Source: Chitinophagaceae bacterium (GTDB lineage: Bacteria > Bacteroidota > Bacteroidia > Chitinophagales > Chitinophagaceae). From it: 64,000 nucleotides of DNA. Of this stretch, positions 1 through 64,000 are shown one piece after another; position 1 is the first letter of the stretch, and every line of letters begins with the position of its first letter. Under the pieces are notes generated by a model. The model searched no databases. It was not told the origin of the DNA and saw nothing but the letters and a program-made list of their open reading frames with translations. The stretch is from NCBI GenBank assembly GCA_014879565.1, contig JACSRW010000032.1:1-64000 (forward strand), given 5' to 3'. The position numbers and the translations under genes were made by a program.

Positions 1-3
1 CGA

Positions 4-137
4 TATGTTGTTGGTTAGTGACCTTCCCGCTTGCGGCGGGACGCTCTAGCCAACTGAGCTAATTCCCCGGTATGTTGTTGGTTTGTGACCTTCCCGCTTG
101 CGGCGGGACGCTCTAGCCAACTGAGCTAATTCCCCGT
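4..137 (-). repeat. Tandem tRNA-like 67-bp repeat, two copies
   Basis: Two head-to-tail copies (4-70 and 71-137) differ at one internal base and at the last base. On the minus strand each begins GGGGAATTAGCTCAGTTGGC, which matches a tRNA acceptor 5' strand and a complete D arm. A 5-bp anticodon-like stem TCCCG/CGGGA with a 7-nt loop follows. The T arm and 3' acceptor strand are missing and are replaced by a CA-rich tail. The loop reads CCGCAAG, so the universal U33 is a C and a working tRNA is unlikely. The three bases before copy one (cga) would fit a further copy outside the window. I read this as a tRNA-derived repeat, not a tRNA gene. Confidence 0.7.
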
Positions 138-296
138 TTTGGGATTGCAAATATAGAGTCTTACCTGATTGCAACCAAAACCTGCCGGTTTTTCGGGTAA
201 TAATTTTTTAATAAACGGGGGCGCATTTCCTTTCTACGGTTTGCCCTTCAATCTCTATTTTCGGGGAAGTGTCCGATTCTGATAAAATTATTCCTG

Positions 297-1391
297 ATGG
301 ACTTTAAAAAAATCTTTTCCCGGATCATGGCCGGTCTGACCGTTGCAGCGGGTTTGGCTTCCCTGGCCGTTAGTGCATTGCCCTGGATCCCATCAGGGCA
401 ATTCTGGTTTCTGCATATGCTGGGGCTGGCTTACCCCTTTATCCTGGCAGGGCTCATTTTGTTCCTGCTTTTCTGGGCTATACGAAAATCCCGCTGGACC
501 TGGTTTTGCTTGCTGGCTTTGTTAGTCGGTATACAGCAGATCGGTTTCCTGGTCGGCTTTCATTTCGGGAAAGAAGAACCCTATAAACAGGAGGGAGCCA
601 TTCGGGTATTATCCTGGAATGTATCCCGGTGGGATGAAAGAAATAAAGAAAAAAGGGGGGGCGAGAGTTACCGGCGGCTCATGCTAGACTATATTGAAGC
701 CAGTGAAGCAGATGTTTTGTGCTTCCAGGAGTATTTTGAATGTACCGATCCCCGCTATTACGCATCAACTATACCCGTTCTGCAAAAGATGGGGTATCCA
801 TATTATCATTTTTTTCCTTCTACCAGTCTTTTCGGCGGCAGTTTCCGGTACGGGCTGGCCATTTTCTCCCGCTACCCAATCTTTGAGGCAAAAAGTTTTC
901 CGGCAGGTATGCGGGTACACTCCGAAGGCATTTGTTATGCCGACATTGAAAAAGGGGGGAAAAGAACCCGGGTATTCAATGCGCATTTTGAAACCCCTGG
1001 TTTTACCGGCAGTAATTATGATGCCTCGGGAAACCTGAAAGGCGGCAGCGGCATCCTGCAAAAAATCGCAGATGCCTATTCTATAAGGGCCGTTCAGGTA
1101 CGAGAAGCGGTCAGTCTGATTAAAGCAAGTAACTGGCCTGTAGTTCTTTGTGCGGACCTTGGTGATGTGCCCAATTCCTACGCCTATAAGACATTAAAAG
1201 GAGGATTATCCGACGCTTTCCTTACTAAAGGGGGAGGACTGGGGGCAACTTATCGGTTTATTTCCCCCACTTTGCGTATTGATTACATATTTACAGGCCC
1301 TGGACTTGACATAGTAAATTTACGCATGGATAAGCTGAAATACTCGGACCATTATCCCCTCATTTGTGACTTAGTTTCTGAAAAAAAGTGA
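297..1391 (+). CDS. Membrane-anchored endonuclease/exonuclease/phosphatase (EEP) family protein
   Basis: The 364-residue product has an N-terminal membrane region with about three hydrophobic segments (residues 10-90). An EEP-fold domain follows (about 100-360). Visible family motifs are RVLSWNVSRWD, a glutamate in LCFQEYF, GLAIFSRYPI, the histidine in VFNAHFE, RIDYIF and the terminal SDHYPL. The usual GDFND motif reads ADLGDVPNS, so the Asp is kept but the Asn is Gly. The family hydrolyses phosphodiester or phosphomonoester bonds with divalent metal; the substrate here is unknown. The domain probably faces the periplasm. The ATG at 297 is the first start that includes the membrane region. 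The gene stands alone, 300 bp upstream of the polysaccharide cluster. Confidence 0.85.
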   Translation: MDFKKIFSRIMAGLTVAAGLASLAVSALPWIPSGQFWFLHMLGLAYPFILAGLILFLLFWAIRKSRWTWFCLLALLVGIQQIGFLVGFHFGKEEPYKQEGAIRVLSWNVSRWDERNKEKRGGESYRRLMLDYIEASEADVLCFQEYFECTDPRYYASTIPVLQKMGYPYYHFFPSTSLFGGSFRYGLAIFSRYPIFEAKSFPAGMRVHSEGICYADIEKGGKRTRVFNAHFETPGFTGSNYDASGNLKGGSGILQKIADAYSIRAVQVREAVSLIKASNWPVVLCADLGDVPNSYAYKTLKGGLSDAFLTKGGGLGATYRFISPTLRIDYIFTGPGLDIVNLRMDKLKYSDHYPLICDLVSEKK

Positions 1392-1463
1392 AATAAATAT
1401 ATTTAAATATTATATATGAAATATTAATAATTTAAATTAACAAAAAAAAATTGTGAAAAATAC

Positions 1464-1495
1464 TTTGAAGTACGCGTAATATTTCTGTACTTTTA
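1464..1495 (+). promoter_or_regulatory. Putative Bacteroidota-type promoter of the polysaccharide cluster, with a long leader
   Basis: TTTG (1464-1467), a 20-bp spacer and TACTTTTA (1488-1495) resemble the Bacteroidota consensus TTTG-N19-21-TAnnTTTG with one mismatch. Transcription would start near 1501, giving a leader of about 190 nt before the gene at 1694. The leader opens with a possible hairpin pairing AAGAGT (1500-1505) with ACTCTT (1529-1534). The whole gap 1392-1693 is AT-rich and I see no gene in it. Confidence 0.4.
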
Positions 1496-1693
1496 CGCTA
1501 AGAGTTTCTACAACTGTTTATGGGGTATACTCTTAATTTTATCTCTCCTTTGAATTACCGTACCAATTCTCCTTTTTGAAACCTCTTCAAGATCCTAATT
1601 AAAATCGGAAGCCGGTTAAGGCATGTCATTGTCCAGTACTATGATTTTAGTGATTAGTGAGCATCATTAACCATGTAATCTTGATTCTGCGCT

Positions 1694-2086
1694 ATGAAAA
1701 GAACGATTTTAGTTATTTGCGGTAACCGGTCCATGAATTATATACTCAGGACCGTTCTGGAAGGCAATTATGATCTGATTGCGGTGACCGACGTGTACGA
1801 CGGCATGACGCAACTCCGGCTCAGACCGGAAATCAGCCTGGTAATTGTTGATACAGATTTCCAGCAAAAAGAGTGCCTGGAACTGATTGGATTCTTAAAA
1901 TCAAGTTTCCTGCATAACAAACCCGTCTTCGCCCTGTCCAGCCTGAAGGGAGAGGCGCTGGCCCAGTTGAGCAAAAATGCAAATGCTGAACAGGTGCTGG
2001 TTAAGCCTTTCAATCCGGCTGATCTGGTGGAAAAACTGGATCTGCATTTTGTGAAAGAAATGGCGGACGAAGAAAAAATATTTTGA
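1694..2086 (+). CDS. Stand-alone response-regulator receiver-like protein (degenerate)
   Basis: The 130-residue protein is a single CheY-like receiver fold with no output domain. The phospho-acceptor region reads VIVDTD and the conserved lysine-proline pair is in LVKPF near residue 106. The acidic pair that normally follows strand 1 is replaced (LVICGNRS), so metal binding and phosphorylation may be impaired. It lies 17 bp upstream of the priming sugar transferase, whose N-terminus also looks receiver-like. A role in regulating or docking onto the polysaccharide machinery is inferred from position only. Confidence 0.75.
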   Translation: MKRTILVICGNRSMNYILRTVLEGNYDLIAVTDVYDGMTQLRLRPEISLVIVDTDFQQKECLELIGFLKSSFLHNKPVFALSSLKGEALAQLSKNANAEQVLVKPFNPADLVEKLDLHFVKEMADEEKIF

Positions 2087-2103
2087 CCATTTAACCTTAC
2101 CAT

Positions 2104-3246
2104 ATGTACTCCGTAAACTACCATGTTGACTATCCGGCTTTCAGCCCCTCTCCGGGGGCAGCGCCCCGTCAGCTGGCTGCCCTATCCCTCCACTGCATTC
2201 ATATCGGACAGGAAAACAGCCGCTACCGGCCCTTTAATAATATTGCCGGAAAAAAATACAGCGTTGCTTCTGTGGCTGATGCGATCAGCCTGATTGACCG
2301 CCTGCTGATTGAAAAAAGCCTGATCCCCGATGTCATTGTTTTTGATCAGCCTTATCGCCGGGAAGAAATGAGTATTTTCTTTTCATTTTTACAAACCCGT
2401 CCCCAGGTGGCTGCGATTCCCGTATTATATAACCGCGATCAACTTACCCCCGCTGCTATTGAACAAATCCGCCGTGATGGGAAAGTGGATGATCTGGTCA
2501 GCCTGCTGAACCTGGATAACCGGATTGCGGAAAAAGTGAACTTCCTTAAAAAAATAAAGAATCATCCGCCGGTTCCTTTCTACCGGAAAGAAGCCGATGC
2601 CCGCAGCACCGTATCAGCCCCGCAAAGAGGCTCCTATCTGAAACGGGCGCTTGATATATTCATCGCATCCGCGTTGCTTATTCTTTGCCTGCCCCTTTTT
2701 CTGCTTGTGGCGCTGGCTATCCGGCTTGATTCCCGCGGACCGGTATTCTATACTTCCCTGCGTGCAGGAAAAGGTTTCCGTGTATTCCGGTTCTACAAGT
2801 TCCGGACAATGGAAGTGGATGCCGATAAAAAAATTCAAAAACTGGCCCATCTCAATAAATACGGTTCAACTGAAAAAGGCCCCCTGTTCCTGAAGATCTG
2901 CAATGATCCGCGGGTGACTAAAGTGGGTAATTTCCTCCGTAAAACCAGTATTGATGAGCTGCCCCAGCTGATTAACGTACTGAAAGGAGATATGTCGCTT
3001 GTTGGCAACCGTCCGCTGCCGATTTATGAAGCTGTTTCCCTGACCACCAATGAATCCGCCGAAAGGTTTATGGCCCCGGCCGGTATCACAGGGCTCTGGC
3101 AGGTAAACAAGAAAAAGAAACCGGATATGACAGCCGATGAGCGCGTTCAGATGGATATCTCTTACGCACGGAATTACAGCTTCCTTTACGATATCAAGAT
3201 CATGGCGAAGACGCCCTCTGCCTTATTCCAGAAGTCAAGTTCCTGA
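2104..3246 (+). CDS. Priming sugar-phosphate transferase with N-terminal receiver-like domain
   Basis: Residues 181-380 form a bacterial sugar transferase domain (WcaJ/PglC/WbaP type). Supporting motifs are a hydrophobic segment after [10 protein letters not shown], the FYKFRTM motif, the [18 protein letters not shown] core and LVGNRPLP with GITGLWQVN. The family transfers a sugar-1-phosphate from a nucleotide sugar to undecaprenyl phosphate at the inner membrane, the first step of repeat-unit assembly. Residues 1-160 replace the multi-TM region of WbaP-like enzymes and resemble a receiver fold ([10 protein letters not shown] and [10 protein letters not shown]) without a clear phosphorylation pocket. 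It opens the run of EPS genes. Confidence 0.9.
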
Positions 3247-3329
3247 TCTCCGGATTAGCCGGACACTGGGATTTATCAGATTCGCGTATTATCTTTAATC
3301 CTTCTTGTACCCTAAAAGCCGAAACCATT

Positions 3330-4235
3330 ATGCAAAAGGAAACTTTTCCTTTGGTTTCCATTGTCACACTGACATGGAATACCACCGATATAACCTGTGA
3401 TTTCCTCCGTTCGCTCAACGAACACTGCCGGTATCCCAACCTGGAGATTATCGTGGTGGACAACGGATCCAAAGAAGATCCCACACCCGTATTTAAGGCC
3501 ATCCGCCCCGATGTAATTGTTTTACTCAACGGAAAAAATCTGGGCTTTACCGGCGGAAACAATGTGGGAATCCGTGCTGCCAAGGGGGACTATCTTTTCA
3601 TCGTTAATAATGACACCGAAGTCACTCCCGGACTGCTGGAGGGGCTCTTGCGTATTTTCAGGGATTATCCGGATGCGGGCATTGTCAGCCCTAAATTTCA
3701 CTATTTCTTCCACAAAGGAACGATTGAATATGCCGGCTACCAGACGGTAAATATGTTTACCGGCCGCAATGCCATGATCGGATGCCGCGAAGAAGATAAA
3801 GGGCAGTACAACGAAATAAAAGAAACAAATTATGCCCATGGCGGTGGTATGATGGTGCCCCGGAAAGTGATCGAGGAGGTCGGGCCATTGCCTGAGCAGT
3901 TCTTTATTTATTATGAAGAATTTGACTGGTGTGAGCAGATCAAGCGCAAAGGGTATAAAGTCTATTACCAGCCGGAATCCCTGATCTATCACAAAGAATC
4001 CATGACCACCGGTAAGTCCAGTCCCTTCAAAACATATTATCATACCCGCAACAGGATCCTTTTTATGCGCCGCAATATGCCTGCGCTCAACCGGATTGTC
4101 TTCCTGCTGTATTTTTCCCTGCTTACGGTACCTAAAAACACGCTGAGCTTCCTGCTGCGCAAGCAATGGGCCCACCTGCGTTCATTCTGGCGGGGGATTC
4201 TCTGGCATTTCAATAAGAAATACACCCTTAACTGA
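3330..4235 (+). CDS. Family 2 glycosyltransferase
   Basis: The 301-residue GT-A enzyme resembles rhamnosyltransferase-type GT2 proteins. It begins with VSIVTLTWN, carries VVDNGS, the GFTGGNNVG loop and the metal-binding NNDTE motif near residue 91, and has an acceptor-side YYEEFDWCEQIKRKGY segment. A hydrophobic stretch near residues 255-275 may associate with the membrane. It would add one sugar to the lipid-linked repeat unit in the cytoplasm. The next gene begins 5 bp after its stop, so they are probably translationally coupled. Donor and acceptor cannot be read from the sequence. Confidence 0.9.
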   Translation: MQKETFPLVSIVTLTWNTTDITCDFLRSLNEHCRYPNLEIIVVDNGSKEDPTPVFKAIRPDVIVLLNGKNLGFTGGNNVGIRAAKGDYLFIVNNDTEVTPGLLEGLLRIFRDYPDAGIVSPKFHYFFHKGTIEYAGYQTVNMFTGRNAMIGCREEDKGQYNEIKETNYAHGGGMMVPRKVIEEVGPLPEQFFIYYEEFDWCEQIKRKGYKVYYQPESLIYHKESMTTGKSSPFKTYYHTRNRILFMRRNMPALNRIVFLLYFSLLTVPKNTLSFLLRKQWAHLRSFWRGILWHFNKKYTLN

Positions 4236-4240
4236 ATCCT

Positions 4241-6145
4241 ATGTGCGGTATAGCCGGATTTATTGACTTCAGAAAAAATACTTCCGCCGATAAGCTGAAG
4301 GAGATGACCGATACCCTTACTCACAGGGGACCGGACGATGCAGGGTATGAAGTATTTGAAGATCCCGCCGCCCTGATCGGATTTGGTCAGCGCCGTCTTT
4401 CCATTCTGGATCTGTCAGCACTGGGACATCAGCCCATGCATTTTGAAAACCTCGTGGTGGACTTCAACGGAGAGATTTATAATTTCATGGAGATCCGGGC
4501 TGAACTGGAAGAAAAAGGCTATACTTTTCGCTCGCACTCCGACACAGAAGTAATCCTGAAAGGCTTTCATTGCTGGGGGATGAATGTTTTACACAAATTC
4601 ATCGGGATGTTTGCCTTTGCGCTTTACGACAAATCAGCCCGTAAAGTATACCTGGTGCGCGACCGGGCCGGAGTCAAACCGTTGTATTATTATTATAAAA
4701 ATGATATTCTCCTTTTCGGATCAGAACTGAAGGCTCTCTATGCGCATGAACGGTTTGAAAAAAATATACAGACCGACAGCCTGGCCTTATTTCTGCATTA
4801 CAGCTATATTCCCGGACCTCATTCCATTTTTCACCATACACACAAACTGCTGCCGGGTCATTACCTGGAGCTGGATCTCTCCAGTGGCCGCCAGACTATT
4901 CATACCTACTGGGATGTGAATCATTTTTACAACCAGCCCTTGCTGAATATTTCAGAGGAGGAAGCAGTGAACGAAACAGAAAGACTGCTTAAAAGCGCTT
5001 ATGAATACCGGATGGTGGCCGATGTTCCGGTAGGCGTGTTTCTCAGTGGCGGTTATGACAGTTCCAGTGTAGCCGCCCTCTTGCAGCATGGCCGGACCGA
5101 AAAACTGAAGACGTTTACCATCGGTTTTCACGAAGAAGCCTTTAATGAAGCGAGGGAGGCTAAAAAAATTGCAGACTTCCTGGGTACCGATCATACGGAA
5201 TGGTACCTGACGGCTAAAGAAGCCGGTTCCATTTTATCCTCCCTGCCGGCCATTTATGATGAACCCTTTGCCGATAATTCCACGGTGCCCACGGTACTGG
5301 TCAGCCAGCTGGCCCGGAGGCAGGTAAAAGTAGCCCTCAGCGCAGACGGGGGGGATGAAATATTCGGCGGCTACCATAAATTCGGCCAGGCCCTGAAATA
5401 TTCCGGCCAGTTTCCCGTTTGGGTACAGCAACTGCTCAGCGGCTCTATGTCCCTGATCAGCCCGGAGCATATACCCGTACTGAACCGGAAGTATAATTTT
5501 TCCACCCGGTATGAAAAGATGCGGCGGATCTGGCGAAGCCATGACCCGGGCCAGGCGATGAAATACATCAGCCAGTATATTACGGAGGATGAACTGAAAG
5601 GATTCCTGCGGAATAAATGGACGGCGCTGCCGGTGGCATTTGATGACGGGAAAAATAAAAGCGGAAAGGCCCGTGACCTGAACCGGTTACTGGCAATTGA
5701 TTATAAAACTTTCCTGGTGGATAACAACCTGGTGAAAGTGGACAGAGCTACCATGTCGGTGAGCCTGGAGGGACGCGAACCGATGCTGGATCACCGGATT
5801 ATTGAATTCTTGGCAAGAGTGCCCGGATCCTTTAAAATCAGCAACGACGGGGTTACCAAAAAAATGCTGAAGACAATTGTTCACCGTTATCTGCCGGAAG
5901 AAATCATGAACCGGCCCAAACGTCCCTTTATCGCCCCGCTCACGGTCTGGTTCAGGGAAGAACTAAAAGAACAGCTCCGCTATTACCTGAGCGAACAGAG
6001 CCTGGAACGAACCGGGTTTTTCCGGCCGGAGCCCATTATCCGGTTACGGGAACAGTATCTTTCCGGCCGGAATGTGAACTACCAGAAACTCTGGCAGCTG
6101 CTTTCCTTCCAGCTCTGGTATGATCGCTGGGTATCCAAATTATAA
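4241..6145 (+). CDS. asnB: Asparagine synthase (glutamine-hydrolysing), AsnB family
   Basis: The 634-residue protein begins MCGIAGF, so Cys2 is the N-terminal glutaminase nucleophile. RGPDD and the DFNGEIYNF segment belong to the class II glutamine amidotransferase domain (1-210). The C-terminal ATP-pyrophosphatase domain has the P-loop SGGYDSSSVAAL and the ADGGDEIFGGY motif. The family converts aspartate to asparagine. Copies inside polysaccharide clusters are often thought to amidate sugar carboxylates or amino acid substituents. Its place between glycosyltransferase and epimerase genes favours such a role here, but that is inference. It is 18 bp from the next gene. Confidence 0.92.
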   Translation: MCGIAGFIDFRKNTSADKLKEMTDTLTHRGPDDAGYEVFEDPAALIGFGQRRLSILDLSALGHQPMHFENLVVDFNGEIYNFMEIRAELEEKGYTFRSHSDTEVILKGFHCWGMNVLHKFIGMFAFALYDKSARKVYLVRDRAGVKPLYYYYKNDILLFGSELKALYAHERFEKNIQTDSLALFLHYSYIPGPHSIFHHTHKLLPGHYLELDLSSGRQTIHTYWDVNHFYNQPLLNISEEEAVNETERLLKSAYEYRMVADVPVGVFLSGGYDSSSVAALLQHGRTEKLKTFTIGFHEEAFNEAREAKKIADFLGTDHTEWYLTAKEAGSILSSLPAIYDEPFADNSTVPTVLVSQLARRQVKVALSADGGDEIFGGYHKFGQALKYSGQFPVWVQQLLSGSMSLISPEHIPVLNRKYNFSTRYEKMRRIWRSHDPGQAMKYISQYITEDELKGFLRNKWTALPVAFDDGKNKSGKARDLNRLLAIDYKTFLVDNNLVKVDRATMSVSLEGREPMLDHRIIEFLARVPGSFKISNDGVTKKMLKTIVHRYLPEEIMNRPKRPFIAPLTVWFREELKEQLRYYLSEQSLERTGFFRPEPIIRLREQYLSGRNVNYQKLWQLLSFQLWYDRWVSKL

Positions 6146-6162
6146 ACCAATAAACTGAGTAT

Positions 6163-7170
6163 ATGCAAAAGAATGTTCTGGTTACCGGTGGCGCAGGCTT
6201 CATCGGATCACATGTAACCGCCCACTGTATGAAAATGGGTTTTAACGTGGTGGTGCTGGATGATCTCAGCGGCGGATTTGAAGATCATATTCCCGCCGGA
6301 GCCCTGTTTGTCAAAGGCAGTATCACCGACCATGAACTGCTGAGCCGTCTCTTTGAAGAACACCGGTTTGAATATGTGTATCACCTCGCGGCCTATGCGG
6401 CAGAGGGACTTTCTCATTTTATCCGCCGGTTTAATTACAACAATAACCTGGTGGGCAGTGTCAATCTGATCAATGAGGCAGTGAAACACAAAGTGAAATG
6501 TTTTGTATTTACTTCGTCTATCGCTGTATACGGTAAGGGGCAATTGCCTATGACCGAATCATTAAAGCCCGAACCGGAAGACCCCTATGGCGTATCCAAG
6601 TACGCAGTGGAAATGGACCTGGAAGCGGCCCGTCATATGTTCGGACTGAATTACGTAGTATTCAGACCGCATAATGTTTACGGCGAAAACCAGAATATCG
6701 GTGACAAATACCGGAATGTGATCGGCATCTTTATGAACCAGATCATGCAGGGGAAAAAGCTCACCATTTTCGGTGATGGCACACAAACCCGCGCCTTCAG
6801 CTATATTGATGATGTGGCTATTCCCATTGCCCGTTGCGTGGAAATGCCGGCTGCTTATAACCAGGTATTTAATATCGGGGCTGATAAACCGTATACGGTA
6901 AACGAGCTCGCCGAAGTGGTATGCAAGGAATTTGGAGTGGCACCGGATATCAATTACCTCAGTGCCCGGAATGAAGTGTTGCATGCCTATTCCGATCATA
7001 CCAAAGCACACAGTGTATTCGGTGAACCCACCGGTATCAGCCTTGCAGAAGGGATTGCCCGGATGGCCGCCTGGGCCCGCAAAGTGGGTGCCCGGCAAAG
7101 CCAGGAGTTCTCCAATATTGAAATAACAGAAAAACTGCCTGATGGCTGGGGACTGAAACCGGCCAAATAA
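6163..7170 (+). CDS. NAD-dependent epimerase/dehydratase (extended SDR, nucleotide-sugar type)
   Basis: The 335-residue protein has the Rossmann motif TGGAGFIGSH at the N-terminus, VVLDDLSGG for the adenine ribose, a serine in FTSSIAVYG and the catalytic YGVSK pair. RPHNVYGENQ and FGDGTQTRAFSYIDDV are typical of UDP-glucose/UDP-GlcNAc 4-epimerase-like enzymes. It likely makes or interconverts a nucleotide sugar for the polysaccharide. Its exact substrate cannot be fixed. The C-terminal tail of about 25 residues looks unstructured. It is co-directional and tightly spaced with both neighbours. Confidence 0.88.
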   Translation: MQKNVLVTGGAGFIGSHVTAHCMKMGFNVVVLDDLSGGFEDHIPAGALFVKGSITDHELLSRLFEEHRFEYVYHLAAYAAEGLSHFIRRFNYNNNLVGSVNLINEAVKHKVKCFVFTSSIAVYGKGQLPMTESLKPEPEDPYGVSKYAVEMDLEAARHMFGLNYVVFRPHNVYGENQNIGDKYRNVIGIFMNQIMQGKKLTIFGDGTQTRAFSYIDDVAIPIARCVEMPAAYNQVFNIGADKPYTVNELAEVVCKEFGVAPDINYLSARNEVLHAYSDHTKAHSVFGEPTGISLAEGIARMAAWARKVGARQSQEFSNIEITEKLPDGWGLKPAK

Positions 7171-7178
7171 TTTTCATC

Positions 7179-8312
7179 ATGCCAGGAAAAAAGATCAGGG
7201 TATTGGAGTGTATCCGCCAGGGACAAATCGGGGGAGGGGAGTCACATCTGCTCAGTCTCGTAGACAACCTGGACAAGGATCGTTTTGAACCACTGGTGCT
7301 TTCATTTACGGATGGTCCCATGGTGGAAAAACTCAGGGCAATGCAGGTGGATACGACGGTAATATACACTGAACGGCCTTTTGATATTACCCGGTGGGGA
7401 GCGGTGAAAAAGTTTATAAAGGAAAAAAGACCTGACCTCGTGCATGCACACGGCACCCGTGCCAATTCCAATGTACTCTGGGCCGCGCATTCACTCGGGT
7501 TGCCGGTGATTTATACGGTACATGGCTGGTCATTTCATCCGGATCAGCCCTGGTGGCTCCGGACCATCCGGGTGATGGGAGAACGCTACCTCACCAGCAA
7601 GGCTGATTGCTGTATTTCGGTTTCAGCCTCCAACGGGGAAAGCGGAAGGAGGTATATCCCTTCTTTCCGGTCGGAAGTGATTACCAATGGAATTGATCTT
7701 CGCCGTTTTGATCCTGCCTTAAATTTTCCGGATATCCGGAAGGAACTGGGGATCGCACCGGAAAAAAAACTGCTGCTTTTTATAGCCCGGTTTACCGGCC
7801 ACAAGCAGCCATTGGTCCTTTTGCGTGCTTTCCGGCAACTGGTTGCGGAATTACCGGCATTACACCTGCTGATGGTGGGAGAGGGGGATCAAAGGGCAGA
7901 AGCGGAGAACATGATAAGTGAGTTTGGAATTGCAGAACAGGTTACCCTGCTGCCTTTCCGGCAGGATGTACCTGCTGTACTTGCGGCGGCGGATATTTTT
8001 ATCCTTCCTTCCTTATGGGAAGGATTGCCGATAGGTTTGCTGGAAGCAATGGCCATGGGAAAAACGGTGATCGCCACACAGGTGGATGGATCAAAGGAAG
8101 TGGTGCAAAACGGGGAGAACGGTTTACTGGTGGAGACAGGCGGACTGGAAGAGAACCTGATTGCAGCCATTAAGAGACTTATCAGCGATCCGGCCCTTTG
8201 CCGGCAGCTTTCAGCGGGAGCGGTGAAAACCGTCAATGAAAAATATTCTGCGGCCGTGATGACCCGTTCAACAGAAGAATTATATAACCGGATCTTAGTT
8301 CAGAAAAAATAA
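7179..8312 (+). CDS. Family 4 glycosyltransferase (GT-B)
   Basis: The 377-residue protein has both halves of a GT-B fold. The N-terminal half carries the glycine loop QIGGGESH and DLVHAHGTRAN. The C-terminal half carries the donor site with FIARFTGHKQP, LLMVGEGDQ and the EGLPIGLLEAMA signature containing the E-x7-E pair. It would transfer a sugar from a nucleotide donor to the growing lipid-linked glycan. It starts 8 bp after the epimerase gene. Specificity is not readable. Confidence 0.92.
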   Translation: MPGKKIRVLECIRQGQIGGGESHLLSLVDNLDKDRFEPLVLSFTDGPMVEKLRAMQVDTTVIYTERPFDITRWGAVKKFIKEKRPDLVHAHGTRANSNVLWAAHSLGLPVIYTVHGWSFHPDQPWWLRTIRVMGERYLTSKADCCISVSASNGESGRRYIPSFRSEVITNGIDLRRFDPALNFPDIRKELGIAPEKKLLLFIARFTGHKQPLVLLRAFRQLVAELPALHLLMVGEGDQRAEAENMISEFGIAEQVTLLPFRQDVPAVLAAADIFILPSLWEGLPIGLLEAMAMGKTVIATQVDGSKEVVQNGENGLLVETGGLEENLIAAIKRLISDPALCRQLSAGAVKTVNEKYSAAVMTRSTEELYNRILVQKK

Positions 8313-8318
8313 AAACGC

Positions 8319-9068
8319 ATGGAAGAATTTGTACGATATGCCGACCGCAAAAGGCTGCAGTATATCACCAGGGTGTTGGGTGAAAAATTGCCGGCCGGCA
8401 GTGAAGTGCTGGATGTGGGCTGTGGCAACGGTGTGATTTCCCGCCGGCTCGGCACCCTCGGATTCCGGGTGAAAGGTGTGGACGTGAGTGAAAGGGCCAT
8501 AGAAAAAGCAAAGACACTGAATACTTCTGCCCATGTGACGTTTGAGGTAAAAAGTGCTGAACAGATTGTGGCAGACGGGCACCGGTATCATGCGGTGATC
8601 TGCAGTGAGGTACTGGAGCACCTGCACCGGCCGCAGGATCTGCTGAAAGTGGTGCGGCAATTACTGACAGATAACGGGGTGCTGATTGTAACGGTACCCA
8701 ATGGCAAAGGTCCCCGTGAGCGGTTTGTCACCCGCCCGGTGATCCGTATGCAGCAAAAGAATAACTGGATCTGGCGGGCAGTGAAAGGAATAAAAAAACT
8801 CTTCGGCTATTCCGGCACCACGGTTCAGAGTGATGCCGATGATCTTACCCATATACAGTTTTTCACGCACAAAAGTCTGCGGGCACTGGCTGCGGATACC
8901 GGCTACTCAATACAGCATTTGGGAAAGACCAATTTTGTGGAAGATGTTTTTCCTTTTTCCCTCTTTTCACGGAAAATAGTAGCCTTGCAGAAAATGGATT
9001 GTGCCCTGGCGGAGAAATTACCGCTGGGGTGGACGGGGGGATTTGTATCTGTCTGGCAGAAAGCCTGA
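8319..9068 (+). CDS. Class I SAM-dependent methyltransferase
   Basis: The 249-residue protein has SAM motif I, VLDVGCGNG, followed by an acidic residue in KGVDVSERAIEKA and the later SEVLEHLHRP and LIVTVPNG motifs, as in UbiG/Methyltransf_11 proteins. In this position it probably methylates a sugar or a terminal residue of the polysaccharide, possibly as a chain-capping step; this is inference. It starts 6 bp after the glycosyltransferase stop. It is the last gene of the GC-richer block before the AT-rich FkbM gene. Confidence 0.88.
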   Translation: MEEFVRYADRKRLQYITRVLGEKLPAGSEVLDVGCGNGVISRRLGTLGFRVKGVDVSERAIEKAKTLNTSAHVTFEVKSAEQIVADGHRYHAVICSEVLEHLHRPQDLLKVVRQLLTDNGVLIVTVPNGKGPRERFVTRPVIRMQQKNNWIWRAVKGIKKLFGYSGTTVQSDADDLTHIQFFTHKSLRALAADTGYSIQHLGKTNFVEDVFPFSLFSRKIVALQKMDCALAEKLPLGWTGGFVSVWQKA

Positions 9069-9154
9069 AGAATCATTTGCAGAATTAGAACAGTGGTTAT
9101 TTATATTTAAAGGTTACTGCTTCAAAACTAAATTGATAAGTAATAAACTAGATT

Positions 9155-9955
9155 ATGTCAAGCGTTAAGATTTATAAGCCAAGTTGGAGAAACATTAGAA
9201 AATATGGCATTTATATCAGGTATTTTATCGAATATTTAAAGAACCGGGATTTTAAATCTCTTTTGGTGGCCATTAACTATGTTTTTTTTCACAGACTGCC
9301 AAAGCATGATTATGAGACAAAAAGTGAGCTCGGAAGGTTTAGAATCAGGAAGAGTTCAACAGATTTTCAATTTATTAATTACGCTTATGAAAAATCAATT
9401 AAGGATTACTTAAAGAGGAATCTGGGCAGCTTTGACGTATTTATTGATTTGGGAGCTTGTATTGGCGAATATTGTATTTGGCTGGCAAAAGAAGGTAAAA
9501 ATTGCATTGCAGTTGAGCCGGTAAACTACAAAGCAGTATTGAACAATGTTGCCATTAATAAACTTGAAGATAAAATAAAAGTGTTCGCATGTGGTGTAGG
9601 CGATAAAAAAGAGAGAGCCTTTTTTTATATTCCTGATGGAGTGACCAGTTCAAGTCATATTGACAATGATTCAGGTAATGAACCCAACGCGGAAATTGAC
9701 ACTCTTGATAATATAATGAAGGCAGTTTCAATTCCGGTGTCATCAAGAGTAGTTATAAAACTTGATGTTGAAGGAATGGAGGTGGAGGCAATTAATGGAG
9801 CAAAACAATTTATTTCAAATTGTCAGAATTTACGGGTTATTTACGAGCATTTTATAGAGGATAATTATCGAAACGACCGTAGTTTGCTTGAGATCTGTGA
9901 TTTCAGTTTTGAGAATCTTGATGATGTTAACAGGATTGCTACGAAGAAAGTCTGA
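9155..9955 (+). CDS. FkbM family methyltransferase
   Basis: The 266-residue protein shows the FkbM pattern: VFIDLGACIGEYCIWLA as SAM motif I, AVEPVNYKAVLNNVAIN, a short DTLDNI segment and VVIKLDVEGMEVEAINGA. The family O-methylates sugars and polyketides. The gene and its flanks are clearly richer in A+T and in AAA/ATT codons than the genes on either side, which suggests separate acquisition. A gap of 86 bp separates it from the upstream methyltransferase and 81 bp from the acyltransferase. It may methylate an EPS sugar. Confidence 0.85.
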   Translation: MSSVKIYKPSWRNIRKYGIYIRYFIEYLKNRDFKSLLVAINYVFFHRLPKHDYETKSELGRFRIRKSSTDFQFINYAYEKSIKDYLKRNLGSFDVFIDLGACIGEYCIWLAKEGKNCIAVEPVNYKAVLNNVAINKLEDKIKVFACGVGDKKERAFFYIPDGVTSSSHIDNDSGNEPNAEIDTLDNIMKAVSIPVSSRVVIKLDVEGMEVEAINGAKQFISNCQNLRVIYEHFIEDNYRNDRSLLEICDFSFENLDDVNRIATKKV

Positions 9956-10036
9956 TATAATTGTTAAGTTCAAAATTGCTCTAATTTAAATTAGTGTTGA
10001 GGTCTGTATATGTATTGATTTTTTCAAACTGTAATC

Positions 10037-11236
10037 TTGAGTTCGTTAAACAAAGGCCACTTGGGTAAGGATGCAAACCGCTATCATGGAATTGACGCTC
10101 TACGTGCTTTTGCCATGATTCTTGGTATTTTTCTTCACGCATCTATTGTTTACAAGGTTAATCCACTTCCTGTCTGGCCATCAGATCCGGAGGCAGCCCG
10201 CCCCTTTTTTGATTACCTGTATTTTTTTATCCATACTTTCCGTATGCCGCTGTTCTTCCTGGTCGCCGGCTTTTTTTGCCGGCTCCTGCTGCAGAAGGCA
10301 GGTGTGCGCGGATTTATTCACCGGCGCTGGCAACGGATCGGCATTCCCTTCCTGTTCAGTTTGGTTTTCATTCTTCCCTTTACGGTTTTTCCGTTTCTGG
10401 TTTACCAGCAGATTCCTGTATACGGGCATGACTGGGGGGGAAATTTCCGGGCAGCATTCCGCCAATTAATCGGATGGAATGGACTGGCCCATCTTTGGTT
10501 CCTCTATTACCTGATCATTTATTATGTGGTATTTGTGGCACTGACCCTCTTTTTTAAGCGGCCAGGGCTGGCATCACCGTTTCAGTTTTTGATACGCTGG
10601 TGGGAGCGAACCCGCATGCCCCTTTTTTACCTGGGCCTGGCAGGTATTGCCGTGAGCTGGCTGATCTTATCCATGCAGCCGCATTTCCTTATACCCGTTT
10701 ACACCGGACTTTTTCCTTCGCCTGCCCATCTCCTGTTTTACTTTTTTTTCATGTGGCTGGGCTGGTTGATTCACATGCGCCCCGATATCCTGGAGGGGTT
10801 GCAGCGTTACGGCGTTTATCTGTTACTGGCCGGGGTTCTTTTATCCGTTCCTGGCTTCCGGACAGAGCAGCAGGAAGCAGCCGGGCAGGACTTTTTTATG
10901 ACACTTATACTGGCAAAGGGGTTGCTGAGTCTGCAGATTGTATTGCTCGTTACGGGCTTTACCGGATTTTTCCTGCGGTTCTTCAGCGACCGCAGCCCGT
11001 TCTGGCGTTACTTATCCGATGCAGCCTATTGGTTGTACCTGTTGCATATGGGAATAGTAACCGGTTGGCAGATACTTTTTATGTACTTGAAAATCAGTCC
11101 TTTTTTAGAATTTTTCTGCATTACCGGCATTACCCTTATCCTTACGTTGCTGAGTTACCAGTACATGGTCCGGCATACCCTGATTGGGGTATATCTTCAT
11201 GGCCCCCGTTCATTGGGGAAAACCCATAGAAAATAG
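10037..11236 (+). CDS. Acyltransferase family 3 membrane protein (OpgC/OafA-like), TTG start
   Basis: The 399-residue multi-pass protein (about ten hydrophobic segments) carries YHGIDALRAFAMILGIFLH near its start, an arginine/histidine-rich FIHTFRMPLFFLVAGFF and LAHLWFLYYL, all typical of acyltransferase_3. Such proteins O-acetylate or O-succinylate exported glycans from the inner membrane. An in-frame stop at 10016-10018 leaves only the TTG at 10037 as a usual start that keeps the conserved N-terminus. It ends the first block of EPS genes. A second copy of the family lies at 20278. Confidence 0.88.
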   Translation: MSSLNKGHLGKDANRYHGIDALRAFAMILGIFLHASIVYKVNPLPVWPSDPEAARPFFDYLYFFIHTFRMPLFFLVAGFFCRLLLQKAGVRGFIHRRWQRIGIPFLFSLVFILPFTVFPFLVYQQIPVYGHDWGGNFRAAFRQLIGWNGLAHLWFLYYLIIYYVVFVALTLFFKRPGLASPFQFLIRWWERTRMPLFYLGLAGIAVSWLILSMQPHFLIPVYTGLFPSPAHLLFYFFFMWLGWLIHMRPDILEGLQRYGVYLLLAGVLLSVPGFRTEQQEAAGQDFFMTLILAKGLLSLQIVLLVTGFTGFFLRFFSDRSPFWRYLSDAAYWLYLLHMGIVTGWQILFMYLKISPFLEFFCITGITLILTLLSYQYMVRHTLIGVYLHGPRSLGKTHRK

Positions 11237-11429
11237 TAAAAAAAAATAGGGGTTTTTCCTTTAAAGTCATGGGAAAAGTGCTATCTTAGTGCCGTCTTCC
11301 GCTTATTCTAGCAAAACCGTAAACCTTTCCAAATTCCTATCTAAAGGCTCTCACGTAGTTGATTTTCAATATTCTTTATTGGGATCAGGTATTTATTGTT
11401 TTTAATCAAACAGCTGTTAAACAAACTTT

Positions 11430-14400
11430 ATGAAAATGCTTTTCAGAAATCTAATTGCGGCAACACTGGCTTGCATCATTTCCTTTAATGGGAATGGACA
11501 GGTTATGAACCCGAGCGACCCGGTGGTCGAGTATACGGGTGGTACTGTGGCACAACCTGCTTACGGTCAGGTAGGGGATTGGGTAAAGACGACCCGCCTC
11601 AACTGGAATACGAGCGACTATAAGTGTTATATCTATAAGGGAAATATTTTCCGCCTGAAATTTCCCAAGACCTACCAGCACAATGTAGTGGATGGGAAGG
11701 TCTATCCGCTTTTCATTTTCTTCCATGGTTTGGGAGAGAGCGGGAATGAAAATATTTATGATAACGAATACCAATTATTTCATGGCGGCCAGCGCCACAA
11801 GGATTCTGTGAATTCTGGGGCCTTTGACGGGTTCCTCCTTTATCCCCAAAACCAGTATGGGTTTTTCGGTCCCGCACAATATGATGCCCTGGCGGAACTG
11901 ATCCAGAATTTCCTGGTGCCACAGAACAAAGTGGATATTAACCGGATTTACACCAACGGTCTTTCGGCCGGGGGAACTGCCACCTGGGAATTCACGATCC
12001 GCTATCCCAACCTCGTAGCTGCTGCCCTGCCAATCAGTGCGGCAAACAGTACTTTCCAGAACTCCGTCAACACCCTGAAATTTATTCCTATCTGGCATTT
12101 CCAGGGCGGACTGGATAAAAATCCGGATACGGCCCTTTCCCGCCGGCTCGGAAATGCAATCCTGAATGCGGGAGGAGCTTACAGATATACTATTTATCCC
12201 ACCCGCGGACACTCCTGCTGGAATGATGCCTGGAGTGAAAAGGATTTTTATCCCTTTATGCTCCGGGCCCATAAAGCCAACCCGGTTCCGCTTTTCGGCA
12301 AATATGAATTTTGTGAAGGAGAAACGGTCAATGTCACCCTGGGACTCAGCCCCGGATTTGCTGCCTATGAATGGCGTAAAAACGGCGTGGTGATTCCCGG
12401 GGCCACTTCCAATACATATACGGTTACCAGTTTCGGTACCTATGACTGCCGTATTCGCCGCGGTACGGTATGGTCCCCTTATTCACCCAATCCAATAGTG
12501 GTGAAGCTGAAAGACGTTACGTACACTCCTGACATTCAGGTAAAAGGTTTGCAGAGCCGGGTAATTCCTGCTCCCGATGGCAGCACTTCTGTCACGCTGA
12601 TGCTGCCCAATACCTATCAGTCGTATTCCTGGGTTCGCTCAGGCAGTTCTACTGTATTATCTACATCAGATACGCTGGTTGTCAGCAGTCCTGGCTCCTA
12701 TATTGCAACTGTAAGAGAAAAGTATGGGTGTTTGAGTATGCCTTCACCAGCATTTACTGTAATCAATGCAAATGGTCCGAACAAACCGGATAAACCCTTA
12801 AATGTCCTGGCAACGGCCCTTGCCTTAAACGAAGTAAAAATTGACTGGACTGACAGCCCGAATCCGTCTTACAATGAAACAAATTTTGAAGTCTATGCTG
12901 CCACCCAGGGCGGGGGGCCTTACAAACTCGTGGGGATTACCGACCAGGATCTGACAAGTTTTACGGCAAAAGGGCTTCTGGCCAATACCCGTTATTACTT
13001 CATAGTAAGGGCGGTTAATAATACTGGTGCTTCCGGCATTTCTGACGAGATTACCACTGTTACAAACGGGGATAATAATGCCCCCAGTACCCCTGGTAAT
13101 CTCCGGATTACCAGTTCCAACAGTAACTCTGTGGCCCTGGCATGGAATGCATCCACTGATAATATAGGGGTGGAATGGTATGATATCTATATCGGTGGCA
13201 TGAAGTCTTATGTTACCCGGTCCACCAGCTTTACCTGCTATAATCTCAGTGCTATTGAAGGAGGTCATGCGTTTACTATAAAGGCGAGGGATGCTGCAGG
13301 TAATATCTCTTTACCCAGTAATACTGTTGTCGGACTGGTGTCAGGAACTGTTCCGGCTGCTCCGGCGAAACCGGGAAATATTACAGCGACAGCTCTATCC
13401 CATCAATCTATCCGGATCAACTGGACTGATAACAGCACTGACGAAACGGGTTTTGGTATATACCGCTCAACAAATCCGAACGCCAGATTCTCCCTGATTG
13501 GAGAAGTGCCCGCCAATACCACTGCCTATACAGACAACAGCGGACTGCTTCCGAACACTACCTATTATTATCAGGTAAGTGCCTTATATGTACATGGTGG
13601 ATCAGAATTAAATGCGGATCCCCAGGCCAGCTGGAAGTTTAATAATAATTATGCGGATGCAAGTCCCAATAATAAAGCGCTCGTAAACAACGGAACCACA
13701 TTTAATGCTTCCGACAAGCAGGAAGGATCCCATTCCCTCAGTTTCAACGGAACAAACCGTTCCCTGACTGTGGTGACTGCCGACGGAGATTACCTGCGCG
13801 GAGGGTACAGTACAAAATCCGTTTCCTTCTGGATGAAATCGGCCAGCAATACCGGCAATCGGATGCTGTTTGATTTCGGCGGCAACGATGATGGTATTTC
13901 TGTCCGCCTCAACTCTAACCGCTTATATGCGAATGTTGCTAGCAATAATGTCCGTTCCGAGATCAGTACGGCATATACAAGCTCTGCCTGGAATCATATA
14001 GCTGTTGTTTATGTGGGAAATACATTCCGGCTTTATGTAAACGGCGTACAAGCAGCCGCAAACACAAACCTGAGTTTTGTGTCTGTGGGTACCACCACAA
14101 ACGGATCGGCTATCGGTATTACGTCCGGAACCAATTCCGCGAACCTTTCCGGTACCGCTTATTTTAACGGCTTGCTGGATAATTTTGAAGTGTTTGAAAC
14201 GGCCCTGTCGGCCAGCCAGGTTGCCGCAGTTATGAACGGACAACCGGTACCGGCCTCGGCCACCACTTTGGTTAACCCGGCTCCCCCTGCAGCACCTTCT
14301 GCTGTCACAGCCACCGGATTAAATCAGTCAACCATCCGGGTGAACTGGACAGATAATGCTGCCTCTGAAAGCGGGTTCAGGATTTACAAGTCTGATGATA

Positions 14401-17400
14401 ATGACCAGAATTTTGTTCTGTTGGCCACCGTTCCTGCCAATACAACGGTTTATAACGATAATGGCCTGTACCCGAACCTGGTCCGGTATTATAAAGTGTC
14501 CTCGTTCGATTTGTATGGGGAATCCTATGCAGCGGCCGGTGACAGTGCGAAAACAACAGCCCTGGTTCCCCTGGTAACTGTTATCAGTGATAAAGTGATG
14601 CGGTATGGAACACAGCTCCAGGTAAGCCTGCAGGCAAGCAGCCCGCAGAATTCCCCGATCAGCTTCAGTTTCAGCAACCTGCCGGCTTTTGCCAACTTCA
14701 CCCCTGGTGCCAATGGCACTGGTACACTGACCTTTACGCCGGATGCAGGACAGCAGGGTAGCTATAATGATATCGGAGTGATTGCCACGGATGAATTTGG
14801 CAGCGGATCCGCCAGTTTCAATCTGTTGGTGAATGACAATTATAATCCGGTATTACCCGCTATCAGCAATGTAACCCTGAATGAAATGCAATCCAGCCAG
14901 GTGACGATCAATGCAACGGATGCCAACCCGGCTGATGTGGTGACCTGGACCTTCGCCGGACTGCCTGCCTTTGTTACACCCGTTATTAATGGCAATACTG
15001 TTCAGTTGAATTATGCTCCCGGATATGCGGACCATGGTACTTACCCAGTAACTGTTACTGTAGATGATGGAAATAACGGTACCGACAGCAAATCTTTTAC
15101 AATTACGGTAAATGATGTGATGCCAGGGCGCAGAATCTACATCAATTTTACAGATGGCAGTATTGCCACTCCGGCACCCTGGAATGCAACCGCAAAACAG
15201 CCAGCCCTGAATGATAATTTTACATCATTTAAGGATGAAGCTGGTGCCATCACATCAGTTGGCATGAGAATTCTTACATCATGGAGTAATCTGGGTAATG
15301 GTTCTAATGTGTTAGGAGCAAATACCGGCAATAACTCAGGTATCTATCCGGATGCAGTTATCCGGACCGCTTACTGGACGGATGCCGCTGTGCAAAACAT
15401 GCGTTTCTACGGGCTTGACCTGAATAAGAAATACTCATTCACCTTCTTTGGCAGCCGCGGCAGCGTGACCGATAACAGAACATCCCTGTATACTATGAAG
15501 GGGCAAACGGTCTCACTGAATGCAGCCGGTAACACCCAGAACACAGTGACTATTCCGTCCCTGGTTCCGGAGGCCGACGGCACCCTTGACCTGTCTCTCG
15601 CAAGGGCTGCAGGATCCAGCTTCGGTTACCTCAATGCCCTCGTTATTGAAGAGGTGTTTGATGATGGTTCTGTACCCGCCCGCCCGAGAAATCTTACGGC
15701 GCAGTTGATTAGCGGCAATGCCCGGTTAAACTGGATTGATGCGGCCTATAACGAAACCACGTATGAAGTCTACCGCGCTACCGATGAGGCAGGTCCTTAT
15801 ACACTGCTGAATCCGGGTGGAAACTTTGTGAACCTGCAGACTTACCAGAATAATGGTCTCGCCGGTAATACCCAGTACTTCTACACCGTAAGGGCGGTGA
15901 ACGGATACGGCAACTCCCCCTTCAGTGATACGGTTTCTGTAACCACCGGAAACGGAACCCCTGTTCTGACTGTACAGGCGAACCTGTCCATGCGGATCCA
16001 GGAAACCCTGAATGTACCCATTACGGTTACAGATGAACCCGGAGATGCCATTACCCTGACAGCTACCAATCTCCCAGCCTTTGCCAGCTTGGTTGACAAT
16101 GGAAACGGAACCGGTACACTCCAGTTCAATCCGGGTACTACCGTGGGTATATTTACAGGTATAACCGTAACGGCCACGGACAGCCATGGGGCCAGCACTT
16201 CCGCTGCAGTCCGGCTCGTGGTCAGGGATATTTTCAACTCGGTTTATGTCAATTTCAGCAATACCCCGACACTGGTTGGCCCTTCACCCTGGAATAACTT
16301 TAACAGTGTGCCCTTTGCCGGTAAAGCGCTGACCAATATGATTGATGACAGCGAAACCCCAACCGGAATTTCTATAACACAAGTGGATACCTGGGAGGGT
16401 GCAAACGACCTGGGCGCTATATCGGGAGATAATTCCGGAATATTCCCAGATGCTGTTATGATGACGGTATACTACCAGAGCAGCACCACCCCGATGCGTC
16501 TCCGTATCGCCGGTCTTTCCGGCGGTAATACCCGGTATAACCTGGTGTTCTTCGCCAGCCGTCAGGCAGGGGATGACCGAAGTACCACCTATACAGCCAA
16601 TGGCCAGTCAGTGACCCTGAATGCGGCAAACAATATCAACCGCACCGTACAGCTGAACGGCCTGCAGGCAGACGCCAATGGTCAGATCACATTTGAATGT
16701 GTGAAAAGCGGGGCCTCCCCATATGCATATCTGGGAGCACTGGTGATACAGTCTTACCAGGATGACGGAACACCGTTCCCGCCCTCCAATCTGATTGCAC
16801 AGGCTGTTTCCAAAACACAAATCAAACTGAACTGGAGTGATAAATCCAGTGATGAAACAGGCTTTGAGGTTTACCGTTCCACTACATTAAACGGAACCTA
16901 TACGCTGCTGGGCACTACCGCCGCGAATGTGTCTACGTATACGGATGGATCCGGACTGGTGGCCGGTCGGGTATATTTCTACAAGGTCAGGGGTGTGCGT
17001 AACGATGTGTTCTCCACCTTTACCAATGTAGCGAGTGTATCTCCGTATAATTACTCGGTATACATAAACTTTAACCGCACAAACAATGCGTCAGCCCCCT
17101 GGAACAATACAGCCCGCGCACCGGAAGAGGGGCGGGTATTCACCAACCTCCGGAATGAACTGAATAATGTGTCAGGTCTGGAAATGACTGTGGTGAACAA
17201 CTTCAGCGGGGATAACCCCAGTGGCATGATTACAGGAAACAACAGCGGGGTTTGGCCGGATAACGTACTCCGCAGTTCCTGGTGGGTGGATGCAGGCGTA
17301 GTATCCACACTGAAGATATCCAAACTCAATCAGAACCAGTCCTACACTTTTGTATTCAGCGGAAGCAGAAACGGGGGAGGAGACAGAACCTGTGTTTATA

Positions 17401-17978
17401 CTATTGGCGGAAAGAGTGTGTCCCTTAATGCATCATATAACATATCCCAGACCGTACAGATAGATGATGTGAAACCGGATGAAAACGGGGAAGTGTTTAT
17501 CGATGTGTCCCTGGGAACTTATTCCCAATTCGCATACCTGAATGGAATGGTAATTAACGGATATAGCCGGGGTAATGTTACGGAAGGTGCTGGTACCGGC
17601 AGGGGAGTAAAAGATGATCTGGTCCGGGATGTTTTACCCCAAACCATTCAGCCTGTTACACCTGCTCCTGCAGCCAAAGGTCCGGTGCTTCCTGTTGAGG
17701 CGGTAACACAGGTAATGGTTTATCCGAATCCTTTTGCTGATGATGTCAATGTGGCACTGATGCTGGAAAAAGATCAGGAGCGCGTAATCATCCGTCTCTT
17801 GGATGCGGCCGGAAGGCAGGTCTTTTATAAGGAATTCAGCGGACTCAGAAAAGGAGAGTGGAGACAACAACTCCGGATTCCGGGAGAACAGCTGACAGCC
17901 GGCATGTATATCCTGGAGATACGCGGCACGGATAAAACCCTGCCTCCACGGACATTTAAACTCATCAAGAATCGTTAG
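11430..17978 (+). CDS. Giant secreted multidomain protein: esterase head, Ig/Fn3/LamG modules, T9SS sorting tail
   Basis: The 2182-residue protein has a signal peptide (1 to about 23). An alpha/beta-hydrolase domain (about 60-290) shows FFHGLGESG, the nucleophile in NGLSAGG, an Asp in QGGLDKNP and a His in RGHSCWND, resembling PHB-depolymerase/LpqC-type esterases. Then come Ig-like segments, Fn3 modules, a LamG-like domain (about 730-937), two cadherin-like Ig modules (about 1050-1229) and Fn3 modules alternating with three copies of an unnamed domain (about 1233-1413, 1603-1779, 1875-2049). The last 90 residues (VYPNPFADDV, AGMYILEI) form a T9SS type A sorting domain. It is probably anchored or released at the cell surface. 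It splits the EPS cluster, so a role in deacylating or binding the polymer is plausible but unproven. Confidence 0.88.
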   Translation: MKMLFRNLIAATLACIISFNGNGQVMNPSDPVVEYTGGTVAQPAYGQVGDWVKTTRLNWNTSDYKCYIYKGNIFRLKFPKTYQHNVVDGKVYPLFIFFHGLGESGNENIYDNEYQLFHGGQRHKDSVNSGAFDGFLLYPQNQYGFFGPAQYDALAELIQNFLVPQNKVDINRIYTNGLSAGGTATWEFTIRYPNLVAAALPISAANSTFQNSVNTLKFIPIWHFQGGLDKNPDTALSRRLGNAILNAGGAYRYTIYPTRGHSCWNDAWSEKDFYPFMLRAHKANPVPLFGKYEFCEGETVNVTLGLSPGFAAYEWRKNGVVIPGATSNTYTVTSFGTYDCRIRRGTVWSPYSPNPIVVKLKDVTYTPDIQVKGLQSRVIPAPDGSTSVTLMLPNTYQSYSWVRSGSSTVLSTSDTLVVSSPGSYIATVREKYGCLSMPSPAFTVINANGPNKPDKPLNVLATALALNEVKIDWTDSPNPSYNETNFEVYAATQGGGPYKLVGITDQDLTSFTAKGLLANTRYYFIVRAVNNTGASGISDEITTVTNGDNNAPSTPGNLRITSSNSNSVALAWNASTDNIGVEWYDIYIGGMKSYVTRSTSFTCYNLSAIEGGHAFTIKARDAAGNISLPSNTVVGLVSGTVPAAPAKPGNITATALSHQSIRINWTDNSTDETGFGIYRSTNPNARFSLIGEVPANTTAYTDNSGLLPNTTYYYQVSALYVHGGSELNADPQASWKFNNNYADASPNNKALVNNGTTFNASDKQEGSHSLSFNGTNRSLTVVTADGDYLRGGYSTKSVSFWMKSASNTGNRMLFDFGGNDDGISVRLNSNRLYANVASNNVRSEISTAYTSSAWNHIAVVYVGNTFRLYVNGVQAAANTNLSFVSVGTTTNGSAIGITSGTNSANLSGTAYFNGLLDNFEVFETALSASQVAAVMNGQPVPASATTLVNPAPPAAPSAVTATGLNQSTIRVNWTDNAASESGFRIYKSDDNDQNFVLLATVPANTTVYNDNGLYPNLVRYYKVSSFDLYGESYAAAGDSAKTTALVPLVTVISDKVMRYGTQLQVSLQASSPQNSPISFSFSNLPAFANFTPGANGTGTLTFTPDAGQQGSYNDIGVIATDEFGSGSASFNLLVNDNYNPVLPAISNVTLNEMQSSQVTINATDANPADVVTWTFAGLPAFVTPVINGNTVQLNYAPGYADHGTYPVTVTVDDGNNGTDSKSFTITVNDVMPGRRIYINFTDGSIATPAPWNATAKQPALNDNFTSFKDEAGAITSVGMRILTSWSNLGNGSNVLGANTGNNSGIYPDAVIRTAYWTDAAVQNMRFYGLDLNKKYSFTFFGSRGSVTDNRTSLYTMKGQTVSLNAAGNTQNTVTIPSLVPEADGTLDLSLARAAGSSFGYLNALVIEEVFDDGSVPARPRNLTAQLISGNARLNWIDAAYNETTYEVYRATDEAGPYTLLNPGGNFVNLQTYQNNGLAGNTQYFYTVRAVNGYGNSPFSDTVSVTTGNGTPVLTVQANLSMRIQETLNVPITVTDEPGDAITLTATNLPAFASLVDNGNGTGTLQFNPGTTVGIFTGITVTATDSHGASTSAAVRLVVRDIFNSVYVNFSNTPTLVGPSPWNNFNSVPFAGKALTNMIDDSETPTGISITQVDTWEGANDLGAISGDNSGIFPDAVMMTVYYQSSTTPMRLRIAGLSGGNTRYNLVFFASRQAGDDRSTTYTANGQSVTLNAANNINRTVQLNGLQADANGQITFECVKSGASPYAYLGALVIQSYQDDGTPFPPSNLIAQAVSKTQIKLNWSDKSSDETGFEVYRSTTLNGTYTLLGTTAANVSTYTDGSGLVAGRVYFYKVRGVRNDVFSTFTNVASVSPYNYSVYINFNRTNNASAPWNNTARAPEEGRVFTNLRNELNNVSGLEMTVVNNFSGDNPSGMITGNNSGVWPDNVLRSSWWVDAGVVSTLKISKLNQNQSYTFVFSGSRNGGGDRTCVYTIGGKSVSLNASYNISQTVQIDDVKPDENGEVFIDVSLGTYSQFAYLNGMVINGYSRGNVTEGAGTGRGVKDDLVRDVLPQTIQPVTPAPAAKGPVLPVEAVTQVMVYPNPFADDVNVALMLEKDQERVIIRLLDAAGRQVFYKEFSGLRKGEWRQQLRIPGEQLTAGMYILEIRGTDKTLPPRTFKLIKNR

Positions 17979-17985
17979 TAATTTT

Positions 17986-18017
17986 AAGTCCGGTAATTAA
18001 ATTACCGGACTTTTTTA
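17986..18017 (+). terminator. Rho-independent terminator after the giant esterase gene
   Basis: AAGTCCGGTAAT pairs with ATTACCGGACTT around a 2-4 nt loop, followed by TTTTTT. It lies 8 bp after the stop at 17978 and 31 bp before the Wzc-like gene, so the downstream genes probably have their own promoter. Confidence 0.85.
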
Positions 18018-18047
18018 CTTTATTTACACCGAATCTGAGACTCTATT

Positions 18048-20258
18048 ATGGAACTAATCTATTTTTTCCGCATTATTTTCAGGCGGAAGTGGATCATTCT
18101 GGGCGCCGGCCTGGCCGGGGTACTGACGGCTTTCCTGCTGACTATGAACAAAAAACCCCTGTTCAAGTCACTGGCCCAAATGTCAACAGGCTTCACGATC
18201 AGTGAAGAAATCAAACTCTCCGACGACATTTTTAATATACCCCAGATTGATGTCAAATTCAATAATGTCATTGAGAACATCAACTCCCCGAAGGTACTCA
18301 ACCTGCTTTCCTACAAACTGCTTCTTCATGATGTCGGCAATGAAAATCCCTTTATTAAACCGGATAAGTCGAAATGGGAAAAAAATGAATTGCTGCGCGG
18401 GCTGAATAATGACAGTGTGCGCCGTCTGCTCAACGAAAAATATGCCAGCATGCAACTGCTCAGGTCCAATGTGAAGGCTGAGAAGCAGCTGCTGGAGCTG
18501 ATGAAGGAATACGGTTATGACCTGGATAATATCCGTAAATACCTGTACGTGGCCCGGTTTCAGCGGACGGACTATATCAACATTGTCTTCCGCTCCGAAT
18601 CACCGGACCTGTCGGCTTTTGTGGTCAATAACCTCATTATTGAATTCCAGCGTTATTATGATGCTTTCAGGCGGGAACGGTCGGTGGAATCCATGGTGGC
18701 TTTGGACTCGGTGGTGAAAAAAAGGAAGGCGGAACTTGATGAGAAAATCAACGCCAAGAGCCGGTATCTGGATGATTCCGTGGTTACGACCATTGACCCC
18801 AACCTGGTAGGGGCTAACAAACTCAGCCAGATCAGTATGTATGAGAGTGCATTGGCTGAAGAAATTTCCCGGGTACAAAGTCTCAATTACCAGATTGAGC
18901 AGATTGACCTTCAGCTGAAGGCCTTGGGGGATGCACCGGTAAGTACTAATTCCAATACAGACAACCAGGAGTATTTCCGTCTCCGGAAAGAATACAATGA
19001 CCTGTATGACAAATATGTTAAGCAGGGAGCCAGTGACCCGGATATGAAAGCCCGGCTGGATGAACTGCAGCGGAAAATGAGACTGGCAGCTCCCACCGGT
19101 AATATCAATACGGATAACAGCAGCCTCACCAATGCCCAGCGGAACTCCCTGCAGCAAACCCGGATTGACCTGGAGGGCCGGCTTCGTTCTGCCAATTCCA
19201 AAATATCCTTCTACCGTTCCAAACTGGCGGAAGCGGGTTCCTTTATAGCCACGGCTTCACCTGAAAAATCGGGAAGGCTGGAACAGCTGGATAAGGAAAT
19301 TGAGGTGGCCATGCTGGAGTATTCCAATGCAAAGGAAAGACTGACGCTGGCTTCCAACATCAATGAAACAGGGGTTTACAATTTCAAGCAGACATTATAT
19401 GGTCAGCCGGCACTGAAGCCTGAACCCTCAAAGAGGCTGATCATCATGGCCCTGGCCGGGTTCAGTGGAGTGGTAATAACCGCGCTGGTTTTTATTTTCC
19501 TGGCCTATATTGACCAGTCCATCAAAACCCCGCTCCAGTTTCAGCGGCTTACCGGTTTGCCCCTGCTGGGTACCATCAATATGGTGAACCTGAAAGCGGC
19601 TAACCTGAAAGAACAGGTGACCCAGGTGGAGGGTGGTGATGCTCACCGGAACAATGCTTTCCGGGAACTATTGCGCAAACTCCGCTTTGAGATTGAGAGC
19701 AGTGGTAAACGGATTATCCTATTTACCAGTACCGAACCCCAGCAGGGTAAAACCACCCTGATGCAGGCACTGGCTTTCAGCCTGAGCCTGAGTAAAAAAC
19801 GGGTGTTGCTGGTGGATACGAATTTCTGCAATAATGACCTGACGGTATATAATGACGCCAAACCCACCCTGGAAAATTATTCAGCGCAGGGACTTAAACT
19901 GGATGCCAGTGAAGTAAAGGATATGATCACCAATACCGGCGTGGAGAATGTGGACATTATCGGCTGTAAGGGCGGGGACTATACACCCACTGAAATACTG
20001 CCCAAGGATCACCTCCTGAATCATCTTCAGGAATTTTTGCAGCAGTATGATTTTATCCTGCTGGAGGGCGCCCCGCTGAACGGTTTTACCGATACAAAGG
20101 AGCTGTCCCAGTACGCGGATGGGATCCTGGCCATTTTTTCCGCCACCGCAGAAATAAAACCGGCGGATAAGGAGTCTATCAAATATTTCCGCACCGTGAA
20201 ATCAAAATTTCTGGGTGCCGTATTGAATAAGGTGGACAATAAGGATATCAATCTTTAA
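18048..20258 (+). CDS. Polysaccharide co-polymerase / BY-kinase-like protein (Wzc type)
   Basis: The 736-residue protein has TM1 near residues 10-32, a periplasmic Wzz-like domain, a coiled-coil region (about 220-430), TM2 near 470-490 and a cytoplasmic P-loop domain (about 530-736). The Walker A motif is EPQQGKTTL and Walker A' is VLLVDTNF. The usual Walker B (ID-S/T-PP) reads LLEGAPL, with Glu in place of Asp. The C-terminus ends NKVDNKDINL with no tyrosine cluster. Such proteins set chain length and couple polymerisation to export. Kinase activity here is doubtful. It heads the second EPS block. Confidence 0.9.
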   Translation: MELIYFFRIIFRRKWIILGAGLAGVLTAFLLTMNKKPLFKSLAQMSTGFTISEEIKLSDDIFNIPQIDVKFNNVIENINSPKVLNLLSYKLLLHDVGNENPFIKPDKSKWEKNELLRGLNNDSVRRLLNEKYASMQLLRSNVKAEKQLLELMKEYGYDLDNIRKYLYVARFQRTDYINIVFRSESPDLSAFVVNNLIIEFQRYYDAFRRERSVESMVALDSVVKKRKAELDEKINAKSRYLDDSVVTTIDPNLVGANKLSQISMYESALAEEISRVQSLNYQIEQIDLQLKALGDAPVSTNSNTDNQEYFRLRKEYNDLYDKYVKQGASDPDMKARLDELQRKMRLAAPTGNINTDNSSLTNAQRNSLQQTRIDLEGRLRSANSKISFYRSKLAEAGSFIATASPEKSGRLEQLDKEIEVAMLEYSNAKERLTLASNINETGVYNFKQTLYGQPALKPEPSKRLIIMALAGFSGVVITALVFIFLAYIDQSIKTPLQFQRLTGLPLLGTINMVNLKAANLKEQVTQVEGGDAHRNNAFRELLRKLRFEIESSGKRIILFTSTEPQQGKTTLMQALAFSLSLSKKRVLLVDTNFCNNDLTVYNDAKPTLENYSAQGLKLDASEVKDMITNTGVENVDIIGCKGGDYTPTEILPKDHLLNHLQEFLQQYDFILLEGAPLNGFTDTKELSQYADGILAIFSATAEIKPADKESIKYFRTVKSKFLGAVLNKVDNKDINL

Positions 20259-20277
20259 GCATAACCAAAACGGTATT

Positions 20278-21351
20278 TTGAATTCCCACGGTGTACCTGT
20301 ACAACTGTCAGCCCCCGGCAACCGGTCCAACGGGCGTCTGGGCTGGGTGGATTATGCCCGGGGTATAGCCATCCTGCTGGTGGTTTACCGCCATTGCCTC
20401 GTGGGTCTCAGGAGAGCCGGGGTGGACGTGCCCGGCAGCCTGTATGCGGTGCAGGAATTTTTGTATAACGTACGCATGCCGGTGTTTTTTGTCCTCTCGG
20501 GTATATTCCTCACCACATCCCTCCGGAAAAGCAGTACCCGTACCGTAGCGGGGAAAAAAGCCGCCAGCCTGCTGTATCCTTATTTTATCTGGTCTGTTTT
20601 TCTCATCAGCCTGCAATGGCTGCTGTCGGATTACACCAATTCCAGCCGGTCGGCGAAAGACTACCTCTATATCCTGCTTCAGCCGAGGGAACTGGATCAT
20701 ATGTGGTATCTTCTTGCCCTGTTTAATACCACCCTGCTCTATCTTTTGCTGAAGCCGTTACTGGACAATAAACCGTTGCTGCATACAGCCCTTGCTGTTG
20801 CCCTGCATTTCCTGAGTTTTTACCTGGGGCCCTGGAGCTTTTTCTCCGATATCGCCTATCATTATATTTTCCTGGTATGCGGGGTACTGGCGGCAGATAC
20901 GGTCATGCAATGGGAATCTGTTTCATCGGGTAAGGCCCTGCTTTACCTGCTTGGACTCACACCGGTTTTTGTGGCCGGCCAGTTATTCTGGCTGCGTACC
21001 GTCGGGCCGGAATACCAGACAGAAAACTGGTGGGGGCTCGGTCCCTATCTGCTGATTATCCTGATCGCCTGCCTGGTTTATTATCTCGTGAGCCGGCTCA
21101 TACAGGCATGGGGATACATGAAGTGGCTGGCTGAAATCGGGAAACACTCCCTCTATATATACATCCTGCACATCCATGTCATAGCATTTGTACGGATCGC
21201 ATTTGTAAAATTTGCGGGGAATACCAACCCGCTGCTGATACTCCTTGTCAGCCTGGTCACCGGTATATTGCTGCCCGTATTGTTTTATAAGGTCAGCAGG
21301 CGGTTTGGCTGGTCCTTTCTTTTTACAGCCCCTAAATTCCGGAAAGCATGA
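20278..21351 (+). CDS. Acyltransferase family 3 membrane protein, TTG start
   Basis: The 357-residue multi-pass protein has the family signature near its N-terminus (GWVDYARGIAILLVVYRHCL), a VRMPVFFVLSGIF segment, DHMWYLLAL and HSLYIYILHIH. It likely O-acylates a lipid-linked or exported glycan. The only usual start preserving the signature is TTG at 20278, the second TTG-started acyltransferase in this cluster. Its stop overlaps the start of the flippase gene by 4 bp (ATGA), so the two are translationally coupled. Confidence 0.88.
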   Translation: MNSHGVPVQLSAPGNRSNGRLGWVDYARGIAILLVVYRHCLVGLRRAGVDVPGSLYAVQEFLYNVRMPVFFVLSGIFLTTSLRKSSTRTVAGKKAASLLYPYFIWSVFLISLQWLLSDYTNSSRSAKDYLYILLQPRELDHMWYLLALFNTTLLYLLLKPLLDNKPLLHTALAVALHFLSFYLGPWSFFSDIAYHYIFLVCGVLAADTVMQWESVSSGKALLYLLGLTPVFVAGQLFWLRTVGPEYQTENWWGLGPYLLIILIACLVYYLVSRLIQAWGYMKWLAEIGKHSLYIYILHIHVIAFVRIAFVKFAGNTNPLLILLVSLVTGILLPVLFYKVSRRFGWSFLFTAPKFRKA

Positions 21352-22697
21352 CCCGGAAATACGCATACTGGCTGGACACGGGCAAATACGCCATGCTGCA
21401 GAAAGTCTTTTCCATTCTGCTGGGCATGCTCGCCTTTATGCTGCTCGCCAGGATCTTTGTGCCGGCTGATTTTGGTGTTTGGGGACTCTTTATCATCATC
21501 AGTTCCATCATAGAAACCTGCCGGAATGCACTGGTGAGAAACGGGTATATCCGGTTTATTAATTCCAGGCCGGGCGACACCCAACCGGCTATAGAAGCGG
21601 CTGCCATGTTGACCAATGGCATATTTACAGTCGTACTTATGCTGCTTCTGGTTCTTTCTGGCGAATTATTTGAACAATTGTTCCGGGCCCCAGGCTTGTC
21701 GGTTATGCTCTGGTATTATGCAGCTGGATTACTCTTATTGGCTCCCTTTTCATGGTTTGAAAACTTTTTCTATTCTAGGATGGATTTCCGGGCCATTTTT
21801 TGGATGTATTTTGTCAGGAATGCTTCTTTCCTCGGCCTCATACTTTTTTTCTATTTGGCCGGTTATTCCGTAAGTAAAAATCTGGCTGTATCGGTTTATT
21901 CTTTAGTGCTGTTGCCTGGAATTTTAATTGCCATATATTATTTCAGATTTCATCCAAGTGTAAGGGTAAATCTAAATTGGGCATTATTAAAGGAGTTTCT
22001 GAATTATGGAAAGTATGTACTTGGCAATAACTTTTTTTCGTTAATATTTGTCAGCACAGATAGCTTTATGACGTCCCGGTATGTTTCATCTGTCGCGTTA
22101 TCATATTATAGTACAGGTGCCAGATTGCTGAATTTTGCTGATATTCCATCACAAGTTCTTGGCGATATTATGTTTCCCCGTGCAGCACGCCTTGTCGCGA
22201 GTGGTACTGATGAGGAGGTCCGAAGAATTTATGAAAGAACAGTTGCTGCTTCATTGACGCTGATTATTCCAATAATTGCGCTTGTGCTTTTGTTTACTGA
22301 TACTATTATTCTGGTCCTCGCAGGACCGCAATATTTGGAGGCAAGACATGTCCTGGTTATTTTAATTTTTTATGCATTATTTCTCCCTTTTTTAAAGCAA
22401 TTTGGGAATATAATGGATGCCCGGGGGCTCCCGCATTATAATTTTTGGCTAATGCTAGTCATGGCAATTGTTAACATTGCATTAAATTATATATTAATAT
22501 CATATTTTGGCTATCGTGGAGCAGCTATAGGGACCCTGACTTCATACGTGATTGTTTTTATTATTACTCAATATGTATTGTATAAAGCTTTAGGAGTAAC
22601 TATTGCCCGGATTCTTTATAATATTCCAGTTCTCTATTATGATTATTTTTTATTAATAAAAGGTTTTTTAAGAAAGAGGCATAAATTTTTAAATTAG
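21348..22697 (+). CDS. Oligosaccharide flippase, Wzx-like (MOP superfamily)
   Basis: The 449-residue protein has about 12-14 hydrophobic segments and starts with the family-like LDTGKYAMLQKVFSILLGMLA. VPADFGVWGLF and SYYSTGARLLNFADIPSQVLGDIMFP are typical of Wzx/RfbX-type flippases, which move lipid-linked repeat units across the inner membrane. Base composition changes inside the gene: the first 300-400 bp resemble upstream genes, and the rest is much more AT-rich and continuous with the next gene. This suggests recombination within the reading frame. Confidence 0.88.
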   Translation: MTRKYAYWLDTGKYAMLQKVFSILLGMLAFMLLARIFVPADFGVWGLFIIISSIIETCRNALVRNGYIRFINSRPGDTQPAIEAAAMLTNGIFTVVLMLLLVLSGELFEQLFRAPGLSVMLWYYAAGLLLLAPFSWFENFFYSRMDFRAIFWMYFVRNASFLGLILFFYLAGYSVSKNLAVSVYSLVLLPGILIAIYYFRFHPSVRVNLNWALLKEFLNYGKYVLGNNFFSLIFVSTDSFMTSRYVSSVALSYYSTGARLLNFADIPSQVLGDIMFPRAARLVASGTDEEVRRIYERTVAASLTLIIPIIALVLLFTDTIILVLAGPQYLEARHVLVILIFYALFLPFLKQFGNIMDARGLPHYNFWLMLVMAIVNIALNYILISYFGYRGAAIGTLTSYVIVFIITQYVLYKALGVTIARILYNIPVLYYDYFLLIKGFLRKRHKFLN

Positions 22698-22702
22698 ACA
22701 TA

Positions 22703-23893
22703 ATGTTAGAGAATAGAAATATGATTTGCCTTTCTGCATCACAATGGGGTGGCGATTATGCTAAAACTATTGTTGAGGTTATGAAGGTGTTTGCAAGGAA
22801 AAATAAAGTTTTATATATCGATTATCCTTATACGTTAAAAGATTTGGTATTCTCATTGTTTAGGAAAACAGATATGGACTTTAACCGGATAGTAGGGATT
22901 AAAAATAGAATTAAGAGGGAAGTCATAAATAATGAAGTATCTGTATATGTATTTGTGCCTCCGCCGATCATACCAGTTAATTATTTACCTAGTGGTTTCC
23001 TGTATTCGCTGCTTTTACGGTTTAACGGTTATATTCTCAGCCGGAGTGTTAAACAGGCAATACGAAAGCTTGAAATGGAGGGTGAACTGATTTATTTTAA
23101 TGCTTTTTTGCCTTCTCTTGGTGAAGTGACAATGGGGAAATTTGACGAAAAGACAATGGTTTATTATTGTTATGATGAAATCAATTCAGCTAAGTGGCTA
23201 AAAAAACATGGAGGTGTCCATGAAAAACATGTAATGTTGGAATCAGATATCGTCCTCACCACATCTGAAGGGCTCTATCAGAAAAAGAAGGCGCAGGCAA
23301 AACGGTGTTTCTTGGTGAAAAATGCCGTGAATTTTGAGCTGTTCCGTTCAGGTGTGTCTGAGAGGTATAGTAATCCGGAGAAAATTATCGGATATATCGG
23401 AAGTATTGACGAAAGATTAGATTACGATTTGCTGAAATATGTTATTTCTCACCTTCCTGAATATAAATTTGAATTTGTGGGCAGATGTACCTTTCCCGAA
23501 GGCAGGAGAATCCTGGAGGAATTTTCAAATGTCAGCTTAACAGGGCCAAAGAATTCACAAGAACTTCCTGGTTTTATTTCCCGGTATTCAGCCGGGATTA
23601 TCCCTTTCGCAATTAATGATTTTAACTTTGGTATTTATCCGTTAAAAATTAATGAATATCTCGCTGGTGGCCTGCCGGTGGTAATGACAAATTTTGCCCT
23701 ATTGAATGAGTTCAGGGATATTGCTTTTATTTCCGGTAATGAGCGTGAATTTGTTGCGCATATCCGGAAATCGGTTTCCGAAGATTCCCTTTCTTTACAG
23801 GCAAAGCGTATAGAGTTTGCCCGACAGAATTCATGGGAAAGCCGGGTAGATCTGATTTCGGATATAATAGCTAGTGTTGAAAATGAGGGGTAG
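22703..23893 (+). CDS. Glycosyltransferase, GT-B fold, group 1-like
   Basis: The 396-residue protein begins ICLSASQWGGDYAKTI and has YYCYDEIN, the DIVLTTSEGLYQKK segment and a C-terminal donor half with IIGYIGSIDERLDYDL, EFVGRC and the acidic KINEYLAGGLPVV motif. The order matches TuaH-like or GT4-related enzymes. It starts 5 bp after the flippase and shares its AT-rich composition. It probably adds a side-chain or backbone sugar. The usual E-x7-E signature is only partly recognisable, so family assignment is tentative. Confidence 0.8.
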   Translation: MLENRNMICLSASQWGGDYAKTIVEVMKVFARKNKVLYIDYPYTLKDLVFSLFRKTDMDFNRIVGIKNRIKREVINNEVSVYVFVPPPIIPVNYLPSGFLYSLLLRFNGYILSRSVKQAIRKLEMEGELIYFNAFLPSLGEVTMGKFDEKTMVYYCYDEINSAKWLKKHGGVHEKHVMLESDIVLTTSEGLYQKKKAQAKRCFLVKNAVNFELFRSGVSERYSNPEKIIGYIGSIDERLDYDLLKYVISHLPEYKFEFVGRCTFPEGRRILEEFSNVSLTGPKNSQELPGFISRYSAGIIPFAINDFNFGIYPLKINEYLAGGLPVVMTNFALLNEFRDIAFISGNEREFVAHIRKSVSEDSLSLQAKRIEFARQNSWESRVDLISDIIASVENEG

Positions 23894-23961
23894 GTTTTGA
23901 CAGTGTCAGCCCAGTTGAAAATGAAAGGACAAAAATTTGACTCAATGCAAACCTAGTAGAT

Positions 23962-24060
23962 ATGCGTAATAATGAAAGTATAACATTTCTTGAAATTGTA
24001 GTTTCTGTTTTTTTGTTTCTCGTAATGAGCTTTATTTTTCTTAAAGTATTATTTCTTTAA
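23962..24060 (+). CDS. Possible 32-residue single-pass membrane peptide
   Basis: A short ATG-to-TAA frame encodes an N-terminal polar stretch (MRNNESITFLEI) followed by about 20 hydrophobic residues ending VLFL. It is co-directional in the 179-bp gap between the glycosyltransferase and the Wzy-like gene, whose GTG start lies 12 bp after its stop. No clear ribosome-binding site is seen. It could be a real small protein or chance in AT-rich DNA. Confidence 0.3.
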   Translation: MRNNESITFLEIVVSVFLFLVMSFIFLKVLFL

Positions 24061-24072
24061 AAGAGGTGATGC

Positions 24073-25503
24073 GTGAGTAAGCAACTTTACATAACAACAG
24101 CTGTCGTTCTAAGTTTTCTTCTGACTTTGCTGTCTGCTGTAGTTTTCGTGGATGTCAGCTCTATTACGGGGCTGATGATTCCTGTATTTCTTTTAGGTTG
24201 TCTGGTTTTTGCCTTTATTTTGTCTAATTTCCGGTTTGGATTTTATCTGACAATAACGGTCGGTTTTTTTATTTTTTTTACCGGGAGAGTTTTGGGGCAG
24301 GCCTTTCCGTCCGCTTTTTTAGTTGATGTTCTTCTGTGGGCTACATATCTGGGTATGCTTATCGGGAATGCGCGCAGCAGAACCCGGGTGAACCTGGGCA
24401 ACGGGCATATTATATCTTACGGGTATCTTATTTACACACTGTTTTTATTGTGTGAGGTGTTTAATCCAAATATGATCTCAGTAGAGGGTTGGTTTTTTGT
24501 GTTCAGGAAGTTTTTGCAGTTCGTTCTTATTTACATAGTTGCCCTGAATGTTTTTACGGATACACGTAATATTTATTTCTTCATCCGTTATTGGGCTGTA
24601 TTATCGCTAATTACCGGTTTGTATGGATGTATCCAGGAGTGGTTTGGGTTTTTTGCCTTTGAGTTGGACTGGGTATGGAGTGTACCGGGAAGGGCAGGAC
24701 TCTATTTTCTGGATAACGGAATGATGCGTAAGTTTTCCATCCTTTCGGATCCGGCCGCTTTCGGAATTATAATGGCATCCACATCGGTGGTCATGCTGGT
24801 CATGATGCTTCATCTTAAAAAGTGGAAATGGAAGACCGGATACGCGCTGACTGCTTTTTTTGTTATTCTGGGGGTGGCCTATTCCGGGACCCGGACGGCT
24901 TATTTTGTCATTGCGGCAGGAGTAGCGCTTTATTTTCTGATGAACATTTCCAATAAACGGACCTTGGTTTTTGCTAGTGCCTGTCTCCTAGGCTTTGCCT
25001 TTATCCTGTATGGACCGATTTACGGCAATCCGACTATTAACCGGATCCGCAGCACGTTTCAGTTTTCGGAAGATGCGTCGCTGAAAGTGCGGGATGAGAA
25101 CCGGAAATTTATCCAGCCCTATATTTACAGCAACCCGATTGGAGGCGGTCTGGCCACGAGCGGCATGGCGGGTCTGGACTATAATCCGGGCCATATACTG
25201 GCCGGTTTTCCCCCGGACAGCGGTTTTGTCAAAACGGCTATTGAAACCGGCTGGGTTGGATTTTCCCTGCAATGCCTGCTATATTTCCTGATATTGCAGT
25301 CTGGCGTGCGCGCTTATTACCGGGCCCGCAATAAATTCCTGCGGATTGTGGTACTGGCAGCGCTTGTTTCTGTATTTACTTTTGTCATTGCCCAGTATGG
25401 CCAGGAAGCGATCGGCCAGGTACCGGGTTGCTTTCTTTTTTATTCCTGCCTGGCTATTATTGTCCGGGCACGGCAATTTGAAACCTCAAACAAACATATA
25501 TGA
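24073..25503 (+). CDS. Polysaccharide polymerase / O-antigen ligase-like protein (Wzy)
   Basis: The 476-residue protein has about 11-12 hydrophobic segments and a large periplasmic loop between the later ones, with GVAYSGTRTAYFVIAAG preceding it as in the O-antigen ligase/Wzy_C family. The loop contains RDENRKF and a glycine-rich GGGLATSG stretch. It would polymerise flipped repeat units at the periplasmic face. The start is the GTG at 24073, preceded by AAGAGGTG. Its stop overlaps the next start (ATGA), coupling it to the TolC-like gene. Confidence 0.85.
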   Translation: MSKQLYITTAVVLSFLLTLLSAVVFVDVSSITGLMIPVFLLGCLVFAFILSNFRFGFYLTITVGFFIFFTGRVLGQAFPSAFLVDVLLWATYLGMLIGNARSRTRVNLGNGHIISYGYLIYTLFLLCEVFNPNMISVEGWFFVFRKFLQFVLIYIVALNVFTDTRNIYFFIRYWAVLSLITGLYGCIQEWFGFFAFELDWVWSVPGRAGLYFLDNGMMRKFSILSDPAAFGIIMASTSVVMLVMMLHLKKWKWKTGYALTAFFVILGVAYSGTRTAYFVIAAGVALYFLMNISNKRTLVFASACLLGFAFILYGPIYGNPTINRIRSTFQFSEDASLKVRDENRKFIQPYIYSNPIGGGLATSGMAGLDYNPGHILAGFPPDSGFVKTAIETGWVGFSLQCLLYFLILQSGVRAYYRARNKFLRIVVLAALVSVFTFVIAQYGQEAIGQVPGCFLFYSCLAIIVRARQFETSNKHI

Positions 25504-26237
25504 AAACATTCTTCAGCTTTTTGCTCATCTTAGTTTGCTCCGTTTCCGGTGCCCAGTCCCTGCTGGATTCGGTGGGGAATCCGGGTTTTAATCTGCAGGA
25601 TACCCTGGCAGATAAACTGGCCGACCTGGCCGTCAGTAACCGGATGGTGCTGGTGGAGCAACGGGGTCTGGATGTGAAAACCTATGAAATGAAGAAAAAC
25701 AAAGCTGCCTGGCTGAATAATATCGGGGCAAACTTTAACCTGAATGAATCCAATCTGAACAGCAGCGTGAATAATGCCAACCTGTTCTTCCCCCGCTATA
25801 ATCTCAGCCTCAACCTGCCGCTCGGCTTTTTCTTTACCAAGGCCAGGGATGTACAGATTTCCAAGGCCAATATTGAGCTGAAAAAGGCTGAGATGGATGT
25901 AAAGGTTTATGAGATCCGCCAGGCAATCAAGCTGCAATACCAGGCCTATAAGGCCAGTATGTATCTGCTGGCATTACATGAGGCCATCCTGCAGGACGAA
26001 CTGGTGATCTGGAAAAAGACTGAAGCCCGTTTTGCCAAAAATGAAGTAACCCTGGAAACCCTTTCCGATGCTTCCAAAAGGTACCAGGCGGAGCTGGTTA
26101 AAAAAATTAACCTGCTGAAGGATGTGAATACCGCAAAATATGGTCTGGAAAGTCTCCTGGGAATGACCCTGGAGGAAGCCCTGGCAAAGGTTAATCCCCC
26201 TGCAGCGGATCCCCTGCGTCCCGCAGGAGGTCAGTAA
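25500..26237 (+). CDS. Half-length TolC-like outer-membrane export protein
   Basis: The 245-residue protein has a signal peptide ending near SGAQ. After it comes one TolC-type repeat: a helix, a beta-hairpin-like region (GANFNLNES, YNLSLNLPLGFFF), long helices rich in Lys/Glu/Ala (about 115-200) and a closing LLGMTLEEAL. Normal TolC-family proteins contain two such repeats and 400-500 residues. It is coupled to the polymerase gene and no Wza-like exporter is present, so it may be the outer-membrane export component. The last 47 bp overlap the convergent GT2 gene. Confidence 0.7.
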   Translation: MKTFFSFLLILVCSVSGAQSLLDSVGNPGFNLQDTLADKLADLAVSNRMVLVEQRGLDVKTYEMKKNKAAWLNNIGANFNLNESNLNSSVNNANLFFPRYNLSLNLPLGFFFTKARDVQISKANIELKKAEMDVKVYEIRQAIKLQYQAYKASMYLLALHEAILQDELVIWKKTEARFAKNEVTLETLSDASKRYQAELVKKINLLKDVNTAKYGLESLLGMTLEEALAKVNPPAADPLRPAGGQ

Positions 26238-27420
26238 TATAAACGAGTTTGGTATGGCGGGTCTTCAGGAATGATCTGGAGGCCCGTTTTATTTTCAGGG
26301 TGGCCAGTGCCTGCCGGATAATGAACCGGGGTAACTGAAGGAAGGTACGGGAAAAAGCATGGCTTCCGGCGCGAATACGGACAATCAGGATAAAGCTCAA
26401 GGCGAAAAGAAACAGTATAATGGCCCAAATGAGGCTGAATACCGGCTGGTAAAAAAGGTGAAGAATAAAAAACATACCGGCCAGCATGAGCAGCATAAAC
26501 AGGGGAGGACGTACATTGATATATCCGAAGAATATCCTGTTCAGATTCATTGAACGCAGGGCCCTGCCTAAAAAGGTGAAATTGGCCTTCTTGTATTTGA
26601 ACTGGGAACTGATCCAGCGGGTTCTTTGTTTTTCCAGAGCCGCGCCATCCGTGATTTTTTCATCATAGAGAATGGCTTCCCGCGCAAACGCTATTTGTTT
26701 TACCTGTGATGCGAGATGAATCTGGAGCATCTTGTCAAAACCACCCAGGAAGTCTTTGTACCGGATGCCTTCGTAAAGCGGGTAAGCAAAAGCTATACCG
26801 GCCCCCCAGATAGCGGAAGAAAGCCCCAGTTCCATCCGCATTTCCCTTTCCACAAAAAAATTAAAGAGGTCGCCCATGGCATCCATCCGGGCAAAATCCG
26901 TATCGGTGTTCTTGGCCCTGAAATCCGCCTGCACCGCCCGGAATCCTTTCCGGAAATAGCGGTTCATGGTTTCCATAAACCGGGGATGAAGCAGATTGTC
27001 GGCATCCAGTATGATAACGGCATCCGGCTCTTCCCGGAATGAGGCAATCGCATATTCGATTGACTTTATTTTGGAGTTGAGGGCTTGCGGAGGATGAAGG
27101 GTTACTGTGCGGGGATCATCAAAATTCAGGGAGGGATCACAGCAATCAGCCACAATATAGGTGACATGTTCCCCGTAGGTTTGCCGGCGGATAGAGTCGA
27201 GCAGGGGAGGGAGAAATGCGGTCTCTTCGTGGGCGGTGATGATCAGGTGGAACCGGAACTTTTTATCTGTAAGATCCGGTAACCGGTCAATTCTCCTTTT
27301 TCCCCCTTTACGGATGCGCAAACGATGAACCAGCAGCATAAAAGGGGGCACCAGAAAATAAAAGGCGATCGGCCCCTCTGCCAGCAGTAAAAGTATATAG
27401 GCAATATTCAATATGGTCAT
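26191..27420 (-). CDS. Membrane-anchored family 2 glycosyltransferase
   Basis: The 409-residue protein has one N-terminal hydrophobic segment, a GT-A catalytic domain with IITAHEE, the metal-binding ILDADN, GGFDK and the acceptor-site QRTRW (like QxxRW), then two or three C-terminal membrane segments. This architecture resembles processive or lipid-linked-glycan GT2 enzymes. It lies 36 bp downstream of another GT2 on the same strand. Its 3' end overlaps the end of the TolC-like gene on the opposite strand by 47 bp. Confidence 0.88.
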   Translation of the reverse strand: MTILNIAYILLLLAEGPIAFYFLVPPFMLLVHRLRIRKGGKRRIDRLPDLTDKKFRFHLIITAHEETAFLPPLLDSIRRQTYGEHVTYIVADCCDPSLNFDDPRTVTLHPPQALNSKIKSIEYAIASFREEPDAVIILDADNLLHPRFMETMNRYFRKGFRAVQADFRAKNTDTDFARMDAMGDLFNFFVEREMRMELGLSSAIWGAGIAFAYPLYEGIRYKDFLGGFDKMLQIHLASQVKQIAFAREAILYDEKITDGAALEKQRTRWISSQFKYKKANFTFLGRALRSMNLNRIFFGYINVRPPLFMLLMLAGMFFILHLFYQPVFSLIWAIILFLFALSFILIVRIRAGSHAFSRTFLQLPRFIIRQALATLKIKRASRSFLKTRHTKLVYITDLLRDAGDPLQGD

Positions 27421-27456
27421 ATTCAGGTGTCGATTAATTAATGACGGATAAAAGGG

Positions 27457-28626
27457 TCAGGCTCTTTTTGCTTTTTCCCATAAAACACTCTGGTTCCCTT
27501 TCAGAAACCTGAAAAAACCCTGGTAAAGGGAAACATTGATGAACAGGAAGTAATAAGCCAGGTGCGCCGGCTTGAATACGATCTTGCGGGCGGCCAGTAA
27601 GGTACCCAGCAGGGCCAGTCCGTAAAACAGGAGCTGAAGGCCAAGCAAAACCTGGTAAACCAGACCGGCATCCGTAACCACCAGCACTATGTTCAGGGTA
27701 AGAATGAGGGGTAACAACAGCGGACAGAGGGTCCAGCGGAAAACGCGGTGAGAAATGTAAAGAAAACCCAGTAGCGGATACCGGAAAATATTCAGCAGTT
27801 CCTTCATCCGGAGCATGGCCTGAAATGCTCCTGCGCTGATCCTGATTTTTCGCTTTTTTTCCTCTTTCAGGGATGCGGAAGGGCCTTCAACGGCATATGC
27901 GTCGGGTTCGTAAGCCACCCGGTACCCTTTCCGGCAAACATCCAGGGAGATCATAAAATCATCCAGTATCGCATCGGCACCCGGATTTTTATACAGATCC
28001 GTCCGGATAGAGAAAAGTTCCCCGGCTGCCCCCACAACAGAATAACAGGATGCGTCAATTTTTTTCAGCAGGGATTCATATTTCCAGTAGAGCCCCTCCC
28101 CGGTACCGGAAAGATCCTGGTCTCCTTCCCGCTGCACCCTTTTTTCCCCGGCAACACCGCCTGTGCGGGGATCATGATAATGGCGGACAATATTTTTTAC
28201 CGCGTTTTTGTTCAGAAAAGTGTTGGCGTCTGAAAAAATCACAACCGGGGTGTCAACAAATTTCATAGCCCGGTCTATGGCTGCCACTTTACCTTCCCGG
28301 CGGTCTTCATGCAGATGCAGGATACGGGGATACCGCCTGATAATGGCCGGTGTATTATCGGAAGAACCATCCGAGATGAAAATAAATTTCAGGGATTGTT
28401 CCGGGTATTCAAGGGCAAGACTGTTGGTGATTTTCTCTTCAATACAACGTTCCTCGTTATAAGCGGCAATGATTAGCGTAACCGGAATCAGGGGTTCTGT
28501 GCCGGGCGCGGCCACCTTTCTTTTCTCCTTGATTTTAGTCAAAAAATAAGCAATCAGGGCATAACCGGCATAGGAATAAATTACCAGGAAGATGCTGATC
28601 CAAAGTAGAATTTCCATTACAAGCAT
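27457..28626 (-). CDS. Membrane-anchored family 2 glycosyltransferase
   Basis: The protein has an N-terminal TM, a GT-A domain with LIIAAYNEE, FISDGSSDNT, FSDANTF, a DDFMISLDVCRKGY segment and a KIRISAGAFQ acceptor-like motif, then about three C-terminal TMs. The open frame extends upstream to 28707, but that leader is polar and Cys/His-rich. The start at 28626 (MLVMEILLWIS) or 28617 places the first TM at the N-terminus as in relatives. It is the first gene of a two-gene minus-strand operon. It may build a second glycan or extend the same one. Confidence 0.85.
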   Translation of the reverse strand: MLVMEILLWISIFLVIYSYAGYALIAYFLTKIKEKRKVAAPGTEPLIPVTLIIAAYNEERCIEEKITNSLALEYPEQSLKFIFISDGSSDNTPAIIRRYPRILHLHEDRREGKVAAIDRAMKFVDTPVVIFSDANTFLNKNAVKNIVRHYHDPRTGGVAGEKRVQREGDQDLSGTGEGLYWKYESLLKKIDASCYSVVGAAGELFSIRTDLYKNPGADAILDDFMISLDVCRKGYRVAYEPDAYAVEGPSASLKEEKKRKIRISAGAFQAMLRMKELLNIFRYPLLGFLYISHRVFRWTLCPLLLPLILTLNIVLVVTDAGLVYQVLLGLQLLFYGLALLGTLLAARKIVFKPAHLAYYFLFINVSLYQGFFRFLKGNQSVLWEKAKRA

Positions 28627-29303
28627 ATGGTCGGATTCGGTGTGATGATGGACTGCTGAACGGCCACAAGATAAACAAAACCGTCCGTGATTGCCAGCGC
28701 CTGGCAAGATGTTCAGGAACGTGGAAAGTATTTAAAGCAGAGCGTTTTTTTAATTTTTAGTCAATTACTAAGAAAATAGATGGACAAGAAAAAATATTTA
28801 ATATCTATGTGATTGATAATCATTGTCTAAAAATTTTATTTTTCATTCCTTCAAGCCTTGTTTTTTCATTTTGATCCGGATGACCGATTTAGAAGGCCGG
28901 ATCCGGTTGATGAACAGATCCGGTTTCGTATAGAGAAGAAATTTCGATGCAGATTTTCTTGCTCCCGGGGTGATAAAAATCCGAACAATTGTTTGGCCGG
29001 AGACGGTGACTTTTGTTACAAAAGCAACAAGCATCCCTGCTTGTTTTTGATCAATATCCGGGGTGAGAATACACAGCATTTTAACATGTGAATACTATGA
29101 GGATTTGTTTTTTTCCCCACCCTTCGGTTTTGGATTAATTTTTGCAAAAATTAAAACATCCAAAAAGTCCTTGAAACTATTAAGAGTAAATCACATGGCA
29201 TGGCTCGTAAAATTACCTAAAACGCTTTTTTTTCAACCCGTTAATTCAAAATTCAATATCAGATTAACTAATTTGCTCACGAAATCCAAAAATCCTAGTA
29301 GCA
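28627..29303. other. Intergenic region with no supported gene
   Basis: This gap of about 680 bp separates the divergent GT2 operon from the giant PKD-repeat gene. It is AT-rich. Short frames on both strands lack recognisable protein character. It should contain promoters for both directions, but I do not see a clean TTTG-N20-TAnnTTTG match. Confidence 0.6.
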
Positions 29304-32300
29304 ATGACTCCTACCCTGTATTCAAAGGTTAAGTCGGTCTGCCTCTTATGGCTGGCCGCGGTTCTGATTCACATTCCTGTATTCTCCCAACAAACCCTGA
29401 CAACTATTGATGGTTGGAATGCCTATGTGCATTTGCCCGATGATTATGCCACTTCCGGCAGAACCTATCCGGTGATTGTATTTGTTCCGGGTATCGGGGA
29501 AGTGGGCACAGATCATTCAAAGTTACTTACTTATGGGCCTTCCTATTATATAAGTCAGGGAAGTACTATGCAATTTAATGTAAACGGTGTTACAGAGAAA
29601 CCGGTTGTAATATCTATACAACCAACAAGTGCATGGCCTTCCCCAAGTACAATGAATAAGAAAATTGATTCAATAATCAGAAGGTGGCGAATAGACATAA
29701 ATAGAATTTATTTAACTGGATTATCCATGGGGGGGTGTAGCTGGGATAGTTATGTTTCGGATAACACAACTTTTGCAAATCGAATTGCTGCAATTGTTGC
29801 GATGTCGGCTCCTCCTCCTCCAGTGATAGGTAACATGAAGTTTTTTGCAATTACTGGTGGTAAATGGTGGGGTTTTGAAGGAACCACCGATTACCGTTCC
29901 ATGGATAAAGTGCGGGATACCATGAATGCAGCGGTTGCCGGTTCGGCCCGCTATACCCAATATGTGGGTGGTCACTGTTGCTGGAATACCTGGTATAATC
30001 CTGCCTGGACAGAAGCCGGTGATAATATCTACACCTGGATGCTGAAACAAAGCAAAGCGGCCCAGACTGCCAACCAGGCGCCGGTTGCCAATGCAGGCAA
30101 TGACCAGACAATTACTTTACCCCTGAATACGATAACACTGAACGGATCCGGTTCAGACCCGGATGGCACCATCAGTTCCTACCAGTGGAACAAAATTGCC
30201 GGACCGGCCAGTTTCAATATTTCCAGTGCAACAGCTGCCCAGACAGCCGTATTAAGTCTGGTGCAGGGTACCTACCAGTTTGAACTGACCGTTACAGATA
30301 ATCTGGGAGCTTCTGACAAGGATACCATAAATATTTCGGTTCTTCCTCTTTCCGGTCTTCCGGGTTCTGCCAATGCCGGTCCGGATACAGTTATTTACCT
30401 CAACCAGACAAGGCCCGATACCGCCCTGCTGAATGGCAGTGGCTCCACAGGTGCCAGCAGCTATCTCTGGACCCGGATCAGTGGTCCCGGCAGTCCGGTC
30501 ATCCAAAGTCCCGCAGCCGCTGTTTCTTATGTAACCGGCCTGCAGGAAGGTACTTACCGTTTTCAGCTTACTACAAATGCCGCTTTTTTTGATACCATGA
30601 CGGTGGTAGTGCGGGATTTCATGAAGAAAAATATCCGCCCCTGCCGTACCGGTGCCCCCCAGGCTTTTACTCTTGCCAAAAGTGATGCAAACCAGCTTTA
30701 TCGCCCTTACCTTACCCGCGACAATACCGTTCCCGGGCTGATGGGTGGTGATACTTTATATATCCCCGGCGGCACTTACACGACAGGAGTATCTATTGGA
30801 GATATAGGCGGCGGCCCCGGATGTCCAGTTATTATTGCGCCTAAGGACCAACCTGTTGTCATTACAAATAATGGTTTTTTTAGTCTAGCCGACAGGGATA
30901 CGGCAGTAATGTGTTATGTGAGATTTGACGGGACACTTTTAAAGAATAAAGGATTTCCATATGGTTGGGTAGTTGATAACAGCACTTTGCCTTCAACTAG
31001 TGTAACGAGAATAGGATTTGTTGTGAATTGGGCACATCATATTGATATAAGCGGGTTGTACATAAATCATGCAGAACTTGGACTTATGTATAAAATGAAT
31101 GCAAAACCACTTGTACAGGGGCAATTTGATAAGATTCTACTTCGAAGTGTTAAAATTCACGATAACTATATTCGGCGAACCAATGCAGAAGGTATGTATA
31201 TTGGTCATACAGGAGTGTCTGGTGTTGAAGGAGGGAATAGTACCCCTTATGGCCCCCCGCCAAGAATGGATAGTGTTGAAATTTATAATAATATAGTAGA
31301 TAGTACAAGATTAGATGGTATTCAGCTTTCCAATTCTTTGTCTGGATGTAAAATTTATAATAATCTTGTAAGAAATTATGGTGTAGCCAATCAAAGCAGT
31401 CATAGATCTGGGATTCTTTCTGGCGCAAATATTGAGTCCATTAAGATATTTAATAATTTTATTAGCAATGGTACTGGTTCAAGTATTCTTGCATTTGGAT
31501 TTGGTAGCACACAGATTTATCACAATATAACCGATAGTGTAGTTAGTGGCTCAAACACAGAGTATGGAGTTTATCTTCAAAGAAATTCTGTTTACCCGGA
31601 AGTAATATCAACCCTGGTCCCCTTCATCAATGGTAATATATTCAAAAATGCGGAAGCAAGGCCTGTTTATACAGCTGGTGGCGGTGGTGTTTCTGGTGGT
31701 ATTATATCGGATAATTATTTTATAGAAAATGGTTCCAATACTGTGGCTAATAATTCGGGATCTACTGTAACAAATAATACTATAATAAATAGTTTTCCCT
31801 TAGAGCTAAACATTGTACAACCCAATTTTCCTGCATACTATCTGAATGTTACTCAGGCCGATTCCACCCGCAGTTTTACAGATGTGGGCGCAATGGTAGA
31901 CTGGATTTTCTCCCGCCTCAATGTGCCGGCGCCGGCCAACCAGTTGCCGGTAGCTAATGCCGGAGCCGATCAGACGATCACACTTCCTGTGAGCACGGTA
32001 ACGCTGAGCGGAAGTGGTACCGATCCGGATGGCAGTATTACTGCTTATCAGTGGACAAAAATCGCGGGTCCCGCTTCATTTGCAATCACCGCTTCTGCTA
32101 ATCCGGGTACTACCGTAACCGGCCTGGTACAAGGGGTGTACAGATTTGAACTGACCGTAACAGATAATAACGGCGCAACAGATAAAGATACCGTTCAGAT
32201 AACCGTTAACCCGGCTGTCAATCAATTACCTGTTGCCAATGCCGGCGTGGATCAAAGCATCACCCTTCCGGTGAACACCGTAACCCTCAGTGGCAGTGGT

Positions 32301-35300
32301 ACCGACCCGGATGGCAGTATTACCGCTTATCAATGGACAAAAATTGCTGGCCCCGTTTCCGGCACTATCAGCGCTGCGACCAGTGCCAGCACCTCCGTTA
32401 CATCCATGGTGCAGGGCGTTTACCGGTTTGAGCTGACTGTAACAGATAACAGCGGCGCCACCGATAAAGACACGGTACAGGTTACTGTAAATGCTGCTGT
32501 CAATCAGCCGCCGGTGGCTAATGCCGGTGCCGACCAGGTGGTTAACCTGCCGGTAAACAGTACGACTCTCAGTGGCAGTGGTTCTGATCCGGATGGCAGT
32601 ATTACCGCTTATCAATGGACAAAGATCGCCGGACCTGCTTCCGGTTCAATTACAGCTGCATCCAGTGCCAGTACCGGAGTAACCGGTCTTGCCCAGGGTG
32701 TATACCGTTTTGAACTGACAGTAACGGATAACAGCGGCGCTACCGATAAAGATACCGTACAGGTTACCGTAAACGCTTATGTGAACCAGGCCCCGGTTGC
32801 TAATGCCGGAGCGGATCAGGTAGTCACTTTACCTGTTAACACAGTAACATTAAACGGGTCAGGCTCCGATCCTGATGGCAGTATTTCTGCCTATCAATGG
32901 ATAAAAGTTGCAGGTCCTGTTTCCGGCTCCATCACAGCAGCCAGTAACGCCAGCACCGGTGTAACTGCACTGGTACAGGGTGTGTATAGGTTTGAACTGA
33001 CAGTTACAGATAACAGCGGTGCAACGGATAAAGACACCGTACAGGTTACTGTAAATGCAGCCGTCAATCAGCCGCCGGTTGCCAATGCCGGTGCCGACCA
33101 GGTGATTAACCTGCCGGTGAACAGTACTACCCTGAGTGGCAGTGGTTCCGATCCGGATGGAAGTATCAGCGCTTATCAGTGGACTAAAATCGCCGGTCCG
33201 GCATCTGGTACAATTACTTCTCCCGCTGCAGCCAGCACCAGCATTACCAGCCTGGTGCAGGGTGTGTATAGGTTTGAACTGACGGTTACTGACAACAGCG
33301 GTGCCACCGATAAGGATACCGTGCAGGTAACAGTGAACGCGTATGTTAACCAGCCGCCGGTAGCGAATGCCGGTGCAGATCAGGTGATCAACCTGCCGGT
33401 GAACAGTACTACACTCAATGGCAGCGGTTCTGACCCGGATGGAAATATCATCTCTTATAACTGGACAAAAATCTCAGGTCCTTCTCAATACAGTATTACA
33501 GCCTCCGGCAGTGCCAGTACCGGTATCACTTCCCTTGTACAGGGTATTTACCAGTTTGAACTGACGGTAACCGATAACAGCGGCGCCACCGATAAAGATA
33601 CCGTACAGGTTACGGTGAATGCGGCGGTGAATCAGCCTCCGGTAGCCAATGCCGGAACCGACCTGGTAATAACCCTGCCGGTGAACAGTACTACCCTTAG
33701 CGGCAGTGGTTCCGATCCGGATGGCAGTATTACCGCATACCAATGGACAAAAATCGCCGGGCCCGCTTCGGGTTCAATTACAGCTGCATCCAGTGCCAGT
33801 ACCGGGGTAACCGGTCTCACACAGGGTGTATACCGCTTTGAACTGACGGTAACCGATAACAGCGGCGCCACCGATAAAGACACGGTACAGGTAACAGTAA
33901 ACAGCCTCACCAACCAGGCGCCTGTGGCCAATGCCGGTGCCGATATCGTAATCAGCTTACCTGTAAACAGCGCCACCCTGAACGGCAGCGGTTCTGATCC
34001 GGATGGAAATATCACCGCCTACCAGTGGACAAAAATCGCCGGACCGGTGGCCGGTTCAATCAGCTCTCCGGCCAGTGCCAGTACCGGTCTCACCGGCCTG
34101 GTTCAGGGCGTGTACCAATTTGAACTGACCGTGACAGATAATAACGGTGTGACGGATGCCGATACCGTTCAGGTAACCGTGAATGCAGCCATCAACCAGC
34201 TTCCTGTGGCCAATGCCGGTAATGACCAAGTAATTAATCTGCCTGTAAACAGCACTACCCTCAGCGGCAGCGGATCTGACCCGGATGGCAGTATAGTTGC
34301 CTGGCAGTGGATAAAAATCAGTGGCCCCGCCCAGTTTAATATTACAGCGGGTACAAGCGCCAGTACAGGTATCGTCAACCTGGTGCAGGGTGTTTACCGG
34401 TTTGAACTCACCGTTACAGATAACAGCGGTGCCACGGCAAAAGATACCGTACAGGTTACCGTAAATGCCTATGTTAATCAGCTGCCGGTGGCAAATGCCG
34501 GTGCAGATATCACCATCACTCTCCCGGTGAATACCGTTACCCTGAATGGCAGCGGTTCCGACCCGGATGGTACTATCATCTCTTATAACTGGACAAAAAT
34601 TTCTGGTCCTTCACAATACAGCATTACAGCCTCCGGCAATGCCAGTACCGGTGTTACCGCGCTTGTACAGGGCGTATACCAGTTTGAGCTGACTGTTACG
34701 GATAACAGCGGTGCCACGGCAAAAGATACCGTACAGGTAACCGTGAATGCTTCAGTTAACCAGGGCCCGGTTGCCAACGCAGGCGCTGACCAGGTGATTA
34801 ACCTCCCGGTGAACAGTACTACCCTGAATGGCAGTGGTTCTGATCCGGATGGCAGTATCACTGCTTACCAGTGGACAAAAATCAGCGGCCCCGCCCAGTT
34901 TAATATTACAGCGGCCAGCAGTGCCAGCACCGGTATCGTCAACCTGGTGCAGGGTGTTTACCGGTTTGAGCTCACAGTAACCGATAACAGCGGCGCAACA
35001 GCAAAAGATACCGTACAGGTGACTGTGAATGCCTACGTAAACCAGTTACCGCTGGCCAATGCCGGTAATGATCTTGTGATTACTTTACCGGTCAACAGTG
35101 TTACCCTGAACGGTACAGGTTCTGATCCCGACGGCAGCATTGTAGCCTACCTGTGGAATAAAATTTCCGGACCCGCACAATATACCATCACTTCTTCCGG
35201 CAGTGCCAGTACAGGTGTTACCGGTCTGACCGAAGGGTTGTATCAGTTTGAACTGATCGTAACCGATAACAGCGGCGCTACAGACAGGGATACGATGCAG

Positions 35301-36710
35301 GTGACTGTCAATCCCGCTCCGAATCAATTGCCGGTGGCGGATGCCGGCGCTGACAGGGTGATAGTTCTTCCTGTAAACAGCCTGACACTGACCGGAAGCG
35401 GAATGGATCCCGATGGAACCATTGTTTCATACCAATGGAGCAAAGTCGCCGGTCCCGCCCAGTTTGTGGTACTGTCACCCCTGAGCGCCCAGACATTTGT
35501 CAATAACCTGGTGCAGGGTGTATACCTGTTTGAACTGACGGTTACCGATAACAGCGGCGCCACCGATAAAGATACCGTACAGGTAACCGTGAATCCTTTT
35601 GTGAACCTGGCGCCCACTGCTTACGCGGGAGCGGATATTGTGATCACACTTCCGGTGAACAGTGTAACATTAAATGGCAGCGGTTCCGATGCTGATGGCA
35701 CGATTGCCAGCTATCGCTGGACGAAAGTATCCGGTCCTTCCCAGTACAGTATTACCAATACAGCCAATGCCAGCACCGGCGCCACCGGTCTGGTTCAGGG
35801 TGTATACCAGTTTGAACTGATGGTAACTGACAACTATGGGGCTACCGGTACGGATACGGTACAGGTAACGGTGAACAGTGCCGTTAACCAGGCCCCTGTT
35901 GCGCACGCAGGAAATGATATTACCATTACCCTGCCCGTAAACAGTACTACCCTGAATGGTACGGGCTCTGATCCGGATGGAACAATCACATCTTACCGCT
36001 GGACAAAACTGACCGGCCCCGCCCAATACAGTATCAGCGCAGCCACCAGTGCCAGTACCGGTGTTACCGGACTGGTGAACGGAATCTACCAGTTTGAGCT
36101 GACTGTTACGGATAACAGCGGTGCCACGGCGAAAGATACCGTACAGGTAACTGTGAATGCTATTCCGAATAATGCACCTGTGGCCAATGCCGGTGCTGAT
36201 CAGCAGATCACCCTGCCGCTTAATAAGGTGACCCTCACAGGTACTGCTACTGACAGCGACGGCACGATTGCCGGCTACCGCTGGACAAGAATTTCAGGAC
36301 CTGTATCCTATCAGATTGACTCCGCCCTGAGTGCCCGCACACAGGTACAGAATCTGGAAGAAGGTGATTACCTGTTTGAGCTGCTGGTAACCGATAACCT
36401 GGGCGCCACAGACAGAGATACAGTGAAAGTAACCGTATTACCTGCTCCGGCTGCTTCCAGGCTGGCCATTTATCCCAACCCGGCAGTAAATGAGCTGATC
36501 ATTGAACTCAATACCGTCACTTTCCAGAACAAAACTCCTGTCCGGATTTATGATATGGCCGGCACTATGGTTTACCAGACAGAAGTGATGCGCAATCAAC
36601 CCCAGATGATCCTGCGGGTGGATGTAAGCAAGTTCCCGAGAGGAAGTTATATTGTACAGGTGGGACTTGACATCAACCGCAACGGAGTGATGAAGTTTGT
36701 AAAACACTGA
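29304..36710 (+). CDS. Giant secreted protein: esterase head, beta-helix-like region, 16 PKD-type repeats, T9SS tail
   Basis: The 2468-residue protein has a signal peptide (1 to about 28, ending PVFSQ). An alpha/beta-hydrolase domain (about 30-250) shows VFVPGIGEVG, the nucleophile in TGLSMGG and a His in GGHCCWNTW. One good PKD-type module (from residue 257) and one degenerate one follow. Residues of about 440-865 are rich in Asn/Gly/Ile strands (IYNNIVDS, KIFNNFISNG), like a right-handed beta-helix. Then come 16 tandem modules (residues 879-2382) and a T9SS type A sorting domain (LAIYPNPAVNELIIEL to the end). Length and repeats suggest a surface adhesin or stalk. The esterase head is of the same general type as in the protein at 11430. 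Confidence 0.88.
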   Translation: MTPTLYSKVKSVCLLWLAAVLIHIPVFSQQTLTTIDGWNAYVHLPDDYATSGRTYPVIVFVPGIGEVGTDHSKLLTYGPSYYISQGSTMQFNVNGVTEKPVVISIQPTSAWPSPSTMNKKIDSIIRRWRIDINRIYLTGLSMGGCSWDSYVSDNTTFANRIAAIVAMSAPPPPVIGNMKFFAITGGKWWGFEGTTDYRSMDKVRDTMNAAVAGSARYTQYVGGHCCWNTWYNPAWTEAGDNIYTWMLKQSKAAQTANQAPVANAGNDQTITLPLNTITLNGSGSDPDGTISSYQWNKIAGPASFNISSATAAQTAVLSLVQGTYQFELTVTDNLGASDKDTINISVLPLSGLPGSANAGPDTVIYLNQTRPDTALLNGSGSTGASSYLWTRISGPGSPVIQSPAAAVSYVTGLQEGTYRFQLTTNAAFFDTMTVVVRDFMKKNIRPCRTGAPQAFTLAKSDANQLYRPYLTRDNTVPGLMGGDTLYIPGGTYTTGVSIGDIGGGPGCPVIIAPKDQPVVITNNGFFSLADRDTAVMCYVRFDGTLLKNKGFPYGWVVDNSTLPSTSVTRIGFVVNWAHHIDISGLYINHAELGLMYKMNAKPLVQGQFDKILLRSVKIHDNYIRRTNAEGMYIGHTGVSGVEGGNSTPYGPPPRMDSVEIYNNIVDSTRLDGIQLSNSLSGCKIYNNLVRNYGVANQSSHRSGILSGANIESIKIFNNFISNGTGSSILAFGFGSTQIYHNITDSVVSGSNTEYGVYLQRNSVYPEVISTLVPFINGNIFKNAEARPVYTAGGGGVSGGIISDNYFIENGSNTVANNSGSTVTNNTIINSFPLELNIVQPNFPAYYLNVTQADSTRSFTDVGAMVDWIFSRLNVPAPANQLPVANAGADQTITLPVSTVTLSGSGTDPDGSITAYQWTKIAGPASFAITASANPGTTVTGLVQGVYRFELTVTDNNGATDKDTVQITVNPAVNQLPVANAGVDQSITLPVNTVTLSGSGTDPDGSITAYQWTKIAGPVSGTISAATSASTSVTSMVQGVYRFELTVTDNSGATDKDTVQVTVNAAVNQPPVANAGADQVVNLPVNSTTLSGSGSDPDGSITAYQWTKIAGPASGSITAASSASTGVTGLAQGVYRFELTVTDNSGATDKDTVQVTVNAYVNQAPVANAGADQVVTLPVNTVTLNGSGSDPDGSISAYQWIKVAGPVSGSITAASNASTGVTALVQGVYRFELTVTDNSGATDKDTVQVTVNAAVNQPPVANAGADQVINLPVNSTTLSGSGSDPDGSISAYQWTKIAGPASGTITSPAAASTSITSLVQGVYRFELTVTDNSGATDKDTVQVTVNAYVNQPPVANAGADQVINLPVNSTTLNGSGSDPDGNIISYNWTKISGPSQYSITASGSASTGITSLVQGIYQFELTVTDNSGATDKDTVQVTVNAAVNQPPVANAGTDLVITLPVNSTTLSGSGSDPDGSITAYQWTKIAGPASGSITAASSASTGVTGLTQGVYRFELTVTDNSGATDKDTVQVTVNSLTNQAPVANAGADIVISLPVNSATLNGSGSDPDGNITAYQWTKIAGPVAGSISSPASASTGLTGLVQGVYQFELTVTDNNGVTDADTVQVTVNAAINQLPVANAGNDQVINLPVNSTTLSGSGSDPDGSIVAWQWIKISGPAQFNITAGTSASTGIVNLVQGVYRFELTVTDNSGATAKDTVQVTVNAYVNQLPVANAGADITITLPVNTVTLNGSGSDPDGTIISYNWTKISGPSQYSITASGNASTGVTALVQGVYQFELTVTDNSGATAKDTVQVTVNASVNQGPVANAGADQVINLPVNSTTLNGSGSDPDGSITAYQWTKISGPAQFNITAASSASTGIVNLVQGVYRFELTVTDNSGATAKDTVQVTVNAYVNQLPLANAGNDLVITLPVNSVTLNGTGSDPDGSIVAYLWNKISGPAQYTITSSGSASTGVTGLTEGLYQFELIVTDNSGATDRDTMQVTVNPAPNQLPVADAGADRVIVLPVNSLTLTGSGMDPDGTIVSYQWSKVAGPAQFVVLSPLSAQTFVNNLVQGVYLFELTVTDNSGATDKDTVQVTVNPFVNLAPTAYAGADIVITLPVNSVTLNGSGSDADGTIASYRWTKVSGPSQYSITNTANASTGATGLVQGVYQFELMVTDNYGATGTDTVQVTVNSAVNQAPVAHAGNDITITLPVNSTTLNGTGSDPDGTITSYRWTKLTGPAQYSISAATSASTGVTGLVNGIYQFELTVTDNSGATAKDTVQVTVNAIPNNAPVANAGADQQITLPLNKVTLTGTATDSDGTIAGYRWTRISGPVSYQIDSALSARTQVQNLEEGDYLFELLVTDNLGATDRDTVKVTVLPAPAASRLAIYPNPAVNELIIELNTVTFQNKTPVRIYDMAGTMVYQTEVMRNQPQMILRVDVSKFPRGSYIVQVGLDINRNGVMKFVKH
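31938..36449 (+). repeat. 16 tandem 282-bp PKD-type repeats inside the giant gene
   Basis: Each unit encodes 94 residues starting N-Q-x-P-V-A-N-A-G-x-D and containing SGSDPDG, a YxW core, GVYRFELTVTDN or GVYQFELTVTDN and KDTVQVTVN. The first copy begins at 31938 and the sixteenth at 36168, exactly 15 x 282 bp apart, so register is kept without net indels. Copies 3-11 are most alike in DNA; copies 12-16 diverge more toward the C-terminus. Such modules usually form extended rods. Confidence 0.92.
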
Positions 36711-36730
36711 TGGTAATTTGATAAATTGAA

Positions 36731-36768
36731 AAAGTGGAGCCCGGATTTAAACGGGCTCCACTTTTTTT
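36731..36768 (+). terminator. Rho-independent terminator after the PKD-repeat gene
   Basis: AAAGTGGAGCCCG pairs with CGGGCTCCACTTT around GATTTAAA or a shorter loop, followed by a T-run. It lies 20 bp after the stop at 36710. Confidence 0.9.
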
Positions 36769-36770
36769 AG

Positions 36771-36854
36771 TTGAGGTGTTGAGAGGTTGAGGAGTTGAGA
36801 GGTTGTGGGGTTGAGAGGTTGAGGGGTTGAGGAGTTGAGAGGTTGAGGGGTTGC
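36771..36854. repeat. GTTGAGG/GTTGAGAG minisatellite
   Basis: About 84 bp are built of imperfect tandem 7-8 bp units (GTTGAGG, GTTGAGAG, GGGTTGAG) in a higher-order pattern of about 15 bp. It lies between two convergent terminators and is not coding. Confidence 0.85.
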
Positions 36855-36878
36855 CTACCGGCTTATCTTTTTTGGCAT

Positions 36879-36907
36879 AAAAAAACTGCCTTCCGGAGAA
36901 GGCAGTT
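36879..36907 (-). terminator. Rho-independent terminator for the minus-strand T9SS cargo gene
   Basis: On the minus strand AACTGCCTTC pairs with GAAGGCAGTT around TCCG, followed by seven T. It lies 27 bp beyond the stop of the gene ending at 36934. Confidence 0.88.
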
Positions 36908-36933
36908 CACTATAAAAGGGTTCTTCAGTTAAA

Positions 36934-38622
36934 TTATTGCTTAACGATCTTCTGGGTTTCCAGGATACGGCCTTCTTTATAAATCACCAGTTGATACATT
37001 CCGGGTGCCATCCGGCTCATATTGATTTCATGATAACCTGGTTGCAGTTGCATGGATTTGATACTGCGGCCGGCCAGGTCAGTCAGGATCACGCGAATAT
37101 CATCGGCCTGTACCTGCAGTTGCAAACGGTCTCTTACCGGGTTCGGGAGGGCAGTTACCGATACCAGGCCGGCTTTGCCGAATTTCACGAGTCGTACGGC
37201 GGAGATAGCGGATTTGCCATCTACATCCGACTGGCGGATCCGGTAATAATTACTCTTCTGCAGATCCGGCAGGTTATGTGTAAAGCTGTATTTGCTGAGG
37301 CTGTTGCTGTTGCCGGCTGCGTTAACCGTACCCAGGGGCAGGTAATCGCGGCCATTGGAAGAATACTCAATCGTAAAATGCGTAACATTGGTTTCCTGCA
37401 GGGTCTCCCAGTTCAGCACAACCTGATTATTGCGGGCTAAAGCAATGAAGCTGCCCCAGACGGCGGGAAGAGGGAAAGATGCATTTTTTGTTACTTCCAC
37501 AGCTGTAGCACCAATGGGAGTTACAAGTGAATAATTAGATCCGGAAACAAAAGTGGGAGTTCCGGAAAATGTGCCAGTAGTAGTCAGCACGGTATAGTTC
37601 TGTAAAGGTGCAGGAGGGGCAACAGAGAAATCCTGAATATTAATGGTTACACCTGTTAAGTTCACGTTAGCGGTAAAACGTAATTGATCATGCCCGGTTC
37701 CGACTCCTGAACCGTCAACAACTTCAGCCTGAATGGTTGTTGGCTGCCCTTGTACAAGATTGGAAGATACAGTCAGGATGCCAGGTGAGTTTCCCGGAGC
37801 GATTATGCCTGAATTTGAAGGGGGAGCATCACATTGAAATGTGCCAATACCTTTTATTGTACCATTATTTGTAAAAATTACTGTGGCATAAATTTCCATA
37901 AGGAAGGTGGTTGTTTTATTTATTATGCCGTTATTAATAAATGTAGCAGTGCCTCCCCCATTTACAGCAATTCCACGATTATTGCTTTGGAATTGTTCAT
38001 TAATGGTTCCATTATTAATTAAACTAGCACCATTAACAATACCAATGCCGCCTGCTGTACTTCCAGTTTGCCAGTTCATTGTCCCATTGATAGTAAGTGT
38101 CGTGTTTAAGAGTTTTGCAAAATTCTCACTCAGGTTTAACGTACCGGCACCGCCGATTGTAGTAGCCACATTCATTGTACCATTCCTCCAGTTCATCGTG
38201 CCGTTTACCTGTACGGAGGGCGCTGCTCCGGCAGCTGCCAGGGTATTTGCTACAGTTACAGAACCTAAATTATAGGTGCCATTTACAAGAAGGTCGGTTC
38301 CGGTGCCATCGTTTACAGTCAGGTTGGCGCCGGACTGATTATTTGTTAATGTACCGCCCGCGTCAACGGTAACCTGGTCAATCGTAACAGAAGCTGTAAC
38401 AGTTACTGTATGTCCGTTTTGAATAGTGATAGCCCCATCCAGTGAGGAGGGAGTACTGGGGGCGGGAGTTACCCATATAGCACCGTCATAACGTTCCCAG
38501 GTAGCTGTATTGTTCCAGTTACCGGTAGCGACAGAACGGAAGTCTCCAAGTGATTGTCCCCATAAGGCCGTGGGGAAAAGGAGTAAACACAGGGCTTTAA
38601 TGATCGTAGATGTCTGATTCAT
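36934..38622 (-). CDS. Secreted beta-helix-like protein with T9SS sorting domain
   Basis: The 562-residue protein has a signal peptide ending near ALWGQ. An early GNWNNTATWERYDGAIW segment and ITIQNGHTVTV are typical of T9SS cargo with G8-like or autotransporter-like repeats. Repeated short strands rich in Asn/Gly/Thr (INNGTINE, FTNNGTIKGIG) follow to about residue 340. An Fn3-like module (VVLNWETLQETNVTHFTIEYS) and the sorting domain (ALPNPVRDRLQLQV, APGMYQLVIY) end the protein. The function is unknown; it is probably displayed on or released from the cell surface. The middle third is more AT-rich than the ends. Confidence 0.82.
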   Translation of the reverse strand: MNQTSTIIKALCLLLFPTALWGQSLGDFRSVATGNWNNTATWERYDGAIWVTPAPSTPSSLDGAITIQNGHTVTVTASVTIDQVTVDAGGTLTNNQSGANLTVNDGTGTDLLVNGTYNLGSVTVANTLAAAGAAPSVQVNGTMNWRNGTMNVATTIGGAGTLNLSENFAKLLNTTLTINGTMNWQTGSTAGGIGIVNGASLINNGTINEQFQSNNRGIAVNGGGTATFINNGIINKTTTFLMEIYATVIFTNNGTIKGIGTFQCDAPPSNSGIIAPGNSPGILTVSSNLVQGQPTTIQAEVVDGSGVGTGHDQLRFTANVNLTGVTINIQDFSVAPPAPLQNYTVLTTTGTFSGTPTFVSGSNYSLVTPIGATAVEVTKNASFPLPAVWGSFIALARNNQVVLNWETLQETNVTHFTIEYSSNGRDYLPLGTVNAAGNSNSLSKYSFTHNLPDLQKSNYYRIRQSDVDGKSAISAVRLVKFGKAGLVSVTALPNPVRDRLQLQVQADDIRVILTDLAGRSIKSMQLQPGYHEINMSRMAPGMYQLVIYKEGRILETQKIVKQ

Positions 38623-38844
38623 ATAACACGGTTTAATTTTTACGAATAAGGTGCCCGCTGTAAAAACAACAGATTACCGGAGTTAACTAAGGCCCGGTCA
38701 GCTTTCAGACTCTTCGAAAGGATATGGGGAAATCAGGGGTGGTCGTATCAGCAGTAAATCTAATAAATAATACAGTATCCGGAAGGCAAACCGGTTTATT
38801 TTTTTATCAACCATATAAATTATGGCAAATCAGCCATCTAGGCG

Positions 38845-39441
38845 TCAGTTCCGGAAGGGTTTCCAGTGCGGGTTTTTAGCCAGTTTCAGCATGGGTAAAT
38901 CCCCTTTGGTATCGCCGTAGGCATGTACAATTTCTGTCTCCCCGGCGGGGTATATTTCCCCGACCCGTCTTACTTTTTCCAGCCCATGACAGTTCCGGCC
39001 CTCAATCCGGCCGGTAATCGTTCCTCCGTTTTGCTGCAGCCGGGTGCCGATCAGGCTGATGCCGGTGGCGGAAGTCCAGCCTGCCAGCCAGTTTTCGGGA
39101 GAAGCCGAAACCAGCACCACTTCAATACCCTCCTTTTGCAACTCCCGGATCTCTTGCAGCGCGGCTGGTCTGACGATATCAGGAATATAATTCTGCGCAA
39201 AATCCCGGCACCAGGCATCAAATTTTTCCAGCGGGGTGCCGGCAAAATAAAACCGTAAGACCCATTCCTTCGCCCGGTGGTTGCTGACAAGTTTTGCCTT
39301 GAGGGCTATCAGCAGGGGCGACAACAGCAAAAATCCCAGGTAAAAGGAAACAGCCCCCCTGGTAAAACGGATAAAGGCAAGGAGGCTGTCTTCTCTGGTG
39401 ATCGTGCCGTCAAAATCAAAAAGGGCTATCTTTTTTTTCAC
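38845..39441 (-). CDS. HAD-IB phosphatase, probable member of the arabinose-lipid pathway
   Basis: The 198-residue protein has HAD motif I FDFDGTITRED, motif II VSASP and the C-terminal acidic motif GDTKGDLPML, as in phosphoserine-phosphatase/CicA-type HAD-IB enzymes. Its start overlaps the stop of the DprE2-like gene by 4 bp, so it is translationally coupled to a pathway whose second step removes the 5-phosphate from polyprenyl-phosphoryl-5-phosphoribose. It is therefore a good candidate for that step; this is inference from position. Another small phosphate ester could be the real substrate. Confidence 0.8.
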   Translation of the reverse strand: MKKKIALFDFDGTITREDSLLAFIRFTRGAVSFYLGFLLLSPLLIALKAKLVSNHRAKEWVLRFYFAGTPLEKFDAWCRDFAQNYIPDIVRPAALQEIRELQKEGIEVVLVSASPENWLAGWTSATGISLIGTRLQQNGGTITGRIEGRNCHGLEKVRRVGEIYPAGETEIVHAYGDTKGDLPMLKLAKNPHWKPFRN

Positions 39442-40181
39442 AGCTTTTTCTTTTTAAAGATCCCCTCGGGTATCATCCGGATGATACACATGATCCATTT
39501 CCAGAACCATTTTACATAGAGGATATTTTTTTTCTTTTGAATACCCTTGTACACGGCATCGGCCACGGCGGCCGGCTGTGCCGTCAGCAGACCGGGCAGC
39601 GCAAGGTGGGCGGTCATTTTGGTATACACAAAACCCGGCAGCACGGTCATCACATGTACGCCATGGGGATAAAGACGGTTCCGCAGTCCGGAGAGATACG
39701 CAATAAAACCAGCCTTGGCGCTTCCGTAAATAAAATTGCTCTGGCGCCCGCGTAAGCCGGCTACCGAACTGATCCCGGCAATGGTACCCTGTCCGGCCTT
39801 TATATATTCCTCCGCCACGGCATTCAGCAGTACTGCCGGACCAAGATAATTGGTTACGATGGTACGCTCGGTTTCCACCCCGTCGCGGAATACTTTTTCA
39901 TTGTCATTCATATAACCCACCACAGAAATGGTAATACCCGGTTTTTCCGGAAGCTGATTCCAGATACCCGCCAGTTTACCGGTCTCAGTAATATCCATTT
40001 CCAGTAAACTGCAGGGAATGTTGTAACGGATTTCCAGGTCGGCTTTCTGGGGTAAAAGGCGGGAACTATTCCGTGCGGCCAGGAGGAGGGGGTGTCCCTC
40101 CCGGGCAAAACGTTCGGCGATGGCCGCTCCGATATCGGAGCCGGCCCCAATAATTAGTACAGTGGCTTTCATACAATTCAA
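39438..40181 (-). CDS. Short-chain dehydrogenase, DprE2-like
   Basis: The 247-residue SDR has the cofactor motif GAGSDIGAAIAERFA, a serine in AGISSVAG and the catalytic pair in YGSAK. In the known pathway DprE2 reduces the 2-keto intermediate made by DprE1 to polyprenyl-phosphoryl-D-arabinose. It overlaps the DprE1-like gene by 4 bp upstream and the HAD gene by 4 bp downstream. The next Met (40172) is an alternative start. The C-terminus is basic and hydrophobic (KWFWKWIMCIIRM), which may hold it at the membrane. Confidence 0.85.
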   Translation of the reverse strand: MNCMKATVLIIGAGSDIGAAIAERFAREGHPLLLAARNSSRLLPQKADLEIRYNIPCSLLEMDITETGKLAGIWNQLPEKPGITISVVGYMNDNEKVFRDGVETERTIVTNYLGPAVLLNAVAEEYIKAGQGTIAGISSVAGLRGRQSNFIYGSAKAGFIAYLSGLRNRLYPHGVHVMTVLPGFVYTKMTAHLALPGLLTAQPAAVADAVYKGIQKKKNILYVKWFWKWIMCIIRMIPEGIFKKKKL

Positions 40182-41512
40182 TTGCTGGTGAGGTGGAGCC
40201 TGTCGGACTGCAGGGAACGGAAACGGTATCCCGGGTTGTATTTGTTAACGACCGACCGGAATTCATCCAGGCGTTCATAACTTTTTTCCAGGACTGAGGG
40301 TTTCATACGCGCATCTTTCGACATGTATAAACGGCCTCCGTAAGCCAGGACCAGTTCGTCCAGTTCATCCAGGAAGGGCATCAGACCGTCCCGGACCGGG
40401 ATGTCCAGGGCCAGCGTATAACCTTCCCGGGGGAAAGAGATGAGGTCGTCCTGGTGACCGAATACTTTCAGCACCGCCAGGAAGGAGCCGATTCCCTTAT
40501 CGCTGATCCGGTGGAGGATCTTAATCAGGCCATCCTTGCTGGCCAGCGGTATAACAAACTGGTACTGGATAAATCCTTTTTTGCCGTAACCCCGGTTCCA
40601 GAGATGAACGGCATCAAGGGGGTAAAAGAAAGGTTCGTAAGGAATCACATTATTGATTTCCTTTTTCAGGTTTTTGTGGTAAAACAGAAAATTAAACGCT
40701 TTTACCGTGAGTTTATTCAAAACGAATGAAGGCAGGTTAAACGGGAAGGTGATCTGTTTCCGTTTGGGCAGCTCCAGGGGTTTATTCTTTTTGGAAGCAG
40801 GCAGATCCGCCAGGGTAGCATGTTCGCCCAGCATCAGGATACTGCGGCCGAAACCCTTGCCTTTTTTCAGGCAGTCTATCCATGCCACCGAGTAGGTGTA
40901 GTGTTTATTCTCTTCAAAAAGCCGGATTATCTCCGTGAGATTTTCCGCCTTCAGCTGTTTTTGTTTAATATAGGCGGTTTCAATTTTTTTAAGCCGGAAT
41001 TTCACGCGGCTGATCACCCCGGTAAGCCCCATGCCACCGCAGGTGGCCCAGAAAAGATCGCTGTTATTATCGGGTGAACAGGTAAACAGTTCCCCGTTGT
41101 GGGTAACCACATCCATATCCACTACCTGGGCAGAAAAAGAGCCGTCCACATGGTGATTTTTTCCGTGCACATCACTGGCTACCGCGCCGCCCACGGTAAT
41201 AAACTTGGTGCCGGGAGTTACCGGCAGAAACCATCCTTTGGGTACGATGATATCCAGGATCCGGTCGAGAGTCATACCCGACTGGCACTCAAAAATGCCT
41301 TTTTCGGTATCAAAATAAAGCGCCCGGTTATAGGGCAGGGTACAAAGTGTTTTGGGAGCCAGCGAGGCGTCACCGTAGCAGCGTCCGTAGCCCCTGGCGA
41401 TAAACGAGTCATTGTTTTTAACATAGTCCCGGAGTTCGTCCAGGAGGGTGACCGTCGTTTCATCGCTTTCGATCCGGGGATAGTTTCCCCAGTTGGCTAT
41501 TTGCTTTTTCAT
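40178..41512 (-). CDS. FAD-dependent oxidoreductase, DprE1-like
   Basis: The 444-residue protein has an FAD-binding-4 domain with FIARGYGRCYGDAS, the PVTPGTKFITVGG and GGAVASDVHGKNHH motifs, and a C-terminal substrate domain with FLAVLKVFG and GGRLYMSKDAR. These match decaprenylphosphoryl-beta-D-ribose 2-oxidase. By eye, the position of mycobacterial Cys387 falls in YTLALDIP and is Ala here; the lysine of the following KD motif is kept. It would oxidise the ribose 2-hydroxyl of the lipid-linked sugar. It overlaps the UbiA-type gene by 4 bp. Confidence 0.88.
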   Translation of the reverse strand: MKKQIANWGNYPRIESDETTVTLLDELRDYVKNNDSFIARGYGRCYGDASLAPKTLCTLPYNRALYFDTEKGIFECQSGMTLDRILDIIVPKGWFLPVTPGTKFITVGGAVASDVHGKNHHVDGSFSAQVVDMDVVTHNGELFTCSPDNNSDLFWATCGGMGLTGVISRVKFRLKKIETAYIKQKQLKAENLTEIIRLFEENKHYTYSVAWIDCLKKGKGFGRSILMLGEHATLADLPASKKNKPLELPKRKQITFPFNLPSFVLNKLTVKAFNFLFYHKNLKKEINNVIPYEPFFYPLDAVHLWNRGYGKKGFIQYQFVIPLASKDGLIKILHRISDKGIGSFLAVLKVFGHQDDLISFPREGYTLALDIPVRDGLMPFLDELDELVLAYGGRLYMSKDARMKPSVLEKSYERLDEFRSVVNKYNPGYRFRSLQSDRLHLTSN

Positions 41513-42399
41513 GTAAAAAGGGTTAAGTCTTTCAGGTACAGAATACCGGCGAAACTCGCGATCCAGAGCAGGAGAGTGATTTTGATGAAATGATCCCTGT
41601 AGAGGATTTTGGTAGGGGAGCCGGAATCCTGCATTACAAAAATAATCTGTAAGTAACGCATGATACCCGCAATCACAAAAAGACAGGTATAATAGAGCCG
41701 GTGGGTGCCCAGTCTTTCAATGGTGGCCGGCGACATGGTGTACATAAAATAGGCAACAATGATCACGGCGCATACCAGCGCCAGTAACACATTCAGGTAT
41801 TCCAGGTTATAGCCTTTCACGGCCTTGCGCATTTCGGTGCCAGACTGGATTTTCAGCAACACATCATCTCTTCGTTTGCCAATCGCCATAAACAGCGCCA
41901 GCAGGAAGACCATGATCACAATCCATTCAGACAAAGGGGTGAAACTGATTACCGAGCCGGCCTTGATCCGCAGGATAAATCCGGCTGCAAGAATCAGTAT
42001 ATCCAGTACCGGTATGGTTTTTAACCCGAATGAATAACCGAGATTCAGCAGGAAATAAATACCCAGTACAAAGAGAAATTTGTCGCGGATAAACCAGGCA
42101 ATACCCAGTCCCCCGATCAGCAGGAGCAGGAAGAGTCCAATGGCAACAGTGCCGGAAAGGGCGCCTCGGGCAAGCGGCCTGTTTTTTTTCACCGGATGTT
42201 TCCGGTCATCTTCCCGGTCACGGTAGTCATTAATAATATAAATGCTGCTGGCTACCAGCGAAAAAGCGACAAATCCCAGTGCCAGGGACGCAATTTTATC
42301 GGTATCGGCTATTTCACCGGCGAAGAAAACCGGGAGGAACAAAAAAAGATTTTTTGCCCAGTCTTTGGGACGAATTAACTGTAGGATGGCTTTTACCAT
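41509..42399 (-). CDS. UbiA-family polyprenyl-phosphate phosphoribosyltransferase-like protein
   Basis: The 296-residue protein has about eight to nine membrane segments. RPKDWAKNLFLFLP, the Asp-rich NDYRDREDD with KNRPLARG and the second motif GLKTIPVLDILIL-AGFILR match decaprenyl-phosphate phosphoribosyltransferase (Rv3806c-like) better than ubiquinone-pathway UbiA. It would join polyprenyl phosphate to phosphoribosyl pyrophosphate, the committed step toward lipid-linked D-arabinose. It is the first gene of the four-gene overlapping operon and is divergent from the membrane protein at 42489. Confidence 0.88.
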   Translation of the reverse strand: MVKAILQLIRPKDWAKNLFLFLPVFFAGEIADTDKIASLALGFVAFSLVASSIYIINDYRDREDDRKHPVKKNRPLARGALSGTVAIGLFLLLLIGGLGIAWFIRDKFLFVLGIYFLLNLGYSFGLKTIPVLDILILAAGFILRIKAGSVISFTPLSEWIVIMVFLLALFMAIGKRRDDVLLKIQSGTEMRKAVKGYNLEYLNVLLALVCAVIIVAYFMYTMSPATIERLGTHRLYYTCLFVIAGIMRYLQIIFVMQDSGSPTKILYRDHFIKITLLLWIASFAGILYLKDLTLFT

Positions 42400-42488
42400 A
42401 ACGTGGGTGTAAAATAGGCACTAATCAGCAGAAATTCCAGTGTTTTTATAGGCTTTTTTGTTATGTTTACCCCTTATAAAAAACGAAG

Positions 42489-44126
42489 ATGAACCGATCC
42501 GGCCAGTCCTTCCGCTTCCCTTTTTCGTTGATGGAGCTCTTAGTTATTGTATTACTGGCAATTGTGCCATTATTTGTTCAGTTTCCCTACCGGGTGAATA
42601 TTTTTCTTTCCTGGGAGGGGGCCTATCGTATCAGTGAAGGGCAGCTCCCTTTCCGGGACTTCGGAACCCCGCTGGGTGGAATGTACTGGGTAATACCCGG
42701 TCTTTTCTTTAAACTCTTCGGCACGCAACTGATCACGCTGGTAAAAGCCCAGGTATTTATCAATATTGTTTCCGGTCTCGCTTTCCGTTCCATCTTAAAA
42801 TCATTTGGCCTGGCGGATGGTCTGCGGTTTGTGTCTGTACTGCTTTATGCAGTTTCTTTTTCCTTTTTTAATTTCTGGCCCTGGTATAACCACACCGTAA
42901 TTGTGTATGAGTTTGCAGGTCTGGCCTTTCTCTGCAACGCGCTGATGGCCGGTAGCGGTTCCCGGTTTTTTTATCTCAAACTGACTGCAGCCGCCTTTTT
43001 TACGGTTTGTTCTTTTCTCACTAAACAGGACGCAGGGGGTATGGCAGTGGCCATTTCCCTGGCGCTGACAGGCTGGAGTCTGATCAGCGGACGGGAATGG
43101 AAACCGGTTTTGTTCTGGCTGCTTTCTTTCTCGGTGATTTTATTTTTGTTCATTGCGCCCTTCCTGGGCAGCGGGTTCGGATACTGGTTCAATCACGGAC
43201 AGGCTCCGCATTCCGCCCGTATTTCTCCGGGAGAAATCATCATGGACCTGCTCAGTGGTTCGCAGTGGATTAAATTCTATGCCCTGCTGATCCTGCTGTT
43301 GCTTTTCGTTCGGTTTGCGTCCTTCAAAGCCTTGTGGAATGACCGGAAAGAAATGCTGTTCCTGTTGCTTACCACGGGAATTCTTACGGAAGCCGCCGTA
43401 TTCCAGGTGACCAGTTATACTCCGCCTGACAATAATATTTTCTTCCATGCTTTCGCGATTGCCTATATCCTGTATCAGTTTACCGCGCTGGCGCCTTCCC
43501 TGTTGAACCGGAAGCTGGTGCCGTTTGTATTATCAGCAGCGGTCTTATTCTGGTGGAGCGGGGTGTTTTCCAAATATATTCTCCGGTTTATACCCGGGCA
43601 GGAATCCGCTGTTGCCACACTTTCTCCCACGGGAGAAAACCTGGTAAACCGGAAAACCTATATGCTGACCCCGCCCGACAGTTCAGAATCGGAAATGCGG
43701 CAATGGGTGAGCTGCGGATTAAAGGCATTTGACAAAATTTCAATGCCCCCCTCCACAGCGGAGGGAATCCGCCGGCTGATGGCTTCTGACCTGGTGAAAA
43801 GCGGCCGGGATTTGCGGGTGCTGAATATGAGTGAACTGACCCCGCTGGCGGTGGAAATGCCCTACCGGACCGAGACCGGAGCGCATTACCCCCTGTGGAA
43901 TCATCTCGGGGTAGGTATGTTTAATAAACAGGCGGAACTATTTGAGGGCAGAATTGCAAAAAAAGACTACGACCTGGTTTTATTTGAATATATACCCAGC
44001 CTGAATAATTTTTTCCCGTTCCGGGTACGGGACTCCTTGAAAATTCATTACCGTCTGGCCGATCAGTTTGCGGCGCCCAGGCGGGGCGATACCAAGGGAA
44101 CAATTGAAGTGTATGTCAGGCCCTGA
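42489..44126 (+). CDS. Multi-pass membrane protein, possible GT-C glycosyltransferase
   Basis: The 545-residue protein has about 10-11 hydrophobic segments and a soluble C-terminal domain (about 395-545). An early periplasmic loop with an acidic residue followed by YRISEGQLPFRDFGTPLG resembles the first loop of GT39/ArnT-like enzymes, which use polyprenyl-phosphate sugars as donors. Divergence from the arabinose-lipid operon by 89 bp suggests it could use that lipid sugar. A TATGTTTA (42462-42469) upstream resembles a -7 box. Family identity is tentative. Confidence 0.65.
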   Translation: MNRSGQSFRFPFSLMELLVIVLLAIVPLFVQFPYRVNIFLSWEGAYRISEGQLPFRDFGTPLGGMYWVIPGLFFKLFGTQLITLVKAQVFINIVSGLAFRSILKSFGLADGLRFVSVLLYAVSFSFFNFWPWYNHTVIVYEFAGLAFLCNALMAGSGSRFFYLKLTAAAFFTVCSFLTKQDAGGMAVAISLALTGWSLISGREWKPVLFWLLSFSVILFLFIAPFLGSGFGYWFNHGQAPHSARISPGEIIMDLLSGSQWIKFYALLILLLLFVRFASFKALWNDRKEMLFLLLTTGILTEAAVFQVTSYTPPDNNIFFHAFAIAYILYQFTALAPSLLNRKLVPFVLSAAVLFWWSGVFSKYILRFIPGQESAVATLSPTGENLVNRKTYMLTPPDSSESEMRQWVSCGLKAFDKISMPPSTAEGIRRLMASDLVKSGRDLRVLNMSELTPLAVEMPYRTETGAHYPLWNHLGVGMFNKQAELFEGRIAKKDYDLVLFEYIPSLNNFFPFRVRDSLKIHYRLADQFAAPRRGDTKGTIEVYVRP

Positions 44127-44149
44127 TTGTAAAAAATTAAGAATATAAT

Positions 44150-44311
44150 ATGGGTGTAATGAAACAAATGGCTGAATACCTCTGGCTCCGGAAAAAAGAT
44201 CCGGACCGGCCCAAAGACAGCTGGGTACGGTATATGCATGGCATCAACCGGATCAGCCTGCTGCTCTTTCTGCTTTGTCTGCTGATTCTGGCCTGGAAAT
44301 TACTGCGCTGA
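44150..44311 (+). CDS. Small single-pass membrane protein (DUF6728-like)
   Basis: The 53-residue protein has a polar N-terminus with EYLWLRKKDPDRP, a central RYMHGINRIS motif and a hydrophobic C-terminal segment ending in Lys/Arg. The KKDPxRP and MHGINRIS motifs recall a small conserved Bacteroidota membrane family that I remember as DUF6728; this was not checked. It starts 23 bp after the upstream membrane protein. Its last 12 bp overlap the end of lpxB on the other strand. Function unknown. Confidence 0.75.
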   Translation: MGVMKQMAEYLWLRKKDPDRPKDSWVRYMHGINRISLLLFLLCLLILAWKLLR

Positions 44312-45412
44312 TACAAACTCCGTAATGATGGCCGCTGCCTTTGCTGATGCATGGCCGCCTGACCGTAACAGTTCCCTTAGCTGGTGGTAATCTTCCTGTA
44401 AAACCTTTTGTCTGTTTTTGTCTTCCAGCAATAAACGGAGTTCGGTGGTTACATTCTCCACTGTAAAAGCATCCTGTATCAGTTCTTTTACTACCAGCCG
44501 GTCCATGATCAGGTTAACCAGCGAAATAAATTTTACTTTAATCACTCTTTTCGCGATCTGGTAAGAGAGGGGAGATCCTTTATAACAAACCAGTTCCGGC
44601 ACTCCCAGTAAGGCCGTTTCCAGGGTCGCGGTCCCGGAAGTGACCAGGGCGGCTTTGGCCTGCAGCAGAAGGGCATAAGTCTGGTTATTTACAGAAGTAA
44701 CAGCGGGGTAGGCCTGCATCAGGCAGTCGTAAAAGGCAGCGTCCGTACCGGGTGCCCGGGCAACGATAAACTGGTATTCAGGAAAATGCCGGCTTGTTTC
44801 CAGCATCACAGGCAGTTTTTTGCTGATTTCCTGTCTGCGGCTGCCCGGTAAAAGCGCGATGATGGGTTTTTGGGAAAAAGGGGGGCTGCTTTCTTTCTGC
44901 CGAATGGCTTCTGTCTCTTCCACCAGGGGGTGGCCAACATAAGAAACCTCCCAGTTCCATTTCGTCCGGAAATAATCCTTTTCAAAAGGCAGAATTACCA
45001 GCATCCGGTCAATGCATTTTTTCATGGAAGGCACCCGGTTTTCCTTCCAGGCCCATACCTGCGGGGAAATATAATAAACCACCCGGATACCTCTTGCTTT
45101 TGCCCATTTAGCGATTCGAAGGTTAAAACCCGGATAGTCAATAAGCACCAGTACATCCGGTTGCCAGGCACTGATATCTTCTTTACAGAAAGCCAGGTTG
45201 CGGAAAATAGTGCGCAGGTTGAGCAGTACTTCAGCAAAGCCCATAAAAGCCAGTTCCCGGTAATGTTTTACCAGTTCCGCACCTTCAGCCTGCATTTTAT
45301 CACCTCCCCAGCAACGGAGTGCTGCCCCGGGATCTTTTTTCCGGATCTCCCTTACCAGATTACTGCCATGGAGGTCGCCGGATGCTTCTCCCGCAATGAG
45401 GTAATACTTCAT
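44300..45412 (-). CDS. lpxB: Lipid-A-disaccharide synthase
   Basis: The 370-residue GT19 enzyme begins YYLIAGEASGDLHG. It carries FMGFAEVL, VLIDYPGFNLRIA, YYISPQVWAWKENR, SYVGHPLVEE and ALLPGSRRQEI, all LpxB hallmarks. It condenses UDP-2,3-diacylglucosamine with lipid X to form the lipid A disaccharide at the inner membrane. Length matches the family. It is followed upstream by a small membrane protein and surE, a common Bacteroidota order. Confidence 0.96.
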   Translation of the reverse strand: MKYYLIAGEASGDLHGSNLVREIRKKDPGAALRCWGGDKMQAEGAELVKHYRELAFMGFAEVLLNLRTIFRNLAFCKEDISAWQPDVLVLIDYPGFNLRIAKWAKARGIRVVYYISPQVWAWKENRVPSMKKCIDRMLVILPFEKDYFRTKWNWEVSYVGHPLVEETEAIRQKESSPPFSQKPIIALLPGSRRQEISKKLPVMLETSRHFPEYQFIVARAPGTDAAFYDCLMQAYPAVTSVNNQTYALLLQAKAALVTSGTATLETALLGVPELVCYKGSPLSYQIAKRVIKVKFISLVNLIMDRLVVKELIQDAFTVENVTTELRLLLEDKNRQKVLQEDYHQLRELLRSGGHASAKAAAIITEFVSAQ

Positions 45413-45425
45413 GCCGGTTATTTGT

Positions 45426-45722
45426 TTAATTGAAAATTTTCAGCACCAGGATCGCTATACCATAAACCAGGGTAACAATAAAAATACCCTTTGCGGTACG
45501 GTCACGGCCGGTATTAACATATATGGTAAACAGCACGGCATTGGCCAGCAGGCTCAGGGAGCCGATGGAAGTGATCAGGGCATTGGTATGGATGAAATTG
45601 TCCAGGAATTCAGTAACGGTGAACGCATCGTATTTCAGCAGGTACACAATGAGCAGTCCTGCGATCGGACCCAGTAAGCCCAATACCAGACCCAGTTTCA
45701 GGTTATCCTTTGTCAGTATCAT
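45426..45722 (-). CDS. Conserved small membrane protein between surE and lpxB
   Basis: The 98-residue protein has three hydrophobic segments (about 8-28, 48-70, 78-96). A polar loop contains YDAFTVTEFLDNFIHTNALITSIGS. I do not recognise a named family. Its start overlaps the stop of surE by 4 bp and lpxB begins 13 bp after its stop, so it is co-expressed with both. This points to an envelope-related role without proving one. Confidence 0.8.
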   Translation of the reverse strand: MILTKDNLKLGLVLGLLGPIAGLLIVYLLKYDAFTVTEFLDNFIHTNALITSIGSLSLLANAVLFTIYVNTGRDRTAKGIFIVTLVYGIAILVLKIFN

Positions 45723-46534
45723 TTTTCCCAGCGTTTAAGTTTGTTTTTCAGGGTATAGTTGGTCAGGTCAAACTGAACAGGCACCACACTGACATAATTA
45801 TTATTCAAGGCCCAGACATCAGTGTCTTTGCCCTTGTCGAAGTTGACAAATTCACCGGTCAGCCAGTAATAATCCCGGCCATGGGGATCTTTGCGCTCAA
45901 TAAAATCTTCCTCGTATTTCGCGTAAGCCTGGCGGCAGACTTTAATCCCTTTCAGCAAACTGGCCTGGCAGGAGGGGATATTGACATTCAGCACAGTGTG
46001 TTTATCCAGCGGGGTGGAAAGCATTTTTTCCACTACCGTGCGGGCATACTGACGGGCGCCTTCAAAATCGGCTTCAATGCTGAAATCAAGCAGAGAAAAT
46101 CCGGCAGACGGGATACTTTCAATAGCGGCTTCCACAGCAGCAGACATCGTACCGGAATAAATAACATTGATACTGTGGTTCGCCCCGTGGTTAATACCGC
46201 TCAGACAAAGGTCAGGTTTTCGGTGCAGTACTTTATCTACTGCCAGTTTTACACAATCTACCGGTGTGCCGGTACAGGACCAGGCTTCCACCCCTTCAAA
46301 CAGGTGCATTTTTTGCAGCCGCAGGGGCTGGCCGATCGTGATCGCGTGACCCATGCCCGACTGCGGTTTGTCCGGCGCCACCACTACTATTTTCCCGATA
46401 TCCTTCACTGCTTCCACCAGGTTACGGATACCCGGCGCCATAATTCCGTCATCATTGGTGATCAGGATAACCGGACGTTTATTTCTTTTTTTCGCAGTGG
46501 ACAAGGCAGGGCTTTTCTTTTTCATAGAAAACAA
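45719..46534 (-). CDS. surE: 5'/3'-nucleotidase SurE
   Basis: The 271-residue protein has the SurE metal site ILITNDDG, PDKPQSGMGHAIT, a GTPVDCVKLA segment and LSGINHGANHSINVIYSGTMSAA. The family dephosphorylates nucleoside monophosphates. The basic N-terminal extension before RPVILITNDDG (about 20 residues) is longer than usual, so a later start cannot be excluded. It is the first gene of surE-orf-lpxB. Confidence 0.95.
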   Translation of the reverse strand: MFSMKKKSPALSTAKKRNKRPVILITNDDGIMAPGIRNLVEAVKDIGKIVVVAPDKPQSGMGHAITIGQPLRLQKMHLFEGVEAWSCTGTPVDCVKLAVDKVLHRKPDLCLSGINHGANHSINVIYSGTMSAAVEAAIESIPSAGFSLLDFSIEADFEGARQYARTVVEKMLSTPLDKHTVLNVNIPSCQASLLKGIKVCRQAYAKYEEDFIERKDPHGRDYYWLTGEFVNFDKGKDTDVWALNNNYVSVVPVQFDLTNYTLKNKLKRWEK

Positions 46535-46581
46535 AAATCCTTGTTTTTTCCGGGTTCTCCAAGTTGTAAAAAAATTAAGAA

Positions 46582-46611
46582 TTTGGAAAATCTAAAAATA
46601 TTAGTATTTTG
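46582..46611 (+). promoter_or_regulatory. Putative promoter of the LexA-like regulator gene
   Basis: TTTG (46582-46585), a 19-bp spacer and TATTTTG (46605-46611) match the Bacteroidota promoter pattern except for a -7 box one base shorter than TAnnTTTG. Transcription would begin near 46618, 17 nt before the ATG at 46635. Confidence 0.45.
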
Positions 46612-46634
46612 CAGCTAAATAAATTAGACAAGGC

Positions 46635-47384
46635 ATGTCGCTCTCCAATCAAAACCTCAAATACCTCCGCAAACTGCGTGGCTGGACGCAGGAGGAGTTT
46701 GCCCACAAACTGGATATCAAACGCTCCCTGCTGGGTGCCTATGAAGAAGAAAGGGCCGAACCGCGGATTGATGTACTGGAAAAAGTGTGTGATCTGTTCA
46801 AGCTGACACTGGATGAAATCCTGCGCAAGGATTTGAGTGAAACCAAATCCAGTTACCTGTCCCGGAGAAGGGCGTTAAAGATGGCTCAGGGCCGTTCGGA
46901 GATACAGTTTGTCCCGGTTAAAGCCGCTGCCGGTTACCTGGCCGGATATGCCGATCCTGAATTTATTGATGAGCTGAATACATTTACCCTGCCCATGTTA
47001 ACCGGCGGGAATTACCGTGCTTTTGAAATTATCGGTGATTCCATGCTGCCGACACCCAGCGGCTCGGTGATTGTGGGCGAGAAAGTGGAAAGTGTGGAGG
47101 AGGTGAAAAACAATGCGGCCTGTATTGTGGTTTCCCGGAATGAAGGAATTGTTTACAAACGGGTGCAAAAAAATACCCGCAATAAAAATAAACTGACCCT
47201 GGTCAGCGATAACCCGCTTTTTCATCCGTACACGGTGAATACCGACGAAGTGATCGAAATGTGGCAGGCACAGATGGTAATTTCCCGCGCCAATACACAG
47301 CAGCGCTGGGATATGAACCAGCTGGCCACTGTCGTAACCGACCTGCAGCAGCAGGTAAGTTCCCTTCGGAAAAAAATCAATTGA
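46635..47384 (+). CDS. LexA-like transcriptional regulator (XRE HTH plus S24 peptidase domain)
   Basis: The 249-residue protein has an N-terminal XRE helix-turn-helix (about 5-62: RGWTQEEFAHKLDI and SLLGAYEEERAEP). A C-terminal S24-type domain follows, with an Ala-Gly site in VKAAAGY, the catalytic Ser in IIGDSMLP and the Lys in GIVYKRV. The last 20 residues look like a short coiled coil. Such proteins repress genes and can self-cleave on a stress signal. The preserved Ala-Gly, Ser and Lys suggest cleavage remains possible. Targets are unknown. Confidence 0.88.
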   Translation: MSLSNQNLKYLRKLRGWTQEEFAHKLDIKRSLLGAYEEERAEPRIDVLEKVCDLFKLTLDEILRKDLSETKSSYLSRRRALKMAQGRSEIQFVPVKAAAGYLAGYADPEFIDELNTFTLPMLTGGNYRAFEIIGDSMLPTPSGSVIVGEKVESVEEVKNNAACIVVSRNEGIVYKRVQKNTRNKNKLTLVSDNPLFHPYTVNTDEVIEMWQAQMVISRANTQQRWDMNQLATVVTDLQQQVSSLRKKIN

Positions 47385-47400
47385 GGTTTTTCAGAGCAAT

Positions 47401-47435
47401 AGCCGCAGGAGCCTGCAACTTTGGCTCCTGCGGCT
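47401..47435 (+). terminator. Strong hairpin after the LexA-like gene, possible terminator
   Basis: AGCCGCAGGAGCC pairs perfectly with GGCTCCTGCGGCT around a 9-nt loop. Only TTGTCTT follows, so the U-tract is weak. The right arm overlaps the predicted promoter of the next gene. Confidence 0.65.
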
Positions 47436-47451
47436 TTGTCTTGTATATTTG
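47420..47451 (+). promoter_or_regulatory. Putative promoter of the CBM9-like protein gene
   Basis: TTTG (47420-47423), a 20-bp spacer and TATATTTG (47444-47451) are an exact match to TTTG-N20-TAnnTTTG. Predicted transcription start is near 47457, leaving about 10 nt before the ATG at 47468. Confidence 0.5.
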
Positions 47452-47467
47452 TGGAAGCCGACTGCTG

Positions 47468-49921
47468 ATGAGGCATACTATTTATACCTGCTTATTCCTT
47501 TTACTGCTTTGTTTTCAATCCCTTGCACAGGTAAAAACAACAGAGGCCGTAAAAACCGACCAGCCGCCCAGGATAGACGGGCTGCTGAATGACCCTGCCT
47601 GGCAATCAGCTCCGGTGTTAACTGACTTTGTACAAAACTCCCCGGCTCCGGGTCAGCCCGCCAGCCGTCGTACAGAAGTGCGTATACTTTATGACAATAA
47701 CGCGATCTATGTGGGAGCTTATCTCTTTGATGATCCGGCCCTGATCCGGAAACAATTCACGGCCAGGGACGGAGAGCAGATGAAAGACGTTGACTATTTT
47801 TCTGTTTTCTTCGATACCTATAACGATAAACAAAACGGGTTTCAGTTCCTGGTAACAACGGCCAATGTGCAGTCGGATGCCCGTGTATCAGCCAGCTATT
47901 CAGGTGATTTTGGCAGCTACGGCGATAAAACCTGGGATGCGGTCTGGGAAAGCCGGGTCAGCATGCAGGCAGATGGCTGGGTTGCGGAGTTAAGGATTCC
48001 GTATGTGTCACTTCGGTTTGCAAAAAAAGAAGTACAGGACTGGGGGCTGCAGTTACTTCGCTTTATGCGTCGGGATAATGAGTCCTCTTTTTGGAACGAA
48101 GTGAAACCGACGGTTAACGGATTTGCCAATCAGTTTGGGCAGCTGACCGGATTAAAACAGATTGAGCCACCCCTTCGGCTCAGTTTTTCTCCTTATGTCA
48201 CCACCGGGTACCGTACCTCCCCGGTAGGAAATACCCGTTTTAATGAGTGGTTACGGAACGGGGGGATGGACCTGAAATACGGTCTTAACGAAAGTTTTAC
48301 CCTGGATGCCACCCTGATCCCTGATTTCGGCCAGGTGATTTCCGATAATGTGGTAAATAATCTTACCCCCTACGAAATACAATTCCAGGAAAACAGGCAG
48401 TTCTTTACCGAGGGAACAGAGATTTTTAATAAGGCCAGGCTTTTTTATTCCAGAAGGGTAGGCGCCCTGCCGGGTGGCTATTATGATGTACTGGGTATGG
48501 CAGCCGCGGATCCGAACCTGGAGATTGTAAAAAATCCTTCCAGTACCCAGCTTTATAATGCCCTTAAGTTCTCCGGGCGAACAAGTAAAAAACTCGGAAT
48601 CGGTGTATTCAACGCCGTTACGGCTCCGATGCAGGCAGTGCTGCGGGATAAGACAACCGGGCAGGAGACCAGGATTGAAACCGAGCCTCTGGCGAATTAC
48701 AATATCCTGGTGCTCGACCAGGCGTTTAAAGGCCGCTCTTTTCTTACGTTCACCAATACGAATGTAATCCGTAACGGGTCAGGGCGGGATGCCAATGTTT
48801 CCGCCCTTGATTTCGCCCTGTACGACAAACGCAATATGTATTCGCTGCAGGGTACTGCCCGGTACAGTAAGGTATGGACCGCCAGTCCATACGACGGGTA
48901 CAATACCACCCTGCGCTGGGGTAAAGTCAGTGGAAACTGGCAGTATTATGTGCTGGGCAATGTGGAATCGAAAAACTATGATCCCAACGACCTGGGAATA
49001 CTGCAGGCGCCTAACGAGATCAGTTACCGGGGCAGTATTTCTTACCGGAAATTTAAACCCACCCGCTCGCTGATTGATTTCAGTTACAGTCTGCAGCCTC
49101 GGTTGCTCTATATGTACGAACCCTATGCCTTCAGTAAGTTTGATATTGAAGCGCGCGGTTTCTGGCTGTTCAAGAATTTCTGGGATCTTTCTTTTATCAC
49201 CGGTATTATTCCGGGCCGCGAACGGAACTATTTTGAACTCCGTACAGACGGAAGGCCGCTGAATTATCCCGCGAATTTTTTCTTCGAGCTGGAAGGCAGT
49301 ACCGACAGCCGCAAGAAGACCTATGTAAGTTTTCAGGGGGTGTATGCAGTGGCTCCGGAATTTGATAACACTTTTTATAATTATTATCTGGGTGTTCGGT
49401 ACCGGTTTGGAAACCGGTTTTCCCTCGAACTGAGTAATACCGGTAATAACGAAGTCAATCAGCTGGGCTATGCTTTTATGCGGGAAAACAACGGCGAGCC
49501 TGTTGTCGGGTTTCGCGATAACCGCAGTGTAACCACCCTGCTTTCCGGGATTTATAATTTTGCTTACCGTCTCAACCTGACATTACGTGCCCGGCATTAC
49601 TGGAACCGGGTACAATATAAAAGTTTTCACAATGTAGATGCGGAAGGGGATTTGCTCAGCCGCGCTTTTATCAGCGGACGGGATGAAAATTTCAATGTTT
49701 TCAATATTGATGCCTTTCTTACCTGGGATTTCCGTCTGGGCAGCCGTCTGATTATCGGGTATAAAAACTGGCTCGGAAATGATGAGCAGGTTCCGTTACT
49801 CAGCGGCCGGAATCATTACCTCCGTAACCTGGGAAAGACTTTTGATCTCCGGCACGGCAATGAGATTACTGTTCGTTTTGTTTACTTCCTCGATTATAAC
49901 CAGCTGCGCAAGAAAAAATAA
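47468..49921 (+). CDS. Outer-membrane-type protein with CBM9-like domain (DUF5916-like)
   Basis: From the ATG at 47468 the product is 817 residues. It starts with a signal peptide (RHTIYTCLFLLLLCFQSLAQ). A CBM9-like domain follows (about 25-200: PPRIDGLLNDPAWQ, VRILYDNNAIYVGAYLFD, WVAELRIPYVSLRF). The remainder is beta-rich with alternating patterns and a terminal aromatic-basic strand, like an outer-membrane barrel. The frame stays open upstream to 47261, but that part overlaps the regulator gene and lacks a signal peptide. DUF5916-type proteins are common in Bacteroidota; function is poorly known. Confidence 0.85.
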   Translation: MRHTIYTCLFLLLLCFQSLAQVKTTEAVKTDQPPRIDGLLNDPAWQSAPVLTDFVQNSPAPGQPASRRTEVRILYDNNAIYVGAYLFDDPALIRKQFTARDGEQMKDVDYFSVFFDTYNDKQNGFQFLVTTANVQSDARVSASYSGDFGSYGDKTWDAVWESRVSMQADGWVAELRIPYVSLRFAKKEVQDWGLQLLRFMRRDNESSFWNEVKPTVNGFANQFGQLTGLKQIEPPLRLSFSPYVTTGYRTSPVGNTRFNEWLRNGGMDLKYGLNESFTLDATLIPDFGQVISDNVVNNLTPYEIQFQENRQFFTEGTEIFNKARLFYSRRVGALPGGYYDVLGMAAADPNLEIVKNPSSTQLYNALKFSGRTSKKLGIGVFNAVTAPMQAVLRDKTTGQETRIETEPLANYNILVLDQAFKGRSFLTFTNTNVIRNGSGRDANVSALDFALYDKRNMYSLQGTARYSKVWTASPYDGYNTTLRWGKVSGNWQYYVLGNVESKNYDPNDLGILQAPNEISYRGSISYRKFKPTRSLIDFSYSLQPRLLYMYEPYAFSKFDIEARGFWLFKNFWDLSFITGIIPGRERNYFELRTDGRPLNYPANFFFELEGSTDSRKKTYVSFQGVYAVAPEFDNTFYNYYLGVRYRFGNRFSLELSNTGNNEVNQLGYAFMRENNGEPVVGFRDNRSVTTLLSGIYNFAYRLNLTLRARHYWNRVQYKSFHNVDAEGDLLSRAFISGRDENFNVFNIDAFLTWDFRLGSRLIIGYKNWLGNDEQVPLLSGRNHYLRNLGKTFDLRHGNEITVRFVYFLDYNQLRKKK

Positions 49922-50590
49922 TCAGGGCATACGCACGATGCCGTCATCTACCAGCGCAAATATCAGTTCGTCTTTGGAGGGTTGTACCGGATAGCCGCCG
50001 GTAAAACGGCTGAAAGCCGGTAATATGGCATAGTCAGCAGTGAAATAAAAACAGGGAAAGCGGAGAGACTGCTTCCCTTTGCCTTTCAGGGATACAGCCG
50101 GATGCAGGTGACCGGCAAAACGGTAAGCCTTTTTTTCCGCGGAACTGAGTTCTTTTTCCGCTTTCAGATCGTGCAGGAAAAGAAAAGGCCCGGCATGCAT
50201 TTTCCATTCATGAACCCGGATGGCGGCTGATTGGTACCAGTCATTTTCCAGGATATCATGGTTCCCTTTCACGAGGTCAATATGCAGGGAAGAAAAATCT
50301 TTCCGCCAGCGTTGAAAAAGTTCCAGTTCCTTATTGGCCGTACTGTGCGTGAAATCACCTGCAATGATCAGCCTGTCGGCTTTATAGAGATACAACTGAG
50401 CCATCAGCCTTTGCAGGTCGGCTTTATATACAGATTGGGGAATGCCAATACCTTCTTTACGGAAATGGCCCGATTTGCCCAGGTGCAGATCGGCGACAAG
50501 CAGGGTGTTTTCTTCTTCCCAGAATATACAGCGCTCGGGAGAAATCCAAAGGGTTTGCTGACGAATAATATGTGGTAAAGGGTTTTTCAT
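49922..50590 (-). CDS. pdeM: Ligase-associated metallophosphoesterase PdeM
   Basis: The 222-residue calcineurin-like phosphoesterase has metal motifs VADLHLGKS, IIAGDFTHS, VKGNHDIL, LFLHDLK and FAGHLHPAV. This pattern and the helicase next to it match the ligase-associated DNA damage response set. It lies 25 bp downstream of the helicase gene. Its stop abuts the stop of the convergent CBM9-like gene with no spacer. It probably cleaves nucleic acid phosphodiesters. Confidence 0.9.
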   Translation of the reverse strand: MKNPLPHIIRQQTLWISPERCIFWEEENTLLVADLHLGKSGHFRKEGIGIPQSVYKADLQRLMAQLYLYKADRLIIAGDFTHSTANKELELFQRWRKDFSSLHIDLVKGNHDILENDWYQSAAIRVHEWKMHAGPFLFLHDLKAEKELSSAEKKAYRFAGHLHPAVSLKGKGKQSLRFPCFYFTADYAILPAFSRFTGGYPVQPSKDELIFALVDDGIVRMP

Positions 50591-50615
50591 TACGGGGCGG
50601 GCAAATCTAAAAAAA

Positions 50616-53084
50616 TTATTCCCCGTTTTCCAGCTGACGCTGCATTTTTTTCACCCGGTCTTCCAGTTTTTCCGATGAAAGATCCTCCCGCATACTGTCC
50701 ACTTTTATCGGGAAGCAGAAAGGGGTCAGTTGTTCCGGGAAACGCAATACAATCCGGGATTGCTGAATCCGTTCCAGCATATCCCGCAGGCGGGCTTCCT
50801 CCATTTGCTGGTCAAACACTTCCTGGTATGCTTGTCTTAACAAGAGGTTTTCAGGGTCATATTCGCTGAATACATTAAAGAGCAGGGAGGCAGAGGCCTG
50901 GAGATGCCTGGCTTTTTTCTTTTCCCCGGGCATGCCCTGGAAAATCAGCCCCCCGATTACAGCGATATCCCTGAATTTCCGTCGGGCCATTTCCGTACTG
51001 TTCACACTCCGCTGTATATCGGTAAAAAGATTTTCCGTTGAAAAGAGCTCATACACATTACTGTCATCCACCGGGATCGGCTGGTCGCTGAGCAGTTCAA
51101 AGCCGTAGTCATTCATTGCAAAACTGAATGTTATAGGTCTGATCCGGCTGATTCTCCAGGCCAGGATAGCGGCCATGGCTTCATGCACCAGCCTTCCTTC
51201 AAAGGGGTATACAAACAGGTGAAATCCGTCTTTGGTCTCAATCTGCTCAATCAGTAATTCATTGGCGGCGGGTACATGTGAGAGCCTGGCCTGCAGGTCA
51301 AAGAGCGGCAGAAGCGCTTTTAGTTCGGCAGGCAGGCGGGATCCGGAATGCTGCACACTGTCCAGCACCGCCCTGAGTTTTCGGCCGAGATTGGCACTGA
51401 GCGGCATTCTGCCTCCTACCCAGCTGGGGATAATGGATTTTTTTTTGGTTGATTTTTTAACCAGTACGGTCATGTCTTTTATCAGTACAAACTCGAGGTT
51501 CCGGCCGGCAAGCGTAAAGACATCTCCCGGTTCCAGCCTGGAAATAAAGTATTCCTCTATGACACCCACATACCCGCCGGTAATAAATTTCACTTTCAGC
51601 ATAGCTTCACTGACGATGGTGCCGATATGCAGCCTATGACGCATGGCAAGTTTGCGGCTGGTCATCCGGTACTTCCCTTCTGTCAGTTCCACCTTCCGGT
51701 AATCATCATATTGTTGTAAGGCATTTCCGCCGCCGGTGAGAAAATGCATGAGTCTTGACCATTCCTCGCGGCTGAGTTCCCGGTAGCAGAAGGTCCGGGT
51801 GATTTCCCGGTATATTTCTTCCGGGTCAAATCCCTCAGCTATGGCCAGGGTATTCAGGTATTGCAGCAATACATCGTAACAAAGCGTAAAGGGCACCCGG
51901 CTTTCCACTTTATTTTCTTCCAGGGCGGCTTTGAGGGCGGCAGCCTCGGTCAGCTCCAGGGAATGAGTGGGCAGAAAATAGATCCGGCTTGCCGCGCCGG
52001 GCTGGTGCCCGCTCCGGCCGGCCCGCTGCAGAAAACGGGCCACCCCTTTGGGAGAGCCGACCTGTATAACGGTTTCGACTGGCCGAAAATCAACACCCAG
52101 GTCAAGACTTGCCGTGCATACCACGGCTTTCAGTTTGCCTGAATGCAGGTTATCCTCAATCCAGTTTCGCAGTTCCCGGTCTATAGAACCATGGTGAAGG
52201 GCCACGGCGCCGGCCAGTTCCGGGCAGATGTTCAGCAGGGTCTGGTACCAGGTTTCGCTCATACCACGGGTATTGATAAAGATCAGGGTGGTGCGGCTTT
52301 GTTCAAGTATCGGAATTATTTTATGCGCGAGTTTTATCCCGAGATGCCCCGCCCAGGGATATTTTTCAATTTCATCCGGGAAAACCGGTTCTACGATTAC
52401 TTTTTTATCCAGGATAGCCCGCACCAGCTTTCCTTTTTTTTCCAGCGGAGCCAGCAAAACCTCCCCGGCTTCTTCAAGGTTGCCGATTGTTGCCGAGATG
52501 CCCCAGACCATCGGCGGGGAACCGAAATCCCTGCAATGGAGAATTCTGGACAGGGCCAGTTCAACCTGGACACCTCTCTTACTTCCCAGCAGTTCATGCC
52601 ATTCATCAACCGCTACCAGCTGCAGGCTTTGGAAGAGGGAGGGATAACCTTTCTGGGCCAGCAGCAGGTGCAGACTTTCCGGTGTGATCAGCAGGATTTC
52701 GGGAACCTGTTTTTTCTGCCTGGTTCTTTCCGCCACAGGGGTATCCCCGTTGCGGATACCCACTTTCCAGGGGATATCTAGTTCTGCGAGCACTTCTTCC
52801 ATGGCCCTGCCGATATCTTTGGCCAGTGCCCGCAAGGGGGTAATCCAGATCAGCTGCAGTCCGTTGTTTTTTCTCTTCCGGTAATCCGACGGATGCTCGC
52901 TGATATAACGGATCAGTACTCCGAGGAAAACCGAAAAAGTTTTTCCGCAGCCGGTCGGGGCATTTACCAGCCCGCTTTCCCCGGTAAGAATATGCTGCCA
53001 GGTTTCTTCCTGGAATGTAAAAGGCCTGAAGCCTTTTGCTTCAAGCCAGCGGTGAATGATGGTATGTCCTGCTGAAGTCGGCAC
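50616..53084 (-). CDS. Ligase-associated DEXH-box helicase (Lhr family)
   Basis: The 822-residue superfamily 2 helicase has Walker A NAPTGCGKTF, Walker B as DEWHELLG, motif III in WGISATIGN, motif IV-like LIFINTRG, the VCTASLDLGVDFR segment and motif VI QRAGRSGH. A long C-terminal region follows, as in the shorter Lhr proteins associated with DNA repair. It would unwind DNA in a 3'-5' direction. It pairs with PdeM; the usual ATP-dependent ligase and exonuclease partners are not in the window. Confidence 0.92.
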   Translation of the reverse strand: MPTSAGHTIIHRWLEAKGFRPFTFQEETWQHILTGESGLVNAPTGCGKTFSVFLGVLIRYISEHPSDYRKRKNNGLQLIWITPLRALAKDIGRAMEEVLAELDIPWKVGIRNGDTPVAERTRQKKQVPEILLITPESLHLLLAQKGYPSLFQSLQLVAVDEWHELLGSKRGVQVELALSRILHCRDFGSPPMVWGISATIGNLEEAGEVLLAPLEKKGKLVRAILDKKVIVEPVFPDEIEKYPWAGHLGIKLAHKIIPILEQSRTTLIFINTRGMSETWYQTLLNICPELAGAVALHHGSIDRELRNWIEDNLHSGKLKAVVCTASLDLGVDFRPVETVIQVGSPKGVARFLQRAGRSGHQPGAASRIYFLPTHSLELTEAAALKAALEENKVESRVPFTLCYDVLLQYLNTLAIAEGFDPEEIYREITRTFCYRELSREEWSRLMHFLTGGGNALQQYDDYRKVELTEGKYRMTSRKLAMRHRLHIGTIVSEAMLKVKFITGGYVGVIEEYFISRLEPGDVFTLAGRNLEFVLIKDMTVLVKKSTKKKSIIPSWVGGRMPLSANLGRKLRAVLDSVQHSGSRLPAELKALLPLFDLQARLSHVPAANELLIEQIETKDGFHLFVYPFEGRLVHEAMAAILAWRISRIRPITFSFAMNDYGFELLSDQPIPVDDSNVYELFSTENLFTDIQRSVNSTEMARRKFRDIAVIGGLIFQGMPGEKKKARHLQASASLLFNVFSEYDPENLLLRQAYQEVFDQQMEEARLRDMLERIQQSRIVLRFPEQLTPFCFPIKVDSMREDLSSEKLEDRVKKMQRQLENGE

Positions 53085-53114
53085 GGTGATTCAGAAGCAG
53101 CAGGTGATTACAGA

Positions 53115-54293
53115 TCAGTTTACCGACCGGATCATCCCATCCTGCCATTTCAGGAAATAGAGTTTTTTATTTTCAAAATAATCCAGCGTCATGGTTTGTT
53201 TATTCAGCACAGGCTGAATATCCATTTCCCGGAAAAGGTCAAATTCCCGGCGCGAAATATTGGAAGCAAAATCTCCCTTGTATTTTGCCAGCAGGTGTAC
53301 AAATCGCCAGACGGTTTCATAACCGCGCATGACCATATCACTTGGCCGGGCATACATCCGGGTATTGAAAATATGCGTTATCTGCTGGCTGACATGATCC
53401 GTTCTCGGATTGTAAAACGGGGTGCTGTAAATAATTTCAAGGCCCTTGTATTCCGGTTTGGTAAAATCACGGATGGCATCCCAGGTGGGCATACCCATCA
53501 CGCTGGCTTTATAATCTTGCTTCTTGAGCAAGGCCAGCTGACCGGCCAGTCTTTTTCCGAAATTTTCATCCAGGCTGCCTGCGATACAAAGTGTTTGCTG
53601 CAGGGTATCAAGGTGGGGTAGTAAATGATTAACCTGGAAACTATCCGGGAGTTCCACATATTTGAGCCGCAGCGGCATCCCCCTGGTGTTTTTTCCGGCT
53701 TCATCAAAATAGCCTTTTATCCGGTCTTCCAGGGCGCCTTTTTTGCGGAATACCACCAACCGGTCAAGACTGTAAAACTTCTGTATATGCTGGTAAATGC
53801 CTTCACACTGTGTTTTCAGGGTGGAGTTAAGCATTACATAGAAGGGATTGTTTATCACGCCGCCATCGTTGGGCAGGTTTACATTGATAAAGGGTATATT
53901 TCTTTTCAATGCCTCATCGGCAAAAATGCGTACTTCTGCGGCTGTACAGTAAGCAATAATCAGCTGCAGGTCTTTAAGAGCCGGGTCCGTAAGTTGGCTG
54001 ACGAGGGTGCTGGCAGCGGAGCGGGTGTCGAATACATATACTTCCAGGGGCAGTTTTTCCTTGTTCAGGGAATCAAGGGCGAGCTGTGCCCCCTCATAAA
54101 ACTCCAGTCCGGGATTGATGAATTTGGGAAATACATTCCGGGCATACCGGTACTCAAGCTGTCCGTCGAATGCCGAATCCAGGTAAAGCGGGGCAAAAAG
54201 GGCAATTCTCAGCGGCGGTTCAGCCGGTTGCGACCGCAGGGCAGCAGACAATGATAATAACAGAAAAAGGATAAGATTCTGAATACGCATCAT
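53115..54293 (-). CDS. Periplasmic ligand-binding-like protein (Peripla_BP_6 type)
   Basis: The 392-residue protein has a signal peptide (about 1-22). A two-lobed type I periplasmic-binding fold follows: LRIALFAPLYLD, FYEGAQLALDSLNKE, IIAYCTAAEV, IPFINVNLPND and an MVMRGYETVWRFVHLLA segment typical of amino-acid-binding ABC proteins. No transporter genes are nearby, so it may act in envelope biology rather than uptake. It is 17 bp downstream of guaA. No lipobox is seen. Confidence 0.8.
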   Translation of the reverse strand: MMRIQNLILFLLLSLSAALRSQPAEPPLRIALFAPLYLDSAFDGQLEYRYARNVFPKFINPGLEFYEGAQLALDSLNKEKLPLEVYVFDTRSAASTLVSQLTDPALKDLQLIIAYCTAAEVRIFADEALKRNIPFINVNLPNDGGVINNPFYVMLNSTLKTQCEGIYQHIQKFYSLDRLVVFRKKGALEDRIKGYFDEAGKNTRGMPLRLKYVELPDSFQVNHLLPHLDTLQQTLCIAGSLDENFGKRLAGQLALLKKQDYKASVMGMPTWDAIRDFTKPEYKGLEIIYSTPFYNPRTDHVSQQITHIFNTRMYARPSDMVMRGYETVWRFVHLLAKYKGDFASNISRREFDLFREMDIQPVLNKQTMTLDYFENKKLYFLKWQDGMIRSVN

Positions 54294-54310
54294 GATGTAT
54301 GGTTATGACT

Positions 54311-55846
54311 TTATTCCCATTCTATTGTGGCGGGCGGTTTACTGCTGATATCATAAACAACCCGGTTGATGCCACGTACATTGTTGATGATTTCATTTGA
54401 CACGGCGGCCAGAAAATCATAGGGCAGATGCGCCCAGTCAGCCGTCATACCATCCACACTGGTCACCGCCCTCAGCGCCACGGTGTACTCATAGGTTCTT
54501 TCATCACCCATTACGCCCACACTTTTTACCGGGAGTAAGATAGTACCTGCCTGCCAGACCGTTGCATATAAATTGTTATCTTTTAATGCCTGGATATACA
54601 GGTGGTCTGCCTGCTGCAATAACTGTACCTTTTCTTCGGTCACTTCGCCCAGGATACGGATGGCCAGTCCCGGCCCCGGGAAGGGGTGACGGTCAATCAT
54701 GTCAGCCGGTATGCCCAGTTCGCGGCCCACTTTCCGTACTTCATCTTTGAACAGGGAACGGAGCGGTTCCACCAGTTCCAGGTGCAGGTGTTCGGGTAAA
54801 CCACCCACATTGTGGTGAGATTTAATGGTCACGGAAGGCCCGTGTACGGATACACTTTCAATCACATCCGGGTAAATGGTGCCCTGGCCAAGCAGCCCGA
54901 TACCTTCAATTTTTTTGGCTTTTTCCTGGAATACATCAATAAACAGGCTGCCGATGATTTTCCTTTTTTCTTCCGGTTCGGTTTTCCCCGCCAGTTTGGT
55001 ATAAAAGCGTTCTTTCGCGTCAATACCTTTTACGTTCAGGCCCAGTGTGGCGTAGGTATCCAGTACAGACTGAAATTCATTTTTCCGCAGGACACCGTTA
55101 TCTACAAAAATCCCGAAGAGACGGTCGCCGATAGCCCGGTGAATAAGGGTGGCGGCAACGGTGGAGTCCACGCCCCCGCTGAGCGCCATGATCACTTTGC
55201 GGTCACCAATCTGCCGGCGGAGGGCATCAACGGTATCGGTAATAAAATGGGCGGGGGTCCAGTCGCGGCTGCAGCCGCAGGTATGCACCAGGAAGTTTTG
55301 AATAATTTTTTTTCCTTCTTTGGAATGATATACTTCCGGGTGGAACTGTACCCCGTACAGCGGGTTGGAATCCTGACCGGCTTTCCGGAAAGCGGCCACG
55401 GGGATACTTTCTGTATCGGCCAGCAGGTCAAATCCTTCGGGCAGCATTTTAATACTGTCGCTATGGCTCATCCAGACCTGGCTTTCCGGGGATACATCCC
55501 TGAACAGGGCGTCTTCCTTCTTCAGGCGAAGCAGGGCACGGCCATATTCTCTTTTATCACTTTTGGCTACCAGTCCCCCGAATTTTTTGGCGGTCAGCTG
55601 GGCACCGTAACAAATACCGAGAACCGGTACCTTTTCCGTAATGGCTGCCACATCGGTATCCGGCGCCAGGTTTTCATTGACGGAGAAAGGGGAGCCGGAC
55701 AGGATAATTCCTTTCAGGCCCGGTTCATAGGTAAAGGGTTTATGGAAGGGAATGATTTCACAATAAACATTGGCCTCCCGTACTGCGCGGGCGATCAGTT
55801 GGGTATACTGGGATCCGTAATCGAGGATGAGTATCTTTTCAGTCAT
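54311..55846 (-). CDS. guaA: GMP synthase (glutamine-hydrolysing)
   Basis: The 511-residue protein has an N-terminal class I glutamine amidotransferase domain (nucleophile in GICYGAQ, His-Glu in QFHPEVYH). An ATP-pyrophosphatase domain with [11 protein letters not shown] and a C-terminal dimerisation domain ending [10 protein letters not shown] follow. It converts XMP to GMP. Length and order match the family. The start is the ATG at 55846 ([13 protein letters not shown]). Confidence 0.97.
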
Positions 55847-55994
55847 AGTGCTGCGAAGGTAAAGAAAACCCGACAGGAGGGGGGAGCCGGATCCGGCAAA
55901 ATACCGTTGCTGTAACCTGGTTGCCGCCGGCCGCGTCCAAACGTGGAAAACCTGTTAAAGGGTGTTATCTTCGGGAACCTTAAACACTGTTTAT

Positions 55995-56717
55995 ATGAAA
56001 CGATTATCCTTTTCTCTTTTACTTCTGCTGCTGGTATTGAGTTCCTGTTCCGGTTTCTGGGGCCGCAAGGTCAGAGGCAACGGGCGGGTGGTAACGGAAA
56101 ACCGTAATGCGGGTACCTTTAACGGGATAGATGTCAGCGGCGCCATTGATGTTTATATCCGGGAAGATGCGGTTCGTTCTGTTCGCGTGGAAGCAGATGA
56201 GAATCTGCAGCAGTACGTGGTGGTGGAGAATGACGGTTCCATGCTGGACATACATCCTCGTGACGGTGTCAATCTGCGCCCCAGCCGGTCTATCCGGGTT
56301 TATGTCAGCGGGCCGGGTCTGAGCCGTTTCAGCGCCTCCGGGGCCTGTGATTTTTTCAGTGAGAATAAAATAAACTCGGCCGGGGAAGTACAGATTGATC
56401 TCAGTGGTGCCAGTGATGCTAAACTGGAGTTGAGAGCGCCTTCCGTGAATGTAAAGGTTTCCGGAGCGGGTACGGTTACGTTGAAAGGGGAAACCCGTGA
56501 TTTCCGGGTTGATGGTTCCGGCAGTACCGATGTAAAATGTTTTGACCTGCTGGCTGAGAATACCAGTGTCGATCTTTCCGGGGCCGGGGATGCAGAAGTG
56601 TTTGCCAGTGTAAAACTGGATGTGGATGTGTCGGGCGCCGCGGATGTACGTTACCGGGGAAATGCCACGGTGAACCAGCGTATTACCGGAGCGGGCAGTG
56701 TCAAAAAGAAAGAATAA
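55995..56717 (+). CDS. Head-GIN domain lipoprotein (DUF2807)
   Basis: From the ATG at 55995 the protein is 240 residues. It has a lipoprotein signal (VLSSCSGFWG) and then a head-GIN/DUF2807 beta-repeat domain: FNGIDVSGAIDVYI, LSRFSASGACDFF, VQIDLSGASDAKL, VSGAGTVTLKG, VDLSGAGDAEVF, VDVSGAADVRY and ITGAGSVKKKE. The repeated SGAxD turns suggest a beta-helix. Function is unknown; it is probably on the outer membrane or periplasmic face. An 11-residue in-frame upstream extension is unlikely. Confidence 0.9.
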   Translation: MKRLSFSLLLLLLVLSSCSGFWGRKVRGNGRVVTENRNAGTFNGIDVSGAIDVYIREDAVRSVRVEADENLQQYVVVENDGSMLDIHPRDGVNLRPSRSIRVYVSGPGLSRFSASGACDFFSENKINSAGEVQIDLSGASDAKLELRAPSVNVKVSGAGTVTLKGETRDFRVDGSGSTDVKCFDLLAENTSVDLSGAGDAEVFASVKLDVDVSGAADVRYRGNATVNQRITGAGSVKKKE

Positions 56718-56732
56718 AAAAATACAGCAAGA

Positions 56733-56765
56733 AAAAAGCCCCGCTTAAGACGGGGCCTTTTTCTT
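56733..56765. terminator. Bidirectional terminator between head-GIN and RRM genes
   Basis: GCCCCG pairs with CGGGGC around CTTAAGA, flanked by an A-run on one side and a T-run on the other. It can serve the + gene ending at 56717 and the - gene ending at 56784. Confidence 0.88.
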
Positions 56766-56783
56766 ATAGAAGAAAAGGGATCA

Positions 56784-57170
56784 TTAATAGTCATTGCCGA
56801 ATCCGCCGCGGTCACGGTTGAAACCGCCGCCACCTTTACGGAATCCGCCGCCGCCGCCACCTTTGTAGCCGCCGCCGTTTCCTCCGCCAAAGCTTCTTTT
56901 CTTAAATCCACCGCCACCGCTGCCTTCCGGTTTGGGGCGGCTTTCATTAACCACAATATTGCGGCCGTCAACTTCCGTACCATTCAGGGCTGCAATAGCG
57001 GCCTGTGCCTGGTCGTCGTTGGGCATTTCCACAAATCCAAAACCCTTGCTGCGGTTGGTGAATTTGTCGGTTACAATTTTTGCGGAACTAACTTCGCCAT
57101 GTGTGGCAAAGAGATTTTGTAAATCCTGATCTTTCAGGTTCCAGCTGAGATTTCCTACGTAAATGTTCAT
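56784..57170 (-). CDS. Glycine-rich RNA-binding protein with one RRM
   Basis: From the ATG at 57170 the protein is 128 residues. An RRM (1-80) has RNP2 IYVGNL and RNP1 KGFGFVEM. A Gly/Arg/Phe-rich tail follows (SGGGGFKKRSFGGG and similar). These short RRM proteins are widespread in Bacteroidota and may act as RNA chaperones or post-transcriptional regulators, analogous to cold-shock proteins elsewhere. The 15 in-frame residues upstream of MNIYVGN do not belong to the domain. Confidence 0.92.
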   Translation of the reverse strand: MNIYVGNLSWNLKDQDLQNLFATHGEVSSAKIVTDKFTNRSKGFGFVEMPNDDQAQAAIAALNGTEVDGRNIVVNESRPKPEGSGGGGFKKRSFGGGNGGGYKGGGGGGFRKGGGGFNRDRGGFGNDY

Positions 57171-57370
57171 TTTGAGAATTTTTAAAATAACAGTGTCAAC
57201 AGTAACAGTACCCAATGAACATTCTAAGGTTTTTCGAATCGTTCAGGACTAGTAAACTGAAAGAGCACCAAAAGCAATAACAAATTAGCGTAATTTTTTC
57301 TGAGTAAACAATAATTTTTACGGCGCCGGACCTTAATTTGTCGTATATTATTGAATAGCAGTTACTTGCA

Positions 57371-57401
57371 AATAAAAAGTCCCGCTTTTAAAGCGGGACT
57401 T
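57371..57401 (-). terminator. Terminator of the rpsF-rpsR-rplI operon
   Basis: On the minus strand AAGTCCCGCTT pairs with AAGCGGGACTT around a 3-nt loop, followed by TTTTATT. It lies about 20 bp after the rplI stop. The rest of the gap 57171-57370 holds no gene that I can see. Confidence 0.88.
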
Positions 57402-57422
57402 CCGGATTATTTTTCGGCTGTT

Positions 57423-57869
57423 TTATTCAGCCACCACTTCAAATTCAACTTCGGTTGTTTTACCGTTTCCGAAATCAATGGTAGCCTTGTAAGAGCCCAG
57501 TTCCTTTACTTCATCAGGAATGGCAATCTTACGGCGGTCAATTTCATACCCGCGCTGTTCACGGATGGCCCGGCTCAGCTGCAGGGAGGTGATGCTGCCG
57601 AAGATTTTACCGCTGGTACCCGTTTTGGCACCCAGTTTAAGCGGAGCCTCGTTCAGTTTGGCGATAACACTGTTGATTTCAGCCAGCATTTTCTCTTCTT
57701 TCTTGCGTACCTGTTTCAGCCGCTCTTCCAGCTGTTTGCGGTTGCTCTGACTGGCTTCAACGGCCAGCTGACGGGGCAGGAGGTAGTTACGGGCATAGCC
57801 GTTTTTCACCTTTACCAGTTCATTGGCACCACCCAGGTTATCTACATCTTGAATTAATATTACTTCCAT
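57423..57869 (-). CDS. rplI: 50S ribosomal protein L9
   Basis: From the ATG at 57869 the protein is 148 residues and begins MEVILIQDVDNLGGANELV. It has the N-terminal L9 signature with VKNGYARNYLLPR, a connecting helix (about 42-75) and the C-terminal domain with GKIFGSIT. It binds 23S rRNA at the base of L1. The seven residues upstream (MVNKKEK) are probably not translated. It is the last gene of the operon. Confidence 0.97.
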   Translation of the reverse strand: MEVILIQDVDNLGGANELVKVKNGYARNYLLPRQLAVEASQSNRKQLEERLKQVRKKEEKMLAEINSVIAKLNEAPLKLGAKTGTSGKIFGSITSLQLSRAIREQRGYEIDRRKIAIPDEVKELGSYKATIDFGNGKTTEVEFEVVAE

Positions 57870-57940
57870 TTTTTCTTTTTTGTTCACCAACCCAGTTTCG
57901 TTTTGGGAAACTGTCTCCCGCTTCCGGGATTAGGGTGAGG

Positions 57941-58204
57941 TTATTTTAAAAGATCTGTTACGTAAGGCAGTAAAGCCATCTGGCGGGCTTTTTTCACCGC
58001 ATCTGAAACTTTGCGCTGAAATTTCAGGCTGTTACCGGTAAGACGGCGGGGCAGCAGTTTGCCCTGCTCGTTCAGGAACTTTTTCAGGAACTCCACATCT
58101 TTATAATCGATGTAACGGATGCCATATTTTTTAAAGCGGCAGAACTTCTTAACGCGTTTGTCACTTTTAATGGCGGTCAGGTATTTGATTTCATTTTTTG
58201 CCAT
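57941..58204 (-). CDS. rpsR: 30S ribosomal protein S18
   Basis: The 87-residue protein has [37 protein letters not shown] and a C-terminal [11 protein letters not shown], the standard S18 signature. It forms a heterodimer with S6 in the 30S platform. It starts 3 bp after rpsF. A single Cys remains of the possible zinc-binding set. Confidence 0.97.
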
Positions 58205-58207
58205 GTC

Positions 58208-58564
58208 TTAAGCCTCCACTTCTTTTTCGGTTCCTGTTTTTACACCACTTCTCTTTTTTGCATTGTACTCGACGGCGTATTTATCGAGTTTGGTGCACAG
58301 GTGACGCAGTACGTTCTCGTCACGCAGCATTTGAATTTTCAGCTTCTCGTTGAAGTCGGATTGCGCCGTGTACTCCAGCACCCAGTAAAGACCAGTTGTT
58401 TTTTTCTGGATCGGATACGCAAGTGATTTCAGTCCCCAGGCATTTTCAGCTACGATGGAACCACCGGCATCGGTGACCAGCTTCGCATACTTTTTCTGCT
58501 CAGCTTTGAACTCATCATCGCTCAGCACAGGGGTAAAAATCACCATCAATTCGTAATTGTTCAT
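58208..58564 (-). CDS. rpsF: 30S ribosomal protein S6
   Basis: The 118-residue protein begins NNYELMVIFTP and carries AENAWGLKSLAYPIQKKTTGLYWVLEY and an RDENVLRHL segment, as expected for S6. It is the first gene of rpsF-rpsR-rplI. The C-terminal tail is charged. Confidence 0.97.
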   Translation of the reverse strand: MNNYELMVIFTPVLSDDEFKAEQKKYAKLVTDAGGSIVAENAWGLKSLAYPIQKKTTGLYWVLEYTAQSDFNEKLKIQMLRDENVLRHLCTKLDKYAVEYNAKKRSGVKTGTEKEVEA

Positions 58565-58578
58565 TTTACCTTGTTTTG

Positions 58579-58618
58579 TCCTCCGATGCTTCAGCGAAGG
58601 AGGATTTTTCTCCTTTCG
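58579..58618 (-). promoter_or_regulatory. Possible structured mRNA leader upstream of rpsF
   Basis: On the minus strand TCCTC pairs with GAGGA around an inner CTTC-GCT-GAAG hairpin, leaving a 5-nt bulge (CATCG) on the 3' side (58579-58604). A competing hairpin pairs AGGAG with CTCCT plus CGA with TCG (58595-58618), so the two exclude each other. rpsF leaders are known to bind S6:S18 in many bacteria; I cannot confirm the motif here. Confidence 0.35.
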
Positions 58619-58811
58619 GCCACCGCTTCTTCAGACGGTTAAAAAATTCGGTTTGTCCCATTGGCCATTTCTCCCTTGCAGGAGAAAAGAATCTGCGAAA
58701 TCAGATTTGGGGCGGCAAAGATAGGAGTTTCCGGCCAGATTCAGACCAGGGAGGAGTGCCTTTTTTGTTCATGGCAGCAAAGGTATAAGTGATTGAATTT
58801 CAAACATCAAA

Positions 58812-59870
58812 TCAAAAACTCTTTGCGGCGGAACGAATTTCTTTCAATAAGTAGATATAAGTAGGGAAGTGGTCGCTGTATCCGCCCCGGTAGGTAAGGC
58901 CATCCCAGGTGCGCATGGGGTATCCTTTGTACCGGCCCTGGTTTTCCACCAGGTATTCTTTATTGAAAATATGCTGCTGGTAAAAAAAGAATCCGTTCTG
59001 GTTCCGGTTCAGCCAGGGCTGGGAGATAATGATCTGGTCAAACAGACCCCAGGCGTCCTGGTAGGCCAGTGTGCCGATTCCTTTTTTATAGAGGTCGGTC
59101 CAGGGATTGAACAATCCGTTCCTGGGCACATCTTTTTCCTTCCCCCTGGCATTCAGGATAACGGCCACACTTTCATTGATGGGGTCATCATTCAGATCGC
59201 CCATGATGATCACTTTGGCCCCCGGTTCCTTTTTTGCAATGGAATCCATGTGCTTTTTACAAACCGTGGCGGCTGCATTTCTTGCCGGTGCGCTGCGGGC
59301 TTCACCTCCGCTGCGGCTGGGCCAGTGATTGACGTAAATATGAATTGTTTCGCCATCCAGTTTACCCTTTACCCATAAGATATCCCGGGTGAAGTAAGCG
59401 TCTTTTGATCCGCCGGGTAACTGAACGAATAATTTATCGCTGGCTTCTACGGTAAAATACTTAGGATTATAAAGCAAACCCACATCCACGCCCCGGATAT
59501 CGCGGGAATCATAATGCACGATCTGGTAATTTCTTTTGGCAATCAGCGGCTGTCTGATAAGATCTTTCAGCACCGTATCATTTTCCACCTCGGCCACTCC
59601 CAGCAGGGCAGGCCCGTCGGGATTCAGTCCGGTGCCGATTTCTGAAATAACTTTTGCCAGTTTATTCAGCTTGTTAAGATAAATCTCTGTGCCGTAGTTA
59701 CGGTCGCCGGCAGGCAAAAACTCTTCGTCATTGGTGAGTGTATTGTTTACCGTATCATAGAGGTTTTCCAGGTTATAGAAAGCTATTACAGCACTTTTAT
59801 ACTCCTTTTTCTGCGCGGAGACAAGGTAAAAACTTATCAACAGGGAAAATACGATCAGCGCTTTTTTCAT
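58812..59870 (-). CDS. Secreted endonuclease/exonuclease/phosphatase family protein
   Basis: The 352-residue protein has a signal peptide ending near YLVSAQ. An EEP domain follows: VIAFYNLENLYDT, GVAEVEND (catalytic Glu), YVNHWPSRSGGE (His), IIMGDLNDDP and the C-terminal YSDHFPTYIYL. The motif set is complete, so it should be active on phosphodiesters, most likely as a DNase or phosphatase in the periplasm or outside. It is divergent from the TonB receptor gene by 160 bp. Confidence 0.9.
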   Translation of the reverse strand: MKKALIVFSLLISFYLVSAQKKEYKSAVIAFYNLENLYDTVNNTLTNDEEFLPAGDRNYGTEIYLNKLNKLAKVISEIGTGLNPDGPALLGVAEVENDTVLKDLIRQPLIAKRNYQIVHYDSRDIRGVDVGLLYNPKYFTVEASDKLFVQLPGGSKDAYFTRDILWVKGKLDGETIHIYVNHWPSRSGGEARSAPARNAAATVCKKHMDSIAKKEPGAKVIIMGDLNDDPINESVAVILNARGKEKDVPRNGLFNPWTDLYKKGIGTLAYQDAWGLFDQIIISQPWLNRNQNGFFFYQQHIFNKEYLVENQGRYKGYPMRTWDGLTYRGGYSDHFPTYIYLLKEIRSAAKSF

Positions 59871-59975
59871 ATCTGCGGTATGGGATGAATGGCTGCAAAC
59901 TTACTGAATGATCAGACGCGGCCGGTTAAAAAAAAGTTGCAGTAAATATTAAGTATATATTATGTGCGATAATTT

Positions 59976-60008
59976 TTTACCGGTCAAACCCTAACGTTAG
60001 TACTTTTG
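59976..60008 (+). promoter_or_regulatory. Putative promoter of the TonB-dependent receptor operon
   Basis: TACTTTTG (60001-60008) matches TAnnTTTG exactly. A TTTA (59976-59979) 21 bp upstream is a weak -33 element. Transcription would start near 60014, 17 nt before the ATG. Confidence 0.45.
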
Positions 60009-60030
60009 CAGACTGATTAAACAATCTGTC

Positions 60031-62622
60031 ATGCTAAAGACCCGACTGCTCCTGCTGTTTGTGAGCTGCTCATTGCTCGCCACAGCACAGGTGGACACCA
60101 CCGCGCGAAAAGACACTTCTATTATTGATGAGATTAAAGACGGTGTACTGGATAATATCCCGACAGTTTCCCTCGACGACAATGACATGGGAGACGGCGG
60201 TAACCAGAATATCTCTTCACTCCTTACTGCCGGCCGTGATCCCTTTTATTCCGCTGCTTCGTTTAACTTCAGTGCGGTCCGTTTCCGTATCCGGGGTTAT
60301 GATAACGACCTTTTCAGCACATTTATGAATGGTATCCCGATGGATAACCTGGACAATGGCTTCACGCCATTCGGTCTCTGGGGTGGGCTGAATGATGTGA
60401 TGCGTAACCGGGATATCTCCTGGGGTTTGCGTTACAACACTTTTACTTTCGGGGATATCGGCAGTAACACAAATATTGACTCCCGGGCCAGTAAACAAAG
60501 AGCCCAGACCAGCATCAGTTATGCCGCCTCCAACCGGAACTACAATAACCGGATCATGCTGACCCACTCCACCGGCATCAGTAAAAAAGGATGGGCATTC
60601 TCCCTGAGCGGCAGCCGCCGCTGGGCGGATGAAGGATATGTGCCGGGTACCTATTATAACGGATGGGGCTATTTCGCCGCCGTGGATAAACGCATCGGTC
60701 AGAACCACCTGCTCTCGCTCACCGCATTTGGCGCCCCGACTGAAAACGGCCGCCAGGGAGCCGCTATCCAGGAAATGATGGACCTGGCCGGCACCAATTA
60801 TTATAATCCCAACTGGGGCTACCAGAACGGGAAAAAAAGAAATGCCAGTATCGGCCGGACCCATCAGCCGGTTATCATCCTGACCCATGATTTCAGGCTG
60901 AATAACAAAACCACCCTGGTAACAGCGGCCGGTTTTTCCTTTGGGGACCGCAGCGTTACCGCACTTGACTGGTACAATGCCGCCGATCCCCGCCCTGATT
61001 ATTACCGCTACCTCCCCAGTTATACCTCCACCTGGGCCAGCACGACTGACCCGGCACAGGGACAGCAGTTGTACGACCTGATGAAGAATGATATTAATTA
61101 CAGGCAGATTAACTGGCAGAAACTCTATGATGTGAACCGGGCCAGTTATGCCACTATCAATAATGTAAACGGGGTGCCCGGAAATAATGTCAGCGGGATG
61201 CGTTCCAGGTATATCATTGAAGAGCGGATTATCAATACCACCCGTTACAACCTTAACTCTGTATTGAATACCCGTTTCAGCGATAATATTGACTTTACCG
61301 CCGGCGCTTCCTTCCAGCAGCAAAACAATCATTATTTCAAAAAAGTGGATGATCTGCTGGGCGGAGACTTTTATGTAAATGTAAACCAGTTTGCGGAAAG
61401 AGATTTTCCCGTGGATAACAGCGCCAACCAGTTTGACCTGGATAACCCCAACCGCATTCTGCGGGAAGGCGACCGTTTCGGGTATGATTATAATATCAAT
61501 ATTTCCCGTGTGGCCGGATGGGCACAGGGCGTATTCCGTTTTACCAAAGTGGATTTCTTCCTGGCCGGTAACCTTTCCTATACCAGTTTTTACCGGGAAG
61601 GAAATACCCGCAATGGCCTTTTCCCGGATAACTCAAAGGGCAAGGGTACGGTGAACAAGTTTACCGATTACGCCGTGAAAGGGGGTGTTACCTATAAGAT
61701 TGACGGCCGTAATTATATATATGCCAACGGGGCTTATATGACCCGTTCGCCCTATTTTGAGAATGTATATATCTCCCCCCGTACCCGCAACAGCCAGCAG
61801 GATAATGTGACCAGCGAAACCATCCAGACCGCCGAAGCCGGTTATATTATGAATGCTCCCAAGTTCAAAATCCGGCTGGGTGGATATTATACCCGGTTCC
61901 GGGACGGAATGGATGTAATGTCTTTCTATCATGATACCTATCAGAACTTTGTCAATTACGCTATCAACGGTATTGACAAACTTCATTTCGGCGGGGAACT
62001 GGGTGTGGAAGCCAAACTCAGCCAGACATTCACCGTCAATGCGGCTGCTGCGCTCGGCCGTTATTATTATGACAGCAAACAAAGTGCTGTTGTTACCGTA
62101 GACAACAGTGCCTCCGTTCTGGGCAGGCAGCTGATCTATGCCGAAAACTTCAGGGTTCCTTCCACTCCGATGGAGGCTTACAGCCTGGGAATCAATTACC
62201 GTTCCCCCAAATTCTGGTTTGTGAGTCTTACCGGTAATTACTTCGACCAGTCTTACCTCAGTATGAATCCGCTGCGCCGTACCTGGGATGCACTCCAGTT
62301 TGTGACGCCGAAAAGCGCTGAGTGGAATGCCATCTTTGACCAGACAAAATTTGACGCGCAGTATACCGTTGACTTCTTCGGAGGGTATTCCTGGAAACTT
62401 CCCAAAGATTTTGAAGTGAATAAAAAATCAACCTTCCTCGTGTTCAATGTGGGTATTAACAACCTGCTCAATAATAAAGACATTGTAACGGGAGGATTTG
62501 AGCAGCTTCGCTATGATGCGCAGACGGCTGCCGCTGATCCGGTGGCCGTGGGCAAGTTTCCGCCGAAACTGTTTTATGCCTATGGGATAAACTTTTTTGC
62601 CAGTGCCACACTGCGCTTCTGA
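60031..62622 (+). CDS. TonB-dependent receptor
   Basis: The 863-residue protein has a signal peptide ending near LATAQ. A plug domain follows (about 40-170: FRIRGYDNDLFSTFMNGIPMDN, FGLWGGLNDVMRN), then a large beta-barrel ending in YGINFFASATLRF, with the terminal aromatic residue needed for barrel assembly. It lacks the N-terminal carboxypeptidase-like domain of many SusC proteins and no SusD follows. It should import an unknown ligand using TonB. It is followed after 33 bp by two DUF5689-like lipoprotein genes. Confidence 0.9.
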   Translation: MLKTRLLLLFVSCSLLATAQVDTTARKDTSIIDEIKDGVLDNIPTVSLDDNDMGDGGNQNISSLLTAGRDPFYSAASFNFSAVRFRIRGYDNDLFSTFMNGIPMDNLDNGFTPFGLWGGLNDVMRNRDISWGLRYNTFTFGDIGSNTNIDSRASKQRAQTSISYAASNRNYNNRIMLTHSTGISKKGWAFSLSGSRRWADEGYVPGTYYNGWGYFAAVDKRIGQNHLLSLTAFGAPTENGRQGAAIQEMMDLAGTNYYNPNWGYQNGKKRNASIGRTHQPVIILTHDFRLNNKTTLVTAAGFSFGDRSVTALDWYNAADPRPDYYRYLPSYTSTWASTTDPAQGQQLYDLMKNDINYRQINWQKLYDVNRASYATINNVNGVPGNNVSGMRSRYIIEERIINTTRYNLNSVLNTRFSDNIDFTAGASFQQQNNHYFKKVDDLLGGDFYVNVNQFAERDFPVDNSANQFDLDNPNRILREGDRFGYDYNINISRVAGWAQGVFRFTKVDFFLAGNLSYTSFYREGNTRNGLFPDNSKGKGTVNKFTDYAVKGGVTYKIDGRNYIYANGAYMTRSPYFENVYISPRTRNSQQDNVTSETIQTAEAGYIMNAPKFKIRLGGYYTRFRDGMDVMSFYHDTYQNFVNYAINGIDKLHFGGELGVEAKLSQTFTVNAAAALGRYYYDSKQSAVVTVDNSASVLGRQLIYAENFRVPSTPMEAYSLGINYRSPKFWFVSLTGNYFDQSYLSMNPLRRTWDALQFVTPKSAEWNAIFDQTKFDAQYTVDFFGGYSWKLPKDFEVNKKSTFLVFNVGINNLLNNKDIVTGGFEQLRYDAQTAAADPVAVGKFPPKLFYAYGINFFASATLRF

Positions 62623-62655
62623 CACCTGCTGATAAACGCGTAAAAAAACGAACGT

Positions 62656-63366
62656 ATGAAACTGATCCGATTAACATATCTCTTCGCAGCCCTGGCTTTC
62701 AGTACGCTGCTTCTTTCCTGTGACAAGGAACCGGTTGGCCCCGAAGGACCCGATCCGCTCGGCCCCGGCGATTATATGAGTTTTACTGAATTCCGTGCCC
62801 TGTATCCGGGAAGCGGTGATTATACCATTCCTACCGGTACCAAACGTATCCGGGGGGTGGTAATCTCCAACAATATGAATGAAGCATCCGGGGTATACCG
62901 GCTGCAGGATGAGAGCGGGGCCGGTATCTATCTGTACACCCTGCTGGGCTCACCGGTATACCAGCTGGGAGACGTGCTGGATATTATTCCTTCCGGCGGC
63001 GGAAAATTTACCCTGTACAATGGCGACCTGGAACTGATGAGTGTGCCCATTGCCAACATTTCCAAAGTCAGCGGCGCCATAGCTATAACTCCACGGGTGG
63101 CCACCATTGCGGATATAATTGCCAACCGCAATAACTGGTCATCCACTTTGGTGAAAATCAATAATGTTACCTCCATTACCCAGGCTTCATCCAATTCCAC
63201 GGGAGTAACTTATACCATTACGGATGCCACCGGCAGCCTTTCCATGTTTGTGCGGAATGCGTCCGGTATCACCGTCAATACAGCCGGGACTTCCGTTACC
63301 GGGTATATTTCCATTTACCTGACCAGTACGCAAATCGGTATCCGCAGCGCGGCCGATATCCAGTAA
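62656..63366 (+). CDS. DUF5689-like lipoprotein
   Basis: The 236-residue protein has a lipoprotein signal (TLLLSCDKE). A domain with IRGVVISNNMNEASGVYRLQDESGAGIYLY, YQLGDVLDI and VKINNVTSIT matches the DUF5689 pattern, which has OB-fold-like beta strands. It is probably surface-exposed and serves the preceding TonB receptor, either as a ligand-binding lid or a capture protein. The next gene, 11 bp downstream, encodes a second member. Confidence 0.82.
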   Translation: MKLIRLTYLFAALAFSTLLLSCDKEPVGPEGPDPLGPGDYMSFTEFRALYPGSGDYTIPTGTKRIRGVVISNNMNEASGVYRLQDESGAGIYLYTLLGSPVYQLGDVLDIIPSGGGKFTLYNGDLELMSVPIANISKVSGAIAITPRVATIADIIANRNNWSSTLVKINNVTSITQASSNSTGVTYTITDATGSLSMFVRNASGITVNTAGTSVTGYISIYLTSTQIGIRSAADIQ

Positions 63367-63377
63367 TCCATTCAAGA

Positions 63378-64000
63378 ATGATCAAACGAATTAATATGCA
63401 ACGAGTACACACAACTAAATGGATCATCCCGGCACTGCTGTTTATGTTTACCGCAGTCCTGGCCGTTTCCTGCAAGCGAACATTTTCCGATCCCCCGCCC
63501 GCCGGGGCGCCGGATATTGTCTCCAATATCAGTATTAAGGATATCAAAGCCCGCTATACCTCCGGGGCGCCGGTGCTGATTGCCGATGATGCGGTGATTG
63601 AAGGCGTGGTTTCCTGCGATGACCGCAGCGGGAATTATTATCAGCAGATTGCCCTGCAGGATTCAACCGGGGGCGTTTTACTCCGTCTTGCCGGGAATAA
63701 CCTGTTCAACAATTATCCTGTAGGCCGCAAGATTTTTGTCAAACTCAAAGGGCTTTATCTTGGTCAATACAACGGTACACTGCAGTTCGGGGGTGGGGTA
63801 GATTCCGCCTATCTCAGCCAGGGCGGGGTAACCCTGCTGGCTTCCAATCTGCATGATCAGCACATTGTAAAAGGTCCCTTGAACCAGCCCCTTGAACCTA
63901 AAGTGGTGACCGTTTCCCAGCTCACGACCACCCTGCAGGATAAATATGTCAGCACCCTGATCAAACTGGTGGGTTATGAATTCTCCTCCGCCGACCGCTC
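63378..64000 (+). CDS. DUF5689-like lipoprotein, 3' end beyond the window
   Basis: The frame is open from the ATG at 63378 (or 63396) to the end of the window, at least 207 residues. A lipoprotein signal (VLAVSCKRT) is followed by IKDIKARYTSG, VIEGVVSCDDRSGNYYQQIALQDSTGG and YPVGRKIFVKLKGLYLGQYNG. These parallel the first DUF5689-like protein and are closer to the family core. It continues the TonB-receptor operon. Confidence 0.85.
   Translation, partial: MIKRINMQRVHTTKWIIPALLFMFTAVLAVSCKRTFSDPPPAGAPDIVSNISIKDIKARYTSGAPVLIADDAVIEGVVSCDDRSGNYYQQIALQDSTGGVLLRLAGNNLFNNYPVGRKIFVKLKGLYLGQYNGTLQFGGGVDSAYLSQGGVTLLASNLHDQHIVKGPLNQPLEPKVVTVSQLTTTLQDKYVSTLIKLVGYEFSSADR

Follow-up and report, generated by a model that had tools for sequence, protein, structure and literature searches.

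The donor pathway for lipid-linked D-arabinofuranose (D-Araf) is best known from mycobacterial cell walls, as the preliminary description of the locus analysed here had stated. Kinship of the present genes to Rv3806c, Rv3790/DprE1 and Rv3791/DprE2 agrees with that comparison, but other bacteria have the pathway too, among them rhizobia, for Nod factors, and Pseudomonas, for pilins, according to the accessible parts of PMC5080398, PMC12369383 and PMC11127046. In noeCNHOP, which arabinosylates Nod factors, UbiA, DprE1 and DprE2 homologues share one operon (available text of PMC5080398). The D-Araf glycan genes PSPA7_6245-6251 of Pseudomonas paraeruginosa, compared by their description in the accessible part of PMC12369383, include a ubiA gene, and the acceptor is pilin. 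Three-component extracytoplasmic pentofuranose systems comprise a polyprenyl phosphoribose synthase, a HAD-type phosphatase and a GT-C protein, and DprE1/E2 homologues occur in those for Araf-containing glycans (Kelly et al., 2024, PMC11127046, available text).

The window (the whole 64,000-nucleotide stretch of Chitinophagaceae DNA analysed) carries four genes on its minus strand at 38845-42399, in the order UbiA, DprE1, DprE2 and HAD phosphatase. As in the mycobacterial DPA pathway, there are three homologous enzymes with the same proposed order and with catalytic residues kept; unlike there, a HAD phosphatase stands in place of Rv3807c, a protein called unrelated to HAD phosphatases in the accessible part of PMC11127046. 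The three components of Kelly et al. are likewise present, but the HAD gene is separate here and fused in Citrobacter, the operon has no flippase gene, and an exopolysaccharide locus takes the place of the O antigen (PMC11127046, available text). The noe operon, as found in a comparison locus (L105), differs in having a GtrA protein and no annotated HAD gene, and no sequence relationship could be detected between its transferase (presumed to be NoeP, from the last gene) and the GT-C protein of the window. Bacteria of this kind usually use undecaprenyl phosphate as carrier; it is probably the carrier here, unlike in the mycobacterial pathway and in place of the decaprenyl phosphate named in the preliminary description.

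Layout and kinship of the donor genes

The four genes of the preliminary description were borne out by minus-strand open reading frames and family matches. Overlaps of 4 bp, claimed for every junction, were clear at UbiA/DprE1 (ATGA) and DprE2/HAD (GTGA), but the one at DprE1/DprE2 is present only with TTG at 40181 as the DprE2 start. The alternative start, ATG at 40172, gives 244 aa and no overlap, and may be the one used, in line with the lengths of relatives (among 75 rows, 243 aa in 27, 241 in 22 and 245 in 11; one 4-aa row was an artefact). Among the loci of the best 80 of 586 DprE1 relatives, many of them cut by contig ends, all four genes were found at E ≤ 1e-10 in 41 and the HAD gene in 42, so that the four-gene grouping is more than chance. 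Scans against shuffled sequence showed no excess of promoter sites (6 versus 6.9) and 11 versus 7.8 terminators, and no tRNA was found in the 64-kb window.

UbiA passed NF008978 (213 bits, cut-off 207), scored under the cut-off on NF008977 (231 versus 234) and NF008976 (177 versus 474), and matched PDB 8j8j at 2.3e-40. Each of the 82 rows other than Mtb had the NDxxDxxxD motif and the active-site KR pair, with N73, D74, D77, D81, H84, K87, K191 and R192 (Rv3806c numbers) unchanged. Its reading as a PRPP-using polyprenyl-phosphate phosphoribosyltransferase is supported by homology. The best NCBIfam model for DprE1, NF053785, gave 434 bits; its narrow cut-off, 500 bits, was passed by 1 of 14 control genomes, and DprE1 was therefore not filed under it; nor was DprE2 filed under the narrow NF053786, on which it scored 163 bits (cut-off 250). 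DprE2 passed the SDR model NF005489 (305 versus 267). By sequence, the nearest solved proteins were Rv3806c for UbiA, DprE1 for DprE1 (3.3e-84; the next other oxidase at 1e-10) and DprE2 for DprE2 (21gq_C, 3e-24; other SDRs close behind at 6e-24). DprE1 keeps R58, Y60, H132, G133, K134, Q334, K367, Y415 and K418, and DprE2 keeps Ser139, Tyr152 and Lys156. Unlike in Mtb DprE1, Cys387, which we take to be the covalent benzothiazinone target, is replaced by Ala (Ala368), and Asn385 by Thr; over 98 rows besides Mtb, the Cys387 position holds Ala in 92, Thr in 4 and Cys in 2. The HAD protein passed TIGR01490 (121 versus 98.3), matched PF12710 and contains DFDGT and GDTKGD, which fit DxDGT and GDxxxD.

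Trees were made as quick searches with hand-chosen rows (54 of 99 aligned DprE1, 40 of 83 UbiA and 41 of 93 DprE2 rows, window and Mtb included). DprE1 and DprE2 each formed a single clade with the mycobacterial enzyme (support 100), apart from other proteins encoded in the genome (two FAD oxidases, nine SDRs), and UbiA grouped with Rv3806c apart from three other UbiA proteins of the genome (support 88, with long outgroup branches). The phylogeny proposed earlier as a check thus placed none of the three in unrelated clades; an ordinary UbiA (menaquinone/heme) and generic FAD oxidase or SDR clades were set aside, as the trees speak against them. Descent of the entire operon from mycobacteria was also considered and set aside; the mycobacterial rows have long branches within a broad family, in which their position is uncertain.

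All four earlier assignments held by NCBIfam/Pfam and by residues or motifs, the first three also by PDB matches and trees, and the pathway from PRPP and polyprenyl phosphate read from them is supported by homology, catalytic residues and phylogeny; kinship strongly supports the donor steps. The HAD enzyme would remove the 5-phosphate of lipid-P-ribose 5-phosphate, a role proposed from linkage. DprE1 (FAD) would then oxidise C2, and DprE2 (NAD(P)H) would reduce it back with the other stereochemistry to yield lipid-P-D-Araf.

Neighbours of the operon: a GT-C-fold protein and an exopolysaccharide locus

Divergent from the operon, on its UbiA side, lies a gene for a GT-C-fold membrane protein whose sequence had no match in Pfam, NCBIfam or PDB; Pfam searches of 12 of its rows gave weak scattered matches only, one to Wzy_C at 0.0028. 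The predicted structure (pLDDT 75.3, pTM 0.81) resembled ArnT, AftA, AftB, PMT, OST and Emb, of which ArnT, AftA, Emb and AftB are lipid-phosphate-sugar transferases. Foldseek gave 9.7e-4 for ArnT and 2.5e-3 for AftA; structural Z was 14.9 for ArnT (5.2 Å, 430 residues), 12.2 for AftA (5.3 Å, 447 residues) and highest, at 19.5 (4.2 Å, 350 residues), for protein O-mannosyltransferases. No sequence kinship was found with one AftA (hhalign probability 0.2), and a comparison with a plasmid neighbour protein found nothing. The protein is probably a new sugar-transferring enzyme, of a fold class that by itself reveals neither donor nor acceptor. The genome's single GtrA match lies on another contig.

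At 2104-28707 the window holds a Wzx/Wzy exopolysaccharide locus, with an initiating transferase, Wzx, Wzy, Wzc and an outer-membrane export protein over their Pfam cut-offs. The esterase-like domain of the large secreted protein beyond it (29385-30059) matches PDB 4q82 at 1.7e-10, and the other large T9SS protein is the second match of this domain family in the genome, among the matches listed.

Table 1. Coordinates of annotated features in the window
Feature	Position	Strand	Basis or remark
Initiating sugar-phosphate transferase	2104..3246	+	PF02397; TIGR03025 253 bits, cut-off 296
GT2, asparagine-synthase-like amidotransferase (TIGR03108-like), sugar epimerase, GT4	3330..8312	+	
Second membrane O-acyltransferase	10037-11236		
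Secreted T9SS protein: alpha/beta-hydrolase, fn3, LamG, sorting tail	11430..17978	+	PF02230 (at cut-off), PF00041, PF13385, PF18962; inside exopolysaccharide locus
Wzc-like chain-length tyrosine autokinase	18048..20258	+	PF13614 over cut-off; TIGR01007 76 bits, under cut-off
Membrane O-acyltransferase (Acyl_transf_3)	20278..21351	+	
Wzx-like flippase	21348..22697	+	PF13440
TuaH-like glycosyltransferase	22703..23893	+	NF047676 88 bits, under cut-off
Wzy-like polymerase	24073..25503	+	PF04932; high-scoring relatives follow DprE1
Outer-membrane efflux (OEP) protein, export machinery	25500..26237	+	PF02321
Two GT2 glycosyltransferases	26191..28707	-	PF13641, PF00535
Secreted T9SS protein: esterase-like alpha/beta-hydrolase domain, PKD repeats, sorting tail	29304..36710	+	PF22352, PF18962
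T9SS-tailed secreted protein	36934..38622	-	TIGR04183; between exopolysaccharide genes and operon; relatives in L088, L090
HAD-IB phosphatase, proposed polyprenyl-phosphoryl-ribose-5-phosphate phosphatase	38845..39441	-	198 aa, GTG start; TIGR01490, PF12710, motifs
DprE2-like 2-keto-pentose reductase (SDR)	39438..40181	-	247 aa with TTG start; PDB 21gq_C, residues, tree
DprE1-like polyprenyl-phosphoryl-ribose 2-oxidase (FAD)	40178..41512	-	444 aa; PDB DprE1, residues, tree
UbiA-family polyprenyl-phosphate 5-phosphoribosyltransferase (Rv3806c type)	41509..42399	-	296 aa; NF008978, PDB 8j8j, residues, tree
GT-C-fold membrane protein, candidate D-arabinofuranosyltransferase, unnamed family	42489..44126	+	Predicted fold, co-occurrence with DprE1

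Joint inheritance across genomes

Of 296 genomes sampled across the phylum, 62 had DprE1 relatives (E ≤ 1e-50, reaching down to 31% identity), and all 7 phylum genomes with GT-C were among these. Within the window's family (147 genomes, at the same E threshold), DprE1 occurred in 37, and GT-C in 35 of these 37 and 0 of the other 110 (Fisher 8e-32, a value inflated by shared descent). The two genomes with DprE1 alone were G342 (86% complete) and G349. In five of six genera with two listed members differing in DprE1 (g1, g4, g10, g142 and g158), GT-C differed likewise; in the sixth, g193, G349 and G429 differ in DprE1 and not in GT-C. Nine family genomes have a diverged DprE1 (42-46% identity) as their only one, on another contig than GT-C or 1.7 Mb away (G392), yet all nine have GT-C. 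Seven of these were inspected: in six (L084, L086, L088, L097, L098, L100) UbiA, DprE2, HAD and GT-C lie together with a UbiA-DprE2 gap of 12-197 bp, leaving no room for DprE1, and in the seventh, G409 (L090, L092), GT-C lies apart from the other three.

Wzy proteins of the window's type (≥245 bits, a threshold set in the gap between 236 and 249 after the scores had been viewed) were found in 33 of 37 genomes with DprE1 versus 3 of 110 without, and more distant Wzy proteins showed the opposite trend (1/37 versus 29/110). G319 and G368 have GT-C and DprE1 with no match to this Wzy type, and G410 has a partial match only. The esterase domain family occurred in 35/37 versus 12/110 genomes, being absent from G431; G115 entered the DprE1 and GT-C counts only, outside the esterase and Wzy searches. 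Esterases specific to D-Araf were rejected because of the 12 genomes that carry them without DprE1, which argues that they track the exopolysaccharide type. Counting only listed places on the GT-C contig, so that many-contig genomes count as unlinked, Wzy lay within 40 kb of GT-C in at least 16 of 35 genomes (even placement would give 0.6) and an esterase within 25 kb in at least 22 of 35 (1.4 expected). In family genomes, as well as in L016, L021 and L057, a large part of the exopolysaccharide locus adjoins the module, and part of it does so on a plasmid (L108); no GT-C was seen in the related plasmid cluster.

The control gene PdeM (49922-50590), unrelated to the pathway, was present in 33/37 genomes with DprE1 versus 73/110 without (p 0.01), a weak lean.

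Candidate acceptors of the sugar

Since the donor genes lie beside, and are often co-inherited with, GT-C and the exopolysaccharide locus, the outer slime is probably decorated with D-arabinose. For the D-Araf surface glycan predicted earlier, these neighbours supply a candidate transferase and acceptor. We consider it fairly likely that lipid-phosphate D-Araf is used by GT-C in the periplasm to decorate the adjoining exopolysaccharide: it would be flipped by some transporter, moved onto the polymer of the Wzx/Wzy locus, and the product exported and then acted on by the secreted T9SS esterases. Chances are about even for the wider proposal that an unnamed GT-C arabinofuranosyltransferase family and the UbiA/DprE1/DprE2/HAD module D-arabinosylate an exopolysaccharide conserved in Bacteroidota (Chitinophagaceae, Cyclobacteriaceae and relatives), with the T9SS esterases part of one system.

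Protein acceptors would use the same donor and GT-C, D-Araf being placed on secreted or surface proteins such as the adjoining T9SS cargo. Two T9SS-tailed proteins encoded on the stretch from the exopolysaccharide locus to the operon, the secreted esterases that track the module and often lie near GT-C, the top structural match to protein O-mannosyltransferases and the pilin precedent (PMC12369383, accessible part) point this way; the esterases, however, accompany the Wzy type in genomes lacking D-Araf genes as well (G323, G348 and G413 have both and no DprE1), and enzymes that modify polysaccharides and lipids (ArnT, AftA, Emb) are likewise among the structures that GT-C resembles, so that we regard protein acceptors as unlikely. 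Lipopolysaccharide or another envelope glycan, with the exopolysaccharide locus a frequent neighbour only, is a quite unlikely destination. lpxB lies 173 bp past GT-C in the window, 3.7 kb from a GT-C copy in L092 and 6.4 kb from a diverged DprE1 in L089, recG and a T9SS-like protein are the GT-C neighbours in eight loci instead, and LPS O antigen is what the pentofuranose system of Citrobacter decorates (PMC11127046, available text). Yet lpxB was near GT-C in just 2 of 23 compared GT-C loci, and the Wzy type and esterases track DprE1 even where unlinked to GT-C.

That DprE1 and DprE2 make another pentose, or that the route ends at lipid-P-ribose, appears very improbable. Both enzymes score under NCBI equivalog cut-offs and carry Thr/Ala for Mtb Asn385/Cys387, but the same Ala prevails among the compared rows, including that from the noe operon in a rhizobium that arabinosylates its Nod factors, the catalytic residues are kept, and both lie within the DprE clades. 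These readings partly overlap, and their probabilities need not add up to one.

No paper on a Bacteroidota D-Araf pathway or a D-arabinosylated exopolysaccharide was found among the papers listed from the open-licence literature, represented mostly by titles and abstract beginnings; 'Bacteroid' was absent from the available main text of PMC11127046, and the single D-arabinose passage found in the accessible part of the review PMC4052302 concerns a sponge-derived polysaccharide. D-arabinan-degrading enzymes were found by screening gut Bacteroidetes (PMC10115798, accessible part), and these would have possible non-mycobacterial substrates if D-arabinosylation of the exopolysaccharide is correct. 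It would also mean that a slime polymer carries sugar chemistry resembling that of mycobacteria, that there is a new family of glycosyltransferases for which donor, acceptor and partner genes are predicted, and that a pathway studied mainly as a drug target serves environmental bacteria in decorating exopolysaccharides. DprE1 here is predicted to lack the cysteine hit by covalent benzothiazinones, as in 96 of the 98 rows besides Mtb.

Donor genes and their spread

The donor operon of the window is filled by four ORFs, of which UbiA and DprE1 share ATGA at their junction and DprE2 and HAD share GTGA; the DprE1/DprE2 overlap exists only with a TTG start. The closest solved proteins by sequence were Rv3806c for UbiA (2.3e-40), DprE1 (3.3e-84) and DprE2 (3e-24), the last only narrowly ahead of other SDRs. 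Residues Y60, H132, K134, K367, Y415 and K418 are kept in the DprE1-like protein, the Ser-Tyr-Lys set in the DprE2-like protein, and the DFDGT and GDTKGD motifs in HAD. Where mycobacterial DprE1 has Cys387, the window protein has Ala, as do 92 of 98 rows, including that of the noe operon. In trees, all 54 chosen DprE1 rows clustered against two same-genome FAD oxidases (support 100), and all 41 chosen DprE2 rows against nine SDRs (support 100). The 40 UbiA rows were set apart from three paralogues (support 88). The window DprE1 and DprE2 fell short of NCBI's narrow models for these enzymes and are therefore named DprE1-like and DprE2-like.

Positions of the features discussed, in window coordinates
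Feature	Position	Strand	Description
Exopolysaccharide locus	2104-28707		Initiating sugar transferase, glycosyltransferases, amidotransferase, epimerase, methyltransferases, two acyltransferases; export part with Wzc, Wzx, Wzy and outer-membrane export protein
Amidotransferase	4241-6145		Closest model TIGR03108 (XrtA/PEP-CTERM), 533 bits against a cut-off of 817
Wzy	24073-25503		
Secreted protein	29304-36710		2468 aa, 18 matched PKD-like repeats
Donor operon	38845-42399	-	UbiA, DprE1-like, DprE2-like and HAD genes, co-directional
GT-C	42489-44126	+	545 aa, divergent to the operon
PdeM and Lhr-type helicase	49922-53084		Ligase-associated DNA repair gene PdeM adjoins the helicase

Loci were compared for the best 80 of 586 DprE1 relatives, many ending at contig edges. 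All four module genes were present in 41 of these loci (in named genomes), UbiA, DprE1 and DprE2 in 26 further ones, and the GT-C gene in 12. Two culturable relatives, Paraflavitalea pollutisoli (L004) and Chitinophaga fulva (L015), carry both the module and GT-C. The 80 relatives span Bacteroidota, Campylobacterota, Pseudomonadota, cyanobacteria, Kiritimatiellota and others, and the donor set is therefore widespread. A DprE1 relative (E<=1e-50) was found in 62 of 296 sampled genomes of the phylum and DprE1 in 37 of 147 genomes of the window's family; one sampled genome of the window's own genus is without it. The donor module is a further member of an already known kind of gene set.

GT-C fold and joint inheritance with DprE1

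GT-C gave no NCBIfam match, no weighty Pfam match and no meaningful PDB sequence match. Its structure model (pLDDT 75.3, pTM 0.81) shows a GT-C fold, for which Foldseek placed ArnT first (9.7e-4) and AftA third (2.5e-3). With a second structure aligner the top match was a protein O-mannosyltransferase (Z 19.5, 4.2 Å over 350 residues), and ArnT (Z 14.9, 5.2 Å, 430 residues), EmbB (Z 13.4, 5.2 Å, 424 residues), AftB (Z 12.5, 5.1 Å, 398 residues) and AftA (Z 12.2, 5.3 Å, 447 residues) were also aligned. W42-E43-G44-A45, D57, K179-Q180-D181 and H241 were invariant in 12 GT-C rows, the window counted.

The strongest evidence on GT-C is its joint inheritance with DprE1. All 35 of the 147 family genomes with GT-C fall within the 37 with DprE1 (Fisher 8e-32), as do 7 of 7 GT-C genomes within the 62 of the phylum draw that have DprE1. 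The control gene PdeM leaned only weakly the same way (33/37 genomes with DprE1 vs 73/110 without, p 0.01). Among the rows listed, six genera had two sampled species differing in DprE1, and GT-C differed alike in five, the exception being genus g193. In nine family genomes the sole DprE1 is diverged (42-46% identity) and lies on another contig than GT-C or 1.7 Mb off, and GT-C was present in all nine. Six of seven such genomes inspected carried UbiA, DprE2, HAD and GT-C together without DprE1; in the seventh, G409, GT-C had none of UbiA, DprE2 and HAD beside it.

The diverged second DprE1 class (41-44% identity to the window at the loci inspected) was found off the operon at loci L085, L087, L089, L091, L093 and L099; it accompanies the usual DprE1 in genomes G343 and G372 and is the only one in nine genomes. 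Its nearest neighbours in the tree, with support 89 but on long branches, are the mycobacterial DprE1 proteins. PdeM occurs in 106 of the 147 family genomes. At eight loci (L004, L005, L007, L011, L013, L084, L094, L100) the GT-C side abuts a large ENKGQWD-type protein and recG, which NCBIfam names at two of them; this position is a fixed chromosomal site of the module in part of the family.

Exopolysaccharide linkage and the proposed acceptor

Wzy relatives of at least 245 bits were found in 33 of 37 family genomes with DprE1 and in 3 of 110 without, whereas weaker relatives were found in 1/37 and 29/110. An esterase-like domain, carried in the window by two very large secreted T9SS proteins, was present in 35/37 vs 12/110. 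It lay within 25 kb of GT-C in 22 of 35 genomes (1.4 expected under even placement), and Wzy within 40 kb in 16 of 35 (0.6 expected). Ten genomes were picked for Wzy on the GT-C contig and are not an independent count (G292, G343, G367, G389, G390, G327, G371, G409, G377, G364). Nine had many of the window's exopolysaccharide genes in the same stretch as GT-C; G364, with Wzy 33 kb away, had only part of them. DprE1 was absent from this stretch in G371, G389 and G364, and GT-C was the sole module gene there in G409. Wzy and OEP also lay alongside DprE1, DprE2 and GT-C at loci L016 and L021 and alongside all five genes at L057. None of the exopolysaccharide-locus proteins scanned matched an exosortase, in a scan not aimed at it.

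Strict coupling is countered by genomes G319 and G368, without this Wzy type, by G410, with only part of it, and by G342 and G349, with DprE1 and without GT-C. Since the Wzy type and the esterases occur together in three genomes that lack D-Araf genes, D-Araf looks like an optional decoration rather than part of the backbone. A 53.6 kb Flammeovirgaceae plasmid (L108, CP139022.1), on which UbiA, DprE1 and DprE2 lie with Wzc, GT2, an acyltransferase and T9SS esterase-like proteins, indicates that the system can be mobile at least in part; GT-C, HAD and Wzy were not seen in the 25 kb of it that were read.

In the proposed scheme UbiA would join polyprenyl phosphate and PRPP to lipid-P-ribose 5-phosphate, HAD would remove the phosphate, and DprE1 and DprE2 would epimerise C2. 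The UbiA, DprE1 and DprE2 steps are predicted from kinship to studied enzymes, the HAD step from linkage and family alone. The lipid would then be flipped, and outside the inner membrane GT-C would transfer D-Araf, probably onto the exopolysaccharide. LPS may instead be the acceptor, because lpxB adjoins GT-C in the window and lies near it in locus L092 (2 of 23 GT-C loci).

Relation to known systems

Earlier papers describe D-arabinosylation by such genes for Nod factors (PMC5080398) and pilins (PMC12369383), and a general three-component scheme with HAD phosphatase and GT-C (PMC11127046). The GT-C family and its tie to the T9SS/exopolysaccharide locus are undescribed as far as the literature searched shows. 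In the noe arabinosylation operon of an Agrobacterium pusense plasmid, record IRBL74_p and presumably that of Rhizobium sp. IRBG74, the second gene (L105:5579-6001) encodes a GtrA-family protein (Pfam 5.8e-9), which is noeN if gene order matches the name noeCNHOP. A phosphatase is suggested for noeN in PMC5080398; a lipid flippase fits the presumed noeN protein better.
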